Position numbers and translations under genes: made by a program
NCBI RefSeq assembly: GCF_000214665.1
Contig: NC_015572.1
Coordinates: 4,526,001 to 4,590,000 of the forward strand
Source of the DNA: Methylomonas methanica MC09
GTDB taxonomy: Bacteria; Pseudomonadota; Gammaproteobacteria; Methylococcales; Methylomonadaceae
Reading direction: 5' to 3'
DNA: 64,000 bases
The notes under the pieces: generated by a model
Databases searched by the model: none
Told to the model about the DNA's origin: nothing
Seen by the model: the letters and a program-made list of their open reading frames with translations, nothing else
Part shown: positions 1 through 64,000 of the stretch, piece after piece
How the letters are laid out: the number at the start of each line of letters is the position of its first letter
Numbering within the stretch: the first letter of the stretch is position 1

Positions 1-1
1 C

Positions 2-2425
2 GGGGCAGATTTATTCGCCAACCCCGGCATCTCCATCAAGTTGTCGGCATTATATCCGCGCTACGAAGCCTTGCAGGCAGCCCACGCAATTCCGGCCATC
101 AGCGACCAATTATTGCCGCTGGTGACACAAGCCCGAGACGCCAATATCAGCGTGACCATTGATGCCGAAGAAGCCGAACGGCTGGAGATGAGTCTGACGA
201 TATTCGAACATCTTGCCCGACACTCTGCTCTGGCTGGCTGGCAGGGCTTAGGCTTGGCGGTACAGGCTTATCAAAAACGCGCCCTGCCGGTCATCGAGTG
301 GCTGGCGGAACTGGCAACGCAGCAACAACGCTGGATTCCGCTGCGCCTAGTAAAAGGCGCTTATTGGGATACCGAAATCAAACGCGCCCAGGAAAACGGC
401 TGGTCCGATTACCCGGTGTTTACTCGTAAAGCCGCCACGGATGTGTCTTATCTGGCCTGCGCCAAAACCCTCCTGTCCCGGCCGGAGGCTTTTTATCCGC
501 AATTCGCCACCCACAATGCCCACACGGTGGCGGCGATTTGCCGACTGGGCCGCGAGCATCCCGGCTTCGAGTTTCAACGCTTGCACGGCATGGGCCAGCC
601 CTTGTACGACCGCCTGTTGGAAACGCACCCGCATCTCCGCTGCCGAGTCTATGCGCCGGTCGGCAGTTACCGGGATTTATTGCCTTATTTGGTCCGGCGC
701 CTGCTGGAAAACGGCGCCAACACGTCGTTTATTCACCAAATCGAAAACCCGGCCGTCAGCCCGGAAACCTTATGCCTTGACCCTGTCGAAACGCTGCGGC
801 AGGATGAGACGCAGACCATCGCCTTGCCGGCGGACTTGTTCGCGCCGCAACGCCAAAACTCCGCGGGCCTGAATCTGACCGACTTGCAGTTGCTGCAGCA
901 ATGGCAAACCGACTTGGCAGGACTTGCCGGTACGACCTGGCAAGCCGCTGCGCTGGTAGGTGGTCAAACCTACTCCGGCGATGTTTTAATGGTCTGCAGC
1001 CCTTTCGATCGCAGCAGCTTGGTCGGCCACGTCGCCTGCAGCCCGCCGCAGGCGATAGCACACGCGTTGCAACAAGCCGATAAGGCTTTTGCCGACTGGC
1101 GGCTTTGCCCCGTTGAGACCCGCGCTGATTATTTGTTAAAAGCGGCCGACTTGCTGGAGCAACAGCGCTTGGAATTGGCCGCGCTTTGCATGCGGGAAGG
1201 CGGCCGCACCTTAAGCGACGCGTTGGCGGAAATCAGGGAAGCGGTGGATTTGTGCCGATATTACGCCGCCGGCGCGATCGAATTGTTCAGCCAAGCGCAG
1301 TCGTTGCCGGGGCCGACCGGCGAAGAAAACTGCTTGTGGCAATACGGGCGCGGCGTGTTCGTCTGCATCAGCCCCTGGAACTTTCCGATAGCCATTTTTA
1401 TCGGCCAAATCGCCGCTGCGCTGGCGGCGGGCAACACGGTCATCGCCAAATCGGCCCTACAAACCTCCTTAACCGGCATGGCTTGCGTGCGGCTGTTGCA
1501 TCAGGCCGGTGTGCCGCGCGATGTGCTGCACTTTTTGCCGGGCGACGGCGCGACAATCGGCGGACAATTGCTCAGCGACAAACGGGTAGCCGGCGTGGCC
1601 TTTACCGGCTCCAGCGCCACCGCGCGCGCCATCAACCTGCAACTTGCACAGCGAGACGCCGCCATTGCGGCGCTGATCGCCGAAACCGGCGGCCAAAACG
1701 TCATGCTGGCCGATAGTTCCGCGCACGTCGAACAATTGGTTAGCGATGTCCTGAAATCGGCTTTCAACAGTGCCGGCCAACGCTGTTCGGCCTGCCGGGT
1801 GCTGTTTTTACCGGAAGAAACCGCCGACGCCATTATCGAACGCTTAATCGGCGCCATGCAGTGGCTGAGGCTGGGTTCGCCGTTGGATTTAAGCACGGAT
1901 GTCGGCCCGGTAATCGATCGAACCGCGTTAGAGAAATTAAATGCACATGTCGACTATTTAAAAAACAACGCCAAACGGCTGTATCAATTGCCCCTTCCGG
2001 CCGGGCTGGAGAAAGGCCACTATTTTCCGCCGACTCTGGCGGAAATCGCCGGCCTATCGCAACTGGAACAGGAAGTATTCGGCCCGATTTTGCATGTCGT
2101 ACGCTATGCGGGTTCGGACTTGTCCGGAGTGATCGAAGCTATCAATGCCACCGGTTTCGGCCTGACATTGGGCGTGCACAGCCGTATCAAAGCCACGATG
2201 CAAAGCGTACGGCAGCAGGCCAGGGTCGGCAACGTCTATTGCAACCGCAATATGATAGGCGCCGTGGTTGGCGTGCAACCCTTCGGCGGCATGGGCCAAT
2301 CCGGCACCGGCCCGAAAGCCGGCGGCCCGCATTATTTATTGCGTTTTTCGGTTGAGCAGACGGTAACCAGTAATTTGACAGCCATCGGCGGCAACCCCTG
2401 GCTGCTAGCGAAACAGAAGCTTTAG
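2..2425 (+). CDS. putA: Bifunctional proline dehydrogenase / P5C dehydrogenase, 5'-truncated by window edge
   Basis: The frame is open from base 2, so the gene enters from the left and the TTG at 41 is not its start. The product oxidises proline to glutamate in two steps, using FAD and then NAD+. The visible part begins inside the proline dehydrogenase barrel, with RLVKGAYWD, QFATHNAHT, FQRLHGMG and YAPVGSYRDLLPYLVRRL. The aldehyde dehydrogenase domain follows, with SPWNFP, ETGGQN and the catalytic cysteine in NSAGQRCSA. It stops shortly after the QPFGGMGQSGTGPKAGG segment and TAIGGNPWLL, so it lacks the extra C-terminal domain of the longest PutA proteins. The missing N-terminus prevents judging whether a DNA-binding RHH domain is present. 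Confidence 0.96.
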   Translation, partial: GADLFANPGISIKLSALYPRYEALQAAHAIPAISDQLLPLVTQARDANISVTIDAEEAERLEMSLTIFEHLARHSALAGWQGLGLAVQAYQKRALPVIEWLAELATQQQRWIPLRLVKGAYWDTEIKRAQENGWSDYPVFTRKAATDVSYLACAKTLLSRPEAFYPQFATHNAHTVAAICRLGREHPGFEFQRLHGMGQPLYDRLLETHPHLRCRVYAPVGSYRDLLPYLVRRLLENGANTSFIHQIENPAVSPETLCLDPVETLRQDETQTIALPADLFAPQRQNSAGLNLTDLQLLQQWQTDLAGLAGTTWQAAALVGGQTYSGDVLMVCSPFDRSSLVGHVACSPPQAIAHALQQADKAFADWRLCPVETRADYLLKAADLLEQQRLELAALCMREGGRTLSDALAEIREAVDLCRYYAAGAIELFSQAQSLPGPTGEENCLWQYGRGVFVCISPWNFPIAIFIGQIAAALAAGNTVIAKSALQTSLTGMACVRLLHQAGVPRDVLHFLPGDGATIGGQLLSDKRVAGVAFTGSSATARAINLQLAQRDAAIAALIAETGGQNVMLADSSAHVEQLVSDVLKSAFNSAGQRCSACRVLFLPEETADAIIERLIGAMQWLRLGSPLDLSTDVGPVIDRTALEKLNAHVDYLKNNAKRLYQLPLPAGLEKGHYFPPTLAEIAGLSQLEQEVFGPILHVVRYAGSDLSGVIEAINATGFGLTLGVHSRIKATMQSVRQQARVGNVYCNRNMIGAVVGVQPFGGMGQSGTGPKAGGPHYLLRFSVEQTVTSNLTAIGGNPWLLAKQKL

Positions 2426-2571
2426 CCCGATTAAGCCTTGCGGTTTCATTAAATGCGCCGGTTCTGGGAATCCCAGACTACTGCGCTGTTTGATTGCCGC
2501 TTAACCCTGTGCGTTGTTAAAACTTCAGCATACGGATACACTCCAGCTACTTAATACCATAAGCTTTTACC

Positions 2572-2862
2572 ATGCGACCTTCAATAGCCCTGCAAACACA
2601 CCGCGACGCCATTAAAGAGATTGCCCTCCGACATAGGGTACAAAATATACGCGTGTTCGGCTCGGTCATTCATGGTGACGATACGGAAGAAAGCGACTTG
2701 GACCTACTGGTTGACCCCACCAGAGAAACCACGTTAATGGATATTGCAAAAATCCAAGTAGAGCTAAAAAACCTGTTAAATATAACCGTTGACGTACTGA
2801 CGCCACGGGCGCTACCCGATAAATTCCGCGATCAGGTTTTAAAAGAAGCCCAACCATTATGA
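2572..2862 (+). CDS. mntA: MNT-domain nucleotidyltransferase antitoxin (MntA-like)
   Basis: A 96-residue minimal nucleotidyltransferase. The signature GSX10DXD is exact: GS of VFGSVIHG, ten residues, then DLD before LLVD. The family AMPylates the tyrosine of the partner HEPN toxin's RX4HXY motif and so neutralises it. The stop overlaps the start of the next gene (ATGA), the usual coupling of mntA-hepT pairs. The roughly 145 bases upstream hold only a small inverted repeat (2463-2477) and presumably the promoter. The pair sits between putA and trkH without visible mobile-element flanks. Confidence 0.85.
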   Translation: MRPSIALQTHRDAIKEIALRHRVQNIRVFGSVIHGDDTEESDLDLLVDPTRETTLMDIAKIQVELKNLLNITVDVLTPRALPDKFRDQVLKEAQPL

Positions 2863-3215
2863 GCAAAAAAGACGTATTGCGAATTCCGGATTATCTGGAA
2901 CACATCGCGGAAGCCATCGGGCGGATTCAACGCTACGTCGACGACATGTCGGAAGTCACTTTTCTCGAAGACGAAAAAACCCAGGATGCTGTCATTAGAA
3001 ATTTCGAGATTATCGGCGAGGCCGCTCACAACATAGAACGTTACCACGCTGACTATGCCGAATCCCATACGGAAGTACCTTGGACTCTCATGTACGCAAT
3101 GCGCAATCGTATATCACATGGCTATTTCAAAGTGGATTTCGAATTGATCTGGCAAACCATTCACGCAGACTTACCGGAAATACATCAGCAAATTCAGCTA
3201 TTGCTTGCTGATTAA
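2859..3215 (+). CDS. hepT: HEPN-domain toxin (HepT-like, DUF86)
   Basis: A 118-residue all-helical HEPN protein. The family's RX4HXY motif is visible as RNRISHGY near residue 88, preceded by WTLMYAMRN, which is typical of DUF86/HepT. Members act as RNases, reported to target tRNA or mRNA, and are modified by the cognate MntA. The gene overlaps mntA by four bases and is translationally coupled. Assignment to the family is firm; activity in this organism is inferred. Confidence 0.85.
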   Translation: MSKKDVLRIPDYLEHIAEAIGRIQRYVDDMSEVTFLEDEKTQDAVIRNFEIIGEAAHNIERYHADYAESHTEVPWTLMYAMRNRISHGYFKVDFELIWQTIHADLPEIHQQIQLLLAD

Positions 3216-3218
3216 CGG

Positions 3219-3308
3219 CTAGAAAGACCGTAAGCGATTCTCACGAAAGAAAAAACCATTTTTTTTATACTCAATAGCTTCGCGGATTGCTGAAGTAAAT
3301 CTATCCAT
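3219..3308 (-). CDS. Possible 29-residue small protein
   Basis: On the minus strand a 30-codon frame starts with ATG at 3308 and ends in TAG at 3219. A good ribosome-binding sequence, AGGAA, lies about six bases before the ATG. The product is basic and rich in aromatic residues, beginning MDRFTSAIREAIEYKKNG. It lies in the AT-rich gap between hepT and trkH, convergent with hepT. No homologue is recognised, and a chance frame of this size is quite possible. Confidence 0.25.
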   Translation of the reverse strand: MDRFTSAIREAIEYKKNGFFFRENRLRSF

Positions 3309-3524
3309 AATTGTGTTCCTAAAAATATATCCAGATACTAAATCACTTCCATATATCATCACTGATTACAGCACTACAAATAACAAACTCCGCTAAAATA
3401 CTTGGCCCCGCTCGGGCTATTTTCCGCTCAAAAACTACCCGCTAAAACTCTTTTCCCACAAGCCGCAGCAAAAAATAAATGCTACATTAATCACTATAAA
3501 TCTCCCCAAGGATAGACCACCCGC
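3309..3524. other. AT-rich intergenic region upstream of trkH
   Basis: About 215 bases without a convincing gene. It is AT-rich, carries the probable trkH promoter region, and an AAGGA ribosome-binding sequence precedes the trkH start. No hairpin with a T-run is seen. Confidence 0.4.
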
Positions 3525-4997
3525 ATGAGTTCTTCCGACGTTTCCAGAGCTTTGGCCCAACCGGTGCGTTACCGGGTTTTGGCGCGTTATCTGGCCAGCA
3601 TCGGCTTGGTGGTGGCCGTGTTGCGGCTGCCGCCTATATTGCTGTCCTGGGCCTGCGGCGACTGGCATTTCATGGTGGGCCAAGTTTTGGTTTCCGCAGG
3701 GTTACTGCTCATTTGCCTGCCCGTAACGCGTATTTGGGTGCCGGAAGGCATACGCGACAATGAAGTGATGGTAATCACCAGCCTGTCCTTTGCGTTTACT
3801 GCCCTGCTGGAAGCGTTGCCATTTATTGGCGAAGGACTGACGGGGATCGACGCCCTGTTCGAAACGGTGTCCGGCGTCACCACCACCGGTTTAAGCACCC
3901 TGACCGGCCTGCAACATTATTCCCCGGCACTGCTGTTTAGCCGGGCCTGGATGCAGTGGTACGGCGGTTTGGGGGTAGTGGCGTTTTCCATCGCCTTGTT
4001 GTTTTTGGACCGGGGCATGGCCGCGCACCGGCTAGCCATGGGCGACATTACCGACAGCCGGGACATCCTGGGTAACGCCCGTAGCCACGCGCTGAAATTG
4101 CTGATTATTTATAGCGCGTTGAGCGTTATTGCGATTTTAGCCTTATGGGTTGCGGGCCTGGATCCATTAAGCGCCGTTACCCATGCCTTGAGCGGCATTT
4201 CCACCGGCGGATTTTCCATTTACGATAACAGTCTGGCTGCTATCGACAGCGCGTGGCTGCAGGTTTTGGTGACTGTCATTGGTGTATTGGGCGCCGTGGC
4301 GCTGCCGCTGTACTATCATGTATTCAAACGCGGATTTAAAGAATTGGCTACCGAATCCGAAGCGTTGGCGCTACCGGTGATCAGTTTAGGTGTGGTTGGG
4401 GTACTGTTTCTCTGCATCAACGCCGATGTCGGCAATGTCTGGTCCAGTCTGAAACAAGCCGTGGTCATGGGCATTTCGGCCCAAACCACCACCGGCTTTG
4501 CCAATGCCGATATAGGCCCGATGAATGCCGGCGCCAAACTGACCTTGATAACCTCCATGATAATTGGTGGCTCCATGGGCTCCACCGCCGGCGGTATCAA
4601 AATTTTGCGATTTTTGATCGTATTACGTTTGATTCAACTGTTCATTGTCCGCACCGCCCTGCCGGCGCATGCCGTGCTGGAGCGCCGGTTGTGCGGAGAC
4701 AAGTTGGAAGCGGACGAGATTGAACGCGTATTAATGCTGATCATGATTTTTCTGGGCACGGTGCTGCTGTCCTGGTTCGCTTTTTTGGTGATGGGCTATG
4801 ATCCGCTGAACGCCTTGCTGGAAGTGGTATCAGCCTGTTCGACCACCGGTTTGTCGTCCGGCATCACCCGCACCGCGCTGGAACCCAGTCTTAAAGCGGT
4901 CTTGATCATCGACATGTTGTTGGGTCGGGTAGAGTTTTTAGCCATGCTGGTATTCTTGTATCCGCGCACCTGGATCAAAATAGGGAGTAAAACTTGA
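3525..4997 (+). CDS. trkH: TrkH/KtrB-family potassium uptake channel subunit
   Basis: A 490-residue inner-membrane protein with the four-fold pore repeat of the Trk/Ktr/HKT superfamily. Selectivity-loop sequences are visible at about residues 117 (VSGVTTTGLS), 222 (LSGISTGGFS), 318 (AQTTTGFAN) and 435 (SACSTTGLSS), each centred on the conserved glycine that lines the K+ path. Hydrophobic segments fill the rest. The stop codon overlaps the TTG start of the regulatory subunit gene downstream (TTGA), so the two are one operon. The length matches TrkH. Confidence 0.93.
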   Translation: MSSSDVSRALAQPVRYRVLARYLASIGLVVAVLRLPPILLSWACGDWHFMVGQVLVSAGLLLICLPVTRIWVPEGIRDNEVMVITSLSFAFTALLEALPFIGEGLTGIDALFETVSGVTTTGLSTLTGLQHYSPALLFSRAWMQWYGGLGVVAFSIALLFLDRGMAAHRLAMGDITDSRDILGNARSHALKLLIIYSALSVIAILALWVAGLDPLSAVTHALSGISTGGFSIYDNSLAAIDSAWLQVLVTVIGVLGAVALPLYYHVFKRGFKELATESEALALPVISLGVVGVLFLCINADVGNVWSSLKQAVVMGISAQTTTGFANADIGPMNAGAKLTLITSMIIGGSMGSTAGGIKILRFLIVLRLIQLFIVRTALPAHAVLERRLCGDKLEADEIERVLMLIMIFLGTVLLSWFAFLVMGYDPLNALLEVVSACSTTGLSSGITRTALEPSLKAVLIIDMLLGRVEFLAMLVFLYPRTWIKIGSKT

Positions 4998-5653
4998 AAA
5001 TCGTCTTTATCGGCGCCTCGTCGCTGGCCATCGCCACGGCGCAACAGTTACTGCGCGCCGGACACGAAGTCATCATCATCGAAAACGACAAAACCGTCAT
5101 CGATAAATTGATGCCGCACATCGACTGCGTATTTCTGCACGGCAACGGCAGCAAACCGGCGATATTAAAGGAAACCGACCCCGCCACCATCGATGTACTG
5201 TTTTGCCTGACCAAAAGCGATGAAGCCAACATTATTGCCAGCTTGGTGGCGCGCTCCCTGGGCGTTAAACGGGTGATTACCCGAGTCGAGGACCCTGAGT
5301 TCGAGCATATCTGCGTCGGACTGGGTTTAACCAATACGATTATCCCCACCCTGACCCACGCCCGCTATCTGGCTAATATTGCCGCCGGCCGGGATGTTTT
5401 GGAGTTGTCCGCCATTTTTCGCGGCAATGTAAAGTTGTTTAGCTTTATCGCCACGGAAAACGAAGCCGGGGCTGTGAGCGACTTGGATTTACCCAAGCAT
5501 ACCCGGATCATCTTCTGCTATCGGGACAACCAGTTTTTACCTCTGGATCACGATAGCAAAATCGAACCCGCGGACGAACTGGTGCTGGTTACCACCGTGG
5601 CCGATTATGAAAAATTGCACGCCAAATGGGGTAACGGTAAGGATATAAGCTAA
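4994..5653 (+). CDS. TrkA/KtrA-like potassium channel regulator with one RCK unit
   Basis: A 219-residue cytoplasmic protein: RCK-N Rossmann domain at about 1-130, then a TrkA_C domain at about 140-215. Classical TrkA has two such units (about 458 residues), so this resembles KtrA. The start is TTG at 4994, overlapping the trkH stop, with AGGGAG as ribosome-binding sequence at 4982-4987. The usual GxGxxG nucleotide loop is replaced by GASSLA, while the acidic residue at the end of strand 2 is kept (IIIEND). Nucleotide binding may therefore be altered. Its partner is the TrkH channel encoded immediately upstream. Confidence 0.85.
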   Translation: MKIVFIGASSLAIATAQQLLRAGHEVIIIENDKTVIDKLMPHIDCVFLHGNGSKPAILKETDPATIDVLFCLTKSDEANIIASLVARSLGVKRVITRVEDPEFEHICVGLGLTNTIIPTLTHARYLANIAAGRDVLELSAIFRGNVKLFSFIATENEAGAVSDLDLPKHTRIIFCYRDNQFLPLDHDSKIEPADELVLVTTVADYEKLHAKWGNGKDIS

Positions 5654-5689
5654 GACAAGGCTTTCTTGCTGTCATTAACTAGCGAGTAC

Positions 5690-5717
5690 TGGAGTACAAA
5701 CCTAGGTTTGTACTCCA
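5690..5717. repeat. Perfect 28-bp palindrome
   Basis: The sequence from TGGAGTAC at 5690 to GTACTCCA at 5717 is its own reverse complement with no unpaired centre (CCTAGG in the middle). It lies in the 217-base gap between the trkA-like gene and rlmKL. No T-run follows, so it is a poor intrinsic terminator. It could be a dimeric operator, a dispersed palindrome or a cruciform site. Confidence 0.8.
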
Positions 5718-5870
5718 AAAGATAGTCGTTTTGCGCAGCTCTAAGATACCGAATCCTGCGCCTATGACCTTCAAATCGGCCTATCGGCAAAACCCGCCAC
5801 ACAGCAAAATTTCCGCGCAAACCGGCCGATGTTGTTATCCTTATCGACCGCTTAATTTTCAGTCGACCTC

Positions 5871-8066
5871 ATGAGCCAATATCAACTGTTCGCCACCACC
5901 CCCAAAGCCATGGAAGGCATACTCGCCGCCGAAATAGAAGCCCTGGGCGGACAGCAAGTTCAGCAAAAAATGGCCGGTGTGGCGTTTCAGGGCGATTTGG
6001 CCATGGCTTATAAAGCCTGTTTGTGGTCGCGCACCGCTAACCGGATTTTGCTGTTACTGGGCAGCTTCGAGGTTAAATCGCAGCAGGATTTGTACGACGG
6101 CGTCAAACGTATCAACTGGTTCGAACACATGAAACCGGACGACAGCCTGGCAGTGTCGTTCAGCAGCAAAAATAATCCTGCCATCAACAACACCCATTTC
6201 GGCGCACTCAAAGTCAAGGATGCCATCGTCGACCAGATGCGGGCCAAATTCGACAAACGACCGAATATCGACACCGACCGACCCAGTATTCGCGTCAATG
6301 TCTATCTGCATAACGAGACTGCTCAGCTGAGCCTGGATTTGTCCGGCGAGAGCTTGCATAAACGCGGCTACCGGGATGTCAGCATTGCCGCGCCGATCAA
6401 GGAAAACCTGGCCGCCGCCATTTTATTGCGGACCGGCTGGCCGAAAATCGCTGCGGCCGGCGGCTCGTTACTGGACCCGATGTGCGGCTCCGGCACCATG
6501 TTATTGGAAGGCGCCATGATCGCCGCCGATTACGCCCCCGGTTTACTGCGGGATTATTTCGGCTTTTTGGGCTGGAAAAAGCACGACGCCGGGCTATGGC
6601 AAAGTCTGCTGGAGGATGCCAATCAACGCCGCGACGCCGGCTTGCAGCACATGCCGGTGATTGTCGGCTTCGATCAGGACCGCCGCACCGTGGCGACCGC
6701 CTTGCAACACGTGGAAAACGCCGGCTTGCAAGGCAAAATTCATATTGAAAAACGCGATATCGACGATGCGACAGCCGCTGAAAGCTGGCCTAAAGGCTTG
6801 ATTGCCTGCAATCCGCCTTATGGCGAGCGTCTGGGCGAAGAAGCCGAAACGGCCGAGCTGTACCGGCGCTTCGGCGAGGTATTGAAAAGCCGCTTCGGCG
6901 GCTGGCAGGCAGCGATGATTATCAGTAACCCGGAGCTGGGCTTTAGATTGGGCCTGCGTTCGCAAAAACCCATCACCTTATTTAACGGCGCGCTGGAGTG
7001 CAAATTACTTCGCTTCAATATCGAAGAAAAAAGCTTTTTCGAGCCGAAAGCCAAATCCCAGCAGGAACGCATCGATCAAATCAGCCGCCGTACCGAAAGG
7101 GAACAACCGGACAATCAGGCTGAAATGTTCGGCAACCGGCTGCGCAAGAATCTGAAAAAATTGGCGAAATGGGCCAAGCAAAATCATATTAATTGCTACC
7201 GCCTGTACGACGCCGATTTACCGGAATACGCGGTAGCGGTCGATGTCTACCAGGGCGAGCAAGTCTGGGTCAACGTGCAGGAATACGAGTCGCCGAAAAC
7301 CATCGATCCCGCCAAAGCCAATCAACGGCTGGCCGGGGCGATGGTGGAAATTCCCAAAGTGTTGGGTATTCCTAAAGAACAAGTGTTCTTAAAAATCCGC
7401 CGCAAACAGAAAAATACCGACCAATACGAGAAACAAGGCGATTCGGGCCGCTTTCAGGTGGTAGAAGAAGGCGGTTGCAAATTCTGGGTGAATTTCGAGG
7501 ATTATCTGGATACCGGCCTGTTTCTCGACCACCGGCCGATACGCATGTTGATTCAGCAGCAAGCCAAGGGCAAGCGGTTTCTGAATCTATTTGCCTATAC
7601 CGGCAGCGCCAGCGTGCATGCGGCCTTAGGCGGCGCCGTTTCCAGCGTCACGGTGGATATGTCCAATACCTACTTGGACTGGGCCAAACGCAACTTCGAT
7701 TTAAACGGCATACGCGGCGATCATAAACTGGTACGCGCCAATTGTCTGACCTGGCTGGCCGAACAGGCTGCGGCCAAACCGGCGCCGCAGTTCGATTTGA
7801 TTTTTCTGGATCCGCCGACTTTTTCCAATTCCAAGAAAATGGACGACGCCTTCGATGTGCAAAACGACCACGTGCCATTATTAAAAAATGCCGCAGCACT
7901 GTTGGCACCCGGCGGCATCTTGTACTTTTCCACTAATTTTCGCCGCTTTAAAATGGATACCGTCGCATTGGCGGGCCTGAATATCGAGGATATTAGCGCG
8001 TCGACTATCCCCGAGGATTTCGCCCGCGACCAAAAAATTCATTATTGTTGGAGAATCAGCCGATGA
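5871..8066 (+). CDS. rlmL: Bifunctional 23S rRNA m2G2445 / m7G2069 methyltransferase
   Basis: A 731-residue fusion of RlmL and RlmK, close to E. coli RlmKL (702). Domain order: N-terminal THUMP RNA-binding region (about 45-155); first SAM methyltransferase with DPMCGSGT at about 201 and catalytic NPPYGERLG at about 313; linker; second methyltransferase with NLFAYTGSASVHA at about 571 and DPPTFSNS at about 645. It modifies G2445 and G2069 of 23S rRNA. The stop overlaps the ATG of the acylphosphatase gene. Confidence 0.96.
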   Translation: MSQYQLFATTPKAMEGILAAEIEALGGQQVQQKMAGVAFQGDLAMAYKACLWSRTANRILLLLGSFEVKSQQDLYDGVKRINWFEHMKPDDSLAVSFSSKNNPAINNTHFGALKVKDAIVDQMRAKFDKRPNIDTDRPSIRVNVYLHNETAQLSLDLSGESLHKRGYRDVSIAAPIKENLAAAILLRTGWPKIAAAGGSLLDPMCGSGTMLLEGAMIAADYAPGLLRDYFGFLGWKKHDAGLWQSLLEDANQRRDAGLQHMPVIVGFDQDRRTVATALQHVENAGLQGKIHIEKRDIDDATAAESWPKGLIACNPPYGERLGEEAETAELYRRFGEVLKSRFGGWQAAMIISNPELGFRLGLRSQKPITLFNGALECKLLRFNIEEKSFFEPKAKSQQERIDQISRRTEREQPDNQAEMFGNRLRKNLKKLAKWAKQNHINCYRLYDADLPEYAVAVDVYQGEQVWVNVQEYESPKTIDPAKANQRLAGAMVEIPKVLGIPKEQVFLKIRRKQKNTDQYEKQGDSGRFQVVEEGGCKFWVNFEDYLDTGLFLDHRPIRMLIQQQAKGKRFLNLFAYTGSASVHAALGGAVSSVTVDMSNTYLDWAKRNFDLNGIRGDHKLVRANCLTWLAEQAAAKPAPQFDLIFLDPPTFSNSKKMDDAFDVQNDHVPLLKNAAALLAPGGILYFSTNFRRFKMDTVALAGLNIEDISASTIPEDFARDQKIHYCWRISR

Positions 8067-8335
8067 GCAGTTGTTTGCATATCATCGTCAAGGGCCGGGT
8101 ACAGGGCGTGTATTTCCGGGCCTATACCCAAAAGCAGGCGGTTAAACTTAACTTAAACGGCTACGTGCGTAATCTGGCCAACGGCGATGTGGAAGTGGTC
8201 GCCTGCGGCGAACGCGCGGCCGTGCAGCAATTGGCAGCGTGGTGCCACAAGGGGCCACTGTTGGCCAAAGTCAGCGAAGTCATCGTCAACGATCACCCCG
8301 AACATGAGGCTTTTTCGGAATTTGAAATTCGCTAG
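8063..8335 (+). CDS. acyP: Acylphosphatase
   Basis: A 90-residue protein with the complete acylphosphatase signature: VKGRVQGVYFR (catalytic Arg) and GYVRNLANGDVEV (catalytic Asn). It hydrolyses carboxyl-phosphate bonds. The ATG at 8063 is chosen because it overlaps the rlmKL stop (ATGA) and has GGAGAA at 8050-8055; an upstream TTG at 8045 is less likely. The C-terminus is slightly divergent. Confidence 0.93.
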   Translation: MSSCLHIIVKGRVQGVYFRAYTQKQAVKLNLNGYVRNLANGDVEVVACGERAAVQQLAAWCHKGPLLAKVSEVIVNDHPEHEAFSEFEIR

Positions 8336-8339
8336 ATCG

Positions 8340-8369
8340 CGCCGAACGGCAGCACAGACTCATTCGGCG
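8340..8369. terminator. Weak hairpin between acyP and the convergent PEP-CTERM gene
   Basis: CGCCGAA (8340-8346) and TTCGGCG (8363-8369) form a seven-pair stem with a 16-base loop, in the short gap between two convergent genes. There is no T-run on either strand, so termination by it is only a suggestion. Confidence 0.3.
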
Positions 8370-8392
8370 GAACCAGGATAATTGCCGCAAGC

Positions 8393-9868
8393 TTATGAAA
8401 CCCGTCTGCGTTTAGATATACCGGCCAGTGCCGCGCAACCGCTAAGCATCATCCAAAACGCCGGAGGTACCGGCACTGCGGCCAGCGTGAACGCGCTGCC
8501 CTGCACTCTCTCAAACCCGTTTAAGGCGAATTGATTGTTGAAAATCCCGATATCGAACAACGGCAGTGTTTGGTCATTCGAATACGCCGGATTACTCGAC
8601 CTGTTGTAGCCTCCAGTGGCTAACCCGAAATCGTAATTGGCGTTAATATAAAAATCCAGCATATCGACGCCGAATATTGCGTCAAAGACCAATTTTGAAT
8701 CGTTGGCAAAGGTGGCATCGACCCAATAGGTAGGCGTGACTTCGACCAGATCGGACAATAAGGTAATAGGCGGCAAATCGCTCAACAAACCGGAAAATGA
8801 TTGGGTTAGACCGATTCCCTCCAAGTCGACCCAGTCGGAGAAAATCAAATCCACCATCAAATTCGATTGCAAGGAAAAGTCTTGCTGCAGGCCCATTTGC
8901 AAGCCGGCGGTGATGTCGATCAATTCATAGCCTATATTGAAATCCACAAGACCCCAGTCGAAACCCACGCCAGTGCCTAATGCGGGATTTCCCGCCAATA
9001 TCAACTGATCGACGTCCATCTCGGCCGTCAATAAAGTACCGGTATCGGAACCGTGCAACGTGCCGCCGCTAACCACGCCGTTGGCATTGACGCTCCAATC
9101 CGGCCCTACGCTAATCGTGGTTGCTCCCACGCTGTATTCCAGCCCCTGATCGATACCCAACACCCGAAAAACGCCTGAGTTATCGCGGTTGAATGAGGCA
9201 ATTTCCGGTGTGTAATTGATATTGACCAGGGTTTTATAAGGGGCGTTACTCGTGTTATTGTCGGTATAGCCTTTGTTGCCCATCCGGTAATCGTGGTCTT
9301 TTAATATGCTGGGCTGAACCACATCGAATCGGGCGTAAGCCCCGGCATAGTAATCCAAAACACCGTCTATCCAGGCCGAGGCATTCGGGCTCTGGGTATT
9401 GAACGTAGAAGAATTCAACAGATTGGCATTGCCAAGCAGGTTAAACTGCTGCCCTTTGATAATCGTATCCGGCGCCGAAAAGCTGGCGCTATAGTTAAGC
9501 GCGGCATTAACCGAACCGCCGTCTACCTTTGCGCCAACGTTGATGCCGGTGCGTAAATCGTTCGAAAACAAAAAATAAGGATCGACACTGTAACCGCTCC
9601 GGGAAAATTTGCCGGGGTTGACCGTCAAGCTTCTGGAACCGGTGTCCACACCGATAAATTTGTTGTAGTTGAACAAAAATGCATCGCCGTCGCTCCAGAT
9701 GCTTTGCGGCGTTGTTGTAGAAAAATTTAACGCGCCAGAGCTGAATTCCACGGCCCACGCGTTGCTGGAAACTAACCCGACCGTCAAAGCCAAACCCGAC
9801 AGGGTAAGTGTTTGGCGCACGTGACGGGACAGCAGGAGAAGAGATATCTGATGGGTGCCCAAGTTCAT
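8393..9868 (-). CDS. PEP-CTERM-sorted surface/exported protein, function unknown
   Basis: A 491-residue exported protein. The start at ATG 9868 is preferred over one 28 codons upstream because it has a GGGGG-type ribosome-binding sequence and begins a signal peptide ending near NAWA. The mature part is rich in Asn, Gly, Ser and Thr with beta-type repeats. The C-terminus has the full sorting tripartite signal: VPVPPAFW, a hydrophobic helix, then KRRR. In other bacteria this is recognised by exosortase and cleaved during export with exopolysaccharide. No exosortase gene is in this window. The body of the protein is not recognised. Confidence 0.75.
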   Translation of the reverse strand: MNLGTHQISLLLLSRHVRQTLTLSGLALTVGLVSSNAWAVEFSSGALNFSTTTPQSIWSDGDAFLFNYNKFIGVDTGSRSLTVNPGKFSRSGYSVDPYFLFSNDLRTGINVGAKVDGGSVNAALNYSASFSAPDTIIKGQQFNLLGNANLLNSSTFNTQSPNASAWIDGVLDYYAGAYARFDVVQPSILKDHDYRMGNKGYTDNNTSNAPYKTLVNINYTPEIASFNRDNSGVFRVLGIDQGLEYSVGATTISVGPDWSVNANGVVSGGTLHGSDTGTLLTAEMDVDQLILAGNPALGTGVGFDWGLVDFNIGYELIDITAGLQMGLQQDFSLQSNLMVDLIFSDWVDLEGIGLTQSFSGLLSDLPPITLLSDLVEVTPTYWVDATFANDSKLVFDAIFGVDMLDFYINANYDFGLATGGYNRSSNPAYSNDQTLPLFDIGIFNNQFALNGFERVQGSAFTLAAVPVPPAFWMMLSGCAALAGISKRRRVS

Positions 9869-10233
9869 ATTACCCCCGAAAGCGCAAGGAATTAACCGAC
9901 TAAAAATTTCGACTGCGTCACAAAAATAACACTCGCTTTGCGACGCGGTCAAGCAAAATCCCCGCTGTTTTCTTGCCTCGAGAGCTGAAAATGCGGCGGC
10001 AACCCAAGCCCGTTGACGGTTTCGGCAGTCGAACGCCGTCTGACAAAATATGAAACGAATAGTTATATAGGGTTAATGGCGGGTTAAGCGTTCAGGCGCT
10101 CATACCTTTGTATAGAATAAAGTTCTGAAGAATTTCGACTTCGAATCGGATTACAATAGAGTCATTACATAATTATAAATCGCGACGATGCCCCCTCACG
10201 GATTATCCATCGTCTCTATCGGCAGGCACTATT
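9869..10233. promoter_or_regulatory. Divergent promoter region, PEP-CTERM gene / hemC
   Basis: About 365 bases between divergent starts. A TACAAT box at 10152-10157 is a plausible -10 element for hemC, with no good -35. The stretch around 10035-10180 is AT-rich. No gene or structured RNA is recognised. Confidence 0.4.
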
Positions 10234-11160
10234 TTGGCAGATAAAACAATTCGTATCGCAACCCGGCAAAGTCCGCTGGCGCTATGGCAGGCGGAGCATG
10301 TCGCGGCAAGATTGGCACAGGCATTTCCCGGCTTGAAAACCGAACTGGTAAAAATGGTCACACGCGGCGACAAGATATTGGATGCGCCGTTGGCCAAAGT
10401 CGGCGGCAAGGGCTTGTTCGTCAAGGAACTGGAGCAAGGCTTGCTGGAAGGTACAGCGGATATTGCGGTGCATTCCATGAAAGACGTGCCGGTGGAATTT
10501 CCGGATGGACTGCATTTGGCCGTGATCATGAACAGAGAAGACCCGACCGACGCCTTCGTTTCCAACCGTTACGGCAGCTTGGCCGATTTGCCGGCCAATG
10601 CCCGCATCGGCACTTCCAGCCTGCGCCGCCAGTGCCAGATTAAGGAAAAGTTTCCGCACGCGGAAATTTTGAGCCTGCGCGGTAACGTCAACACTCGTCT
10701 GGCCAAACTGGATGCAGGCGAATACGACGCTATAATTTTGGCCTCCGCCGGCTTGAAACGGCTGGGCATGGGAGAACGTATCACCGCACAGTTAAGCCCT
10801 GAAGAAAGCCTGCCAGCCATGGGTCAAGGCGCAATCGGCATCGAATGCCGTATCGATGATGCCGACATTCACGATTATTTAAAGGTGTTGCACGACGAAG
10901 CCACCAGCATACGCGTCGGCGCGGAACGCGCCATGAATGCCCGCTTGAACGGCGGCTGCCAGGTGCCGATTGCCGGCTTTGCCGAAATTCGAGCCGACAG
11001 GCTGTTCATGCGCGGACTGGTCGGCCATCCGGACGGCAGCGTCTTGTATCGCGCCGAAGCGGAACGCCCCCTGGCTGAAGCGGAACAATTGGGTATCGCT
11101 ATTGCCGATGCCTTGTTGGCCCAAGGTGCGGATAAAATATTGCGCGAGTTGTATCAATGA
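10234..11160 (+). CDS. hemC: Porphobilinogen deaminase (hydroxymethylbilane synthase)
   Basis: A 308-residue cytoplasmic enzyme that polymerises four porphobilinogens into hydroxymethylbilane. Visible landmarks: [13 protein letters not shown] at the start, the active-site loop [27 protein letters not shown], and the dipyrromethane cofactor cysteine in NGGCQVP at about residue 241. The start is TTG at 10234, since no ATG fits the conserved N-terminus. First gene of hemC-hemD-hemX-hemY, overlapping hemD by ATGA. Confidence 0.96.
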
Positions 11161-11939
11161 CCTTAAGCCTGCGCGGCGCAACCGTATTGGTAACGCGGCC
11201 CGCCGCCCAGGCCGACACGCTGTGCCGATTGATCGCGCAAGCGGATGGGCGGGCGTTACGATTCCCCACCCTGGAAATTCAACCGATCGACGTCGATAAT
11301 GCCTTAATTGAAAAAGCCTTGACGTGCAATTGGTTGATTTTTACCAGCTCCAATGCGGTGGATTTTGCGCTGAAGGCGTTCGGTGGCAAAATGGCGGGTG
11401 CTATGGCTGTAAAATTAGCGGCCGTCGGCCAAGCAACGGCGTCTGCCTTGCAAAAAGCCGGCTTACAAGTGACTTGCGTACCGAAAACAGAATTCAGCAG
11501 CGAAGGCCTGCTAGCTCAACCTGCCATGCAACAGGTTTCCGGCCAGCGCATCGTGATCGTGCGAGGCATGGGCGGCCGGGAAAAGTTGGAGCACACTTTA
11601 CGTGGCCGTGGCGCGGAAGTGGCATATCTGGAAGTTTACCGTCGTTGCCGTCCGGATATTAAATGCGATGAACTGATTCAGTCCTTGCGAAATCAACAGT
11701 TGAACGCTATCACCATTACCAGTGGCGAAGCACTACAAAATCTGTTGACCATGCTCGACCCGGCAGCCGCGAATCTGCTGCGTAAGCAGCCTTTAATCGT
11801 GGTGAGCGACAGAATCAGGCAATTGGCGCTTGAACTGGGTTTTGATCAGGTTGCAGTCAGTCCGCAACCAACGGATGCAGCAATTTTAGAGACATTGACG
11901 ACGTTATTGAACGGGGAAAACAGTGGCCGAAGTAATTGA
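11157..11939 (+). CDS. hemD: Uroporphyrinogen-III synthase
   Basis: A 260-residue protein of the two-lobed HemD fold. It closes hydroxymethylbilane into uroporphyrinogen III with inversion of ring D. The family is poorly conserved, but [13 protein letters not shown] at the N-terminus, the segment [14 protein letters not shown] and [12 protein letters not shown] are typical. Position between hemC and hemX, coupled by overlaps on both sides (4 and 17 bases), supports the call. Confidence 0.92.
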
Positions 11940-13101
11940 AGAAAAACAAGAAAAACCAGCCCCAACAGTGGTGGTAAAAAAGTCTCACGCCGGATTGTGG
12001 ATAGGCATAGTCGCCATTACTCTGGTAATCGCCCTGGCCGCCGCCGGTTTTTACTTCATGCATCAGTTACGCACCGTGCAGGATACCGAACACAGCCACG
12101 ACAATCTTAAGCTGATAGAAATAGACAAGGAATTGAACGGCCTGCAACAACAACTGTCCGGCATGCAGTCGCAAATCGCCAACCTCAACGCCGAAATGAC
12201 CGGTAAGGACAATCACTTTACCCAAACCTTGGCGGACTTCTCCAAACTGCACGAAGAGCATTTAGACACCGCCCGCAAAGAGCTGGCTGCTTCTATCCTG
12301 GCTTTGCAACGCCAACTGGGCAAAACCCGCGGCGACTGGTTACTGGCCGACGCCGAATATTTGCTGAGCGTGGCCAACCAGCGTTTGCACTTGGTGGGCG
12401 ATGTCGCCACTACGCGCGAAGCGCTGGAAGCCGCCGACCAACGCTTGCGGGAGAGCGGCGATGCGTCCGTATTCAAAGTACGCGAACAAATCGCCAAGGA
12501 AATCGCTTTGCTGAATAATGTCCAAGAGCCCGACATCGTTGGGATTTATGCCGGTATTCAGCATCTGCAATCGGCCGTGGAGGAGTTGTCCGTGTTTCTG
12601 CCGCATGCCGGCAAGGAACCCGAAAAAGCCGCCGCCCCGCAGGATCTCTCCGAACATGGCCATGAGATTCTGGACAAAGTGGCTAAACAACTGGAAGGCT
12701 ATGTGGTGTTGCGGCATACCGAACAGCAGGTCAACGCGGTTTTATCGCCGGAGGAAGCTCATTTCATCAAGCAACAACTGAAAGTACGGCTGGAAATGAT
12801 CGAAATTGCCCTGGTGCAGCAAAACGACACCCTGTTCACCAGTAGCATTGAAAATGCCAAGGAATGGTTGCTGAAAAATTTTGCGGAAAACCTGCAAACG
12901 GAACAATTCGTTACCGAACTGAACAAACTGTCCGGCGTGCAGCTGCATAGCCAATATCCCGATGTCAGCGGCTCCTTGAAACTACTCAAGGACATCGGCA
13001 AACTGCGACTGGAAACCGATAAAGCAGCGCTTTCCGACACCCCCGAGACACCATCGCCTGCCCCGGCCGGCAACGAGCAGCCGGCTAACGGCCAGCAATA
13101 A
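11923..13101 (+). CDS. hemX: HemX-like membrane protein of the hem operon
   Basis: A 392-residue protein starting with GTG at 11923 inside the end of hemD. A short charged cytoplasmic N-terminus is followed by one membrane segment at about 24-46, then a long coiled-coil-rich periplasmic domain (about 60-380) and a Pro/Ala-rich tail. This is the HemX architecture seen between hemD and hemY in Proteobacteria. It is often called uroporphyrin-III C-methyltransferase in databases, but no methyltransferase fold is visible; the role is structural or regulatory and not settled. Confidence 0.85.
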   Translation: MAEVIEEKQEKPAPTVVVKKSHAGLWIGIVAITLVIALAAAGFYFMHQLRTVQDTEHSHDNLKLIEIDKELNGLQQQLSGMQSQIANLNAEMTGKDNHFTQTLADFSKLHEEHLDTARKELAASILALQRQLGKTRGDWLLADAEYLLSVANQRLHLVGDVATTREALEAADQRLRESGDASVFKVREQIAKEIALLNNVQEPDIVGIYAGIQHLQSAVEELSVFLPHAGKEPEKAAAPQDLSEHGHEILDKVAKQLEGYVVLRHTEQQVNAVLSPEEAHFIKQQLKVRLEMIEIALVQQNDTLFTSSIENAKEWLLKNFAENLQTEQFVTELNKLSGVQLHSQYPDVSGSLKLLKDIGKLRLETDKAALSDTPETPSPAPAGNEQPANGQQ

Positions 13102-13113
13102 GCGGGCGGCGAC

Positions 13114-14364
13114 ATGAGAAACTTACTTTATTTTATTGCTTCCCTACTCTGCGCAGCAGCCGTAGCCTTTGCCTTGCACAATTGGCTGGCCCAACACAAC
13201 GATCCCGGCTATGTATTAATCGGGTTCGGGCATTGGTCCCTGGAAACCTCATTGACGGTATTTACCGTCGGGCTAGTGATCGGGTTTTTTGTTCTGTACA
13301 ATTTTTTTCGTCTGCTGGGCGTTTTATTGCGCCTGCCCGGCCAAATCTCCAAACGCCGCCGCAACATCAAATTCAACCGTTCTCAGGATGCCCTGATCGC
13401 CGGCCTGTTCGATGCGGCGGACGGCAATTGGGAAAGCGCCGAAAAAGTCTTGATCAAGCACGCGGCCAACAGCGGCGCGCCCTTGCTGCATTATCTGACA
13501 GCAGCCCGCGCAGCCCAATCCCGCGGCGCGCTGGATAAACGCGACGAATATCTGCAGAAGGCCGCCGAACAGTCGTCGGATAACAATATGACCGTCGGCC
13601 TGACCCAGGCTGAATTACACATGTCCGAGCAGCAATTCGAACAAGCCATAGAAACCTTGAGCAAGCTGCAATCCATCAATCCCGGCCATGGCCGGGTACT
13701 GAAAATGATGCATCAGGCCTATCAGCATATCGGCGACTGGGAAGGCTTGAGCAAGCTGCTGCCTTCGCTGCAGCAGAATAAAGTTTTGATGGAAACCGAA
13801 GTAAAACTGCTGCAAACCAAAGCCTATAGCAGTCAGCTGAAAAAAGCCGCGGCGCAAAATGATGAGGCCAGCATTCAAGCCAGCTGGGAGGAAATCCCCG
13901 ACCACATTAAATCTCTGCCGGGCATAGCCAACATTTACTTCGCCGCCATGATCGCCGCCGGTGCCGGCAGCCGCATCGAAGACGGCATCATCAAGCAACT
14001 GGGCAAACATTGGGATACCACCTTACTGGAACTGTACTCCAATATCGAAACCGATAACCTCCCCAGACAACTGCAAACCGCCGAACAATGGCTGGCCGTA
14101 TACCCGAACGACCCGACTTTGTTAAAAACCCTGGGCAAACTGGCGCAAAAAGTCGGCCAAATGGAAAAAGCCGAGCAATATTTATTGAAAAGTTTGAACC
14201 TGGAAGCGTCCGTAGGCGTTTGCCAGCTGCTGGGTGAAGTGATGTTTCAGAAAGACGACAAAGACAAAGCCTGCCTATATTTCAAACGCGGACTGGAGCT
14301 GGCATCCAAAGAGGTGCTCACGCAATTGGAAGAGCAAGCCCAGCCAGGACCAGCGCAAGCGTAA
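13114..14364 (+). CDS. hemY: HemY-like TPR membrane protein
   Basis: A 416-residue inner-membrane protein: two membrane segments (about 3-22 and 42-65), then a cytoplasmic TPR array. TPR-type pairs are seen around ALIAGLFDAADGNWESAEKV and later QMEKAEQYLLKSLNLE. It belongs to the proteobacterial HemY family, not the oxygen-dependent protoporphyrinogen oxidase of Bacillus with the same name. It probably scaffolds heme-pathway enzymes with HemX. It starts 12 bases after hemX and ends the operon. Confidence 0.88.
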   Translation: MRNLLYFIASLLCAAAVAFALHNWLAQHNDPGYVLIGFGHWSLETSLTVFTVGLVIGFFVLYNFFRLLGVLLRLPGQISKRRRNIKFNRSQDALIAGLFDAADGNWESAEKVLIKHAANSGAPLLHYLTAARAAQSRGALDKRDEYLQKAAEQSSDNNMTVGLTQAELHMSEQQFEQAIETLSKLQSINPGHGRVLKMMHQAYQHIGDWEGLSKLLPSLQQNKVLMETEVKLLQTKAYSSQLKKAAAQNDEASIQASWEEIPDHIKSLPGIANIYFAAMIAAGAGSRIEDGIIKQLGKHWDTTLLELYSNIETDNLPRQLQTAEQWLAVYPNDPTLLKTLGKLAQKVGQMEKAEQYLLKSLNLEASVGVCQLLGEVMFQKDDKDKACLYFKRGLELASKEVLTQLEEQAQPGPAQA

Positions 14365-14425
14365 CGCCGAATATTCAAAACCTCGGTTCGGTCGGGCGGC
14401 CAAGGTCTTCAAGGTAGCCGAAATC

Positions 14426-14466
14426 GTAGGCCGGAATAAGCCGAAAGGCGTTTTTGGCGGCTTACC
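14426..14466 (+). repeat. Degenerate GTAG-headed repeat
   Basis: GTAGGCCGGAATAAGC at 14426 begins a motif resembling the dispersed GTAGGCCGGAATAAGCG-type elements of many proteobacteria, followed by an imperfect complementary stretch. The stem is weak here, so it is probably a decayed copy. It lies just upstream of two better palindromes. Confidence 0.35.
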
Positions 14467-14486
14467 GTATTTATAAGTCAACCCCG

Positions 14487-14516
14487 GTAGCCTCGGTTAG
14501 CGAAGCGTAACCGAGG
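14487..14516 (+). repeat. REP-like element, GTAG head + 9-bp stem
   Basis: GTAG (14487-14490), then CCTCGGTTA (14491-14499), an 8-base loop GCGAAGCG, and TAACCGAGG (14508-14516). A GTAG head followed by a stem-loop is the known layout of REP elements mobilised by RAYT (TnpA-REP) proteins. It pairs with an inverted relative at 14551-14581. Confidence 0.7.
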
Positions 14517-14550
14517 GAAAATACTCACCGCCAAGAAAAGCTTAACATGC

Positions 14551-14581
14551 CCACGATTACGCTCACGCTAATCGTGGCTAC
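14551..14581 (-). repeat. REP-like element, inverted partner
   Basis: Read on the minus strand it is GTAG, CCACGATTA, loop GCGTGAGCG, TAATCGTGG. It matches the element at 14487-14516 in opposite orientation with paired (compensatory) stem changes. The two together look like a bacterial interspersed mosaic element. Confidence 0.7.
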
Positions 14582-14607
14582 GCGGGCTCAGTAGTCTCAT
14601 CGCTTCA

Positions 14608-14952
14608 TTATTTCGGCAAGATCGCGAGCAAACTTTCAGTTTGTTTAACTGCTGCTCGTTTATCGGTTACAGTGATTACTTCGGTTAGACTGTAATCGGC
14701 TACCGTTCTTAAACTCTTTATCTGTTGCAAAATATAGCCAACTCGTCTGTCCTGAGCGCTTGGGCTTTTTATCAACGCTGAAATTAGTTTGTTATGAACT
14801 CCGCCCTCTGCCAAATGATCGTGGCTGTAATTTGGATAGCAAGCATGATAGGCCGCATAGTAAGCCCGGCTTATCGAGTTCCTGATGTCTATTTCGCGAT
14901 CTTCTGGTAGCGATTTTGCAAAGTCCAGAAAGTCTCCGAATGTTACCGCCAT
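14608..14952 (-). CDS. HEPN-domain protein, candidate toxin
   Basis: A 114-residue helical protein resembling HEPN families. The N-terminal half has RNSISRAYYAAYHAC, in which R-AYYAAY-H fits the RX4-6H motif of HEPN ribonucleases. The C-terminal helix YILQQIKSLRTVADYSL is also typical. Its ATG overlaps by one base the stop of the upstream gene (TAATG), so the two are coupled. Codon use and base composition are more AT-rich than the flanking core genes. HEPN membership is likely; toxin activity is inferred. Confidence 0.65.
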   Translation of the reverse strand: MAVTFGDFLDFAKSLPEDREIDIRNSISRAYYAAYHACYPNYSHDHLAEGGVHNKLISALIKSPSAQDRRVGYILQQIKSLRTVADYSLTEVITVTDKRAAVKQTESLLAILPK

Positions 14953-15701
14953 TAGTTTTGACAGACCCGAAAGGCAACAGCAACATTGCCCAGATCAAAA
15001 TCGTTCGCCTCGGCCATTTTTTCGCAAAGCTCCAGATTCATATTGACTGTGGTATCGACATCGGCATTGGTTTCAATCCATTTAAATAAGCCATCTTCAG
15101 ATTTAATCAATGATACTTCTTCTATTCGGACTCCGTGTTTCAACCGAACGTCTTCCATAATTAACGATAGTTGGTGCCATGTTTCTACAGTGATTTTCAT
15201 TTGTAGCATGAATATAGCTTGCGAAAGGTAGTTCATAGTTTTCGATTCTAATTCTAGCATTCGTAATTTTTCTAATGTTTTTGAATGCTCAACTACTTTG
15301 TCATATAGGCCTAGAAAATAACTCGTGGTAATCGCTTCGGTCAAAAGTTCTGGTGAGTCCGGATATTTGAGCAATCCTTTGTTTAACCAGTCGTACGCAT
15401 CTTGATAACGTCCGAGGTTGAACAACGACGCAAAATAGCGAGAGTAATTTATAAACGAGCTATCTAAGCGAATAGCGTGTTCATGCTGCTTTTTACATTC
15501 ATCCAAATTTCCATCAAGACAAGCAATAATTCCATGAAGCGCTGCGGCAGTTGATGGATCAATGGCTTTAAGCTTATTGGCTTCTCGTTTGAACCTAGCC
15601 ACTTCAAATTCAGAAGGCGTTTTTTTAGACGCTAGGCACGCGCAGAATTCGTCGATCAGCTTATTTGAGATAGTTTGCGACTTTAGTGTCATTAAAGACA
15701 T
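14952..15701 (-). CDS. TPR-like protein coupled to the HEPN gene
   Basis: A 249-residue protein. The central part (about 45-165) shows TPR-like helical repeats, for example ALHGIIACLDGNLDECKKQHEHAI and YQDAYDWLNKGLLKYPDSPELL. The C-terminal 80 residues are unassigned. No signal peptide or membrane segment. First gene of a two-gene unit with the HEPN protein; it could be the antitoxin or a sensor for it. I do not recognise the family with certainty. Confidence 0.6.
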   Translation of the reverse strand: MSLMTLKSQTISNKLIDEFCACLASKKTPSEFEVARFKREANKLKAIDPSTAAALHGIIACLDGNLDECKKQHEHAIRLDSSFINYSRYFASLFNLGRYQDAYDWLNKGLLKYPDSPELLTEAITTSYFLGLYDKVVEHSKTLEKLRMLELESKTMNYLSQAIFMLQMKITVETWHQLSLIMEDVRLKHGVRIEEVSLIKSEDGLFKWIETNADVDTTVNMNLELCEKMAEANDFDLGNVAVAFRVCQN

Positions 15702-16021
15702 CCTGATTTATGGGTACGATAAGCGGGAGTTATTGTATAGCAGGCAAAGTAAACTTACTATTGCCTGTTTAACTGATGAGCTAGGTTATACGGATCGGCC
15801 AAAGGTGCGCCCAATTATCAACACAATCTCTACCCGTTATAAAGGCAATGTCGCAGTAGGCTTACCCTACACCTGGGCTTCACTTTATTTAACCCAGCCT
15901 ACATTTAAAGCTATCTCCAAATTGATTGTCTGATCAAGACTGTTAGAAAACATGACTTCCAGGGATCTATCGCATCTACGCCAATCCGCTCACGCCGATG
16001 ATCCTGTTTTTACCTATGCTG
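15702..16021. other. Intergenic region with decayed sequence
   Basis: About 320 bases between the start of the TPR gene and the end of ubiD. It holds the likely promoter for the TPR/HEPN pair, a GTAG-type palindrome at 15873-15902, and near 15960-16025 a short stretch that reads like the end of a broken gene but cannot be assigned. Confidence 0.4.
15873..15902 (-). repeat. REP-like element, third copy (degenerate)
   Basis: On the minus strand: GTAG (15902-15899), G, CTGGGTT (15897-15891), an 11-base loop, then AAGCCCAG. The stem contains one G-T wobble. It has the same GTAG-plus-hairpin layout as the elements at 14.5 kb but a different stem sequence. Confidence 0.45.
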
Positions 16022-17485
16022 TTAATTAAACAGCGTATCCCACATGGCATCCACTTTTTTCAGCACATCGTCCCGCATCACGATGGGTCTGCCCCACTCC
16101 CGGTTGGTTTCGCCCGGCCATTTGTTGGTGGCGTCGAAGCCCACTTTGGAGCCTAACCCGGACACCGGCGAAGCGAAATCCAGGTAATCGATCGGGGTAT
16201 TTTCCAGTATCGTCAAATCCCGGGCCGGATCCATGCGGGTGGTAATGGCCCAGATCACGTCCTGCCAATTGCGCACGTCGACATCCTCGTCCACCACGAT
16301 GACAAACTTGGTGTACATGAACTGGCGCAAATACGACCAAGTACCCAGCATCACCCGCTTGGCATGGCCGGCATATTGTTTCTTCATGCTGATCACCGCC
16401 ATCCGGTAGGAACAGCCTTCCGGCGGCAGGTAAAAGTCGACGATTTCGGGAAACTGTTTTTGCAGAATAGGCACGAATACTTCATTTAATGCCACGCCTA
16501 GAATCGCCGGCTCATCGGGCGGGCGGCCCGTATACGTGCTGTGGTAAATCGGTACCTGCCGCTGAGTGATGCGCTCCACGGTAAACACAGGGAACTCGTC
16601 GACCTCGTTGTAATAACCGGTATGGTCGCCGTAGGGGCCTTCCGGCGCGGTTTCGCCGGGATAGATAAAGCCTTCCAGGACGATTTCGGCACTGGCCGGC
16701 ACCTGCAAGTCGTTACTCAAACACTTGGCCACTTCGGTCTTGCTGCCGCGCAACAGGCCGGCAAAGGCATATTCGGACAAGGCGTCGGGCACCGGCGTCA
16801 CGGCGGCCAATATGGTCGCCGGATCGGCACCCAACGCCACCGCCACCGGGAACGGTTTGCCGGGATATTTTTCCTGCCATTCCTTGAAATCCAGCGCACC
16901 GCCGCGATGCGCCAGCCAGCGCATGATCAGCTTGTTTTTGCCTATGACTTGTTGCCGGTAAATGCCCAGATTTTGCCGGTCCTTATTGGGGCCTTTGGTA
17001 ATTACCAGCGGCCAGGTAATCAGCGGTGCCGCGTCTTCCGGCCAGCAGGTCTGGATGGGATACACCGACAAATCGACTTCGTCGCCGACGCGAATCACTT
17101 CCTGGCAAGGCGGCGAACCGACCAGTTTGGGCGCCATGTTCAACACTTGTTTGAAAGCCGGCAGTTTGTCCATGGCATCCTTGAACCCTTTGGGCGGATC
17201 GGGTTCTTTCAGATAGGCCAGCAATTCGCCGATACCGCGCAACTCAGAAACATCCTTAGCCCCCATGCCCATGGCCACCCGCTTGGGCGTGCCGAATAAA
17301 TTGCCCAACACGGCAATATTCGAGCCTTTTGGATTTTCAAACAACAAGGCCGGGCCGCCCTGTTTCAGCACCCGGTCGCATATCACGGTCATTTCCAGAT
17401 AAGGATCCACTTCCGCGCGGATACGCTTCAGCTCTCCCTGCTTTTCAAGTTGTTGAATGAAGTCTCTTAAATCTTTATATTTCAT
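16022..17485 (-). CDS. ubiD: 4-hydroxy-3-polyprenylbenzoate decarboxylase
   Basis: A 487-residue prenylated-FMN-dependent decarboxylase of ubiquinone synthesis. The N-terminus [22 protein letters not shown] is the UbiD beginning, so ATG 17485 is chosen over an in-frame TTG 12 codons upstream. Other landmarks: [26 protein letters not shown], and [11 protein letters not shown] with the conserved acid of the active site. Length equals E. coli UbiD (497). The prFMN synthase UbiX is not in this window. Confidence 0.95.
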
Positions 17486-17612
17486 ACCTAGAGGGGAATA
17501 AACCGGAATGATGCCGATCAAAAAATAAAGCCGACAACAGCCGGCTTACCTTCTGACAGGAAACGCCTCGAAAGCCTTGGAGTTCGAGGCCGAACAAGGC
17601 AATGCTTAACGC

Positions 17613-17855
17613 TTACTCTTCGCCCGCCAACAACTCTTCCAGGCTGGGTAAGGACTGGTCGTTACGGGCACGGGCTTTGTAAACATCCACGAATTCCATA
17701 AAGGCTTGTTCAAGGTCTTCAAGTACTTCCTGCTCGTTTTCGACTTCTTCCTCGGGAATTTCTCCGGACTCCAGATAATCGTTCTGAATGGCGATTTCGC
17801 CGTTTAAAGACAGCAGGGCAAGGATTAAGGCGTTATTGGAAATATTCTCTGGCAT
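17613..17855 (-). CDS. Small acidic protein of unknown function downstream of ferredoxin
   Basis: An 80-residue acidic protein if it starts at MPENISNNALILALL (ATG 17855); longer in-frame starts exist at 17933 and 17990, the latter overlapping the ferredoxin gene by 8 bases. None has a strong ribosome-binding sequence. The C-terminal half is helical and rich in Glu (EEEVENEQEVLEDLEQAF). No function is recognised. Cotranscription with the ferredoxin gene is likely. Confidence 0.55.
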   Translation of the reverse strand: MPENISNNALILALLSLNGEIAIQNDYLESGEIPEEEVENEQEVLEDLEQAFMEFVDVYKARARNDQSLPSLEELLAGEE

Positions 17856-17982
17856 GACGGACTCGCTGGTTGGGATTGAAGAAGAGGTGGGCACACGTTG
17901 GTCGAATGAAAAACCGTGGTAATTGTAACGCATTGCAAGCCTGCCGATATCGGGTATCTGAAAACCCCGGTACCAGGGCCGC

Positions 17983-18747
<765 letters not shown>

Positions 18748-18805
18748 CTAAAGCATCCCGGCGATAAAAGCAGGCAAAAATCCGTTAAACCGCCACGTTT
18801 TAAAC

Positions 18806-19357
18806 TTATTGACTTTGATACAGACTGTAAGCAACCTCTCCGGCCTGCTTGTACTTCAAGCGCTGCCAGTGGCCCGGTAAATCGTTTAACGCCAACTTGC
18901 GTTCGGTTTCGATATAAATTTTACCGTATGCCGCCAGCAATCCCGCGTCGGCCAATTGCCGGCATATCGGCTCAACCAATCCTTGTCCGAACGGCGGATC
19001 CAAAAAAATCAGATCAAATGCCGGGGCTCCTTTTTCTATAAACTGCATAACTTCGGCCTGCGCCACTTCGATACGCTCGGCTGTCAATGCGGTGCAATTT
19101 TCTTTCAGCTTTCTGCAGGTGTTGGGATTATTGTCCACCAACACCACCTGTCTGGCACCCCGGGAGGCTGCTTCGAAACCCAAAGCGCCGCTGCCGGCAA
19201 ATAAATCCAGGCAGCGGCTATTAACCACGTCGGCTTGCAGCCAGTTAAACAAGGTCTCCCTGACGCGAGCCGGCGTGGGCCGCAGCCCCGGCGCATCGTC
19301 AAACGCGATCAGCCGGCTGCGCCATTCGCCGCCGATAATGCGCAGCTTGTTACTCAT
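18806..19357 (-). CDS. rsmD: 16S rRNA m2G966 methyltransferase
   Basis: A 183-residue SAM methyltransferase. RIIGGEWRSR, RPTPARVRETLFNWL, the SAM-binding LDLFAGSGALGFEA and catalytic FLDPPFG identify RsmD, which modifies G966 of 16S rRNA. It starts 3 bases after the M16 peptidase-like gene, suggesting one transcript with the peptidases. Confidence 0.95.
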   Translation of the reverse strand: MSNKLRIIGGEWRSRLIAFDDAPGLRPTPARVRETLFNWLQADVVNSRCLDLFAGSGALGFEAASRGARQVVLVDNNPNTCRKLKENCTALTAERIEVAQAEVMQFIEKGAPAFDLIFLDPPFGQGLVEPICRQLADAGLLAAYGKIYIETERKLALNDLPGHWQRLKYKQAGEVAYSLYQSQ

Positions 19358-19360
19358 GCG

Positions 19361-20659
19361 TTATTTGCCGCCGCCGACCGTGACGGTTTGCAACCATTCC
19401 GGCTTGATTCTGCGTTGGAAAGCATCCTTGATATCCTGCACACTGACCGCCTCGACTTTGGCCGGAAATTGATCCAGGTAATCCAAGGGCTGCTGATAAA
19501 ACCCGATCATGGTGACGTAATCGGTCAATTTGGCATTGTTATCGGTACGCAAGGCAAAACCGCCGGTGATGTTTTTCTTGGCCGCAGCCAGCTCGGCTTC
19601 GGTAGGGCCGTTTTTGATGAAATCGTTTAATGTTTCATCCATAACCTTAATCGCCTGATCGGTTTGATCGTTGCGGGTTTGCAGGCTCATCACGAACGGG
19701 CCCTCCCGATATAACGGCATAAACTGGCTGGAAGCACTATAGGCCAGACCGCGTTTCTCCCGCACTTCATCGAACAAACGCGATACCAAACTGCCGCCAC
19801 CCAAAATATAGTTACCCACATACAAAGTAAAATAGTCGGGATCCTTGCGATGGGTACCCGGCATCCCCGACAACACATGGGTTTGGCTGGATGGAAAGGC
19901 TATGCGCTGGGTAGTGGCCTGGGTCGGTATTGTTACCGGCGGAATTTCGGCGGGTTTTTCGCCTACCGGCAAGCCGGCAATTAATTTTTCCGCGATCTGC
20001 TCGGCCCGCGGCTTTTGCAAATCGCCGACAATCACCACAATAGCATTGGCCGAAACGTAATATTTTTTGTAAAACGCTTTCAAATCGTCGACTTCGAACC
20101 CGGCCACGGTTTCCACCATACCTTCCTCGGGATGCGCATAAGGGTGGTCGTGATACAAGGCTTTATTGAACGCAATGCCGGCCAGGGCGCCGGGCGATTC
20201 TTCCCTATGTTTCAAACCGGCCAGTGTGCGATTTTTTTCGCGTTGAAAATCGTCTTCATTAAAGGCCGGCGTATTTAAAATAGCCTGAAAAGTGCCAAAA
20301 GCCTTATCGAATAAGGTTTTATCTATCAGAGTGCGCAGAGACAACCAAGCCATGTCTTCCGACACACCCGCGGTAAAGACCGCCCCTACCGAGTCGAAAC
20401 GGTTGGCAATCTCGTCGGCATTCCAAGCGCCGGCACCGGTATCCAGCATTGCAGAGGTCAAGGCAGCCAAACCGAATTGCGCATCGTCGCGGGCGCTGCC
20501 GGCATCGAATGCCACCCGTATATCCACCATCGGCAAGCTGGGTGTCTGCACAAAATACACCCGGGTTCCCTGGTTGGTCCGCCAATGTTGAATGGTGACA
20601 TTTGCCCAGCTTGCCTGGCTTAACAACAGCAAAAACAAGCCGATCAGATTAAAACGCAT
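19361..20659 (-). CDS. M16 family peptidase-like subunit lacking the zinc motif
   Basis: A 432-residue exported protein (signal peptide up to about SWA) with the two M16 half-domains. At the position of the HXXEH zinc motif it has LAALTSAML, so it cannot bind zinc there. The later RxxY-type region KRGLAYSASSQF is retained, as in the non-catalytic subunit of heterodimeric M16B peptidases. The gene overlaps the active subunit gene upstream by 11 bases. The pair probably forms a periplasmic heterodimer. Confidence 0.88.
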   Translation of the reverse strand: MRFNLIGLFLLLLSQASWANVTIQHWRTNQGTRVYFVQTPSLPMVDIRVAFDAGSARDDAQFGLAALTSAMLDTGAGAWNADEIANRFDSVGAVFTAGVSEDMAWLSLRTLIDKTLFDKAFGTFQAILNTPAFNEDDFQREKNRTLAGLKHREESPGALAGIAFNKALYHDHPYAHPEEGMVETVAGFEVDDLKAFYKKYYVSANAIVVIVGDLQKPRAEQIAEKLIAGLPVGEKPAEIPPVTIPTQATTQRIAFPSSQTHVLSGMPGTHRKDPDYFTLYVGNYILGGGSLVSRLFDEVREKRGLAYSASSQFMPLYREGPFVMSLQTRNDQTDQAIKVMDETLNDFIKNGPTEAELAAAKKNITGGFALRTDNNAKLTDYVTMIGFYQQPLDYLDQFPAKVEAVSVQDIKDAFQRRIKPEWLQTVTVGGGK

Positions 20660-22034
20660 GGTGACCTCCAGTCAGTTTTGCGGGTTTGGGAGCTTCGGTA
20701 ATGGGTTGCGGGTCCAGATAAGCCACGGTCAACGTGTCCTCGATCAAATACTTACGCGCCACTTCGCGCACTTGCTCGGCAGTGACCCGGTTGACTTTTT
20801 GCACATACTCATCGGCTTTTTGCCAGCCTAAACCTACCGTTTCCAACAAGCCCAGCTGCATGGCTTGATAAAAATTGGAATCTTTTTGGTAAATGTCGTC
20901 GGCCAACACTTGCGCCTTGATGCGTTGCAATTCCTCTTGGCTAACCAATTCGTTTTGCAGCTGATAGACTTCGTTCTTTAAAGCATATTCCAGGTCGAAT
21001 ACCGATTTGCCTTCCGCCGGCGTGGCTTCCAGCAAAAACATATCCGCCAAACGCGAGTTCATGTCGTAGCCGGCCCCGGCGGAAACCGCGATTTGCTGGC
21101 CACGAATCAGGCGTGTCGACAAGCGGGCCCCGTTGCCGCCGTCCAGAATACCGGCCAGCACTTCCAGTGCATACGCTTCCCATTCCGGCTTGGCGGTGTT
21201 CAAGACCGGCACTTTGTAGCCCATCATCAGATACGGCAAATTGGCCGGCGCCTTGACGGTCAGTTTACGCACGCCTTTCTGCGGGGTTTCAAGCCGCGGC
21301 TTGATAGGCTGGATATCGCTGGGTTTTAAACCGGCAAAATATTGTTTGGCCAATGCCATGGTTTGTCCGGCATCGACATCGCCCACCACCACAAGAGTGG
21401 CATTATTGGGCGCATACCACTTCTGGTACCAAGCCTGCAGGTCTTCGACTTTGTAATTGGCAATATCGGACGGCCAGCCGATCACCGGGTTTTGATAGGG
21501 ACTGTTGGTAAACGCCACGGCGTTGAATTGTTCCTGGGTTTTGGAGCGGGGCTTGTCTTCGGTGCGCATGCGGCGTTCTTCCGTAACCACCTGCAGCTCT
21601 TTTTCCAATTCCTCGGCTTTTAAATCCAGATTGCGCATCCGGTCCGCTTCCAGTTTAAAGCTGATTTCCAGGCGCGATTTTTCCAAGGTTTGAAAATAGG
21701 CGGTATAGTCGCTACCGGTAAAGGCATTTTCCTGGCCGCCGTTCTCGGCGATGATGCGGGAAAACTCGCCGGCCGGGTATTGTTGGGTACCCTTGAACAT
21801 CATGTGTTCCAGCATGTGCGAAATGCCGGTGATACCGCCGGGCTCGTAACTACCGCCGACCTTGTACCAGACTTGCGACACCACCACGGGCGCTCTATGG
21901 TCTTCTTTTACCAGTATTTTCAGACCATTATCCAAAACTTGTTCCCGCACCTTGCCGTCTTCCGCAAAGGCTTGCCAAGCAGGGCAAAGCAGCATCACTG
22001 CCGCGATACCGGGTTTCAACAATTCCAATTTCAT
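20649..22034 (-). CDS. M16 family zinc metallopeptidase, catalytic subunit
   Basis: A 461-residue periplasmic peptidase with the inverted zinc motif HMLEH (in GISHMLEHMMFKGT) and downstream glutamate in the ENGGQENAFT region. The start at ATG 22034 has GAGGGAG just upstream and begins the signal peptide ending near AFA; a longer TTG start 15 codons upstream is less likely. It is the first gene of a minus-strand cluster with the inactive subunit, rsmD, coaD and ferredoxin. Confidence 0.92.
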   Translation of the reverse strand: MKLELLKPGIAAVMLLCPAWQAFAEDGKVREQVLDNGLKILVKEDHRAPVVVSQVWYKVGGSYEPGGITGISHMLEHMMFKGTQQYPAGEFSRIIAENGGQENAFTGSDYTAYFQTLEKSRLEISFKLEADRMRNLDLKAEELEKELQVVTEERRMRTEDKPRSKTQEQFNAVAFTNSPYQNPVIGWPSDIANYKVEDLQAWYQKWYAPNNATLVVVGDVDAGQTMALAKQYFAGLKPSDIQPIKPRLETPQKGVRKLTVKAPANLPYLMMGYKVPVLNTAKPEWEAYALEVLAGILDGGNGARLSTRLIRGQQIAVSAGAGYDMNSRLADMFLLEATPAEGKSVFDLEYALKNEVYQLQNELVSQEELQRIKAQVLADDIYQKDSNFYQAMQLGLLETVGLGWQKADEYVQKVNRVTAEQVREVARKYLIEDTLTVAYLDPQPITEAPKPAKLTGGHHAF

Positions 22035-22138
22035 AACTCCCTCATTGATAGAAAAGATGAGCGCCTGTGACGATTTCAATAATCAAAGGTTCACTGTTAT
22101 TCTATAGCTTTAATGGCATATAAACTATTCGGACCCGA

Positions 22139-23029
22139 ATGACAGACAAAAGCAGCGTATTATCCTGGCGGCACTATCTGGAACTCTGTAAACCCAGGGT
22201 GGTTGCTTTAATCGTGTTTACCGCCATCGTCGGCATGCTGCTGGCTGTTCCCGGCTGGCCGCCGCTCGGCAACTTTTTTTACGGCACCTTGGGTATCGGC
22301 TTGGCCGCCTCTTCCGCGGCGGCCATCAATCATTTCATCGACCAAATCGCCGATGGTCAAATGGCCCGCACCAAAAACAGGCCTTTGCCGACCGGCGATT
22401 TAAATTCGAAAAATGTCTTACTATTTGCCGGCATCATCGGTGCGATTGCCATGGCGGTGCTGATTATAAAAGTCAATGCCCTGACCGCTTTTTTGACCTT
22501 TCTGTCGTTGATAGGTTATGCGGTGATTTACACGGTGTACTTAAAAAAAATGACCCCGCAAAACATCGTCATCGGCGGCATTGCCGGCGCCGCGCCGCCG
22601 TTACTGGGCTGGGCGGCCATTACCGGCGAAATTCACCATCACGCCTTGCTACTGGTATTAATCATTTTCGTCTGGACTCCGCCGCATTTTTGGGCTCTGG
22701 CCATTGCCCGCCGCGAGGAATATGCCAAGGTCTCCATCCCGATGCTGCCGGTCACCCATGGCGTGGAATTTACCCGCCTGCAAATCCTGCTGTATACCAT
22801 TTTGCTGCTGATCACTACCCTGCTGCCTTATCTGACCGGCATGAGCGGGTTGATTTATTTAATCTCCGCGGTGTTGCTGGGCCTGGGCTTTCTGTATTAC
22901 GCCGTGCAAATGATGCGTAAAAAAGACAATAAAACCGCCATGCGCACCTTCGGTTATTCGATAGTTTATCTAATGCTGATATTTGCCGCCTTGTTGATCG
23001 ACCACTACTTCCCACTGTCCATATCATGA
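22139..23029 (+). CDS. ctaB: Protoheme IX farnesyltransferase (heme O synthase)
   Basis: A 296-residue polytopic enzyme that attaches farnesyl to heme b, giving heme O for terminal oxidases. The UbiA-superfamily motif [21 protein letters not shown] supplies the Mg2+-diphosphate aspartates. About eight or nine membrane segments. The second polar loop [10 protein letters not shown] is typical of CyoE/CtaB. Divergent from the M16 gene; overlaps ybiB by ATGA. Confidence 0.95.
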
Positions 23030-24030
23030 GCCTGACCGAACCGGAACATCCATTTGCCGAATTCATCAAAATTCTGGGTAAGGGCAAAAAAGGCTCGCGC
23101 CCATTAACCCAGGACGAAGCTTACCGGGCCATGAAAATGATTCTGGCCGGCGAAGTACAGCCGATTCAGCTGGGTGCGTTTTTAATGCTGATGCGAGTTA
23201 AGGAAGAAACGTGCGAAGAACTGGCGGGATTTGTATCGGCCGCGAAAGAAAGTTTTTCCCATGCTCCGGCGGTATCGGTTGATCTGGACTGGTCCTCTTA
23301 TGCCGGCAAACGCCGCCATCTGCCGTGGTTTTTGCTGTCGACCTTTTTACTGGCGGAAAACGGCATCAAGGTATTCATGCACGGCGCCGGTGGTCATACC
23401 CAGGGCCGGGTCTATACCGAAAAGGTTTTGGAGGCACTAGGCATACCCGCGGCGCATTCGCTGGCGGAAGCCGAGCAACAACTGCTGGCAAACAATTTCA
23501 GCTACCTGTCGCTACGGCATATTTGCCCCATGCTGTTCGACATGATCAATCTGCGCCCGGTAATGGGCTTGCGCTCGCCGGTGCACACTTTAGTGCGATT
23601 GTTGAACCCCATGCGGGCCAGCCACAGTATTCAGGGTATTTTTCACCCCAGCTACCGGCAAGTGCATCAAAAAGCGGCGTTGTTATTGGGCGAACGCAAC
23701 ATGGCGGTGCTGAAAGGCGAAGGCGGCGAAACCGAACGCAACCCGGACGTCGAATGTCTGGTGCAAAGCGTGTGCAACGGCGAATTGACCGATGAGCCGT
23801 GGCCGGCCTTATTTGCCCGGCGTCACATGAAGGCCGACGAGCTGGATCCGCGGCAACTGGCGGCCTTATGGCAAGGCCATTGGGAAGACGAATTCGCCGA
23901 AGCGACTGTAATAGGTACGGCGGCGGTCGCCTTGAAATTATTAGGCCGGGCCGACACCCAGGATGCGGCCCATAACTTGGCCCAAGACTTTTGGCTAAAC
24001 CGAAACAGGGATCGCCTGTCAGGCGGATAA
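23026..24030 (+). CDS. ybiB: YbiB/TrpD2-family protein
   Basis: A 334-residue protein of the glycosyltransferase family 3 (TrpD-like) fold. The N-terminal helical domain ([33 protein letters not shown]) and [22 protein letters not shown] are characteristic. Unlike anthranilate phosphoribosyltransferase it has [13 protein letters not shown] in the substrate region; the E. coli homologue YbiB is a nucleic-acid-binding protein under LexA control. No trp genes are nearby. Its 3' end overlaps the convergent PilZ gene by 12 bases. Confidence 0.85.
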
Positions 24031-24672
24031 CACTTGGTCCCGGACAAAACGCGGCACGCCGGGAAACCCCTCACGTTCAAGATGTACATATTTCAGACCC
24101 AGCAAAGTCGAATGCTCATCTACCTCGGCCCAAATCACTTCGGCTTCACCTTCCAGCCGCAACTCTCTGAAACTAAACGTCAGCCGGCTGCCGGCGGCGA
24201 TGTCAAGCACGCGGGCCACACGTACCATCAAACCGTCTACCGACACGTTTTGGGTGGTAAAAACATAGTCGTTGCCGTCGACGGCAATTTCGCCCAAAGT
24301 ACTGATATTTTTACGGTAGGCCCGGCGGTTGTAGAGCAAATTATCGATGTCGTAAGACAAATCCCGAAATTCAATGCCGATCAATAAACCTTCATCGGTT
24401 GCTTCAACCCGCACGACCTCCGCTTCCCCGGCCACCCGCATTTCCGGCAGATAGATATCCACGCGCGGCGAAACTTGTAGACTATTAAAAATGTCTTTTA
24501 TTCGATGTCCGTGCTGTGTATCGCTTAATTCCGCCAGAAATCCCGTCAACGACAGATTGACGACTTTGATGGGATGTTCTTCAAAGCCGAGATAAATCAA
24601 ACCATTGCTGCTAAGATTTTTACGGTATGCCCGATCTTCTTCTGGTTGTATCGCATTCATCATGTCATTCAC
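24019..24672 (-). CDS. Tandem PilZ-domain protein (c-di-GMP effector)
   Basis: A 217-residue cytoplasmic protein with two PilZ-like units. Each begins with RAYRKN (residues about 15 and 117), followed by an N-x-S-x-x-G element (NLSLTGFLAEL and NVSVDGLMVRV). This matches the YcgR/FlgZ two-domain layout, in which the first domain is YcgR-N-like. The start is GTG at 24672 or ATG at 24663. The target is unknown; GGDEF, EAL and HD-GYP proteins are encoded further downstream in this window. Confidence 0.8.
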   Translation of the reverse strand: MNDMMNAIQPEEDRAYRKNLSSNGLIYLGFEEHPIKVVNLSLTGFLAELSDTQHGHRIKDIFNSLQVSPRVDIYLPEMRVAGEAEVVRVEATDEGLLIGIEFRDLSYDIDNLLYNRRAYRKNISTLGEIAVDGNDYVFTTQNVSVDGLMVRVARVLDIAAGSRLTFSFRELRLEGEAEVIWAEVDEHSTLLGLKYVHLEREGFPGVPRFVRDQVLSA

Positions 24673-24705
24673 TTCACATTTGTATTTACCGGGAATTCGG
24701 ATGAA

Positions 24706-25296
24706 ATGAAACTAAATTCATTATTGATCATAAGCTTAGTCCTTTTATCGGCCTGCGCAACCACTCCCCCCAAAAACACACAAAATGTCTGCCAGATTTT
24801 CCGGGAAAAAGACGACTGGTACCAAGCCAGTCTGGCTGCGTCACGCCGCTGGGGGGTACCTATAGCGGTGCAGATGTCCATCATTTTCCAGGAATCCAGC
24901 TTTATTGCCGATGCCGAACCGCCCCGCCCCACGTTACTGGGCTTTATCCCCTGGTTTCGCTCCAGCAGCGCCTACGGTTATCCGCAGGCTCAGGATGGGA
25001 CTTGGTCCGACTATCGAATCCAAACCGGTAACCGCTGGGCCGACCGGGAGGATTTCGCCGATAGTTGCGATTTCGTGGCTTGGTACTGCGCTATTAGTAA
25101 CAAAAAACTGGGCATTCCTTACAGCGACGCGCAAAATCTTTACCTAGCTTACCACGAAGGCCACACCGGTTACCGCCGCCAAAATTTTAAAAACAAACGC
25201 TGGCTGTTGAATGTCGCCCAAAAAGTCCATCAGCGCGCCTGGCAATACGATGCGCAACTGGCTACTTGCCGACAAGAGCTGGACAGCGAAAACTGA
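24706..25296 (+). CDS. Lipoprotein with lytic transglycosylase (SLT) domain
   Basis: A 196-residue lipoprotein if it starts at ATG 24706, where MKLNSLLIISLVLLSAC gives a clean lipobox; an upstream in-frame extension is not needed. The SLT domain has the catalytic glutamate in IIFQESSF, then AYGYPQAQDGTW and the YLAYHEGHTGY element. It would cleave peptidoglycan glycan strands at the outer membrane. Related proteins have been annotated as EmtA-like or SLT family; the exact group is not fixed. Confidence 0.85.
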   Translation: MKLNSLLIISLVLLSACATTPPKNTQNVCQIFREKDDWYQASLAASRRWGVPIAVQMSIIFQESSFIADAEPPRPTLLGFIPWFRSSSAYGYPQAQDGTWSDYRIQTGNRWADREDFADSCDFVAWYCAISNKKLGIPYSDAQNLYLAYHEGHTGYRRQNFKNKRWLLNVAQKVHQRAWQYDAQLATCRQELDSEN

Positions 25297-25426
25297 TAAA
25301 CTAAGCGAGTAACTATTCGCTGTCAATTGGACCCGCCGGCAACCCACGCACGCGGAATTTTTTGCGGCGAAGCCGGTTATGGCTTGTAACCCCGTTAAAT
25401 AATAAATTTATTACCAGGAGCAACCC

Positions 25427-25906
25427 TTGAAATCTTTACGCAACCGCATCATAGCTACTTTAATCGCCTTTATTACAGGATTTATTATGTTCTCTATGGC
25501 CAACGCCACCACTCCCGCCGAAAACAAAGCCGCCGGCGAAAAATTCCTGGCGGACAACGCCCAAAATGCCGGCATCGTTACCACGGCCAGCGGGCTACAA
25601 TATTTTGTGTTCACCGAAGGTACCGGCGCATCGCCCAAAGCGACCGACAATGTTACCGTGCATTACAAAGGCACCACCATAGACGGCAAGGAGTTCGACA
25701 GCTCGTACGGCCGCGGCGCGCCGGCCACTTTCCCGCTCAACCGGGTCATCGCCGGCTGGACAGAAGGCTTGCAGTTGATGAAAGAAGGCGCGAAATACCG
25801 TTTTTTCATTCCGTCCAAGCTGGCCTACGGCGAGCGCGGCGCCGGCCGTGACATTGGCCCCAACGCCGCTTTGATTTTCGACGTGGAATTGATCAAGGTC
25901 AATTAA
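25427..25906 (+). CDS. FKBP-type peptidyl-prolyl isomerase, exported
   Basis: A 159-residue protein with a signal peptide ending near ANA, a short N-terminal linker, and one FKBP domain (about 70-158) showing VTVHYKGTTIDGKEFDSSY, VIAGWTEGLQLMKEG and PSKLAYGERGAG. The start is TTG at 25427 with CAGGAG at 25415-25420; the first ATG at 25487 would remove most of the signal. It acts as a periplasmic folding factor. The full FkpA/Mip dimerisation helix is absent. Confidence 0.9.
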   Translation: MKSLRNRIIATLIAFITGFIMFSMANATTPAENKAAGEKFLADNAQNAGIVTTASGLQYFVFTEGTGASPKATDNVTVHYKGTTIDGKEFDSSYGRGAPATFPLNRVIAGWTEGLQLMKEGAKYRFFIPSKLAYGERGAGRDIGPNAALIFDVELIKVN

Positions 25907-25914
25907 GCGAAAAA

Positions 25915-25958
25915 CGGCGGCCGACTAAAACTCCCCACACCGGAGACTCCGGCCGCCG
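25915..25958. terminator. GC-rich hairpin between convergent genes
   Basis: CGGCGGCCG (25915-25923) pairs with CGGCCGCCG (25950-25958) across a 26-base loop, between the FKBP gene and the convergent OmpA-family gene. No T-run follows in either direction, so bidirectional termination is plausible but not proven. Confidence 0.4.
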
Positions 25959-25978
25959 CGCCCATCCTGCTTAAGGCA

Positions 25979-26593
25979 TTATCTGACCGTGACCTCAACC
26001 CGGCGGTTTTTGGGTTCATCGGTGTTATCCGGGGTTGCTACCAATAAATTCTTTTCCCCGTGCGAATCCACCGTTACCTTGCCGGCGTCCGGCATTGCTT
26101 CCGCAAATAAGGCCGCTACCGATTTCGCTCTTTCCAAACTCAAAACAGCATTGGTTTGATCATCGCCGACCGTGTCGGTATGGCCGATAATGGAAATATC
26201 CGCCGCCGGGCGCCGTTTTATCTCGGCGATGATTTTAGGAATATCGGCCTGGGACTCCGCCGTCAACGTCGCCGTGCCGCCTTCAAAGTACAAATAAAAC
26301 GGTTTTGGTTTTTCCGGACTGGCCGCCATTGCGGCACCGAAGTCTTCCTTGATCCGCTGCTCGCTGGCCACAAACGTTTTCCCGGCTTCGCCTTTCAGAT
26401 TCACGGCGTCCCGGTTATTTTCCAATAAAGTGGTACCTTGCGGGGTGGTAACCTCCACTTTTCCGAGGCTGCCGTCCTCTTCCGCCAACAACACCACGTA
26501 AGATTGAGAACAGCCGCTTAGCCCCAAGGCAAACAACAGGGTTATCGCCCGTAAGGGGAGAACTGTTACAGTACTGATATCATGCTTCAACAT
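25979..26593 (-). CDS. OmpA-family lipoprotein
   Basis: A 204-residue protein: signal peptide with lipobox LSGC, a short N-terminal region, then an OmpA C-terminal domain (about 95-204) that binds peptidoglycan. The motif IIGHTDTVGDDQTN with NRRVEVTVR is complete. It lies directly downstream of the FecR-like gene, sharing one base, so both are probably translated from one transcript and divergent from the HD-GYP gene. Confidence 0.88.
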   Translation of the reverse strand: MLKHDISTVTVLPLRAITLLFALGLSGCSQSYVVLLAEEDGSLGKVEVTTPQGTTLLENNRDAVNLKGEAGKTFVASEQRIKEDFGAAMAASPEKPKPFYLYFEGGTATLTAESQADIPKIIAEIKRRPAADISIIGHTDTVGDDQTNAVLSLERAKSVAALFAEAMPDAGKVTVDSHGEKNLLVATPDNTDEPKNRRVEVTVR

Positions 26594-27042
26594 TATTCCG
26601 CCTCCGCCTTAGCCAAAAAACGCGTGCCTCTAACGCCGATAATGCCGGCCGGCGTTTTTACCGATACGGCTTCCGGCTTAAGCTTGGCAATCACGCCGGA
26701 AATGTAGTGCAAGGTACCTTTGAGCAAACTCGCCGCCAATTTCAGCTCGCTTTTGGCCGGCGCAAACAGATATTCGTCGATACGAAGCTCGGTATCGGGG
26801 CCCAAGGACATGATGGTATTGTCTTTAAAGGTCACGCCCATACGCCCTTTCTCACCCGTTTTCAGTAAATTACCCATGTACAACGGCGCACCCGGCAGTG
26901 CGGGAACAGTGCCTTGCTCCCCCGTGATACTGGCGTCACCTTCGACAATTTTCACAAACCCCAACACATCGCTCTCGGCCCATATATCAGCCGACAACAG
27001 GCTTAAAACCAGTGCCAGCATTGTTATACTCATTTTCATCAT
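26593..27042 (-). CDS. FecR-domain periplasmic protein
   Basis: A 149-residue exported protein. The start at ATG 27042 is chosen because GGGAGGG lies just upstream; a longer frame starts at 27060. After the signal peptide (to about IWA) comes a FecR-type beta domain: GDASITGEQG, GRMGVTFKDNTIMSLGPDTEL, and the closing VKTPAGIIGVRGTRF. No sigma factor gene is present, so this is not a FecIRA system. Similar stand-alone FecR proteins often accompany CHASE2-cyclase genes, which are found divergently here. Confidence 0.85.
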   Translation of the reverse strand: MMKMSITMLALVLSLLSADIWAESDVLGFVKIVEGDASITGEQGTVPALPGAPLYMGNLLKTGEKGRMGVTFKDNTIMSLGPDTELRIDEYLFAPAKSELKLAASLLKGTLHYISGVIAKLKPEAVSVKTPAGIIGVRGTRFLAKAEAE

Positions 27043-27060
27043 TTTCCCTCCCGGAGGCAT

Positions 27061-27275
27061 TGACCGCTCTCTTTAACAATTTTCCACACCCGCTATACTT
27101 GTCCGATATGAAATATTTAACGCCGCCAACTATTTGACCTCGTCACTGGACAAGTCTAAATAATAGTCATACATTGCGGATTAAGGACGAAAAACAGCCA
27201 AATTTTTTAATCAGCTCCCGCCAAGCCACTTTGAAAAACTCCGCACTTATTAATTATTTTCCTTAAACAGCTATC
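27061..27275. promoter_or_regulatory. Divergent control region, FecR/OmpA versus HD-GYP/CHASE2
   Basis: About 215 bases, AT-rich, between divergent transcription units of related function. No clear operator or strong -35/-10 pair was identified by eye. Confidence 0.35.
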
Positions 27276-29465
27276 GTGAATTCCGTGCCCCTATCCGACA
27301 TAAACATATCGCAAGCTCATCATTTGGCCTTGCTGTTTAGCGATGTGGCCGCGGGGCCGGGCTTACAGCGAAGTATTGAAGCGTTCGCCAACCAGTACGA
27401 TACCTACCTGCTGACCGATGCCGAGCAAATAATGCCCGAATTGTTGAGGGGTAATTTTGACGTATTATTTCTGGATATTGATGGCGAGGGGCTTGATGTT
27501 GACAAACTTTTGCCGCTAGTGCGACAGCAATTTTCATTGCCCGAACTCCCAATCCTGCTTTTATCCAGCCCGTTATCCGAAGTCAAACGTAACGCCGCCC
27601 TGGATAAGGGGGCTACCGATTTCATAACCAAACCCTTGACCGCCAATGACGTGGTTTTAAAAACCCGAAACGCACTGGCTTTTCGGCACTGCTTCAAAAA
27701 CCATCGGGCGGCCCGGGATCTGCTCGAACAGCAGGTCCGGATCAGAACCGCCAAGTTAAACATGCTGATCGACAGCGGCCTAATGATGTCGCGGGAAAAA
27801 AGCCGCGACCGTTTACTGGCGCACATCCTCCGCGAAGGCCAAAAACTGCTGCATTGCGATGGCGGCACCATTTTTCTGGTGACTCAAAATAAGTCCTTAC
27901 GCTTTGCCATTCGCACCCGCGACGACGTTCTGCCCTTCGAGGAAATCGAGCTGTACGACCCTGTATCCGGAAAAATTAACGATCGTTACGCATCCACCTA
28001 TGCGGCCAACCATAACAAGACTGTCATCATCAACAATGTGTACGACGAACAACGCTTCGACTGCAGCGGCACCCAAGCTTTTGATATAAAAACGGGCTAC
28101 CGGACCGTCTCGCTGCTCACCGTCCCGATGGCGCCGCGCAACGGTCAGGTAATCGGCATCCTGCAATTTATCAATGCGCTGGCCCCGGAAACCGGCGCCG
28201 TCATCCCTTTTCCGGACGACGTAGTCGAACTGGTGGAAGCCTTGGCGGCCCAATCCGCCGTCGCACTGGATAATTTGCAGCTGATTGAAGGCCAAAAAGC
28301 CACCACCGAAAGCATCATTCGGGTTCTGGCATCCGCCATCGACACCAAAAGCCCGCATACCGGCCATCATTGCGTGCGGGTACCGGAATTGGCCATGATG
28401 CTGGCCGAAGCCGCATGCAAACAAACCCAGGGTCCTTTGGCGCATTTTAATTTCGAGTCCGAAGACCAATGGCTGGAATTCAGGGTTGGCGCCTGGCTGC
28501 ATGATTGCGGCAAAGTCACCACGCCGGAATATGTGATCGAAAAAGCCACCAAGCTGGACATGCTGTTTAACCGCATACACGAAATCCGCATGCGCTTCGA
28601 AGTGTTATTGCGCGACGCGAATATCCGGCGGCTGGAAACCCTGCTGGAGGGAGGGAACGATCTGGAAGCCGATCAAAAATTCGACCGGGAAAAAGCCGAA
28701 CTCATCCGGGATTTTGCCTTTATCGCCGACTGCAACATGGGTCGGGAATCGATGCATCCCAGCGATTGCGAACGCATCAGAACCATCGGCGAAAAAACCT
28801 GGCTGCGCTATTTTGACGACACATTGGGACTTTCGCAGCAAGACACCATGCGTTTGCAAGCCGACGACAAGCCCGCTTTACCGGTAACGGAACAGCTACT
28901 TTCCGACAAACCCAAGCACATCGTGCCGCGCCCGCCCAATAAAGTGCCCGATCCGGCCTTGGGTATCAAAATGAACATCCCGGAAAATATGTTCAATTAT
29001 GGCGAAATTTACAACCTGTCCATCCAGAAAGGCACGCTGACAGCGGAAGAACGCTATAAAATTAACGAACACATCATCGAGACCATCAACCTGCTGGAAA
29101 AAATACCCTTTCCGGATTTTTTGCAACGGGTGCCCGAATACGCCACCACCCACCATGAGACCCTGGACGGACGCGGTTACCCGCGCAAACTGACCGAAAA
29201 AGACCTGTCCATCCCGGCGCGCATCATGGCCGTTGCCGATATTTTCGAAGCCATTACCGCTTCCGACCGGCCTTATAAAAAACCTTACAAACTGTCCGAA
29301 TCGCTAAAAATCCTCAGCAACATGAAAAACAACCGCCACATCGATCCCGATGTATTCGAGCTGTTTTTAACATCCGGGGTTTATAAAGAATTTGCCGTCA
29401 AATATTTATTGCCCGAACAAATAGACGACGTGGATATATACGAATTCATCGGGCCGTCCCCGTAG
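27276..29465 (+). CDS. Response-regulator-like protein with GAF and HD-GYP domains
   Basis: A 729-residue cytoplasmic protein starting with GTG. Order: receiver-like domain (about 12-130; putative phospho-site in LFLDIDGEG, Lys in FITKPL), linker helix, GAF domain (about 165-340), HD-GYP domain (about 350-700). The metal HD is in WLHDCGKV and the GYP loop in HHETLDGRGYP. Between them lies an unusually long insertion of about 190 residues. HD-GYP proteins hydrolyse cyclic di-GMP. The CHASE2-cyclase gene follows 44 bases downstream. Confidence 0.9.
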   Translation: MNSVPLSDINISQAHHLALLFSDVAAGPGLQRSIEAFANQYDTYLLTDAEQIMPELLRGNFDVLFLDIDGEGLDVDKLLPLVRQQFSLPELPILLLSSPLSEVKRNAALDKGATDFITKPLTANDVVLKTRNALAFRHCFKNHRAARDLLEQQVRIRTAKLNMLIDSGLMMSREKSRDRLLAHILREGQKLLHCDGGTIFLVTQNKSLRFAIRTRDDVLPFEEIELYDPVSGKINDRYASTYAANHNKTVIINNVYDEQRFDCSGTQAFDIKTGYRTVSLLTVPMAPRNGQVIGILQFINALAPETGAVIPFPDDVVELVEALAAQSAVALDNLQLIEGQKATTESIIRVLASAIDTKSPHTGHHCVRVPELAMMLAEAACKQTQGPLAHFNFESEDQWLEFRVGAWLHDCGKVTTPEYVIEKATKLDMLFNRIHEIRMRFEVLLRDANIRRLETLLEGGNDLEADQKFDREKAELIRDFAFIADCNMGRESMHPSDCERIRTIGEKTWLRYFDDTLGLSQQDTMRLQADDKPALPVTEQLLSDKPKHIVPRPPNKVPDPALGIKMNIPENMFNYGEIYNLSIQKGTLTAEERYKINEHIIETINLLEKIPFPDFLQRVPEYATTHHETLDGRGYPRKLTEKDLSIPARIMAVADIFEAITASDRPYKKPYKLSESLKILSNMKNNRHIDPDVFELFLTSGVYKEFAVKYLLPEQIDDVDIYEFIGPSP

Positions 29466-29509
29466 CAACCGCCAGCCGCGCCGTTCGACGCTTCCGCTAA
29501 CCTGACGCC

Positions 29510-31648
29510 ATGCTGCTAAAAGCCACTCCACTTCGCCTGGTGCTTGGTTGCAGTGTGTTGTTAACAGTCATAATCGGCTGCGGCAGTCTTTATCTGTGGG
29601 AGCCGCTACCGCTGCAAATCCTGCGTAACGCCACTTTCGATCAGTTCCAACGACTTAAACCGCGCGTTTACCATGACGCCCCGGTCAGGATTGTCGATAT
29701 TGACGAGGAAAGCCTGAAACGACTGGGCCAATGGCCGTGGCCGCGCACGCGGATTGCCGAGCTGTTGACAACTTTGCAAGCCGCCGAACCCGCAGCCATA
29801 GCCATCGACATTATCTTCGCCGAACAAGACCGCACCTCGCCGCAAGCCATGCTGAACTTTTGGCGGCTGTCCGACGAGAAAAAACAATTACTCGGCACTC
29901 TGCCGGACCATGACGCGGAGTTAGCCGAAGCCATTCGGCATAGCACCACGTCTCTGGGTTTTGCCTTGTCGGCTGCACAGTCCCCGCAAGCCCCGCCAGT
30001 CGTCAAAGCCCATTACGTGCAAATCGGCGCATCGCCGCTACCGTATTTATTGCCCTTTCAGGGCGCCCTATCGCCCTTACCCGTGTTGGAAAGCGCTGCC
30101 GTCGGCAATGGCGCGTTAACCTTTATTTCCGATGCCGACGGCGTGATCAGGAAAGTACCCTTGCTGTTGCGCTACCAAAACACCTTGGTACCGTCTCTGA
30201 CCGCGGAGAGCTTGCGACTGGCGCAAAAAGCAGACAACTATACGTTACGCAGCCAAGCGGACGGCTTGGGCTTGGCGGAAATCGGCATAGGCGATATTCG
30301 CGTGCCGACCACGCCCGGCGGGGAGATCTGGATCAACTACAGTCCGCCGGACAGCCGGCGCTACCTACCGGCGTGGCAGGTGCTGGCCGGCCGGATTGAC
30401 GAAAACCGCTTGCGCAATAAAATCCTGTTAATCGGTACCTCGGCTCAGGGCCTGATGGATTTGCGCTTTAGTCCGCTGGGCGGGGTCATTCCCGGCATCG
30501 AGGTCCACGCCCAGGCCCTGGAACAAATCCTCGCCGGCGTGCACTTGATCCGGCCGGGCTGGGCCAATGCCTTGGAAATGCTGGTTATCCTGGCGGGCGG
30601 TCTGCTGATCGGTGGCCTTGCCTTGGGTTACGGTGCAATCCTGTCTTTTTGCAGTTTTTTCCTGGCCTTGCTTTTGTTGTGGAGTGCCGCCTGGCTCGCC
30701 TACGCCGACTTTCGCCTGTTGATCGACCCCCTGGTGCCTTCGCTGATGCTGTTAGCGGTGTTTCTGTTTACCAGTATTTTTCGGCATATCTACAGCGAAC
30801 GCAGCCAACGCTGGGTCAAACAAGCCTTCTCGCGTTACATCTCGCCCAATCTGGTGGAGTATTTGATCAGCCACCCTGATGAACTGGAATTGGGCGGGCA
30901 GCGCCAAACCTGCAGTTTTGTATTCACCGACCTGGTTGACTTTACGTCGCTGATGGAAAGCCTGGATCCCAGCCAAGCCGTGAGTCTGTTAAACGCGTAT
31001 CTGGAAAACATGATCGCCATTGCCTTTTCCCATCACGGCACGTTGGACAGGATAGTCGGCGACGCCGTGGCCATCATGTTTTCCGCTCCCGTCAAACAAG
31101 CCGATCATCAGCGCCGGGCCATACTATGCGCATTGGAGATGCAACGCTATGCCGGCAGGTATGCCGCAGAACTGAATGCGCGGGGCATCGCGTTCGGCCA
31201 AACCCGTATTGGCGTGCACAGCGGAGACGTGATAGTCGGGAATTTCGGCGGCAAAACCATCTTCGACTACCGGGCCTTGGGCGATGTGGTCAATACCGCC
31301 TCGCGCCTGGAAGGCGCCAACAAATATCTCGGCACGCTGATCTGCGCATCAGCGGCCACCTTGTCCGGCTGCCCCGAAATTCCCAAGCGCCGTATCGGCC
31401 ATTTACTGGTAAAAGGTAAATCCATACCCTTGGAGGTTTACGAAGCGCTGGATACCGACACGCTTAACCCTTCGGCTCTGGCCGCCTATCAGACTGCCCA
31501 TGACCTAATGTGCGCCGCCCGGCCCGACGCCATCTCCGCCTTTCAAAACTTGGTGGCGTCGTATCCCGGCGACAAACTGGCTGCCTTTCACTTACATCGC
31601 CTATTGGCGGGCGAATCCGGCGATTTAATTGAATTGAGCCAGAAATAA
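29510..31648 (+). CDS. CHASE2-domain adenylate/guanylate cyclase
   Basis: A 712-residue membrane cyclase. N-terminal membrane helix (about 8-30), extracytoplasmic CHASE2 sensor (about 35-345; FDQFQRLKPR, AIDIIFAEQD), three close membrane helices (about 350-425), then a class III cyclase catalytic domain (about 455-640). The metal aspartates are in FVFTDLVDFT and DRIVGDAVAIMF; YRALGDVVNTASRLEGANK is the C2-type segment. It makes cAMP or cGMP in response to an envelope signal. It pairs with the FecR and HD-GYP genes upstream. Confidence 0.92.
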   Translation: MLLKATPLRLVLGCSVLLTVIIGCGSLYLWEPLPLQILRNATFDQFQRLKPRVYHDAPVRIVDIDEESLKRLGQWPWPRTRIAELLTTLQAAEPAAIAIDIIFAEQDRTSPQAMLNFWRLSDEKKQLLGTLPDHDAELAEAIRHSTTSLGFALSAAQSPQAPPVVKAHYVQIGASPLPYLLPFQGALSPLPVLESAAVGNGALTFISDADGVIRKVPLLLRYQNTLVPSLTAESLRLAQKADNYTLRSQADGLGLAEIGIGDIRVPTTPGGEIWINYSPPDSRRYLPAWQVLAGRIDENRLRNKILLIGTSAQGLMDLRFSPLGGVIPGIEVHAQALEQILAGVHLIRPGWANALEMLVILAGGLLIGGLALGYGAILSFCSFFLALLLLWSAAWLAYADFRLLIDPLVPSLMLLAVFLFTSIFRHIYSERSQRWVKQAFSRYISPNLVEYLISHPDELELGGQRQTCSFVFTDLVDFTSLMESLDPSQAVSLLNAYLENMIAIAFSHHGTLDRIVGDAVAIMFSAPVKQADHQRRAILCALEMQRYAGRYAAELNARGIAFGQTRIGVHSGDVIVGNFGGKTIFDYRALGDVVNTASRLEGANKYLGTLICASAATLSGCPEIPKRRIGHLLVKGKSIPLEVYEALDTDTLNPSALAAYQTAHDLMCAARPDAISAFQNLVASYPGDKLAAFHLHRLLAGESGDLIELSQK

Positions 31649-31704
31649 CGCCGAATATTTATTCATCCGCCGATATGTGGTTCCGCAATAGTCGAATTGG
31701 CTGT

Positions 31705-34700
31705 TTATCCGTTAAACCGGGCATTAAAATCAGCTAGCGGCTCGGGACAGCCAAACAAATATCCCTGAAAATATTGGCAACCGCAGCTCATCAAATAAGC
31801 GAGTTGCCGCTCGGTTTCCACCCCTTCGGCCACCACCTGTACATTCAGGCTTTGGCCCAGAGCCAGGATGGTACGGACGATAGCGGCATGATCACTCTCA
31901 TTGCTTAAGCCGCTGACAAAAGCACGGTCTATTTTTAACTGCGTCAGCGGCAGGCGTTGCAAATGGGTTAAAGAAGAATATCCGGTGCCGAAATCATCCA
32001 TCGAAAATCCTACGCCCAACTCTGTTGCGGCTTGCATCACGGCGACCGTATTTTCCACGCTGCCTAATAATAGATTCTCGGAAATTTCCAGCTTTAGCCG
32101 TCGCGGATCGGCACCCGTTTGGCTGAGCAGGGCTTGCAGCTGCTCCACAAAATTTTGTTGGCTCAACTGCTTGGCGCTGATGTTCACCGCCAAATTCAAT
32201 TCGGCCATCGCCGGTATCAGCGCCCAATTCGCCAAAGTCCCGCAGGCATCCAGCAAGGCCCGATTCCCCAAGGCCACTATCAAGCCGCTTTCTTCCGCCA
32301 AGCCAATAAATTCGCCCGGCGCCACCAGTCCGCGCAACGGATGCTCCCATCGCAACACCGCTTCAGCCCCTACCACTCGCCGCTGCCGGTCCAGCTGGAG
32401 CTGATAAAACAACTTAAACTGATTTTGCTCCAAGCCCATGCGCAAATCCGCCTCCAACGCGGCCCGCTTATTCAGGCCGGCCTGCATTTGCGGGTCGAAC
32501 AAACACAAGGTGTTGCGTCCCGCCTGTTTGGCCTGATACATCGCCATATCCGCCTGCTTCAACAAGTCCTCGCTGTCCAGACCCGAACCGTGAAACATCG
32601 CTACCCCGATACTGGCGCTGGAATAGTGTTCCACCATGGTGGTACCGCCTTCAGGGTTGACTTGATGCAAGCGATAGACCTGGTTCATTTCGTTGAGAAT
32701 CTTGTTGCCGATTTTTTGCGCATTAACCGCCGCGGCTTGCTGGTCCGTGGATAATTCCTCCAGCAAAATCACAAATTCATCCCCGCCGTGACGGGCCACC
32801 ATATCCACTTCCCGCACCGACCGGCAAAGACGCTTGCCGGCTTCAATCAGCAGTTGATCCCCAAAATTGTGTCCTTGAGTATCGTTTAAAATTTTGAAAC
32901 GGTCCAAGTCCAGAAACATCACGGCGCCGTAGCCGCCTTTGCGTTGATTGGCGATTAAAGCGGCCTCCAGCTTTTCGAGCAGCAACCGCCGGTTGGGTAA
33001 ATCCGTCAACGGATCGTAAAACGCCAGTTTATAAATCCGCGCCTCGTTCAGCTTGCGTTCGGTGATATCGGTAAAGGTCACTACGTAATGCGTCAAATGC
33101 CCCGACTCGTCAACCACCTTGGTAATGGACAACCATTGCGGATAATGCTCGCCATCCCTGCGGCAACTATCGACCTCGCCTTGCCAACATTGCCGGGCAT
33201 CGGCGTTATCCCAAACCGCCAGATCCAACGCCGTTTGTTGCGGCCAGCAAGCAATTTGTTGCGGGGTTTTACCGATACATTCCTCGGCCGCATACCCGGT
33301 TAACACGCTGAACATCAGGTTGACCCGGCGGATGGTTTTATCGGCATCGGTAATCATGATGCCTTCCTGACTATTCTCGAACACCGAAGCAGCCAAAGTG
33401 AGCTCGATTTCCGCCTGTTTGCGCTGCCTTTCACGGTCGAAATTGTCCAAGGCGTAAGAGATATCGTTTACCAAACCATTCAGCAGGGTAATGATATTGT
33501 CGGTAAAGAAATCAGCTTGCTCGGAATATACCGCCAGCCCGCCGATAATTTGCTTGTTTCGCAACAACGGAAAGGCGGCGACCGATTGAATGCCCGCCTC
33601 CCTGGCCAATTGATGCCAGATTTGCGTATCCGGTTCGCCGAGAAAATCATTCAAAATGCAGGGTTGTTTTTGGCGTATGGCGCGGGCCAACACCGCCTGA
33701 CCATAGGGCGAATGCGGGTCGATTTCAATATGCAGTTTATCGACATAGCCCGGCTCGCTATCACTATGCGTCAGCACATCGATACGGCCGGATGCATCCA
33801 GCATACCGACGAACACCAGGCGTAAGCGGATTTTTTCCACCAGAATATTGCAAATTCTGGTCAGCAAGCTGTGTTCGTCGGCTTCGCGAACAATGACGGC
33901 CACGCTTTCCGTCCACGCCGCATAAACCCTGTTCAACAAATCCAATTGTTGCTCGGAACTCACCAGGGTATCCAGCATGTGGTTCAATGACCGGCCCAGC
34001 TGACTGATTTCGTTATTGCCTTCCAGGCTGCTGCGTTCGTTACGGGCTCCGGTTTCAATGGCGGACGCCACCCCCATCAGGGACTGTAAGGGCTTGATCA
34101 AACTGGTCGATAACCACAGCGACACCAACAATAAAATCAGCACGGTCACTACGATAAACCGCAAACTGGCAATAGCAACTATCCGCAAATTGGCTTGAGT
34201 AGCCTTTTGATCCAATTCGATCCGCGCCCATCCCACTAAACGTTGATTCACGACAATGGGTACGGCCACGTCGATCATATACCGATCAGCCAGCAATACT
34301 TGCGTGGCTGGCGGCTGATCCAACAGGTGTTGGCTCAACTCATCGGTCACGTACAGGCCGGTCTCTTCGCTGCGCGTGGACGCCAGTACCCGCCCGCGCG
34401 GCGAAAGCACGAATGCTCTGACTAAGTTCGGGTTTTTTTGATAGCCCTGCAGAACCTCCTTCAGACCCACCACATCGTTCGCCAGCACCCAGGAGCTGCC
34501 GCTGCTCGCCAAACCATTGGCCAAGGTCTTTGCCCGCAAGATACTGGCCTGATCCAGAAAATTCTGTTGCTGTTTCAATAACAAACCGGCCAAGCTCAAC
34601 ATCATGATTAAAGAAACGCCACCGAAAGCCAATGCCAGCCGCCGGTGTATGGACTCCCGCCCGAAACGGCGCAGCAACTCCCACAAGCGAAATCGGAAAA

Positions 34701-34710
34701 AGGCAGTCAT
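31705..34710 (-). CDS. Membrane sensor with HAMP, GAF, PAS, GGDEF and EAL domains
   Basis: A 1001-residue protein. Membrane helices at about 27-48 and 172-198 enclose a periplasmic sensor; then HAMP (about 200-255), GAF (about 270-430), PAS (about 440-560), GGDEF (about 565-730) and EAL (about 745-1000). The GGDEF active site is intact (HGGDEF) and the inhibitory RxxD site is present five residues before it (REVD). The EAL motif reads EAV, with DDFGTGYSSL and AEGVET conserved, so c-di-GMP hydrolysis may also occur. ATGA overlap with the PhnD-like gene upstream suggests that protein feeds its sensor. Confidence 0.92.
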   Translation of the reverse strand: MTAFFRFRLWELLRRFGRESIHRRLALAFGGVSLIMMLSLAGLLLKQQQNFLDQASILRAKTLANGLASSGSSWVLANDVVGLKEVLQGYQKNPNLVRAFVLSPRGRVLASTRSEETGLYVTDELSQHLLDQPPATQVLLADRYMIDVAVPIVVNQRLVGWARIELDQKATQANLRIVAIASLRFIVVTVLILLLVSLWLSTSLIKPLQSLMGVASAIETGARNERSSLEGNNEISQLGRSLNHMLDTLVSSEQQLDLLNRVYAAWTESVAVIVREADEHSLLTRICNILVEKIRLRLVFVGMLDASGRIDVLTHSDSEPGYVDKLHIEIDPHSPYGQAVLARAIRQKQPCILNDFLGEPDTQIWHQLAREAGIQSVAAFPLLRNKQIIGGLAVYSEQADFFTDNIITLLNGLVNDISYALDNFDRERQRKQAEIELTLAASVFENSQEGIMITDADKTIRRVNLMFSVLTGYAAEECIGKTPQQIACWPQQTALDLAVWDNADARQCWQGEVDSCRRDGEHYPQWLSITKVVDESGHLTHYVVTFTDITERKLNEARIYKLAFYDPLTDLPNRRLLLEKLEAALIANQRKGGYGAVMFLDLDRFKILNDTQGHNFGDQLLIEAGKRLCRSVREVDMVARHGGDEFVILLEELSTDQQAAAVNAQKIGNKILNEMNQVYRLHQVNPEGGTTMVEHYSSASIGVAMFHGSGLDSEDLLKQADMAMYQAKQAGRNTLCLFDPQMQAGLNKRAALEADLRMGLEQNQFKLFYQLQLDRQRRVVGAEAVLRWEHPLRGLVAPGEFIGLAEESGLIVALGNRALLDACGTLANWALIPAMAELNLAVNISAKQLSQQNFVEQLQALLSQTGADPRRLKLEISENLLLGSVENTVAVMQAATELGVGFSMDDFGTGYSSLTHLQRLPLTQLKIDRAFVSGLSNESDHAAIVRTILALGQSLNVQVVAEGVETERQLAYLMSCGCQYFQGYLFGCPEPLADFNARFNG

Positions 34711-35684
34711 GGCTTTAGCGACAGCACGGTTTGATTGAAGCGCCGCACAAATGCCTCGACCGGCGCATAAGTTTGATCGTTGGCGGCTTCAAACCGCGAT
34801 ACCGGCACGGCGGCCAGCATGGCCCGGCCCGCTTCGCTATCCTGCAGCGAAAATAACAGGCCGGAAAACTTATCGATTACGCCGGCGGGTATGTCTTTTC
34901 GGACCACCCAGCCGTTGTTCTGCAACGGCTCCGTTTGCCACTTTACGACCAATTCGCCCGCTTGCAGCGGGTACTCCGCTAAAAATAATTTCCAGGGTAC
35001 GGGCCAAGTAGCGGCGGCGGCCACATCGCCCATCAGCACGTGCATGATCGATGACTCCTGCGAACCCACATAGTGGTTTTCGATGTCCCGGTTTACATTC
35101 AATCCATGGGTATGCAGAAAATATTGCGGCATCATAGTGGCGGCCAGAGCCGTTTTTGCGGGGTATGCAACCGCCTTGCCCTTTAGATCGGCCACACTGT
35201 TAATACCGCTGTCCCGGCGCACCAAGATAATGCCGCGAAAGTCGTCATCGTCCGCCATTTTTCCGAACACCCGATATCCGTGTTTTAGAGCATTGATGGT
35301 TTGATAGGGATTGGGCATGGCAATGTCGAAATGCCCTTCATAGAGTTTTTTATCGAATTCCTGATAATTGCGCGACGCTTCCAGTTTAAACTCGATTTCC
35401 GGAATCTGCTGGTTGATATATTCGACTATAGGCCCGTAAACTTCAAACAGCCGTTTGGGGTTGTGTAGCGGGTGAATACCGACAATGTACTCTTTTATCT
35501 GTTTCCTGGGCAGGACGCTGAAGGTCGGTTGATAATGCGGGAGGGACTTGGGACTGAGGTAATCCCGCAACTGATGCAGCCAGCCGCCGGCATCCGCTGT
35601 TTCGAATGTGTCGGCATAACCCGGGCTCGAGCAGATCAGCCAGAACAAACAGCACACACCCAAAATCCGCCTAAAGTTCATCAT
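34707..35684 (-). CDS. PhnD-family periplasmic binding protein
   Basis: A 325-residue exported protein (signal peptide to about GYA) of the phosphate/phosphonate-binding type. Landmarks: GIHPLHNPKRLFEVYGPIVEYIN, YEGHFDIAMPNPYQTIN, DLKGKAVAYPAKTALAAT and QESSIMHVLMGDVAAAATW. No ABC permease or ATPase is nearby. Instead its stop overlaps the start of the GGDEF-EAL sensor gene, implying it is a ligand-binding accessory for signalling. The ligand is unknown. Confidence 0.85.
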   Translation of the reverse strand: MMNFRRILGVCCLFWLICSSPGYADTFETADAGGWLHQLRDYLSPKSLPHYQPTFSVLPRKQIKEYIVGIHPLHNPKRLFEVYGPIVEYINQQIPEIEFKLEASRNYQEFDKKLYEGHFDIAMPNPYQTINALKHGYRVFGKMADDDDFRGIILVRRDSGINSVADLKGKAVAYPAKTALAATMMPQYFLHTHGLNVNRDIENHYVGSQESSIMHVLMGDVAAAATWPVPWKLFLAEYPLQAGELVVKWQTEPLQNNGWVVRKDIPAGVIDKFSGLLFSLQDSEAGRAMLAAVPVSRFEAANDQTYAPVEAFVRRFNQTVLSLKP

Positions 35685-35814
35685 CCAAGAGTACCTTTCA
35701 ACCGCTTAATCGGCGTTGCAACCTTATGCCGCCGTTGCAATTTATTATCCACGAATATTCTAACCGCTATTAGCAGCTAAACTTGTCCTTGCATTCCCCA
35801 TTGGAGCAATAAAT

Positions 35815-38800
35815 ATGAACCACGCTCGCAAATTTTTGATATTTCTGCTGCTGTTTTGCCGGCCTTATATGGCAACGGCTTTAGACATCCAATCCTTGCC
35901 GGATACGTTAAAGCCCTGGGTATCTTGGGTAACGGCGGACCAGCCTCAATTCGAATGCCCGTTTTTCCATAGCAACTTTCAGCAGAAAAACTGCGGTTGG
36001 CCCGGCCCGGTAAAGCTGGATCTGCAGGACAAAAATGGCCGGTTCAGCGCCGAATGGACCTTATATCGGGCCGATTGGATCATCTTGCCGGGCGACAACC
36101 GGCATTGGCCGCAGCAAGTGTTGATTAATCAAAAACCGGCTACCGTGATAGAACACCAGGACAGGCCCGCCATCTGGATGCCGGCCGGCCATTATCAAGT
36201 CAATGGCGAATTCAACTGGGATAAACTGCCGGAAAGCCTTGCCGTTGCCCAGAACTCCGGCCTGATTCAGCTGGCCCTGAATGGCCAATCCGTCGCCTAC
36301 CCGCGTATAGAGCAAGGGGCTATCTGGTTGCATAGCCCTACAGCTACTCCGGCCGATACCCAACAGGACAGTCTGGATCTGCAAGTCTTTAGGGAAGTGA
36401 TTGACGACAACCCGCTACAAGTCAACACCCGCCTGGAGCTAAACGTCTCCGGCACCGCCCGCGAAATCAGCCTGCCCCATGCTTTATTACCGGACTTTAT
36501 TCCGGTTCGGCTCGATAGCCCGCTGCCCGCCCGCATCGAAACGGATGGCAGCATGTTGCTGCAAGTGCGCCCCGGCCGTTGGAACATCACCCTACAAGCT
36601 CGCCATCCCAAACCGCTGCCGCAGCTGGACTTCGCCGTTCAAGACCCGGACTGGCCGAAATCAGAGTTGTGGGCCTTTCAGGCCGTGCCGGCCCTGCGCT
36701 TGGTGGAAATCGAAGCCTTGCCCGCCGTAGACGCCAGCCAGACCAACTTGCCCGCGGAATGGCGGCATCTACCGACCTATCAAATCAAACAAGGGCAAAG
36801 CATGCAATTCAAGCTGATCCGCCAGGGCGACCCCGAGCCGGAACCCAACCAGTTGAATTTGCAACGCAAGCTTTGGCTGGACTTCAACGGCGGCGGTTAC
36901 ACCGTCAGCGACCGGATCAACGGCAAGATGACCCGCGACTGGCGCCTGAGCGCCTTGCCGGACACACTGTTGGGACAAGTATTGCTGAATGGGCAAAATC
37001 AACTGATCACCCAGCTCGGCGATCAGCAGCGCGGCATAGAAGTTCGCAAGGGCGCCCTACAGTTGCAGGCAGACAGCCGCATCGATAACGCGATCGGCAG
37101 CCTGAACGCAGTCGGTTGGCAACAGGCGTTTCAACAGGCCCAAGCCGAACTGAACATCCCTCCCGGCTGGCGTCTGCTGGCGGTCAGCGGCGTGGATAAC
37201 GATCCCGATAGCTGGCTGAACCGCTGGACCTTGCTGGACCTGTTTTTAGTATTGATCGTGGCACTCGCCGTTGCCCGTCTGTGGTGTTGGCAATGGGGGC
37301 TGGTCGCGCTGTTTAGCCTGGCCTTGTTTTGGCATGAAGCCGAGGCGCCCCGTTGGATCTGGCTGAATACGCTGGCGGCCCTGGCTTTGTTAAAAGTACT
37401 GCCGCCGAGCCGCTTTTCCCATTGGGTAAAATGGTACCGCAATCTATGCTGGCTTTGCCTGATCGTGATAGTGGTGCCGTTCATGATTGCGCAAATCCGT
37501 ATCGGCATTTACCCGCAATTGGAAAAACCCTGGCAACCGATTCAAACCGGCTCTTATGTCGAGAGCGTGGCCGATAGCGAGGGATTTGCCGAAGAACAAC
37601 GGGCCATGGCCATGCCTGCATCGCCCGCGCCCCGGGCCGCCAGAAAAATGATGAGCAAGGCCTACTCCAGCGTGGCCGATTATGCCGGCGCCGCCGCCAA
37701 TTTCGATCGCATCGATCCCGAAGCCAATCTGCAAACCGGCCCCGGCTTACCGCGGTGGCAATGGCAAACCGTACAACTGGCCTGGAACGGCGCGGTGGAT
37801 AACCGGCAGAATATCCGCTTGTGGTATTTGTCACCCGGCTGGACCTTATTGCTGCACATTGCGCAGGCCTTGCTGGCGGCCTTGCTGACCTTAAAAATGC
37901 TGGGCTTGATCAACGCACAATGGCGGATAGCCTTTCCGGCGTCGCCTGTCTGGTTGCTGGTACCGGTATTGATGATGCCCGGCCACGACAGCTTGGCGGA
38001 CATACCCGATCAAGCCCTGCTGGAGCAGTTAAAAACCCGGCTGTTACAAGCACCGAAATGCCTGCCGTCCTGTGCGCAAATCGCCGAGATGGCTATCCAT
38101 ATCAAACCGGACAGCATGCAAATAGACATGTCGATTCACGCGCAAGAAGCGGTCGCCGTACCGCTGCCGGCCCAACTGAAACAATGGTTTCCGGAACAGG
38201 TCACTACCGACGGCCATCCCGCCCAGGCCCTGGTCAGACAAAACGACGGCTCGCTCTGGTTAGGCCTCGATAAGGGTGTGCATGACGTCGTGCTACGGGG
38301 CCGGCATACGCCGCAATATAAATTCACCCTGCCCCTACCCTTGCAACCGCAGCAAACACGTATCGACAGCGAAGGTTGGCGGGTGGATGGGTTATACGAG
38401 GATGCCAAGGTCGGCCCGCAACTGGAATTTACCCGTCTCAACCCGGAGGCAACCCGGCAATCCACGCATTTGCAACAAACCGCCATGCCGGCGTTCGTGC
38501 GCATCGAAAGAACCCTGCAATTGGGCCTGGACTGGCGCATCGCCACACGGGTTGTCAAATTGGCCGACAATGACAGCCCGGTGGTTTTGGAGTTCCCGCT
38601 GCTGCCGGGAGAAGCCGTCACCAGCGCTAAAATTCGCGTTAAGGACGGCAAAGTACTGGTCAACATACCGGCGGGACAAGCCAGCATGGAATGGCAATCG
38701 CTATTGGAAAAACGCGAGCAATTGCAGTTAACCGCCCCCGAAAACGCTTCTTGGAGCGAATTGTGGCGTGCCGACGTCAGCCCTATCTGGCATCTGCAAA

Positions 38801-39846
38801 CCAGCGGCATTGCGGTTGTGCACCATCAAGACCAACAGGGCGCATGGCTACCCGAATGGCGGCCCTGGCCGGGCGAAAGCGTAAGCTTGCAAATCAGCCG
38901 GCCGCCGGCAGTGCCGGGGCCGACTCTGACCATAGATAAAACCGAGCTGAGCATACAGCCCGGCAAACGCAGCCAGCAAGCCAATTTGAATTTACACATG
39001 CGCAGTTCCAAGGGCGGGCAACATAACGTGCAATTACCGCCGCAAGCCGTGCTGCAAAATGTCGCGATTGACGGCGTCAGCCAGCCTATCCGGCAAAAAG
39101 ACCGAACCGTCACGCTGCCGATCAAGCCGGGCGAGCAACAAGTAACATTGACGTGGCAGCTGCAAACCGAACAGGCCATGATCCTGACCACACCCAAAGT
39201 TGATCTAGGTATCGCCAGCGTCAACAACCAGATACAAGTGATTTCCGGTCAGGATCGCTGGGTGTTATTTACCTTCGGCCCTAAGTTCGGACCGGCCGCA
39301 TTAATTTGGGGTTTGTTGGCGGTGTTATTGATATTGGCCTTCGGCTTAGGTAAAACCACCTTAACCCCGTTAAAGACTTGGCATTGGTTTTTGCTGTTGT
39401 TGGGATTAAGTCAGATCCATATTGCCGCCGGGCTACTGGTAATAGCTTGGTTGTTTGCGCTGGGGACACGGGCAAAATGCCCTCCGGCTTCCTCAACCTA
39501 TTTTAATTTGACTCAAGTAGGTTTAGGACTGTTGACGTTGACGGCGGTAGCATTGCTGTTTGCCGCCGTCCAGCAAGGCCTGCTCGGCGCCCCGGATATG
39601 CAAATTACCGGCAATCAATCCACGCCGTTAAACTTGAACTGGTATCAGGACCACAGCGGCGCCATCTTGCCGACCGCAACCGTGCTAGCCGTGCCGATGA
39701 TGTTTTACCGCGTGCTGATGCTGGGCTGGTCCTTATGGATGGCGCTGGCGCTACTGAATTGGCTGCAATGGGGCTGGTCATGTTTCGCCATGGGCGGCAT
39801 CTGGAAAAAGAAAACCAGCGCAAAACCGGTAAAACTGCCTGAATAA
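35815..39846 (+). CDS. Very large membrane protein of unknown function (1343 residues)
   Basis: Starts at ATG 35815 after GGAG, with a signal peptide ending near ATA. A large beta-rich extracytoplasmic region (about 25-465) is followed by a group of membrane helices (about 470-570), a soluble stretch, two more helices (about 675-725), a second beta-rich extracytoplasmic region (about 750-1155) and a final group of helices (about 1160-1325). It looks like a duplicated soluble-plus-membrane design. No catalytic motif or family is recognised. It is monocistronic, ended by a strong terminator. Confidence 0.8.
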   Translation: MNHARKFLIFLLLFCRPYMATALDIQSLPDTLKPWVSWVTADQPQFECPFFHSNFQQKNCGWPGPVKLDLQDKNGRFSAEWTLYRADWIILPGDNRHWPQQVLINQKPATVIEHQDRPAIWMPAGHYQVNGEFNWDKLPESLAVAQNSGLIQLALNGQSVAYPRIEQGAIWLHSPTATPADTQQDSLDLQVFREVIDDNPLQVNTRLELNVSGTAREISLPHALLPDFIPVRLDSPLPARIETDGSMLLQVRPGRWNITLQARHPKPLPQLDFAVQDPDWPKSELWAFQAVPALRLVEIEALPAVDASQTNLPAEWRHLPTYQIKQGQSMQFKLIRQGDPEPEPNQLNLQRKLWLDFNGGGYTVSDRINGKMTRDWRLSALPDTLLGQVLLNGQNQLITQLGDQQRGIEVRKGALQLQADSRIDNAIGSLNAVGWQQAFQQAQAELNIPPGWRLLAVSGVDNDPDSWLNRWTLLDLFLVLIVALAVARLWCWQWGLVALFSLALFWHEAEAPRWIWLNTLAALALLKVLPPSRFSHWVKWYRNLCWLCLIVIVVPFMIAQIRIGIYPQLEKPWQPIQTGSYVESVADSEGFAEEQRAMAMPASPAPRAARKMMSKAYSSVADYAGAAANFDRIDPEANLQTGPGLPRWQWQTVQLAWNGAVDNRQNIRLWYLSPGWTLLLHIAQALLAALLTLKMLGLINAQWRIAFPASPVWLLVPVLMMPGHDSLADIPDQALLEQLKTRLLQAPKCLPSCAQIAEMAIHIKPDSMQIDMSIHAQEAVAVPLPAQLKQWFPEQVTTDGHPAQALVRQNDGSLWLGLDKGVHDVVLRGRHTPQYKFTLPLPLQPQQTRIDSEGWRVDGLYEDAKVGPQLEFTRLNPEATRQSTHLQQTAMPAFVRIERTLQLGLDWRIATRVVKLADNDSPVVLEFPLLPGEAVTSAKIRVKDGKVLVNIPAGQASMEWQSLLEKREQLQLTAPENASWSELWRADVSPIWHLQTSGIAVVHHQDQQGAWLPEWRPWPGESVSLQISRPPAVPGPTLTIDKTELSIQPGKRSQQANLNLHMRSSKGGQHNVQLPPQAVLQNVAIDGVSQPIRQKDRTVTLPIKPGEQQVTLTWQLQTEQAMILTTPKVDLGIASVNNQIQVISGQDRWVLFTFGPKFGPAALIWGLLAVLLILAFGLGKTTLTPLKTWHWFLLLLGLSQIHIAAGLLVIAWLFALGTRAKCPPASSTYFNLTQVGLGLLTLTAVALLFAAVQQGLLGAPDMQITGNQSTPLNLNWYQDHSGAILPTATVLAVPMMFYRVLMLGWSLWMALALLNWLQWGWSCFAMGGIWKKKTSAKPVKLPE

Positions 39847-39850
39847 CCAA

Positions 39851-39886
39851 AGCCCGGATGGTTTATCCGCTATCCGGGCTTTTTTA
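39851..39886 (+). terminator. Intrinsic terminator after the 1343-residue gene
   Basis: AGCCCGGAT (39851-39859) pairs with ATCCGGGCT (39872-39880) and is followed by a T-run to 39886. It is five bases past the stop codon, and converges on the end of the chemoreceptor gene. Confidence 0.85.
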
Positions 39887-39887
39887 G

Positions 39888-41360
39888 TTATTTCAAGCGA
39901 TTTTTTTCTTCCACCATGTCGTCGATGTATTGCATGACCAAACCGCTGGCGGCTTCCGACTCATGCATTTGTTTGATGATTTCATCGAGCTTGAATCCAT
40001 CGACCTCCCAATTTCCTCGGGAGATTTCATACGCCAGCTGCGTGGTTCTGTGTACGTCCTGATGGGGTATTTCCAAATGGCCGTAAGCTTCGGTAGTTCG
40101 GAATTTTTCATAACCGATACCTTCGTAATACCACTTGCCCAACCGGCAGTTATGATTATCGACTTTAATGGCGTGATACTGCGGACAATCTTCATGGTTT
40201 TCAATCGCAATATAGCCATTTTGCTTGTAGATAATGTGATCCAGCTTGGTCAACAAGCCAAAAGACTTGTCCTTGGCGTAGGTAATGTACCCCACGGAAG
40301 CCTTTGCCGAATCCGATAACCCTGAAAACTGGTGCCGGAACGAACTGACCTGCTGCATAACTTCCTGCGATAAAGAGGAAGAGCTTTCCGCCTCCTGATG
40401 CATTTGTTCCACTCGCTTGTTAAATGCCTTTAAGGTCTTGGACACTTCCAACGCGGCATTTTTGGTATGTTCAGACAAATTTTTCACCTCGTCGGCGACC
40501 ACGGCAAACCCCCGGCCATGCTCGCCGGCCCGGGCCGCTTCTATCGAGGCATTCAAGGCCAACAGATTGGTTTGATCGGCAATCCCGGTAATCATCGATA
40601 ACGATTCGGTAATTTTTTTGCTGTCGTTGATCAAATCGGTAATCACTTCCGATACCGAATGCACCGTGGAATTAATGTTCTGCAACGACGAACTGATCTG
40701 CTCCACGGTCCCCAAACTGTCATCGGCATTACGGCCGGTTTCGGTGGTAATGTTTTCCACCTTCTGCAATTGTTCGGTGATACCGATCAAATCGTTTTGG
40801 CACGCCTTTAAATTGCCGGACAAATTGGCCGTATTCAGCGCATGCAGGCCGGCGGAGAGACGTCTTTTTACCATCAATTTGGCATTTTCATTCATATGCT
40901 CCAAGGCGACGTTCATGTTTTTGGTCGACTGCTTCAACAAACCCGGTAAACCGTCCCCGAGTGCATAGCGGTCATGATTACCCTTGCCGGCCTCATTGAA
41001 ACAGGTATTAATTTCCTTGAAATAGGCTTCGATAATATCCAACGTTTCGTTCAACTCCCAGGCCACTTTGCCCACTTCACCCAAGCCGCGGGTACCGGTT
41101 ACGCGATGGTAAAGCTCGCCCCGGTTGGTCAACAACAAAACGGTTTCCATGCGCTGCAATACATCCAGATTTTGTTTGGCGGTTTTCCGAATGTACCAAG
41201 CGATTAGCGGATGCGGAAGGGTCAAGGCCAATGCAACCCAGGAAAAACCCATGCTGAATGAATAATAGCCGAACAGCGCCAGTGCAAAAAACAAAATGCC
41301 CGCAACCGCATAACTCACCCGGGTTTTTAAAAATGGAATATTCGCGTTGCTTTGGCTCAT
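39888..41360 (-). CDS. Methyl-accepting chemotaxis protein with C-terminal CZB domain
   Basis: A 490-residue receptor. Two membrane helices near the N-terminus (about 15-60) with hardly any periplasmic loop, a HAMP-like linker, then the signalling hairpin with tip [28 protein letters not shown]. The C-terminus (about 375-465) has the chemoreceptor zinc-binding pattern: [16 protein letters not shown], then [10 protein letters not shown]. It overlaps by ATGA the PAS-protein gene upstream. Lack of a periplasmic sensor fits an internal energy- or oxidant-sensing role. Confidence 0.9.
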
Positions 41361-41908
41361 TTCGACACCCCGTTGGGTTTATACAGTTGCAGTATCAGGT
41401 TGTTGTAATTTTTGGCGCCGGTTTGCTTGACCACATCGAAAAGATACTCCAGCGACTGGAGAGGCGCTTCCTTGACGGAACTGTTTTTTTCTATTGCCAA
41501 CATTTCGTTATAAATCGGGGTAATCACGTCAAGCGCTGAACGCGGCGGGTTGCGGCGCACGGAATAGTAACCCTGCAATTTTCCATCTTTGTCGTAGTCC
41601 GGCGTGATATTGGCAAAAACCCAATAAAAACCGCCATCGGCACACAGGTTTTTGGCAAACCCAAAAAATTCCTCGCCGGCCTTCAAGGTATCCCACATAA
41701 ACCGAAACACCCCGCGCGGCATGTCGGGATGACGGATGATGTTATGTTGTATGCCTAGTAATTGATGCTCAGGGTAGCCGGCTATTTCCATAAATATCCG
41801 GTTGGCATAGGTTATCCGGCCGGACTTGTCCGTTTTGGAGACGATAAAGTCTTCCTCGGCCAACTTATATTCTGTTTTATTGGGGGTAATACCGGGTTTC
41901 ATGTCCAC
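41357..41908 (-). CDS. Aer-type PAS-domain sensor protein
   Basis: A 183-residue soluble protein with one PAS domain (about 20-130) like that of the aerotaxis receptor Aer: [35 protein letters not shown] and [14 protein letters not shown]. In Aer this domain binds FAD. It lacks membrane and signalling parts, which are supplied by the chemoreceptor whose gene overlaps its 3' end. The ATG is preceded by AAGGTG. Confidence 0.88.
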
Positions 41909-42213
41909 ACCTTATTTTTATAATCCAGATAAATTCTAGGCTTTTTTTTCAAAAAAAACTAAATCGCCTCGTGTTTTATTCAAGGTATTCGGCAGGCATA
42001 AGCAAAAAGTTAAATTTCCCGCCGGAAAAGTCACGCAAGCCGAAGTCCGGCGTAACGAATCGCTTACTCGCCGGAAAAAAATCAACCGTTCGGAAATGAG
42101 TATTGGCTGACATTAACCGTCAAAACCCGGGGTTTTTGCAGGTGCAACCGAGTTGACGATTGCAGATGACCGAAGAAGTCAACCGCCTGCAATCGTCGAA
42201 GGGTGATGGGATT
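41909..42213. other. Intergenic region with CGCCGGA repeats and a T8CA8 symmetric tract
   Basis: About 305 bases, probably holding the promoter of the PAS/chemoreceptor unit. A tract of eight T, one C, eight A lies at 41942-41958. CGCCGGA at 42020 pairs with TCCGGCG at 42046-42052, and a second CGCCGGA at 42069 competes for the same partner. No known riboswitch consensus fits. Confidence 0.4.
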
Positions 42214-42606
42214 TTAATTCAGGACTGTATGGCCACGCTGTCTCAAGCAGCTTCTGTAAGCATTTTTATAACTATCGTCCGATCCGATACCTTGCTTGGC
42301 CCCGCCGCCTATGCCGCCGGCCGCGGCACCGATTGCCGCGCCCTTACCCGCATTGCCGGTCACCGCGCCAATCGCCGCGCCACCCGCCGCGCCAATCAAA
42401 CCGCCAACAGCCGCTCCCGTGGCCGTCTCCTTCAAAGAGCTGGCCGCCTGAGACGCCAATTGCTGGCATTCCTGCATATCCTGCTCGAGCCTGTAGGCAT
42501 TTCTGTCGTTATAGGTGTCCACGGTAGGCCTCCAACCGGTAGTTGCCGCGCAACCCGCCGTAAGCAACCCTGCCATCAATGAAACCGAAAGGTTAAATTT
42601 TTTCAC
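42214..42606 (-). CDS. Glycine-zipper outer-membrane lipoprotein
   Basis: A 130-residue lipoprotein. The start is GTG at 42606, seven bases after a perfect AGGAG; a longer ORF lacks a signal. The lipobox is LTAGC. The core (about 60-110) is a glycine zipper of the 17 kDa antigen/SlyB type with repeated GAAxGGxxG units. Two cysteines flank it (ECQQL and RSCLRQRG). It is likely structural in the outer membrane. It is divergent from rpmH. Confidence 0.82.
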   Translation of the reverse strand: MKKFNLSVSLMAGLLTAGCAATTGWRPTVDTYNDRNAYRLEQDMQECQQLASQAASSLKETATGAAVGGLIGAAGGAAIGAVTGNAGKGAAIGAAAGGIGGGAKQGIGSDDSYKNAYRSCLRQRGHTVLN

Positions 42607-42692
42607 GTCTAAACTCCTGCTGTTATGTTGAAAAATCCTACTTATTTTTATACAGTGCCCATGTTCTACCAATTTGATAGTACCAAGTCAAA

Positions 42693-42721
42693 TTGACAGT
42701 ATGAAGCGCTTCACGTATTAT
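42693..42721 (+). promoter_or_regulatory. Sigma-70 promoter of the rpmH operon
   Basis: A perfect -35 TTGACA (42693-42698), a 17-base spacer, and -10 TATTAT (42716-42721, five of six matches) lie about 44 bases upstream of rpmH. This is the clearest promoter in the window, as expected for a highly expressed ribosomal gene. Confidence 0.78.
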
Positions 42722-42764
42722 CCGCAGCCTTTTTTATCCGTTTTATTTAACAAGGCAAACTCTC

Positions 42765-42899
42765 ATGAAAAGAACCTACCAACCCAGCAAACTCAAACGC
42801 GCCAGAACCCACGGTTTCCGTGCCAGAATGGCTACCGTAGGCGGTCGCAGAGTGATCAATGCGCGCAGAGCGAAAGGCCGCGCTTCCTTGACAGTCTAA
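42765..42899 (+). CDS. rpmH: 50S ribosomal protein L34
   Basis: A 44-residue basic protein beginning [18 protein letters not shown] with the family's [14 protein letters not shown] segment and full length. First gene of rpmH-rnpA-yidD-yidC-mnmE. The dnaA gene, often divergent from rpmH, is not here; a glycine-zipper lipoprotein gene takes that place. Confidence 0.97.
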
Positions 42900-43268
42900 T
42901 TGTCGGCCGAAGACTTCGGTTTTCCCGATTTATATCGGCTCAGGACGCCGGCCGAATATAAAAATGTCTTTTCAAACCCTGTAAAATCGACAGACAGGTA
43001 TTTTACAGTGTTAGCGATCAACAGTCCCTTGCCGCATCCGCGGCTGGGATTGGCCATCGCCAAAAAAGCCATTAAAAAAGCAGTCGCGCGGAATCGCATA
43101 AAAAGAACTGTCCGGGAGAGCTTCCGCTTACAAAAACAACAGATTGTCAACATAGATATTGTGGTATTGGCGCGCGGCGACGCAGCAAATGCAGACGTGC
43201 AAATTTTGAGGAAGTCATTGGAAAGGCATTGGCTTAAATTGGTAGATCGATGCGATTCCTGCTCATAA
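42900..43268 (+). CDS. rnpA: Ribonuclease P protein component
   Basis: A 122-residue basic protein starting with TTG immediately after the rpmH stop. The RNR motif is present in [16 protein letters not shown], preceded by [15 protein letters not shown]. It assists the RnpB RNA in tRNA 5' maturation. Overlaps yidD by 19 bases, the usual compact arrangement. Confidence 0.94.
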
Positions 43269-43474
43269 CCCTGATCAAGGTTTACAAATACTTCATTAGC
43301 CCTCTTCTGGGACCGAGATGTCGTTTCTATCCCAGTTGCTCAAGTTATGGCTTGGAGGCTATCCAGCTGCATGGTGCCGCCAAGGGCTCCTACCTCACGC
43401 TTCGACGATTATTAAAATGCCACCCCTTCCACGAAGGTGGCATCGATCCTGTTCCAGAAAAATTGAGTAAATAA
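43250..43474 (+). CDS. yidD: Membrane protein insertion efficiency factor YidD
   Basis: A 74-residue protein with the complete family signature: [23 protein letters not shown] and a C-terminal [13 protein letters not shown]. It supports YidC-dependent membrane insertion. The yidC start follows 4 bases downstream. Confidence 0.95.
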
Positions 43475-43477
43475 ACA

Positions 43478-45166
43478 ATGGATAACATTAGATTTGTACT
43501 TGTCATGGCGATGTTGATGATTTCCTATATGCTTTGGGAATCATGGCAGATTGATTATGGCCCGAAACCGCAAGCGATAGTCTCCGACACACCTTTAGTA
43601 GCCGGCGGCAACGACATAGCCTCCTCCGCAAATCCCAGCCAACCCGAAGGAAGCCAGCCGGCGGAAGCGCCAAGCGCCCATATCATTTCAGTAAAAACAG
43701 ACGTATTTGCCTTGGAAATCGACCCGGAAGGCGGCACGCTGCGTAATCTGGACTTGCTGCAATACCCGCACGAAAAAGAAAACACCTACGTCAACAAAGC
43801 CTACGAGCTGATCGGCATGCAAGCCCCGGAAAAAGACCTGTCTCCCATCCGTTTGTTCGACAGCAACCCTGAAAAACTGTTTCTGGCGCAAAGCGGTCTG
43901 GTTGCCAGCGGCGATTCGGCCAGCGCACCCGATCACCATGCAAAGTACAACAGCGAAAAAAACAATTACGAGCTGCGGGAAGGCCAGGACGAACTCAATA
44001 TTCCATTGACCTGGACCAGCGAACAAGGCTTGCGCATCACCAAAACCTTCACATTCAAGCGCGGCAGTTATGCAGTCGACGTGGCGCATAAAGTCAGCAA
44101 CCAGTCCGGCAAGCCCTGGACCGGGCGCCAGTATAATCAGCTGTTACGCATTGAACACAGCGACAAAAGCGGCAACAACTTCATCAGAACCTATTCCGGC
44201 GGCGTGGTTTATACCCAGAAAGACAAATACCAAAAAGTCAAATACGACGACATGATGGACGGCAACCTGGATGTCACTACCCAAGGCGGCTGGAGCGCAT
44301 TTATCCAGCATTATTTCGCCAGCGCCTGGATTCCGCCCGCCGAGCAGGAAAACCATTTTTACACCAAAGCGCTTAACGAAGGCCGCTTCGTAATCGGCTC
44401 CTACTCGCAGGATGTCAGCGTACAACCCGCCAGCGAAGGGGTTTTCAACGCGCAAATGTTTGTCGGCCCCAAAATTCAACCCATGATGGAAGCAGTAGCT
44501 CCCGGCCTGGAATTGACCGTCGACTACAGCTGGTTGACCATCGTTGCCAAACCGATTTACTGGATGCTGAACCAGATTTACGACTATGTCGGCAACTGGG
44601 GCATTGCTATCCTGGGCGTCACTTTCTTCATCAAAGCCTTGTTCTTCAAGCTGTCTAAAGCCAGCTTCCAGTCCATGGCCAAAATGCGCAAGATTCAGCC
44701 CAAGCTGAAAGAGCTGCAAGAGCGTTATGCGGACGACAGGCAAAAATTCAATACCGAAATGATGGCCATGTATAAAAAGGAAAAGGTCAACCCACTGGGC
44801 GGCTGTTTGCCCATGCTGGTACAGATTCCGGTGTTTATCTCGCTGTACTGGGTGCTGATCGAAACAGTGGAACTGCGTCAGGCGCCTTTCATGCTGTGGA
44901 TACAGGATTTATCGGCGCAAGACCCGTTCTACCTGCTGCCGATTGTGTACGGTATCACCATGAAAATTCAGCAAAGCCTGAATCCGGCGCCTATCGATCC
45001 CTTGCAGGCGCAGGTGATGAAAATGTTCCCTATCGTGTTCACCGTATTCTTCCTGTTCTTCCCTTCGGGTTTGGTCGTCTACTGGATCTGCAACAACAGC
45101 TTGTCGATCATTCAACAGTGGTACATCACCAAACACATACTGGAAGGCGACTCTCACGCCCATTAA
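43478..45166 (+). CDS. yidC: Membrane protein insertase YidC
   Basis: A 562-residue inner-membrane insertase: N-terminal anchor (about 5-22), large periplasmic P1 domain (about 50-340), then the five-helix core with YWMLNQIYDYVGNWGIAI, the cytoplasmic hairpin KMRKIQPKLKELQERYADDRQ, and NPLGGCLPMLVQIPVFISLYW. Length fits the gammaproteobacterial form. Confidence 0.97.
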   Translation: MDNIRFVLVMAMLMISYMLWESWQIDYGPKPQAIVSDTPLVAGGNDIASSANPSQPEGSQPAEAPSAHIISVKTDVFALEIDPEGGTLRNLDLLQYPHEKENTYVNKAYELIGMQAPEKDLSPIRLFDSNPEKLFLAQSGLVASGDSASAPDHHAKYNSEKNNYELREGQDELNIPLTWTSEQGLRITKTFTFKRGSYAVDVAHKVSNQSGKPWTGRQYNQLLRIEHSDKSGNNFIRTYSGGVVYTQKDKYQKVKYDDMMDGNLDVTTQGGWSAFIQHYFASAWIPPAEQENHFYTKALNEGRFVIGSYSQDVSVQPASEGVFNAQMFVGPKIQPMMEAVAPGLELTVDYSWLTIVAKPIYWMLNQIYDYVGNWGIAILGVTFFIKALFFKLSKASFQSMAKMRKIQPKLKELQERYADDRQKFNTEMMAMYKKEKVNPLGGCLPMLVQIPVFISLYWVLIETVELRQAPFMLWIQDLSAQDPFYLLPIVYGITMKIQQSLNPAPIDPLQAQVMKMFPIVFTVFFLFFPSGLVVYWICNNSLSIIQQWYITKHILEGDSHAH

Positions 45167-45175
45167 GCTAAAAAG

Positions 45176-46516
45176 ATGGTAAGCACTAGCGACACCATCG
45201 CCGCAATAGCCACACCGCCGGGAAACGGCGGTGTCGGCATTATCCGCATTTCCGGGCCCGCCGCACTCGACATCTGCCGGCACATCACCCGCAAAACACC
45301 CAAACCCCGTTACGCGCTGTTTAGCCGGTTTTACGATGCGGACGATAGCATCATCGATTCCGGTCTGGCGCTGTATTTCCCCGGCCCGGCGTCGTTTACC
45401 GGCGAAGATACCCTGGAACTGCAAGGCCACGGCGGCAGCGTAGTATTGGATATGCTGTTACGGCGGGTTTTAAGCCTAGGCACCCGGCCGGCCAATCCCG
45501 GCGAATTCAGCCAGCGGGCATTTTTAAACAACAAAATCGATCTGACCCAGGCCGAAGCCATCGCCGACCTGATCACCAGCGGCACCGAACAAGCCGTGCG
45601 CTCCGCGCAACACTCCATGCAAGGCGTGTTTTCCGAACAAATCAACGAATTGATCGACGAATTGATCGAACTGCGGGTGTACATCGAAGCCGCGATCGAT
45701 TTTGTCGACGAAGAAATCGATTTTCTCAGCGACGGCATGGTGGCCAATAAAATCGAACAGCTGCACGGCAAGCTTCAAAAAATCCATGCTACTGCCCAAC
45801 AGGGCCGCCTACTGCACGACGGCATCAGCGTGGTGCTGGCCGGCAAACCCAACGCCGGTAAATCCAGCCTGCTCAACGCGCTGGCCGGACACGAGGCGGC
45901 CATCGTCACCGACATTGCCGGCACCACCCGCGACGTGCTGCGGGAACGCATCCAGATCGACGGCATGCCCCTGCATATAATCGACACCGCCGGCCTGCAC
46001 GACAGCGACAATGTCGTCGAACAGGAAGGCATCCGCCGCGCCCAGCGCGAAATCGAAAAAGCCGACAAAGTGCTGCTGCTGATGGATAGCACGGACAGCG
46101 AAAACAACGCGATATTGAACCAACTGTCGGCCGACATCGATGTCACGCTGATTTTCAACAAAATCGACTTGTCCGGACAAGCGCCGCGAATCGTGGAACA
46201 CCCGCACAGAGACGAGATTTACCTATCGGCCAAAACCGGCGCCGGTCTGGATTTACTGAAACGGTACCTGAAAAGCAGCGTAGGCTTCGGCGAAACCACC
46301 GACAACGTCTTCATCGCCCGCCGCCGCCACCTGCAAGCCTTGAGTCTGGCTGAAAAAGCCGTCGAAAACGCCGGCAATCAGTTAAGAAACCAGGCCCCGG
46401 AACTGGTCGCCGAAGACCTCCGCCAAGCCCAAACCAGCCTGTCGGAAATCACCGGCGAATTTACCTCAGACGACCTGTTGGGTGAGATTTTCGGCAGTTT
46501 TTGCATAGGAAAGTAA
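45176..46516 (+). CDS. mnmE: tRNA modification GTPase MnmE
   Basis: A 446-residue GTPase that, with MnmG, installs the carboxymethylaminomethyl group on U34 of tRNAs. N-terminal folate-binding domain (DTIAAIATPPGNGGVGIIRISGP), G domain with P-loop GKPNAGKSS at about 222, DIAGTTRD switch and NKID, and the C-terminal catalytic FCIGK. The coding sequence of this C-terminus is a known island attachment site in other Gammaproteobacteria, and an integrase remnant begins 137 bases downstream. Confidence 0.96.
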   Translation: MVSTSDTIAAIATPPGNGGVGIIRISGPAALDICRHITRKTPKPRYALFSRFYDADDSIIDSGLALYFPGPASFTGEDTLELQGHGGSVVLDMLLRRVLSLGTRPANPGEFSQRAFLNNKIDLTQAEAIADLITSGTEQAVRSAQHSMQGVFSEQINELIDELIELRVYIEAAIDFVDEEIDFLSDGMVANKIEQLHGKLQKIHATAQQGRLLHDGISVVLAGKPNAGKSSLLNALAGHEAAIVTDIAGTTRDVLRERIQIDGMPLHIIDTAGLHDSDNVVEQEGIRRAQREIEKADKVLLLMDSTDSENNAILNQLSADIDVTLIFNKIDLSGQAPRIVEHPHRDEIYLSAKTGAGLDLLKRYLKSSVGFGETTDNVFIARRRHLQALSLAEKAVENAGNQLRNQAPELVAEDLRQAQTSLSEITGEFTSDDLLGEIFGSFCIGK

Positions 46517-46612
46517 AACGGCAATCGAAGGTAAATAAAACAAAGGCTTAATGAAAATTCAAGGCCTTGATTTCCCATTTCTTCCTTTACTTCGCTGATC
46601 TTTACCCCTAGC

Positions 46613-46639
46613 TTACACCCCAGGCATTTCAGGGTGTAA
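46613..46639. repeat. Inverted repeat upstream of the integrase remnant
   Basis: TTACACCC (46613-46620) and GGGTGTAA (46632-46639) form a perfect 8-base inverted repeat spaced by 11, just before the integrase start at 46653. It may be an operator or a recombinase arm site. Confidence 0.4.
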
Positions 46640-46652
46640 AAAGGCGTAAAAA

Positions 46653-47286
46653 ATGAAGATCACTATCGAGAGGCGCGCCAACAAAGAAGGTGACAAGCTC
46701 GAAAGGGATCATCAACCGCAATCCATTGGCGCAAGTCAAAAGCATCAAGGCGGAATCGACCGAAGGCACCTATCTGACCATCGAAGAGGTGCGGGAACTG
46801 GTTAAAACCGATTGCCGCTATGACGTGTTGAAACGGGCATTCCTGTTCTCTTGCCTCACCGGCTTACGCTGGAGCGACATAAACAAACTGGATTGGTCGG
46901 ACGTGAACCAACTGGATGGCGTGCATCGGATCACATTCAACCAGCAAAAAACCAAAACCCTGCAATATCTGGACATCACCGAGCAGGCATTCAAATTGAT
47001 GGGCGAACCGGAAAATCAGGAGCGCGTGTTTCAGGGGCTGAAGTATTCCAGTTGGATGAATGTAGAGCTGTTGTGCTGGTGCATGGCCGCCGGTATCGCC
47101 AAGCATGTGACCTTTCATTCTGGCCGGCATACCTTCGCCGTTTCCCTGCTATCCCGTGGCGTCGATATTTACACCGCTTCCAAGCTGCTGGGGCATAGCG
47201 AGGTAAAAACCACCCAGATTTATAGCGACATCATCGATTCTGTGCGCAAAGAGGCCATGCACAAGATACCGGACATCGGGCTTTAG
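46653..47286 (+). pseudogene. Tyrosine recombinase/integrase, internally deleted and frameshifted
   Basis: An N-terminal fragment MKITIERRANKEG begins at ATG 46653, typical of integrases. Around 46690 the frame changes and continues as the last part of the core-binding region and the complete catalytic domain to 47286. All catalytic residues are visible: Arg in TGLRWSD, Lys region QQKTKT, HSGRH, GHSEV and the nucleophile Tyr in TTQIYSDI. The SAM-like DNA-binding domain (roughly 150-180 residues) is missing. It is best read as a deletion remnant of an element integrated at mnmE. Confidence 0.8.
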
Positions 47287-47321
47287 TTGACCATTGAAAC
47301 GCTACGCTATACACTCCGTCT

Positions 47322-47600
47322 ATGATTAAAACCTTCCAGCATAAAGGCCTAAAGGCGTTTTTCGAAACTGGCGGCAAGGCCGGAATTAACCCGGATCACG
47401 CACCAAAGCTTAAACGCCAGCTAACGCGGCTGGATATTGCCAAAACAGCCGATGACGTGAACTTGCCGGGCTGGCGCCTACACCCGCAGACCGGCAACTT
47501 ATCCGGTCATTATTCGATAGTTGTCAATGGCAATTGGCGAATAACCTTTACTTTCGATGGTGAAGACGTGGTTTTAGTCGATTACCTTGATTATCACTGA
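47322..47600 (+). CDS. higB: HigB-type RelE-superfamily toxin
   Basis: A 92-residue toxin, with the order toxin-before-antitoxin typical of higBA. It shows KTFQHKGLKAFFETG, LPGWRLHPQTGNLSGHYSIVVNGNWRITFTF and a C-terminal VDYLDYH. The family cleaves mRNA at the ribosome. A TTGACC at 47287 and TATACA at 47308 could be the promoter, although with a short 15-base spacer. The antitoxin gene starts 12 bases downstream. Confidence 0.9.
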   Translation: MIKTFQHKGLKAFFETGGKAGINPDHAPKLKRQLTRLDIAKTADDVNLPGWRLHPQTGNLSGHYSIVVNGNWRITFTFDGEDVVLVDYLDYH

Positions 47601-47612
47601 GGAGCAACCTAC

Positions 47613-47915
47613 ATGACGCAAATTTACGACCCACCGCACCCCGGCGAAACCCTGAGGGAAGACGTGTTGCCGGCGCTTGAAATCACCGTTACCGATGCCG
47701 CCAAACAACTTGGCGTTACCCGCGCTGCCTTGTCGCGGGTGCTGAATTGCCGGGCCGCCATATCGCCCGAAATGGCTTTGAGAATAGAAAACTGGTTGGG
47801 TGTTGAAAACGGTGGCAGGGCTGATGCTTGGGTAGCGCAACAAGCCGCCTATGATCTTTGGCAGGCTCGCAAGGCGGGGGCGCCCACGGTGCAACGCGCC
47901 GCGATACCGCATTGA
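47613..47915 (+). CDS. higA: HigA-type HTH antitoxin
   Basis: A 100-residue XRE-family antitoxin. N-terminal PPHPGETLREDVLPALEITV is the HigA signature; the helix-turn-helix is TDAAKQLGVTRAALSRVLNCRAAIS. It should neutralise HigB and repress the operon. It has an ordinary length and GGAG just before the ATG. Confidence 0.92.
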   Translation: MTQIYDPPHPGETLREDVLPALEITVTDAAKQLGVTRAALSRVLNCRAAISPEMALRIENWLGVENGGRADAWVAQQAAYDLWQARKAGAPTVQRAAIPH

Positions 47916-47934
47916 CCGATTTAGCCGCGCCTGG

Positions 47935-48137
47935 GAGTTCAAGGGTTTGCTGATTCGACGAGGGCGAAAGCGCGCCATTTTTGCCATCTCCCACAAATTA
48001 TTAAAAGCCGTGTTTTTGTTGATCCGACGTGCGATTACTACCGGGATGCCCAACCGGATTACGAAGCATTGACCGTCCAACGCAATGCACCGCACTGGAT
48101 AAAAATGCTGATTCAATGCGGCTATATCGCAGTCTGA
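47935..48137 (+). pseudogene. IS110-family transposase, C-terminal remnant with frameshift
   Basis: The frame from about 47935 reads LLIRRGRKRAIFAISHKLLKAV; near 48018 the match moves to another frame, reading DYYRDAQPDYEALTVQRNAP then MLIQCGYIAV and a stop at 48135-48137. Together this resembles the end of IS110-type transposases (AIAHKLL...YHLL, DY, RR..LGY). Only about 65 codons remain and there is a frameshift, so it is a dead fragment. The rest of the gap to 48334 shows nothing recognisable. Confidence 0.6.
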
Positions 48138-48334
48138 CGACTGTGCAAGCTAAAGGTTAAGGGTAATCTGCTTTAAGCCATGCCGCCGTTCGCCTCCCAC
48201 ACAGCGGATCTTTCAGAGTAATAATTAAAATTTAAGTGATGTACCAGGAAGTATGCCTTATTTCCCTCTGCAATTGCTCACGTCGGATTTTCCCGCCGCT
48301 TGGCTTGCTTCGTCCGGCCGTTAATCCGACCCGG

Positions 48335-49402
48335 CTAGTGTAACGTCCTCAACATTTCTTTAGCTTTGGCGACTTTGGTTAAGATGGCATCTGGAGTCGC
48401 CGTCCATTGATAAGGTTTTGGGTGAAGATTGCGATGATCAAGGTACTGCATGATAGCCTGCTTCAGCTCGTCGACGCTACGAAACACCCCACGCCGGATG
48501 CGTTCTTCGGTGATGTCCCGAAAGAATCGCTCAACCAAATTCACCCAGGATGCCGACGTCGGGGTAAAGTGCATCTGGAAGCGCGGATGCTTGTCCAGCC
48601 AGGCTTTCACGTTGGGATGCTTGTGAGTGGCGTAGTTGTCGACGATCAGGTGGACGGCTAAGTTTTTGTCGGTCCGACGGTCGAGTAGTTTCAGGAATTT
48701 CAAGAATTCATCGTTACGGTGTTTGGGTAAACATTCGCCGATCACCGTTCCTTCATGGACATTAAGGGCGGCAAACAAGGTGGTGGTACCGTGGCGTTTG
48801 TAATCATGTGTCATCGTGCCGTTCTTGCCGGGTTTTATGGGTAAACCCGGTTGCGTGCGATCCAGTGCCTGGATCTGGCTTTTCTCATCCACGGAAAACA
48901 CGATGGCTTTCTCCGGCGGGTCCAAATACAGTCCCACCACGTCCCGTAACTTCTCTTCAAACTGCGGGTCGTTCGAGACCTTGAAGCCCTTGACCCGATG
49001 CGGCTTTAGCTGGTGCTCCCGCCAAATGCGATGAACAGCCATACGTGAAATACCGACCTGCTCCGCCATTGTCCGGCAACTCCAGTGGGTGGCATGGGTC
49101 GGCTTGCCGGTCAGCGTCAACGTCAACACTTCCTGCACCTTCTCCACCGGCAATGGCGGCACTCGCGAGGGCCGCGTCTTACCTTTTTTCAACCCATCGA
49201 TACCGCACTCCACAAAACGCCGGCGCCATAAATTCAGCGTCGGCGCGCTGATCTTCAGGGTGTCCATGATCTCCTGCGAAGCTATTCGGTCCGCTGTCAT
49301 CAATACAATCCGCGCCCGCAACGTCTGCTTCTCGTCTATCGCTCGGCTTTTTACCCACCGATTCAACGTAGAACGGTCTTGTTCATTCAAATCAAGTTTC
49401 AT
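48335..49402 (-). CDS. IS630 family transposase
   Basis: A 355-residue transposase taking ATG 49402 as start (MKLDLNEQ, with GAGA upstream); in-frame starts at 49414 and 49423 are possible. N-terminal helix-turn-helix region (IASQEIMDTLKISAPTLNLWRRRF), then the DDE domain: Asp in FSVDEKSQ (about 172), Asp in IVDNYATHKHP (about 255), Glu in NLVERFF (about 291), the last two 35 residues apart. The stop codon TAG is formed by the target TA plus the flanking host base, outside the element proper. Confidence 0.92.
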   Translation of the reverse strand: MKLDLNEQDRSTLNRWVKSRAIDEKQTLRARIVLMTADRIASQEIMDTLKISAPTLNLWRRRFVECGIDGLKKGKTRPSRVPPLPVEKVQEVLTLTLTGKPTHATHWSCRTMAEQVGISRMAVHRIWREHQLKPHRVKGFKVSNDPQFEEKLRDVVGLYLDPPEKAIVFSVDEKSQIQALDRTQPGLPIKPGKNGTMTHDYKRHGTTTLFAALNVHEGTVIGECLPKHRNDEFLKFLKLLDRRTDKNLAVHLIVDNYATHKHPNVKAWLDKHPRFQMHFTPTSASWVNLVERFFRDITEERIRRGVFRSVDELKQAIMQYLDHRNLHPKPYQWTATPDAILTKVAKAKEMLRTLH

Positions 49403-49460
49403 TGGTGTTCTCATGGGGACCAATTCTACTATTAATAATGCTTTGTCGGGGACGTTACAC
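48338..49460 (-). mobile_element. IS630-family insertion sequence, complete
   Basis: Length 1123 bases. The ends are perfect inverted repeats: GTGTAACGTCC at 48338-48348 and GGACGTTACAC at 49450-49460, with further partial match inward. The element is flanked by TA on both sides (48336-48337 and 49461-49462) inside CTAG, the TA target duplication expected for IS630/Tc1 elements. One intact transposase gene. It lies 66 bases upstream of arsR. Confidence 0.9.
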
Positions 49461-49485
49461 TAGCAAAGTGAAAAGCAGATTTGAT

Positions 49486-49520
49486 TATACATTTCAATGC
49501 TTCAAACTTTGTTGTATAGT
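49486..49520 (+). promoter_or_regulatory. arsR promoter/operator region
   Basis: TATACA (49486-49491) and TGTATA (49513-49518) form an inverted pair spaced by 21 bases, a candidate ArsR operator. TATAGT (49515-49520) is a good -10, with TTCAAT (49493-49498) a weak -35 at 16 bases. Transcription would then begin at about the arsR ATG (49527), and no ribosome-binding sequence precedes that ATG. Confidence 0.45.
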
Positions 49521-49526
49521 TGACGC

Positions 49527-49859
49527 ATGGACAAGCAACTTGCAACAGCCTTATTCGAATCCCTGGCCTCCGGCATCCGTTTGGATGTGTTTCGGCTGCT
49601 GGTTAAAAACGCACCCACCGGCTTGGTAGCCGGGGAGATAGCTGTATCGCTGGAGCTGCCGCCGACCAATTTGTCGTTTCATCTTAAGGCGATGACGCAT
49701 GCCGGCTTGCTGAATGTCACCCAGGAAGGCCGCTATCAGCGTTATCGGGCGAATTTGGCGGTGATGCAGGCCTTGGTCGATTACCTGACCGCCGAATGTT
49801 GCACCGGCCACCCGGAGCACTGTTTCGACGCCGGCGCATCGTCTAACTGCCGCGACTAA
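49527..49859 (+). CDS. arsR: ArsR-family arsenite-responsive repressor
   Basis: A 110-residue winged-helix repressor, MDKQLATALFESLASGIRLDVFRLL with recognition helix PPTNLSFHLKAMTHAGLL. Cys91, Cys92 and Cys99 near the C-terminus (AECCTGHPEHC) match the C-terminal three-cysteine As(III) site of the Acidithiobacillus-type ArsR, not the alpha3 CVC site of plasmid R773. It should repress the downstream ars operon until arsenite binds. It starts 66 bases from the IS630 end. Confidence 0.92.
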   Translation: MDKQLATALFESLASGIRLDVFRLLVKNAPTGLVAGEIAVSLELPPTNLSFHLKAMTHAGLLNVTQEGRYQRYRANLAVMQALVDYLTAECCTGHPEHCFDAGASSNCRD

Positions 49860-49889
49860 TTTTTATAACCACTCAATGTATCAATCCAT

Positions 49890-50375
49890 ATGAACGTTTT
49901 GTTTCTTTGTACCGGCAATTCCTGCCGCTCCGTGCTCGGCGAAGCCACTTTTAACCATTTAGCGCCCGAGGGTTGGCGGGGCATGAGCGCCGGCAGCAAA
50001 CCGACCGGCAAGATTCATCCCCGTTCGCTGGCACTGCTGGAAAGAGAAGGCATTTCCACGACCGGCTACTACAGTAAATCCTGGAACGACCTGCCGGTAA
50101 CGCCGGACATCGTACTCAGCGTCTGCGGCAACGCCGCCAACGAAACCTGCCCGGCCTATCTGGGCCCGGTGATGCGCAGCCATTGGGGCGTCGAAGACCC
50201 GGCTCATGTCGAAGGCACGGATGCGGAAATCGACGCGGCATTTATGCAGGCCTACCGGATATTGCGCCACCGAATTGAAACTCTTCTGGCTCTGCCGCTG
50301 GACGAATTGAAAAACGATCCGCAACGTCTGAAGGCGGAACTGGACCGTATCGGCACATTGTTACCCGAGAATTAA
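49890..50375 (+). CDS. arsC: Arsenate reductase, low-molecular-weight phosphatase type
   Basis: A 161-residue protein with P-loop CTGNSCRS (Cys7, Cys12) and a downstream pair Cys79 and Cys87 in SVCGNAANETCP, the thiol relay used by this class. It reduces arsenate to arsenite with thioredoxin or a similar donor. WGVEDPAHVEG carries the general acid. The C-terminal extension of about 25 residues is longer than in the Staphylococcus enzyme. Thirty bases after arsR. Confidence 0.93.
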   Translation: MNVLFLCTGNSCRSVLGEATFNHLAPEGWRGMSAGSKPTGKIHPRSLALLEREGISTTGYYSKSWNDLPVTPDIVLSVCGNAANETCPAYLGPVMRSHWGVEDPAHVEGTDAEIDAAFMQAYRILRHRIETLLALPLDELKNDPQRLKAELDRIGTLLPEN

Positions 50376-50387
50376 AGGATATATGTC

Positions 50388-50732
50388 ATGACTACCATAC
50401 AGATATTTGATCCCGCCCTGTGTTGCAGCACCGGCGTCTGCGGTGTGGACGTCGACCAACAACTGGTCGATTTTTCCGCGGATATCGAATGGGCCAAACA
50501 AAGCGGCGCGCAAATCGAACGCTTCAATCTGGCCCAACAGCCGCTGGCGTTCGCCGAAAACCCCGCCGCCAAAGGCTTTCTGGAACGCTCCGGCGCCGAG
50601 GCCTTACCGTTGATTTTGGTAGACGGGGAAATCGCTTTGGCGGGCCGTTACCCCAGTCGCGCCGAACTGGCTCGCTGGGCCGGCCTTACCGTCACGGAAT
50701 CGGCCTGCTGTAGCGGCAGCAAATGTTGTTAA
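50388..50732 (+). CDS. arsD: Arsenic metallochaperone ArsD
   Basis: A 114-residue thioredoxin-fold chaperone. Cys12, Cys13 and Cys18 (LCCSTGVCG) are exactly the As(III) site known from R773 ArsD, and the C-terminus keeps two vicinal pairs (ACCSGSKCC). It passes As(III) to ArsA and raises its activity. It is placed directly before arsA, with AAAGGA as ribosome-binding sequence. Confidence 0.95.
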   Translation: MTTIQIFDPALCCSTGVCGVDVDQQLVDFSADIEWAKQSGAQIERFNLAQQPLAFAENPAAKGFLERSGAEALPLILVDGEIALAGRYPSRAELARWAGLTVTESACCSGSKCC

Positions 50733-50777
50733 CGCGGAAACGTCGAACAGCCCCCCTTTAGCCGGCCAATACTCACT

Positions 50778-52532
50778 ATGAAATTTCTCGATCAAGCGCC
50801 GCGTTTCCTGTTTTTTACCGGCAAGGGCGGCGTGGGTAAAACCTCGGTGGCCTGCGCAACGGCCATTCGGCTGGCGGAATCAGGGCAACGGGTGTTGCTG
50901 GTCAGCACCGACCCGGCCTCCAATGTCGGCCAGGTATTCGGCGTTAGTATAGGCAACCAAATCACGCCTATTCCGGCAGTGCCCGGTTTGGCGGCGTTGG
51001 AAATCGACCCGCAAGCGGCGGCGCAAGCTTACCGCGACCGTATCGTCGGCCCGGTACGCGGCCTGCTACCCGACACTGTCATTCAAGGTATTGAAGAACA
51101 GTTATCCGGCGCCTGTACTACCGAAATTGCCGCCTTTGACGAATTTACCGCGCTGTTGACCGACCCTGCGCTGACTGGCGATTTCGAACATATCGTTTTC
51201 GATACCGCACCGACCGGCCACACCATCCGCCTGTTGCAACTGCCGGGGGCCTGGAGCGATTTTCTGGACACGGGCAAGGGCGACGCCTCCTGTCTTGGCC
51301 CGCTGGCCGGCCTGGAAAAACAGCGAACTCAGTATAAGTCCGCGGTAGACGCCTTATCCGATGGCGCACGCACCCGACTGATCCTGGTGGCGCGCGCTCA
51401 GCACAGCACCTTAACCGAAGTGGCCCGCACTCACACGGAACTCGCCGCCATCGGCTTGCGGAATCAATATTTGTTGATCAACGCGCTGCTGCCTGCCGGC
51501 GAGACTACCGAAGACGCTTTGGCGCAGGCGATTTATATGCGCGAGCAAACTGCTCTGCGGCAGATCCCGGCAACATTGCAAGAACTGCCTCGCGATGACG
51601 TATTTCTGAAGCCTTTCAATATGGTAGGGCTGGCTGCCTTGCGGCAACTGTTGCTGGACACCCCCGTACAGCCGACTGCAGTTGCCGCTGTCGCCGATCT
51701 CGATACGCCCAAGCTCGCCGAATTGGTCGATACCATAGCCAAAGACGGTCACGGCCTGATCATGCTGATGGGCAAGGGCGGCGTAGGCAAAACCACCTTG
51801 GCCGCGGCCGTGGCCGTGCAACTGGCGCAACGCGGCCTACCGGTACATTTGACCACCTCCGATCCGGCCGCGCATTTAAACGAAACGCTGAACGGTGCGT
51901 TGGAACAATTGACGGTGAGCCGCATCGATCCGGTAGTCGAGACCGAACATTACCGCCGACATGTTCTGGAAACCAAGGGGGCTAAGCTGGATGCGCAGGG
52001 CCGGGCTTTGTTGGAAGAAGACCTGCGTTCGCCATGCACCGAAGAAATCGCCGTATTCCAGGCCTTTTCGCGGATTATTCGCGAAGCGGGCCAAAAATTC
52101 GTGGTGATGGACACCGCACCGACCGGACACACTTTGCTGTTGCTGGATGCCACCGGCGCATATCACCGGGAAGTGGCCCGGCAGATGGATAGCGGCGTGC
52201 ACTATCTGACGCCGATGATGCAATTGCAAGACCCCAAACAAACCAAAGTGCTGCTGGTAACGCTGGCCGAAACCACGCCGGTACTGGAAGCCGCCAATCT
52301 GCAAGCCGATCTGCGCCGTGCCGGTATCGAACCCTGGGCTTGGATCATCAATAACAGCGTTGCCGCAACCCCAGTGCAGGCTCCTTTGTTACGCCAACGG
52401 GCAGCAAATGAACTGCGCGAAATCGATACAGTCGCACGCAGCCACGCCCAGCGCTACGCCGTAGTGCCTTTATTACAGGAAGAGCCGATTGGGGTTAAGC
52501 GTTTGTCGCAGTTGGCGGGCAGCACAGTTTAG
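50778..52532 (+). CDS. arsA: Arsenite-transporting ATPase ArsA
   Basis: A 584-residue ATPase made of two homologous halves. P-loops GKGGVGKTS (about 15-23) and GKGGVGKTT (about 332-340), with the DTAPTGHT signal-transduction motif in each half. As(III)-binding cysteines Cys113, Cys172 and Cys420 are all present, matching positions 113, 172 and 422 of R773 ArsA. It energises the export pump. Here its partner would be the Acr3 carrier encoded two genes on, a pairing known in other ars operons. Confidence 0.96.
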   Translation: MKFLDQAPRFLFFTGKGGVGKTSVACATAIRLAESGQRVLLVSTDPASNVGQVFGVSIGNQITPIPAVPGLAALEIDPQAAAQAYRDRIVGPVRGLLPDTVIQGIEEQLSGACTTEIAAFDEFTALLTDPALTGDFEHIVFDTAPTGHTIRLLQLPGAWSDFLDTGKGDASCLGPLAGLEKQRTQYKSAVDALSDGARTRLILVARAQHSTLTEVARTHTELAAIGLRNQYLLINALLPAGETTEDALAQAIYMREQTALRQIPATLQELPRDDVFLKPFNMVGLAALRQLLLDTPVQPTAVAAVADLDTPKLAELVDTIAKDGHGLIMLMGKGGVGKTTLAAAVAVQLAQRGLPVHLTTSDPAAHLNETLNGALEQLTVSRIDPVVETEHYRRHVLETKGAKLDAQGRALLEEDLRSPCTEEIAVFQAFSRIIREAGQKFVVMDTAPTGHTLLLLDATGAYHREVARQMDSGVHYLTPMMQLQDPKQTKVLLVTLAETTPVLEAANLQADLRRAGIEPWAWIINNSVAATPVQAPLLRQRAANELREIDTVARSHAQRYAVVPLLQEEPIGVKRLSQLAGSTV

Positions 52533-52581
52533 CCACAGAACCCGCCCTAACTTTAACCATGGGCCTAACCCGGACACAACC

Positions 52582-53016
52582 ATGAAACGTTTTCACATTC
52601 ACATTGCCGTAGACGACCTGGAACAAAACATCCGCTTCTACAGCGCCTTGTTTCAAACCGAACCCACGATCCTGGAAACGGATTATGCCAAATGGATGCT
52701 GGACGACCCGCGCATCAATTTCGCCATCTCCAATCGGGGACGCAAAGCGGGACTGGATCATTTGGGCCTGCAAGTCGAGTCCGGCCCGGAACTGGAAGCC
52801 GTGCAACAAGGCTTGTCCGCCGCGGCCTTGCCGGTCGCCGCGCAAAAACAGGCGGCCTGCTGCTATGCGCAATCCGACAAATACTGGAGCGTAGACCCGC
52901 AAGGCATCGCCTGGGAAGCCTTTCACTCCTTGAACGCCATTCCGATGTTTGGCGCGGATGAGGTGATACAACTCGAACCTACCTCCAGTTGCTGTAAACC
53001 AGCCACGGAAACCTAG
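52582..53016 (+). CDS. arsI: Putative ArsI-type C-As lyase (VOC/glyoxalase superfamily)
   Basis: A 144-residue protein starting at ATG 52582 ([20 protein letters not shown]). VOC-fold metal ligands: His5 or His7, His60 in [10 protein letters not shown], and Glu in GIAWEAF. A vicinal cysteine pair Cys93-Cys94 ([12 protein letters not shown]) is at the position where ArsI C-As lyases bind trivalent organoarsenicals. The family also contains CadI-annotated proteins. Location in an ars operon supports oxygen-dependent cleavage of the carbon-arsenic bond, giving As(III). A Cys pair also sits near the C-terminus (SSCCK). Confidence 0.82.
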
Positions 53017-53048
53017 TACTTCAAAACCACCATTTCAAGAAGCACGCC

Positions 53049-54119
53049 ATGAATACAACCAGCTACCCGCATCCCCGCCTATCCTTTCTTGATCGCTATC
53101 TGACCTTGTGGATTTTTGCCGCCATGGCGGCCGGCGTGGCGATCGGCTTTGCCTTTCCCGGCGAAGTGACCGGCTTCAACAGCGCGGTTTCCATCGGCAC
53201 CACCAATATCCCCATCGCCATCGGCTTGATCGTGATGATGTATCCGCCGCTAGCCAAGGTGCATTACGAAGAGCTGGGCGATGTATTTCGCAATTGGCGA
53301 GTCTTATCCCTGTCGCTGGTGCAAAACTGGCTGATCGGCCCGGTTTTAATGTTCGCGCTGGCCCTGCTGTTTCTGCGCGATTACCCCGAATACATGACCG
53401 GGCTGATCCTGATCGGTCTGGCCCGCTGCATTGCGATGGTCATCGTCTGGAACGAACTGGCGCGCGGCGACAATGAATACGCCGCCGGTCTGGTGGCATT
53501 CAACAGCGTGTTCCAGGTACTGTTTTATAGCGTTTACGCTTGGTTGTTCATCACCGTGTTGCCGCCGCTGTTCGGTCTGCAGGGCAGTCTGGTCGACATC
53601 ACCATAGCCGAGATCGCCAAAAGCGTGTTCATTTATCTGGGCATCCCCTTCATTGCCGGCTTTATCACCCGCCATGTCTTGGTCAAAACCCGAGGTAAAG
53701 ACTGGTACCAGCACAGTTTCGTGCCCAAGATCAGCCCGCTGACCTTGCTTGCGTTGCTGTTTACCATCGTGGTGATGTTTTCCCTGAAAGGCGATTTGAT
53801 CGTACAACTGCCACTGGACGTGGTGCGCATTGCCATCCCGCTGTTGATTTACTTTGTGGTGATGTTTTTGGTCAGTTTTGTCATGGGCAAGGCCATAGGC
53901 GCGGATTACCGCAAAACCGCCACCTTGGCATTTACCGCCGCCAGCAATAACTTCGAACTGGCGATTGCCGTGGCGGTAGCGGTATTCGGCATCAATAGCG
54001 GCGCGGCGTTTGCGGCCGTGATCGGGCCGCTGATCGAAGTGCCGGTGATGATCGCCCTGGTGAACGTGGCGTTTTGGTTTAGAGCGCGGTTTTATTCAGA
54101 CGATACGCCCGCCGTCTGA
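53049..54119 (+). CDS. acr3: Arsenite efflux carrier Acr3
   Basis: A 356-residue membrane carrier with ten hydrophobic segments. The conserved Cys127 in [13 protein letters not shown] and the glutamate-containing helix [20 protein letters not shown] are the known functional sites of Acr3. It exports As(III) using the proton-motive force, possibly coupled to ArsA. Last gene of the ars operon; its stop is one base from that of the convergent Sco-peroxidase gene. Confidence 0.95.
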
Positions 54120-54120
54120 A

Positions 54121-56001
54121 TTATTGGCTGTCCCCCACTGGCGCGGCGAAGGCATCGGACACCAGGGTTTCGACGTTGCTGCCGTTCAACGCCTGTAAAA
54201 AAGCAACCAAGTCGTCGATTTCCGCGGCCGACAAACCCAAGGGCTTGATCAACGGCGACAGGTTTTCGTTAGCGACACCACCCTGGTTGTAAAACGCCAC
54301 CACCTGTTTCAGGCTGGCCAGACTACCGTTATGCATGTAGGGCGCACTGAGCGCTACGTTACGCAAGGACGGGGTTTTGTAAGCCCAGCGGTCGGTCGGG
54401 TTTTGGCTGATTTCGTAATAGCCCAAGTCATTGGCCTTGGCTTCGGCGACACCTTGCAGGCTTTTATTATCCACATCCACAAACACCCCCGGCGCCACTT
54501 GTACCCGTTGCTTTTCCGGCGCCTTTTGCATTGAATCGGCATAGCCGATACCGGTGTTGTGGCGTTTCTGGTCGGTAAACAAGGCGGTTTTTTCGCCTAT
54601 ACTGTGGCAACTGCTGCAGGCCGCCTTGCCGGTAAATAGCTTGAATCCGCGCTGTGCCGCATCACTCAAGGCCTGGCTTTGTTTGCCGAAATACCAGCGG
54701 TCGAACGGCGAATCCGCCGAGTTCAAGGTGCGCTGGTAGCTAGCCAAAGCTTGGCCTATGGTTTCCATGGTCGGCCCCTTATTAAAGGCCTTTTCGAACC
54801 AGCCTCGGTAATCCGCACTAGCCTTGATTTTGTCAACTACATAACCGATAGATGGGTTGCCCATTTCGTTATGCGCCAGCAGCGGCCCCCACACCTGTTG
54901 CTCCAGGCTGTTTTCCCGGCCATCGTGGAACAACAATTGCGCATAGCCGACGTTATACAGCGATGGACTATTACGCCGCACGCTGCGGCCCTCTATGCCG
55001 ACGGCGGTAGCCATTTCGTTGCTGCTGAAACCTTGCTCCGGAATATGGCAGATCGCGCAGGAAAAGGTGTTGTTGAACGATAGCCTGCGGTCGTAAAACA
55101 GCTTACGGCCCAATTCGATTTTAGCGCTGGTTAGCGGGTTATCTTTTGGCTGCGGTAGTTTCGGCAAGCCCAGCGGCGGCTTGTTGGCAAACTCGATCAG
55201 CTTGGCCGGCTTGCCCTGTCTATGTTCCAGCGCCAACGAACGGGTTTGGTAATCGGCTTGCTGATAGTTCTGCTTGTTGTCGCCGGCTTGATACAAGCGT
55301 TCTCCGGCCACCGGTTGGGCAGCCTCCGGCTTATGATCTATCAGCAAGGTTTTCACGTCGTTGATCACCGTGTCGGCATGCAGAAAGTCCACGTTGTAGA
55401 TATTGCGGATATTTTTATCGGTATCGATCAGATACACCCGCAGCAAATGCGAAAACGTGCCGGTAAATTGGCCCTTATCGTCGTAAATTTTTTGCACGTT
55501 TTGCTGATAGGCATCCAGTATAGGCTGCAGGGTGTGCTCGTCGCGGGTGGTTAAAAACCGCCAATCGAAATCGCCGGTCTTAAAGCCAGCACCGTAATGG
55601 CGCATCATTTCCGGCGTATCGTTGCTTGGATTGAAACTCAAGGTCAGCAAACGCAGTTTTGCAGCCAGCTCCGGCTGTTTTTGCAACTGCCGGCTGATTT
55701 TATGCAGTACCTGGGTCGCCAGCGGGCAACCGTTTACGTCGCTGCAAGTGGCGTAAATAAAGCTTAACAACACCACTTTATCGCCCATCAAATCGTGCAG
55801 GCGTTTGGGCTGATTGTCGCTGGTCAAAATCTCGCCGTCGCCGGCAGCGCCGATCACCGGCAACGTGTAACTGGCGGGCGCCGCCAATTGATACGGCAAA
55901 GCGGCATAACCGGGTGCCAAGGGAGGTGCGGGTGTGGTCTCGGCCTGACAGGCAAAACCGCTTAACAGAGCCAACAGGCCGATAAAATAAGACGCTTTCA
56001 T
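54121..56001 (-). CDS. Sco-domain / di-heme cytochrome c peroxidase fusion
   Basis: A 626-residue periplasmic protein, start ATG 56001 with a signal peptide to about CQA. The first part (about 20-220) is a Sco/thioredoxin-fold domain with YATCSDVNGCPLA; its cysteines are spaced CX5C rather than the usual CX3C, and the Sco His is in FSHLLRVYLID. The second part (about 265-620) is a MauG/CcpA-type di-heme domain with CXXCH motifs CAICH and CSSCH. It may reduce peroxide or make a redox-linked metal site. It converges on acr3, so it is not in the ars operon. Confidence 0.88.
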   Translation of the reverse strand: MKASYFIGLLALLSGFACQAETTPAPPLAPGYAALPYQLAAPASYTLPVIGAAGDGEILTSDNQPKRLHDLMGDKVVLLSFIYATCSDVNGCPLATQVLHKISRQLQKQPELAAKLRLLTLSFNPSNDTPEMMRHYGAGFKTGDFDWRFLTTRDEHTLQPILDAYQQNVQKIYDDKGQFTGTFSHLLRVYLIDTDKNIRNIYNVDFLHADTVINDVKTLLIDHKPEAAQPVAGERLYQAGDNKQNYQQADYQTRSLALEHRQGKPAKLIEFANKPPLGLPKLPQPKDNPLTSAKIELGRKLFYDRRLSFNNTFSCAICHIPEQGFSSNEMATAVGIEGRSVRRNSPSLYNVGYAQLLFHDGRENSLEQQVWGPLLAHNEMGNPSIGYVVDKIKASADYRGWFEKAFNKGPTMETIGQALASYQRTLNSADSPFDRWYFGKQSQALSDAAQRGFKLFTGKAACSSCHSIGEKTALFTDQKRHNTGIGYADSMQKAPEKQRVQVAPGVFVDVDNKSLQGVAEAKANDLGYYEISQNPTDRWAYKTPSLRNVALSAPYMHNGSLASLKQVVAFYNQGGVANENLSPLIKPLGLSAAEIDDLVAFLQALNGSNVETLVSDAFAAPVGDSQ

Positions 56002-56049
56002 AAATTCGGTCCACGCTGTGGGTTTAAATTTCGCCGGCGGGCATTCCAT

Positions 56050-56335
56050 TTATCCCAGCAACACATATTATAAAAAACTAATATTCTATTTGGCCGCCGC
56101 TGTCAACTCTAGCGGGTATTTTAGGTTGGTGGATTTGGGCCGGGGTGTTGAAATATTGATATTCACGTTGACTTCGCACTCTTTCTAATCGACCTCGGCG
56201 AAAATCATCGAAAGCGGTCGTTAGGAGAAATCAAAGTTGATCGTCGTAACCGGCCATTAGCCGACCTCGACATTTTGGCTCAGAGTGGCGGCAATGGAAC
56301 ACATACTTGCCTTTCAAGTTAGTACCATATGATAG
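56050..56335. other. Intergenic region at the end of the AT-rich operon
   Basis: About 285 bases. It holds the promoter side of the Sco-peroxidase gene and the downstream end of the ChrB-like operon. AGTACCA (about 56321) and TGGTACT (about 56341) could form a hairpin near the operon end, without a T-run. No gene is seen. Confidence 0.35.
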
Positions 56336-56836
56336 TTACTTTGGTACTGGTGTCTTGGCTGACTCATATTTAGAGAAGTACTGATAACACTGCTCCACTA
56401 TATATTCCTTATATTCCTTATTCGGCGATGAGATGATAGCGTTCACCGTCTTCTCCAAATCGGGAGTCTCGGCCATTATTTTTTTTTCCCAAATATTCAC
56501 TTCGATATCATGAATGATCTGACCCAAGTAGATAAGTTTTTCTTCTTTCAGCTTATAGTGCTCCAACAGTGTTTCAAATGTCGATTGGTTATGATATCGC
56601 CTAAATTTCGCTGATGGCGTATCGAACTCAATTCCTTCAGTAATTGGTTCGCCCTTTTTGAAAAATCGTATTTCTGCTTGCGGCGAAATATAACGTTTTA
56701 TCAACCAGATTGAGGCGCATTTGTCCACTTCAAAAGTATCCCACGTAGAGAAAACCAGCTTTTCATCCTCGGCAGCTACTGTATTCACCAATAATACAAT
56801 CCAGAAAATAAATAATATTTTACCTATAGAAGACAT
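56336..56836 (-). CDS. Secreted stand-alone ChrB C-terminal-type (Chrome_Resist) domain protein
   Basis: A 166-residue protein with a signal peptide (to about VAA) and then one domain like the C-terminal half of the chromate-resistance regulator ChrB. Seen: FEVDKCASIWLIKRYISPQAEIRFF, then GIEFDTPSAKFRRYHNQSTFETLLEHYKL and IIHDIEVN, which follow the family pattern (DRxACPWLIRRFIDPxAEF; FDxPxAxFxH; TFExLL). The ChrB N-terminal half and any chrA transporter gene are absent. It overlaps the ABC ATPase gene by 13 bases, so it is an envelope component of that operon. Function unknown. Confidence 0.72.
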   Translation of the reverse strand: MSSIGKILFIFWIVLLVNTVAAEDEKLVFSTWDTFEVDKCASIWLIKRYISPQAEIRFFKKGEPITEGIEFDTPSAKFRRYHNQSTFETLLEHYKLKEEKLIYLGQIIHDIEVNIWEKKIMAETPDLEKTVNAIISSPNKEYKEYIVEQCYQYFSKYESAKTPVPK

Positions 56837-57546
56837 GTTTTATACCAATCCAACAAATCCATGTTGCTAAAATTCAAAAAACCTTGCTTGCCAATATCCT
56901 GTATAAAACCCCCTCTATTCATAACAACTATTCGGTCGGCAAAGTTTAGTATTTCATCGAAATTATGTGTCGCGTAGATGATCGTCATATTCGTGTTAAT
57001 ATTCAATGATCGAATCAAATCAACAACGTCACTCTTGGTGATAGGATCAAGATTATTAAATGGCTCATCCATCAGCAAGATATCTGGATTGGTAATAATC
57101 GCTCGAGCAATTGCCAAGCGCTGCCTTTCTCCACCGGACAAATCGCTTGGAAAACATTTTGCATACCGCAACAATGAGACTTTCTCTAATATCCCATAGA
57201 TTAATTCAACGCGGCTAGTCTTGGACATAGCCAATTTTTTTGCTGCAAAAGCAACGTTTTGAAAGACCGTCATATGTGGCCAAAGCGCAAGCTCCTGGAA
57301 AATCATGGCTAAGTCACGCTTAGCAGGTACTAAGCAAAACGACTCGGAACTCAATATCCGGCCATCCTTGGAAATTTCACCCTGGTTCGGCTTCTCAAAA
57401 CCCGCCAAAAGGCGTAAAAGAGTCGTTTTACCGCAGCCTGAAGGACCTAAAATGGCTAATACTTTTCCTCTTTCTAGTTCGATGGATACATTCTCCAACA
57501 CACGGTTATCGGCATAGGATTTAAAAAGATTTTTTACCTGGATCAT
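56824..57546 (-). CDS. Fbp/Afu-type ABC transporter ATPase
   Basis: A 240-residue ATP-binding subunit. Walker A GPSGCGKTT, Q-loop MIFQELALWPHM, signature LSGGERQRLAIARA, Walker B ILLMDEPFNNLD and the switch His in YATHNFDE. The start is taken as ATG 57546, which overlaps the permease stop (TGATG); an adjacent TTG at 57549 is possible. It lacks the C-terminal regulatory extension found in FbpC (about 350 residues). Confidence 0.93.
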   Translation of the reverse strand: MIQVKNLFKSYADNRVLENVSIELERGKVLAILGPSGCGKTTLLRLLAGFEKPNQGEISKDGRILSSESFCLVPAKRDLAMIFQELALWPHMTVFQNVAFAAKKLAMSKTSRVELIYGILEKVSLLRYAKCFPSDLSGGERQRLAIARAIITNPDILLMDEPFNNLDPITKSDVVDLIRSLNINTNMTIIYATHNFDEILNFADRIVVMNRGGFIQDIGKQGFLNFSNMDLLDWYKTCLL

Positions 57547-59144
57547 CAAGTCAAGCCCGATACATTAACGCGTTTATAGAGCCGCGTTAACCCAAACCAA
57601 ATCGAATATTGAAAAAACAACAGCATCAAACAAAAAGCAGCTACCAAACTAGTGGCCCCGTAATGAAGATAATTATAAATCACGATGGGTATCGTTTCCG
57701 AACCAGCAGGCATAATGAGCAAAGAAGTTCCTAAGTCCGCAAGAGAAAGCGAGAAAACAACGACAAATGCAACTAAAAGACTGGACCCCAACATAGGTAA
57801 GATAACAATACCTTGCACGCTCCACCAATGATTACTGGCTAATAGACCTGCCTCTTCAAAAGCCGATGGAATCTGCTGCAAACCGGAGTAAATAACTCGA
57901 ATCGCGAATGGAATTAAGTGTGCCAAATATCCTACTATAAGAATTGTCGGACTTCCATATACCCAATCGGTCACAGGTTGGTTCCATACTTTAATGAGTC
58001 CTATCCCGAGTAAAATAGGTGGTACGGCAAATGGAAGCTGGGTGAGATAATCCAATATTAACTTAAGTTTTCCGGTAGTTTTAGTTAGAGAATAAGCCAA
58101 AATAAATGCAACCGATACCACTGCTAAAGCTGCAAAAATCGATAAAAGCAAGCTAAATTCAATAGAATTGGCAGAAGCAATCCAAGCTTTTTCAAGGCTA
58201 TGCAAATCTCCCGTCATGTAAACTAAACAAATAATAGGTACAACAACGGATATTAAAATTATTAAAGAACAGTAACAAATAGCAACAATATTGCCTGCTC
58301 CGGTTTTAATTAAAAAAAACGGCTTTTGACTTCTACTAAAATTTATAAATGACTTGTCTTTCATAACCCAAAGCCCAGCCGCAATGAGCAGAGAGTTAAG
58401 CAACAACAACGGCACAGCTAGCATGATTGCAGCGCGCTCGTTGTACATTGCACTATATTCTATAAATATTTCTACCGGATACACTTTTACGCGCAAAAGA
58501 TCAGGAACACCAAAATCAATAATAGAAAAGATAAAAACGAAAATTCCACCAGCAATTACTTGTGGCGCAATCATTGGCAAAGTTACAAAAAATAAACTTT
58601 TAAACCAATTACCGTGCAACAAAGCCATTTCTTCGTAACCAGAATCCAGATTCTTCAATCCACTTTCCACCAACAAGGTAATAAAAGGGAAATAAGAAAA
58701 GGCTAAAACAAAAACAGCCCCCATGAGATTATGGATGTCAAACGGTGAGTTTGCTATATGTAACCTCATAATGATCCGATTTAGCCACCCTTCGTGTGCA
58801 AAAATTTCGCTCCACACTATCGTTTGCATGTAGGGAGGTATTAATAGAGGGAATAAATACAGTGATTGAAAGACCCACCGCCCCCATATCCTAATTCGTT
58901 GCACAAAAAATGCATAAGGAACGCCAATAACAAGCGCCAACCCCGTTGCACCGGCAGCTAACTTTACGCTACGACCGAGTAAAGAATACTGATTTTCAGA
59001 AAGGAAGAAATTGCCGCTAATACCGCTGTTTATTAAGAAAGTGTTCGGATCAATAGCATCGAAAATTAGTCGACTAATCGGCCAATAGACCGCGCCAAGA
59101 AAAATGAACCAAGCAGTGATTGTCAGCCATTTTGGGATAAGCAC
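57546..59144 (-). CDS. Fbp/Afu-type ABC transporter permease (duplicated)
   Basis: A 532-residue permease with two homologous halves and about twelve membrane segments. Each half carries an EAA-type loop for the ATPase: YEEMALLHGNWFKSLFFVTLPMIAPQ and FEEAGLLASNHWWSVQGIVILPML. This is the FbpB-type fused permease of the iron(III)/thiamine-like class. The start is GTG at 59144, six bases after the binding-protein stop. Confidence 0.92.
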   Translation of the reverse strand: MLIPKWLTITAWFIFLGAVYWPISRLIFDAIDPNTFLINSGISGNFFLSENQYSLLGRSVKLAAGATGLALVIGVPYAFFVQRIRIWGRWVFQSLYLFPLLIPPYMQTIVWSEIFAHEGWLNRIIMRLHIANSPFDIHNLMGAVFVLAFSYFPFITLLVESGLKNLDSGYEEMALLHGNWFKSLFFVTLPMIAPQVIAGGIFVFIFSIIDFGVPDLLRVKVYPVEIFIEYSAMYNERAAIMLAVPLLLLNSLLIAAGLWVMKDKSFINFSRSQKPFFLIKTGAGNIVAICYCSLIILISVVVPIICLVYMTGDLHSLEKAWIASANSIEFSLLLSIFAALAVVSVAFILAYSLTKTTGKLKLILDYLTQLPFAVPPILLGIGLIKVWNQPVTDWVYGSPTILIVGYLAHLIPFAIRVIYSGLQQIPSAFEEAGLLASNHWWSVQGIVILPMLGSSLLVAFVVVFSLSLADLGTSLLIMPAGSETIPIVIYNYLHYGATSLVAAFCLMLLFFQYSIWFGLTRLYKRVNVSGLT

Positions 59145-59150
59145 AGATAG

Positions 59151-60149
59151 TTATCTTGAAAATAACTGTCTGGAAAAGATAAAAGCTGACTCCATTCGAT
59201 CAGCTATTGATTGATAATCCAAATTCATTGTGTGCAGCGACGATAATGACGGGACATATTCCGGTTTTTTTACATGCTCACGGAGCGGAATCTGCATCGA
59301 TTCAGAAAAGGCCAAAGCACTTTCTACTTCTTCGGATAGTAAATAATCGATTAATTGGCGCCCTGCATCCAGGTGAGGTGCGTTACTAATTAATGAGACC
59401 GTATTTGGAATAAGTAAGGAACCTATACCATCCTGATCCGGGTATACCATTGCCACATTTTTTTTTGCTTTTATGGCCGAGTAGACATCATCAGTATCGG
59501 TAAAACCAATCGCCTCGCTCCCTGCGACAACCATATCCCTGGAAACTGAATTTCCGTCTACGATTTGAACACCGTTCTTATACATATCGCTTAAATAGTT
59601 TTTGGCTTTATCTTCACCTAAAAGAGCAAATAGAGCAGCGACATGCGTTGAAGTGGTGCCAAATAATGGATAACCCATCACCACCTTTCCGTGCCATTTT
59701 GATTGGGTCAGGTCAAATATTGACTTTGGAGTTTCCGAATTATCGACCAACTGAGTATTGACAATCAACACTCTAGCTCTGGCAGCAAAGCCGGTCCAGT
59801 ATCCATCCACATCTTTGAAACGCGCCGGGATAGCCGTACTTGACGGAGAAACATAGGGGGAAAGCACCCCCATTCTTTTCAAGATCAACGTTCTGCCGAT
59901 CTCAGAATTCCAAAACACATCGGCATTGGGATGGCTTTTCTCTGCAATGAGCCGATTGACTAAGCCGGTCGTTTTTGAGGCTTCGACATCATAAACCGCT
60001 TTTACCTTGATACCGGTTCGACGCTCGAATGCCTGTAGTACGGGCTCGGAAAAAACCTGATCCAAAGAGGTATAAACAACCACTTCATCAGCATGTGCTG
60101 TCCCTGCCCAAGAACAAATTATAAGAAGAAATCTTGCCAGGATTTTCAT
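59151..60149 (-). CDS. Fbp/Afu-like periplasmic binding protein, ligand uncertain
   Basis: A 332-residue exported protein (signal peptide to AHA). The N-terminus EVVVYTSLDQVFSEPVLQAFERRTGIKV, DVFWNSE and GFTDTDDVYSAI place it in the Fe(III)-binding FbpA/AfuA superfamily. The tandem tyrosines that bind iron in FbpA are not visible at the usual position, where TDTDD is found. The cargo may be iron with another ligand set, or something else. Overlaps the ferric-reductase-like gene upstream by ATGA. Confidence 0.87.
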   Translation of the reverse strand: MKILARFLLIICSWAGTAHADEVVVYTSLDQVFSEPVLQAFERRTGIKVKAVYDVEASKTTGLVNRLIAEKSHPNADVFWNSEIGRTLILKRMGVLSPYVSPSSTAIPARFKDVDGYWTGFAARARVLIVNTQLVDNSETPKSIFDLTQSKWHGKVVMGYPLFGTTSTHVAALFALLGEDKAKNYLSDMYKNGVQIVDGNSVSRDMVVAGSEAIGFTDTDDVYSAIKAKKNVAMVYPDQDGIGSLLIPNTVSLISNAPHLDAGRQLIDYLLSEEVESALAFSESMQIPLREHVKKPEYVPSLSSLHTMNLDYQSIADRMESAFIFSRQLFSR

Positions 60150-60814
60150 CGGCCACTTCGTTTTAAGTGCTCTGAGATAGCGCCGCGATTAGAGAAGCCA
60201 AGCCAAACCCGATAACAAATCGCCAACACTATACTTGCCAGCAATAATCCAAAAACGAAGGGCATTGGGGCAATCCGCGTTTCGCTACCTATTGAATAAC
60301 TATGAAACCAAGCCAAAAAAAACGCCGGCCAAGCCAGTCGATGCATCCAAATCCAAACTCCGTCATTGTGCCTTACAAAAATCGCCGAAAGCACACCCAC
60401 GATTACCAAACACGCGGCGAGCAGACCTAATGAAACCATCGCTGGGTAATAGCTTTCGAAAAAATTAGGCAATAAGAATTTATAGGCGAAATGCTGGTTT
60501 CTAAGAGATGCCGCTGTCACAAATAGACCGCCATGCGATATTAAAAGCACCAGCACCCAAAGCCCTAACTTCCGATGCGAAGATTTATTCACTAATTGAT
60601 ATCCGCAAGACGAGAGCAATCCTAGAAGCAGTTGCAGCCCAAAAAACACAAAGGCAAATAAACCACACAATTTTGAAAGCAAGTATAAAAACTGACCGTC
60701 CGGCACTTGGTAAAAGAAATAAACGCTAAGATCGCCTTCGGTTTTTAGAAACACCCATCCTGGAACCAAAAATAACAGCGCAAGCAACCATTCCGATTTT
60801 GAAAAATTGACCAT
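60146..60814 (-). CDS. Ferric-reductase-like transmembrane heme protein (MsrQ/YedZ fold)
   Basis: A 222-residue protein with about six membrane helices. Paired histidines in neighbouring helices fit a b-heme electron conduit: SHRKLGLWVLVLLISHGG in one and WMHRLAWPAFFLAWFHSYSIGS in another. No flavin or NAD(P)H domain is attached. The ATG at 60814 has GGAG upstream. In this operon it may move electrons across the membrane to reduce a substrate before or during uptake by the ABC system. Confidence 0.8.
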   Translation of the reverse strand: MVNFSKSEWLLALLFLVPGWVFLKTEGDLSVYFFYQVPDGQFLYLLSKLCGLFAFVFFGLQLLLGLLSSCGYQLVNKSSHRKLGLWVLVLLISHGGLFVTAASLRNQHFAYKFLLPNFFESYYPAMVSLGLLAACLVIVGVLSAIFVRHNDGVWIWMHRLAWPAFFLAWFHSYSIGSETRIAPMPFVFGLLLASIVLAICYRVWLGFSNRGAISEHLKRSGR

Positions 60815-60829
60815 ATTAACAACTCCGTT

Positions 60830-61345
60830 TCAAGAAGCGCTTTTCTGTGGACATTGATTTTTGTCCTGAGCGCAGACATGTAGGCGCGCTAAAGCCTTTG
60901 CTTCGGTCAATCCGCGCTGTCCCGCAACTGGTAAGCCATTTTTCTTCCAGCCATTGATGCCATGGTCTTTCATCAGTTTGACATTATGTAAGCCCCTTAC
61001 CTGCAAAGCCCTACCAAGCTCGTAACCGCGGAAATCCTTTAAACAATAAGTGACCACCAAATCCGCATCATTGAACCGACTAGCAACAGCATCAGGCACC
61101 TCCCGTAACGTCATATTGAAAGCACCTGGCAAATGATCCTCCTCAAATTCAGCGGGCTCTCTCGCGTCGATAAATACGACTTTAGCGCCGCTATTGACTT
61201 GCGCCAAGATCTCATCGCTATTGACAATGGGAATCAAGTCGGTTGCCTGCCCACCTAAAGCAAGCGGTTGGTGGAGCTTATCCATCAACCCATAGCCATA
61301 GCCCAGCAAAAGCAGACCAGCAACGAAAAATGCGTTTTTAATCAT
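60830..61345 (-). CDS. Membrane-anchored periplasmic rhodanese-domain protein
   Basis: A 171-residue protein with an N-terminal anchor or signal (about 4-22) and one rhodanese domain (about 40-145). The catalytic cysteine is in TYCLKDFRGYE (Cys then Arg six residues on), with FIDAREPAEFEEDHLPGAFN at the start. The C-terminal tail adds two more cysteines (HVCAQDKNQCPQ). It is likely to carry sulfane sulfur or to reduce an oxyanion in the periplasm. Fifteen bases before the ferric-reductase-like gene. Confidence 0.87.
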   Translation of the reverse strand: MIKNAFFVAGLLLLGYGYGLMDKLHQPLALGGQATDLIPIVNSDEILAQVNSGAKVVFIDAREPAEFEEDHLPGAFNMTLREVPDAVASRFNDADLVVTYCLKDFRGYELGRALQVRGLHNVKLMKDHGINGWKKNGLPVAGQRGLTEAKALARLHVCAQDKNQCPQKSAS

Positions 61346-61394
61346 TCTTTCAATCCAGGCAACAAAACATCAAACCGTAGCTCATCATGGGTTA

Positions 61395-62537
61395 CTACCT
61401 GACAATGTCAAAAAGCACGCTTGCCACGCCGACTTTTCCGCTGAAACCGGAAATATTGACCGTCAACAAGTGTCTACCCGGCGTTATTTGCTGGGGTAGC
61501 CATTGCCATGTTAGGGGTACGTAGCCTTGTTCTTCTTCCGCCACAAACTCATGATCAACAAAAAAGGCCACTTCATAAAGACTTTGCTTCATCATCCAAC
61601 GGTCTTGTGGGGCAATGTCAGCTTTTACCGCAACCGGAGAATTTAATTTGATCTGCGCCACGCCATCGGGCGTCTTTTTCAGTGTTTCCTGCAAGGTTAA
61701 AGAAACGTCAGGCACAGCATCAAAAGCACGAGGTGCATAATAGTGCGGAGAAATTGCCGTCCCGTTACGGCTCGTCTGCATTTTTTCGGGGGCGAGAACC
61801 TTGTCTTCCCAATGTTTAGCCAGTCTATAAGCGCGATAATCAAGTTCTTGATTACCATAGGTTAAAATAGCATTCTCAGGTAATTTAAAAGCGATAACCA
61901 AAACGCCTAAATTGGGCTCCTTACGAATATCGATCAATCCATTTTGATCCTTGCCGTCCCAATGCTGAACATTTTTGCCCGCTCCTTTGGCTTGCCAACT
62001 GCTCAGGTTACGCAACATTGCCCCGCCCTTGATGCCCGCTCGGATTAACACCCGGCAAGAAGCTGGTAGAGAATAAGCAATTTCTTGATCCGGCGTAATT
62101 TCCACCGGCACTTTTTCAACCAACTCTCCGCCACTATAAGTGCGCGGATCGATGATCTGCTTCTCGCCGCTTTCGGTTTCCACAGTCAGAACCGGAATAT
62201 AAGCCTCATCGGGAACCACGGTTCCTGAATCGTCCTTTCCATCCCAAACCAGCTGATTAAGGCCAATTTCCAGTCCATCCGTCCGGGTGACGGTTTTGAC
62301 GAGCTCGCCATCGGATGTATATACGCTTAACGATACCGAAGCAACGTTTGCCTGCAACTGTACCGGCACCGAATAGGTTTCGCCTCGGCTTGGTGAAAAT
62401 TCATAAGCCCCGTTATTCGCAAATCCAACGACAGCGGGACTTGCTTCATTAGAAACGCTTTCCGGCGCAACTGTGCCCACGGAACTGCAACCTTGCAATA
62501 TGAGGGTAGCGAACAACAAACTATGCCTAAATAGCAT
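61395..62537 (-). CDS. Lipoprotein with FlgD-like Ig domains, function unknown
   Basis: A 380-residue lipoprotein (lipobox LQGC). Two FlgD-like beta domains are visible by the recurring WDGKD pattern: NQLVWDGKDDSGTVVPDEAY and VQHWDGKDQNGLIDI. The C-terminal part (about 290-380) is a further beta domain. These folds usually bind other envelope proteins. No enzymatic motif. It lies 49 bases before the rhodanese gene in the same direction. Confidence 0.75.
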   Translation of the reverse strand: MLFRHSLLFATLILQGCSSVGTVAPESVSNEASPAVVGFANNGAYEFSPSRGETYSVPVQLQANVASVSLSVYTSDGELVKTVTRTDGLEIGLNQLVWDGKDDSGTVVPDEAYIPVLTVETESGEKQIIDPRTYSGGELVEKVPVEITPDQEIAYSLPASCRVLIRAGIKGGAMLRNLSSWQAKGAGKNVQHWDGKDQNGLIDIRKEPNLGVLVIAFKLPENAILTYGNQELDYRAYRLAKHWEDKVLAPEKMQTSRNGTAISPHYYAPRAFDAVPDVSLTLQETLKKTPDGVAQIKLNSPVAVKADIAPQDRWMMKQSLYEVAFFVDHEFVAEEEQGYVPLTWQWLPQQITPGRHLLTVNISGFSGKVGVASVLFDIVR

Positions 62538-62584
62538 GAAAGATCCTTGTGTGATTGTTGATTGGCATGACTTATTACATAACG

Positions 62585-63457
62585 CTATTGGCGTATTTTC
62601 AAATCCCTAACATCAGTGACGCCTTCCGGCAAAGTCAGTTCGATTGGTTCCGCGCCGTCTTGCCATTGCATGATGCCCCCCCTGCCATCCGCCGAATGGC
62701 GAATAAAATATAAATGCCCTTCGCTATCCAACGCAGGACTTTCGTCGGTCACTGCCCCACTGGTTAATTGCCGATAAGTATTGCTCGCCAAAGATAATTG
62801 CCAGATATGGTAATAACCGGCTTTGTTGGAGGAAAAATATAAAGTTTCACCGTCTTTCGACACCACAGGTTGTCGAGCAATAGAATTGGTTAAAGTGACC
62901 TGCTCGGCGATGCCGCTGGTTAAATCCTTACGCCAGATTTCCTGGATAATTCGACCGCAATCTTCGGTGCAATGGACGTTGGAATAATAGAGCGTATTGG
63001 GTGGCTGAAAATAAGGCTCGAATTGAGCAGAACGTTGATTGACGGCAATCTTCCATTGCCCGTTCTCGCGCACCAAGATATCGGTATCCACGCTAGCACC
63101 TTCTTTTAACGACACTAGAAATAAACGTTTACCGTCTTCGTCATAAGCCGGTTGAGTATAAGCGTGACCTTTTCCCGCTAGCTTCAGAATACTATCCGCA
63201 GAATCCAGATAACTCGCTTCATGTAGGGAAGCATCGGAGCCGATATAAGCATACTTCTGGCTTTTATAATTAAAACTAGGGTTACGGGGCTCGGATATTG
63301 CTGGTAGCTCAGTAAATATTCCGGATTTCTCGACATAAATTAACCATTGGTTTTGATTTAAGCCCATAAAAGACAAGCCCGATGGAATAACTTGCGCCAA
63401 TGCATTTAAGCTAAAACCCATCATGATCGCGAATAAAATAGTTGGTTGAATTAGCAT
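62585..63457 (-). CDS. TolB-like beta-propeller periplasmic protein
   Basis: A 290-residue exported protein (signal peptide to about ALA). Repeats of the PD40/TolB kind are visible: RNPSFNYKSQKYAYIGSD, TQPAYDEDGKRLFLVS, RQPVVSKDGETLYFSSN and DESPALDSEGHLYFIRH. This is a six-bladed propeller surface for protein contact. It is not TolB proper (no N-terminal domain, no tol genes). First visible gene of the AT-rich operon. Confidence 0.8.
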   Translation of the reverse strand: MLIQPTILFAIMMGFSLNALAQVIPSGLSFMGLNQNQWLIYVEKSGIFTELPAISEPRNPSFNYKSQKYAYIGSDASLHEASYLDSADSILKLAGKGHAYTQPAYDEDGKRLFLVSLKEGASVDTDILVRENGQWKIAVNQRSAQFEPYFQPPNTLYYSNVHCTEDCGRIIQEIWRKDLTSGIAEQVTLTNSIARQPVVSKDGETLYFSSNKAGYYHIWQLSLASNTYRQLTSGAVTDESPALDSEGHLYFIRHSADGRGGIMQWQDGAEPIELTLPEGVTDVRDLKIRQ

Positions 63458-63806
63458 AGCTACCTGGATTATTTTCTCAAGTCAATGGTTAGCTTACAGC
63501 TATTCTTAAGCTTACTGTAACCAATGGTCCCCCCTTTTATATCTGTTACGGAAAATTATTTTAGGCAGTAGTCAAGACTCTTTCAGGTCTAAAAACTAGA
63601 ATAATAATGCTAGCTCACCAGACTTTTATGTAGCTCGTTTTGCTAAGCCTTTAGAAGAAATTTTTACGATCCTCTCCATAAGCTCTGAACGGGCAAACGT
63701 GTCCACCCTATTGGTTCGCCCGTAGCTGAAAAGTAACAACATCTATAATCCTTGAAGGAAGCACTTACCTCATGACTACCATACCCAATAGCATGCCTAA
63801 TTTTTA
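63458..63806. promoter_or_regulatory. Upstream region of the eight-gene operon
   Basis: About 350 bases, AT-rich, containing the probable promoter of the operon reading leftward. An imperfect inverted repeat with CGGGC (63690-63694) and GCCCG (63718-63722) encloses GTGTCCACCCTA, a string common at the ends of decayed mobile sequences. No gene is seen. Confidence 0.4.
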
Positions 63807-64000
63807 TTACTCATTAGATTCTACACGGACAAACCCAAATTTCCTCATATGCTTTCCGACAATATTTTTCGAAAACCAAGCTTCTATTTCTGGATAAAGA
63901 TTAATCGCCTTAGTTACTATTTTTTCTACATTCTCAGCGTTCTTTTCTGAAAACAGCCCTAATTCAAACCAACTTGGCCAGATTGATTGACTATATAGAC
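63807..64000 (-). CDS. Unknown protein, C-terminal 64 residues, truncated by window edge
   Basis: A minus-strand frame is open from the right edge to a TAA at 63807-63809. The readable end contains WPSWFELGLFSEKNAENVEKI and GKHMRKFGFVRVESNE, with codon use like the AT-rich genes to its left. No family is recognised from this fragment. It has the same orientation as the operon beyond the 350-base gap but is probably separate. Confidence 0.5.
   Translation of the reverse strand, partial: LYSQSIWPSWFELGLFSEKNAENVEKIVTKAINLYPEIEAWFSKNIVGKHMRKFGFVRVESNE

Follow-up and report, generated by a model that had tools for sequence, protein, structure and literature searches.

An eight-gene operon of Methylomonas methanica as the probable envelope half of a gene set serving an RHS polymorphic toxin exported by Sec

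The operon and its neighbours

The window (the whole 64,000-nucleotide stretch of Methylomonas methanica MC09 DNA that was analysed) carries eight open reading frames on the minus strand between positions 56336 and 63457 (Table 1). In the direction of transcription, the PD40 gene is followed after 47 bases by the FlgD-like gene, which is separated by 49 bases from the rhodanese gene and that in turn by 15 bases from the reductase-like gene. The latter overlaps the binding-protein gene by 4 bases, the permease gene begins 6 bases further on, and the ATPase gene overlaps the permease gene by 4 bases and the ChrB_C gene by 13. The coordinates thus bear out the compact arrangement described in the initial annotation (one strand, gaps of at most 49 bases, overlaps or near-contacts), and its statement that the region is more AT-rich than the core also holds: GC content is 0.41-0.46 in the 2-kb blocks of 56001-64000, and among the remaining 28 blocks it is 0.50-0.59 in 26 and 0.445 and 0.475 in the other two. 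The window contains no tRNA and no Rfam match at the gathering score.

Drawn at 56336-63457, the feature takes in only half of the unit: its conserved neighbours start at 63807, after a gap of 349 bases, and lie mostly past the window end. They were followed in the own-genome locus, L043, whose coordinates convert to window coordinates by adding 59999.

Table 1. Genes of the operon and of the adjoining RHS cassette (window positions unless marked L043)
Feature	Position	Strand	Match or remark
Exported stand-alone ChrB_C domain, 166 aa	56336..56836	-	PF09828, 104 bits
ATPase, 241 aa	56824..57549	-	ABC_tran
Permease, two BPD_transp_1 stretches	57546..59144	-	Pfam; relatives in Thiodictyon and Thiohalocapsa
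Substrate-binding protein, PhnS2/FbpA superfamily, no FbpA Tyr pair	59151..60149	-	SBP_bac_6/8
Ferric-reductase-like/MsrQ-like membrane protein	60146..60814	-	PF01794, E 2.3e-5, below cut-off
Periplasmic rhodanese, predicted membrane anchor, catalytic C101-LKDFR loop, C-terminal Cys pair	60830..61345	-	PF00581
FlgD_ig-containing exported protein, 380 aa, locus hallmark	61395..62537	-	PF13860
PD40/TolB-type beta-propeller, exported, 290 aa	62585..63457	-	PF07676
Immunity-like gene, 173 aa, 3' part in window	63807..64000 (L043 3808-4329)	-	DUF4304, below cut-off
RHS/YD-repeat protein, upstream, outside window	L043 4354-7917	same strand	PF05593 and DUF6531
Small exported protein, 131 aa, upstream, outside window	L043 7920-8315	same strand	
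PKD/FlgD_ig protein, 1092 aa, upstream, outside window	L043 8333-11611	same strand	

The family names first given to the eight products stand largely as stated. The term lipoprotein for the FlgD-like protein is doubtful, as none of 31 FlgD-like proteins has a standard lipobox pattern, the window copy (with a non-standard LQGC) included. Its AlphaFold2 (AF2) model (pLDDT 89) has Ig-type domains and returns Ig-type and macroglobulin/complement-type matches. Hydrophobic, signal-like N-terminal segments are found on most parts of the gene set; among PD40 proteins they number only 21 of 31, partly because the starts are uncertain.

Conservation of the gene set with RHS genes

Relatives of the FlgD-like protein above our own thresholds mark 35 distinct loci, mostly in Gammaproteobacteria, with one in a Nitrospirales MAG. 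The count includes L043, was made after removal of duplicates (L088, L096, L041, L076, L077 and L078), and leaves aside L039, L040, L107, L108, L109 and L113, where no FlgD-like protein passed the threshold. The 35 are not independent, since two (L085 and L086) share a genome and another three (L038, L100 and L106) have almost the same RHS, rhodanese and reductase proteins. A PD40 homologue above threshold accompanies the FlgD-like gene in 34 of them. Parts of the set are thus kept together in other genomes, contrary to the scattered distribution by which the initial annotation would chiefly have been refuted.

The recurrent partner, in several bacteria that are not related to each other, is an RHS gene, seen at 22 of the 35 loci and on the strand of the FlgD-like gene in all 22. 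Where at least 7.9 kb of flank is available on both sides, RHS is found at 14 of 16 loci; in a fifteenth, Thiodictyon L037, an annotated RHS gene of the same strand lies about 9 kb off, past two transposase genes, and is cut by the edge. In 11 of the 13 loci where no RHS was seen, the flank on one or both sides is shorter than 7.9 kb. L105 lacks RHS, rhodanese, reductase and ChrB_C alike, about 10 kb of flank on one side of L090, L098 and L102 is free of RHS, and in L104 (whose genome has seven DUF6531 matches) RHS lies about 6.5 kb from PD40. PKD-type and small-protein genes stand between the PD40/FlgD-like pair and RHS at 14 of the 22 loci. The order of the two halves varies: the RHS block comes first in our genome, L079, L099, L101 and L112, and last in 14 loci. 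DUF6531 matches in ten locus-bearing genomes number 10, 1, 2, 2, 5, 3, 1, 1, 7 and 1, and in each of the four genomes with a single match (Marinobacter changyiensis, Halovibrio salipaludis and Photobacterium salinisoli among them) it is the RHS gene of the locus; as the ten were chosen from RHS-positive loci, the counts show rarity, not an unbiased rate.

The RHS protein of L043 matches PF05593 in nine stretches (E 1.6e-69); its N-terminus is signal-like and its tip variable, with no Pfam match. An exchangeable C-terminal tip on a conserved body is seen in a Photobacterium trio, the only close set of RHS relatives compared for this purpose. Identity per 60-column block is 87-100% over columns 1-960, 60-85% in 961-1020, 25-87% in 1021-1080 and 8-37% in 1081-1200. 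The same three loci have near-identical rhodanese and reductase proteins alongside the different tips. The Nitrospirales MAG (L079) has, in the same place, a tip 80% identical to ours (181 aa) and an immunity-like protein 60% identical (161 aa). A small open reading frame, putatively encoding immunity, directly follows most of the RHS genes listed, and additional RHS fragments lie nearby in L038, L075, L085, L094, L100 and L106. The exact FPWDQ-x-HD codon pattern of our RHS N-terminus occurs in one of our genome's 10 DUF6531 matches and in one of 369 genomes of the class (our own); it is absent or varied in other locus-bearing genomes, such as G198, G230 and G336.

Plasmid carriage as a general rule was rejected (the FlgD-like protein has a match at 1e-5 in just 2 of 72,556 plasmid records), as was anti-phage defence (none of ten proteins, permease and ATPase excluded, matches PADLOC at 0.001).

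The redox and import proteins

The catalytic cysteine of the rhodanese, in its CxxxxR loop, is present throughout: C101 and R106, together with K103, D104 and F105, are found in 25 of 25 aligned rows, C158 in 19 of 21 and C165 in 19 of 20 (in these residue alignments our own protein counts twice, from the window and from L043). Of the six sequences that seeded the rhodanese HMM, one (a piece of L042) was out of frame; matches were confirmed by the conserved loop. The reductase-like protein scores 24.9 bits against a Ferric_reduct cut-off of 28. Two histidine pairs on its membrane helices, the presumed haem ligands, are kept without exception (H80 and H94 in 25/25 rows, H158 and H171 in 24/24), and it probably carries two b-haems; the haem electron conduit first proposed for this gene is therefore likely, judging by the four invariant histidines.

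ChrB_C and rhodanese form a single fused protein in 18 related loci. The stand-alone window protein (model pLDDT 89) matches Pfam in ChrB_C only, carries an N-terminal hydrophobic segment and lacks the N-terminal half of ChrB. The domain partners three kinds of membrane module: rhodanese with reductase, the ABC importer, and, in L103, fusion to a membrane protein. It is absent from the three closely related Photobacterium loci. R180, R187 and H229 of ChrB are reported to be needed for the chromate response (PMC3817168). With residue numbers inferred from spacing, which places C213 on column 65, their equivalents fall in the columns of window residues 32, 39 and 80, where the window protein has W, K and R. 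Canonical ChrB rows read R, R and H in 22 of 22. The 24 rows of the present system have W (20), R (3) or H (1) in column 32 and R (22), K (1) or a gap (1) in column 80; in column 39 K is found in 17, and R is not among the four commonest residues. They do possess an invariant cysteine of their own, Cys150.

Besides the window, only three loci showed the ABC importer; the third of them, L080, is cut and falls below the survey thresholds. All three have a stand-alone ChrB_C and, within the sequence examined, neither rhodanese nor reductase; the window operon has both modules together. The importer is an optional part of the gene set. The PDB entries that match the binding protein in sequence are mostly labelled iron-binding, and every NCBIfam score listed is far under its cut-off. 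The adjacent tyrosine pair of FbpA serves Fe(III). In three of three binding proteins compared, Asp-Asp stands where aligned FbpA-family proteins have Tyr-Tyr.

A proposed role and its place among known systems

We suggest that the eight genes make up the envelope half of a locus devoted to an RHS polymorphic toxin that is exported by Sec, and put the probability of this reading at about 0.6. That the gene set and RHS are associated as one functional unit we regard as highly probable; export, maturation or display of the RHS protein is the role we favour for the set. Following export by Sec, the RHS shell would be folded, carried or displayed at the outer membrane by the PD40, FlgD-like, PKD and small proteins. 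Electrons could pass from the inner-membrane reductase-like protein, across its two b-haems, to the periplasmic rhodanese/ChrB_C protein, whose thiol or persulfide chemistry may be needed for the RHS complex to mature or become active. In some lineages the ChrB_C protein and ABC importer would take the place of the rhodanese/reductase module, both being present in the window operon. The specific thiol redox step is doubtful. The simplest version, in which the rhodanese loads RHS cysteines, was rejected, as the number of N-terminal cysteines is inconstant: three or four in 11 proteins, two in L085, one in L038, L100, L106, L101 and L103, and none in L112, though rhodanese and reductase are both present in that locus.

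A surface adhesin or coat, in which RHS and PKD would play a structural part and any toxicity would be incidental, is improbable. PKD and FlgD_ig domains, frequent in large surface proteins, are present here, and the Ig-type domains of the FlgD-like model fit such a role; the abrupt divergence of the RHS tips within the Photobacterium trio, the small gene 3' of most RHS genes and the additional RHS fragments nearby argue against it. In the initial annotation the operon was proposed to act on a metal or oxyanion in the periplasm, by reduction or other processing, and to take it up by way of the ABC transporter. The iron-binding labels among the binding protein's matches and the presence of reductase-like and ChrB_C domains point that way, but RHS is the recurrent partner, the ABC genes are rare, most of the chromate-response residues are replaced, and the tyrosine pair is missing. 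A chromate or ferric system was therefore rejected, metal or oxyanion import is left unsupported, and we consider the proposal very unlikely. Similarly slight is the chance that rhodanese, ChrB_C, reductase and ABC genes are an immunity or stress arm shielding the producer's envelope from its own RHS toxin rather than serving maturation. Their predicted periplasmic or inner-membrane location would suit it, as would a composition that varies by lineage while PD40 is nearly constant, but rhodanese and reductase hardly change across the different Photobacterium tips. Least probable of all is that a redox/import operon and an RHS cassette are unrelated neighbours favouring the same insertion hotspots, as the 349-base gap and the reversible order might suggest, given the invariant strand, the PKD-type and small-protein genes that lie between the halves, and the four genomes whose sole DUF6531 match is the locus RHS.

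Returning to the toxin reading, the set may represent an undescribed diderm delivery route, in which the PD40/FlgD/PKD/small-protein apparatus assembles Sec-exported RHS toxins and moves them across the outer membrane, activation draws on inner-membrane haem electrons through the rhodanese/ChrB_C relay, and the ABC importer is an interchangeable or additional source of power or cofactor; in this full form the proposal is tentative and rather unlikely. Counting against the toxin reading, none of the proteins scanned could be recognised as an outer-membrane pore or as part of a known secretion system. The literature matches listed (titles and abstract openings) include no description of the gene set, in agreement with the earlier remark that no such system was known.

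The importer resembles FbpA-type ferric and PhnS2-type aminoethylphosphonate importers in domain composition and binding-protein superfamily, and differs in the missing tyrosine pair, the low NCBIfam scores and the tie to an RHS locus. The ChrB_C domain is common to these proteins and to ChrB of chromate resistance determinants, for which a rhodanese-like region is reported in the C-terminus (PMC3817168), but here it is exported, lacks the N-terminal half, has most of the three chromate-response residues replaced and gains Cys150. MsrPQ, which repairs periplasmic methionine sulfoxide, likewise has a small haem-b-type membrane protein from which a periplasmic partner could receive electrons; three of 15 reductase-like family members match the MsrQ model weakly (best E 5.6e-4), and the window protein matches no NCBIfam model at 0.01. 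In contrast to MsrPQ, no molybdopterin reductase (MsrP) domain occurs among the eight products, and the partner would be the rhodanese/ChrB_C protein. TcdB/TcaC-type export also combines RHS repeats with a beta-propeller protein, whereas the two RHS proteins scanned here have no SpvB or TcdB domain. Nor do these two carry PAAR or VgrG at the N-terminus, unlike RHS effectors delivered by type VI secretion, and 17 of 19 RHS proteins begin with a hydrophobic segment by crude hydropathy.

The closest likeness is to the Sec-dependent RHS polymorphic toxins of Zhang et al. (2012; PMC3482391), with signal peptide, RHS repeats, variable C-terminal tip and adjacent immunity-like gene. In Table 1 of that catalogue, the entry for signature neighbourhood genes is a dash where the Sec pathway is concerned, so that no candidate is offered for the way in which large RHS toxins bearing a plain signal peptide get out of diderm cells. 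The present set, on the RHS strand in every one of the 22 loci, is a testable candidate. Its redox half is unexpected and suggests that RHS export or activation may be coupled to inner-membrane electron flow or sulfur chemistry. What sets it apart from the catalogued Sec pathway is a dedicated, recurring gene set that includes a presumed electron conduit and a rhodanese/ChrB_C protein.

The operon and the adjoining RHS cassette

The ORF map and the Pfam/NCBIfam scans bear out the tight same-strand operon of the initial annotation, eight (-)-strand genes at 56336-63457, and base composition confirms that this region is more AT-rich than the remainder of the window. The window covers 4526001-4590000 of a single-contig genome of 5.05 Mb. 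Past its end, the operon strand carries four further genes, listed in sequence in the table, the first of which is separated from the eight genes by 349 bases. The N-terminus of the RHS (YD-repeat, toxin-like) protein has a signal-like segment, then the motif HFPWDQGHDTT and then a Cys-rich stretch.

Genes adjoining the operon
Feature	Position	Strand	Domain matches
Immunity-like gene, 173 aa	beyond window end	(-)	DUF4304 match below cut-off
RHS protein, 1187 aa	beyond window end	(-)	DUF6531 and 9 RHS repeat stretches
Small protein, 131 aa	beyond window end	(-)	no Pfam match
PKD/FlgD protein, 1092 aa	beyond window end	(-)	PKD and FlgD_ig domains

Within the window, arsenic-type genes lie beside the operon (50778-54119): an ArsA ATPase, a small ORF that we take to be VOC-like and an SBF-family transporter, presumably ACR3-like. 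A single 642-aa ORF (54121-56049) combines an SCO1/SenC domain with an MbnH/MauG-type di-heme enzyme, and a 1343-aa ORF (35815-39846) has no Pfam match at 1e-5.

Relatives of the locus and the place of RHS

Initial relatives came from plasmids (Thiodictyon, Photobacterium) and sampled genomes. A profile of the FlgD-like protein, the hallmark of the locus, matched 141 of 398 phylum genomes, at whole length only in our own, G576 and G623; the remaining matches were mostly short proteins of flagellar-FlgD size. The FlgD-like alignment, run against an 84,980-species collection, gave 31 named loci, in three of which (L107-L109) no FlgD-like protein exceeds our threshold. The taxa of other loci include Saccharospirillum, Marinobacter, Halovibrio, Photobacterium, Thiosymbion, Thiohalocapsa and Endobugula, and further loci come from MAGs labelled only 'bacterium' and from one Nitrospirales MAG. 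The window ChrB_C protein has matches in 29 of 151 genomes of its own family; besides our own, four of these (G113, G125, G032, G098) hold a ChrB_C-rhodanese fusion with a reductase-like gene, and the remaining 24 matches are mostly ChrB-like proteins of 312-403 aa. RHS is visible in one of the four (G032), the other three being short contigs; in G098 (L113, 1-9330), the fusion gene lies downstream of a block of genes that seem to encode multiheme cytochromes. A search of 369 class genomes anchored on the reductase-like protein gave 5 matches, our own included: G198 and G230 have the whole locus with RHS, G336 shows just the fusion and reductase, on a contig of 4.7 kb, and the fifth match is marginal, within a 935-aa frame.

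Deduplication left 35 distinct loci with an FlgD-like protein above our threshold, own genome included. PD40 is above threshold in 34, rhodanese and reductase are both present in 22, and ChrB_C and rhodanese form a single protein in 18. RHS is present in 22 of the 35, always on the FlgD-like strand (22/22), and in 14 of the 16 loci having at least 7.9 kb of DNA on each side. Of the two exceptions, the Thiodictyon locus L037 has, on the same strand, a gene annotated as RHS some 9 kb away, past two transposase genes, and L105 has none that we could find. In eleven of the 13 loci without visible RHS, one or both flanks are shorter than 7.9 kb; no RHS gene appears in the roughly 10 kb on the other side of L090, L098 and L102. 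The most frequent order, shared by 11 loci, starts with the rhodanese (ChrB_C being present or absent) and continues with reductase-like, PD40, FlgD-like, PKD/FlgD protein, small protein and RHS. Our own genome and L079, the Nitrospirales locus, place the RHS block (PKD, small, RHS, immunity-like) first, with PD40, FlgD-like and redox genes after; RHS is also first in L099, L101 and L112. Candidatus Endobugula sertula carries two copies in one genome (L085, L086), the second with ChrB_C only as a 78-aa ORF and RHS in pieces.

Two counts bear on whether this adjacency is chance. Ten locus-bearing genomes have 10, 1, 2, 2, 5, 3, 1, 1, 7 and 1 DUF6531 matches, and in the four with a single match, it is the RHS gene of the locus; as the ten were chosen from loci with RHS already seen, the counts show that RHS is rare but give no unbiased rate. 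The FPWDQ-x-HD codon pattern has a single occurrence in the 369 class genomes, in our own locus, and G198, G230 and G336 have the fusion or locus without it; the motif is thus specific but not general.

An apparent mosaic composition and the redox module

The conserved neighbourhood that the initial annotation proposed to look for was found in part: ChrB_C with ABC genes recurs, but rhodanese and reductase were not seen there. The ABC module occurs in the window, Thiodictyon (L037), Thiohalocapsa (L102) and the MAG locus L080, where it is more diverged and the 4.8-kb contig ends within it; ChrB_C follows it in all four cases, and the sequenced surroundings of L037, L102 and L080 hold no rhodanese or reductase. 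In FastTree trees, the window FlgD-like, reductase-like and rhodanese proteins group with a Methylococcaceae MAG (support 0.99, 0.96 and 0.99), whereas ChrB_C groups with Thiodictyon and Thiohalocapsa (0.935). Given these discordant trees, the operon looks like a mosaic in which an ABC-ChrB_C module has been joined to a rhodanese-reductase system, an origin that may explain why it resembled no known system. In the binding protein, Asp-Asp stands where FbpA has a Tyr pair. We note that L103 (9114-10349), an RHS locus in which no rhodanese or reductase was seen, encodes a ChrB_C whose N-terminal fusion partner is a membrane domain.

The reductase-like protein keeps His 80, 94, 158 and 171 in all alignment rows, and full-length copies have 4-6 membrane segments by crude hydropathy; among named families the closest is Ferric_reduct, matched by 7 of 15 members, with three matching MsrQ weakly and one MamZ weakly. 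The rhodanese has C101-x-KDFR in 25/25 rows, and most rows also keep a pair of C-terminal Cys. Cys150 of ChrB_C is present in all 21 rows having a letter at that column. In Ochrobactrum ChrB, R180, R187 and H229 are needed for the chromate response (PMC3817168). Judged by spacing, they correspond to columns 32, 39 and 80 of the window protein, which read R, R and H in 22/22 canonical ChrB rows; in the 24 rows of the system, column 32 is W in 20 (R in 3), column 39 K in 17 and column 80 R in 22. With these residues mostly replaced by W/K/R, a chromate-sensing role of ChrB_C is unlikely here.

A putative route for an exported toxin-like protein

In a Photobacterium RHS trio, identity per 60-column block is 87-100% up to column 960, 60-85% in columns 961-1020 and 25-87% in 1021-1080, falling to 8-37% in 1081-1200. 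Six loci have extra RHS fragments close by. The pair in the corresponding position of the Nitrospirales MAG shares 80% identity with our own tip (the variable C-terminus, 181 aa), which has no Pfam match, and 60% with its 173-aa neighbour. Tip divergence, nearby fragments and the conserved pair are, at the sequence level, the pattern of a polymorphic toxin, with toxicity itself putative. The tip and immunity-like pair common to a gammaproteobacterium and a Nitrospirales MAG spans 3808-7917 of L043 (our own genome) and 4829-8963 of L079. Immunity-like arrays also lie beside ABC-type variants of the locus, in L102 (7595-8685, DUF4304 at 54 bits) and L037 (17238-19009, DUF1493 and an annotated MafI-type gene).

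Crude hydropathy finds N-terminal hydrophobic segments in RHS (17/19), FlgD-like (30/31), PD40 (21/31), ChrB_C (21/22), rhodanese (24/24) and small proteins (13/16), several of the misses being doubtful gene starts. The breadth of these segments leads us to interpret the set as machinery of the periplasm and outer envelope that would serve the RHS protein; in the main variant, the reductase-like protein would be the only obvious component of the inner membrane. That electrons could pass from it to the rhodanese/ChrB_C protein is suggested by the fusion, by gene order and by the conserved ligands. The metal or oxyanion reduction and import initially proposed is not supported. A candidate target of this chemistry is the Cys cluster at the RHS N-terminus, which is absent in L112 and reduced to a single Cys in five other loci.

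The polymorphic-toxin catalogue lists no signature genes next to Sec-exported toxins, and its available portions do not mention rhodanese, FlgD or PKD (PMC3482391). No description of the set came up among the matches listed in our search of a mostly open-access literature, in agreement with the initial annotation, which likewise knew of none. There is a fair chance that the gene set represents a new delivery route.
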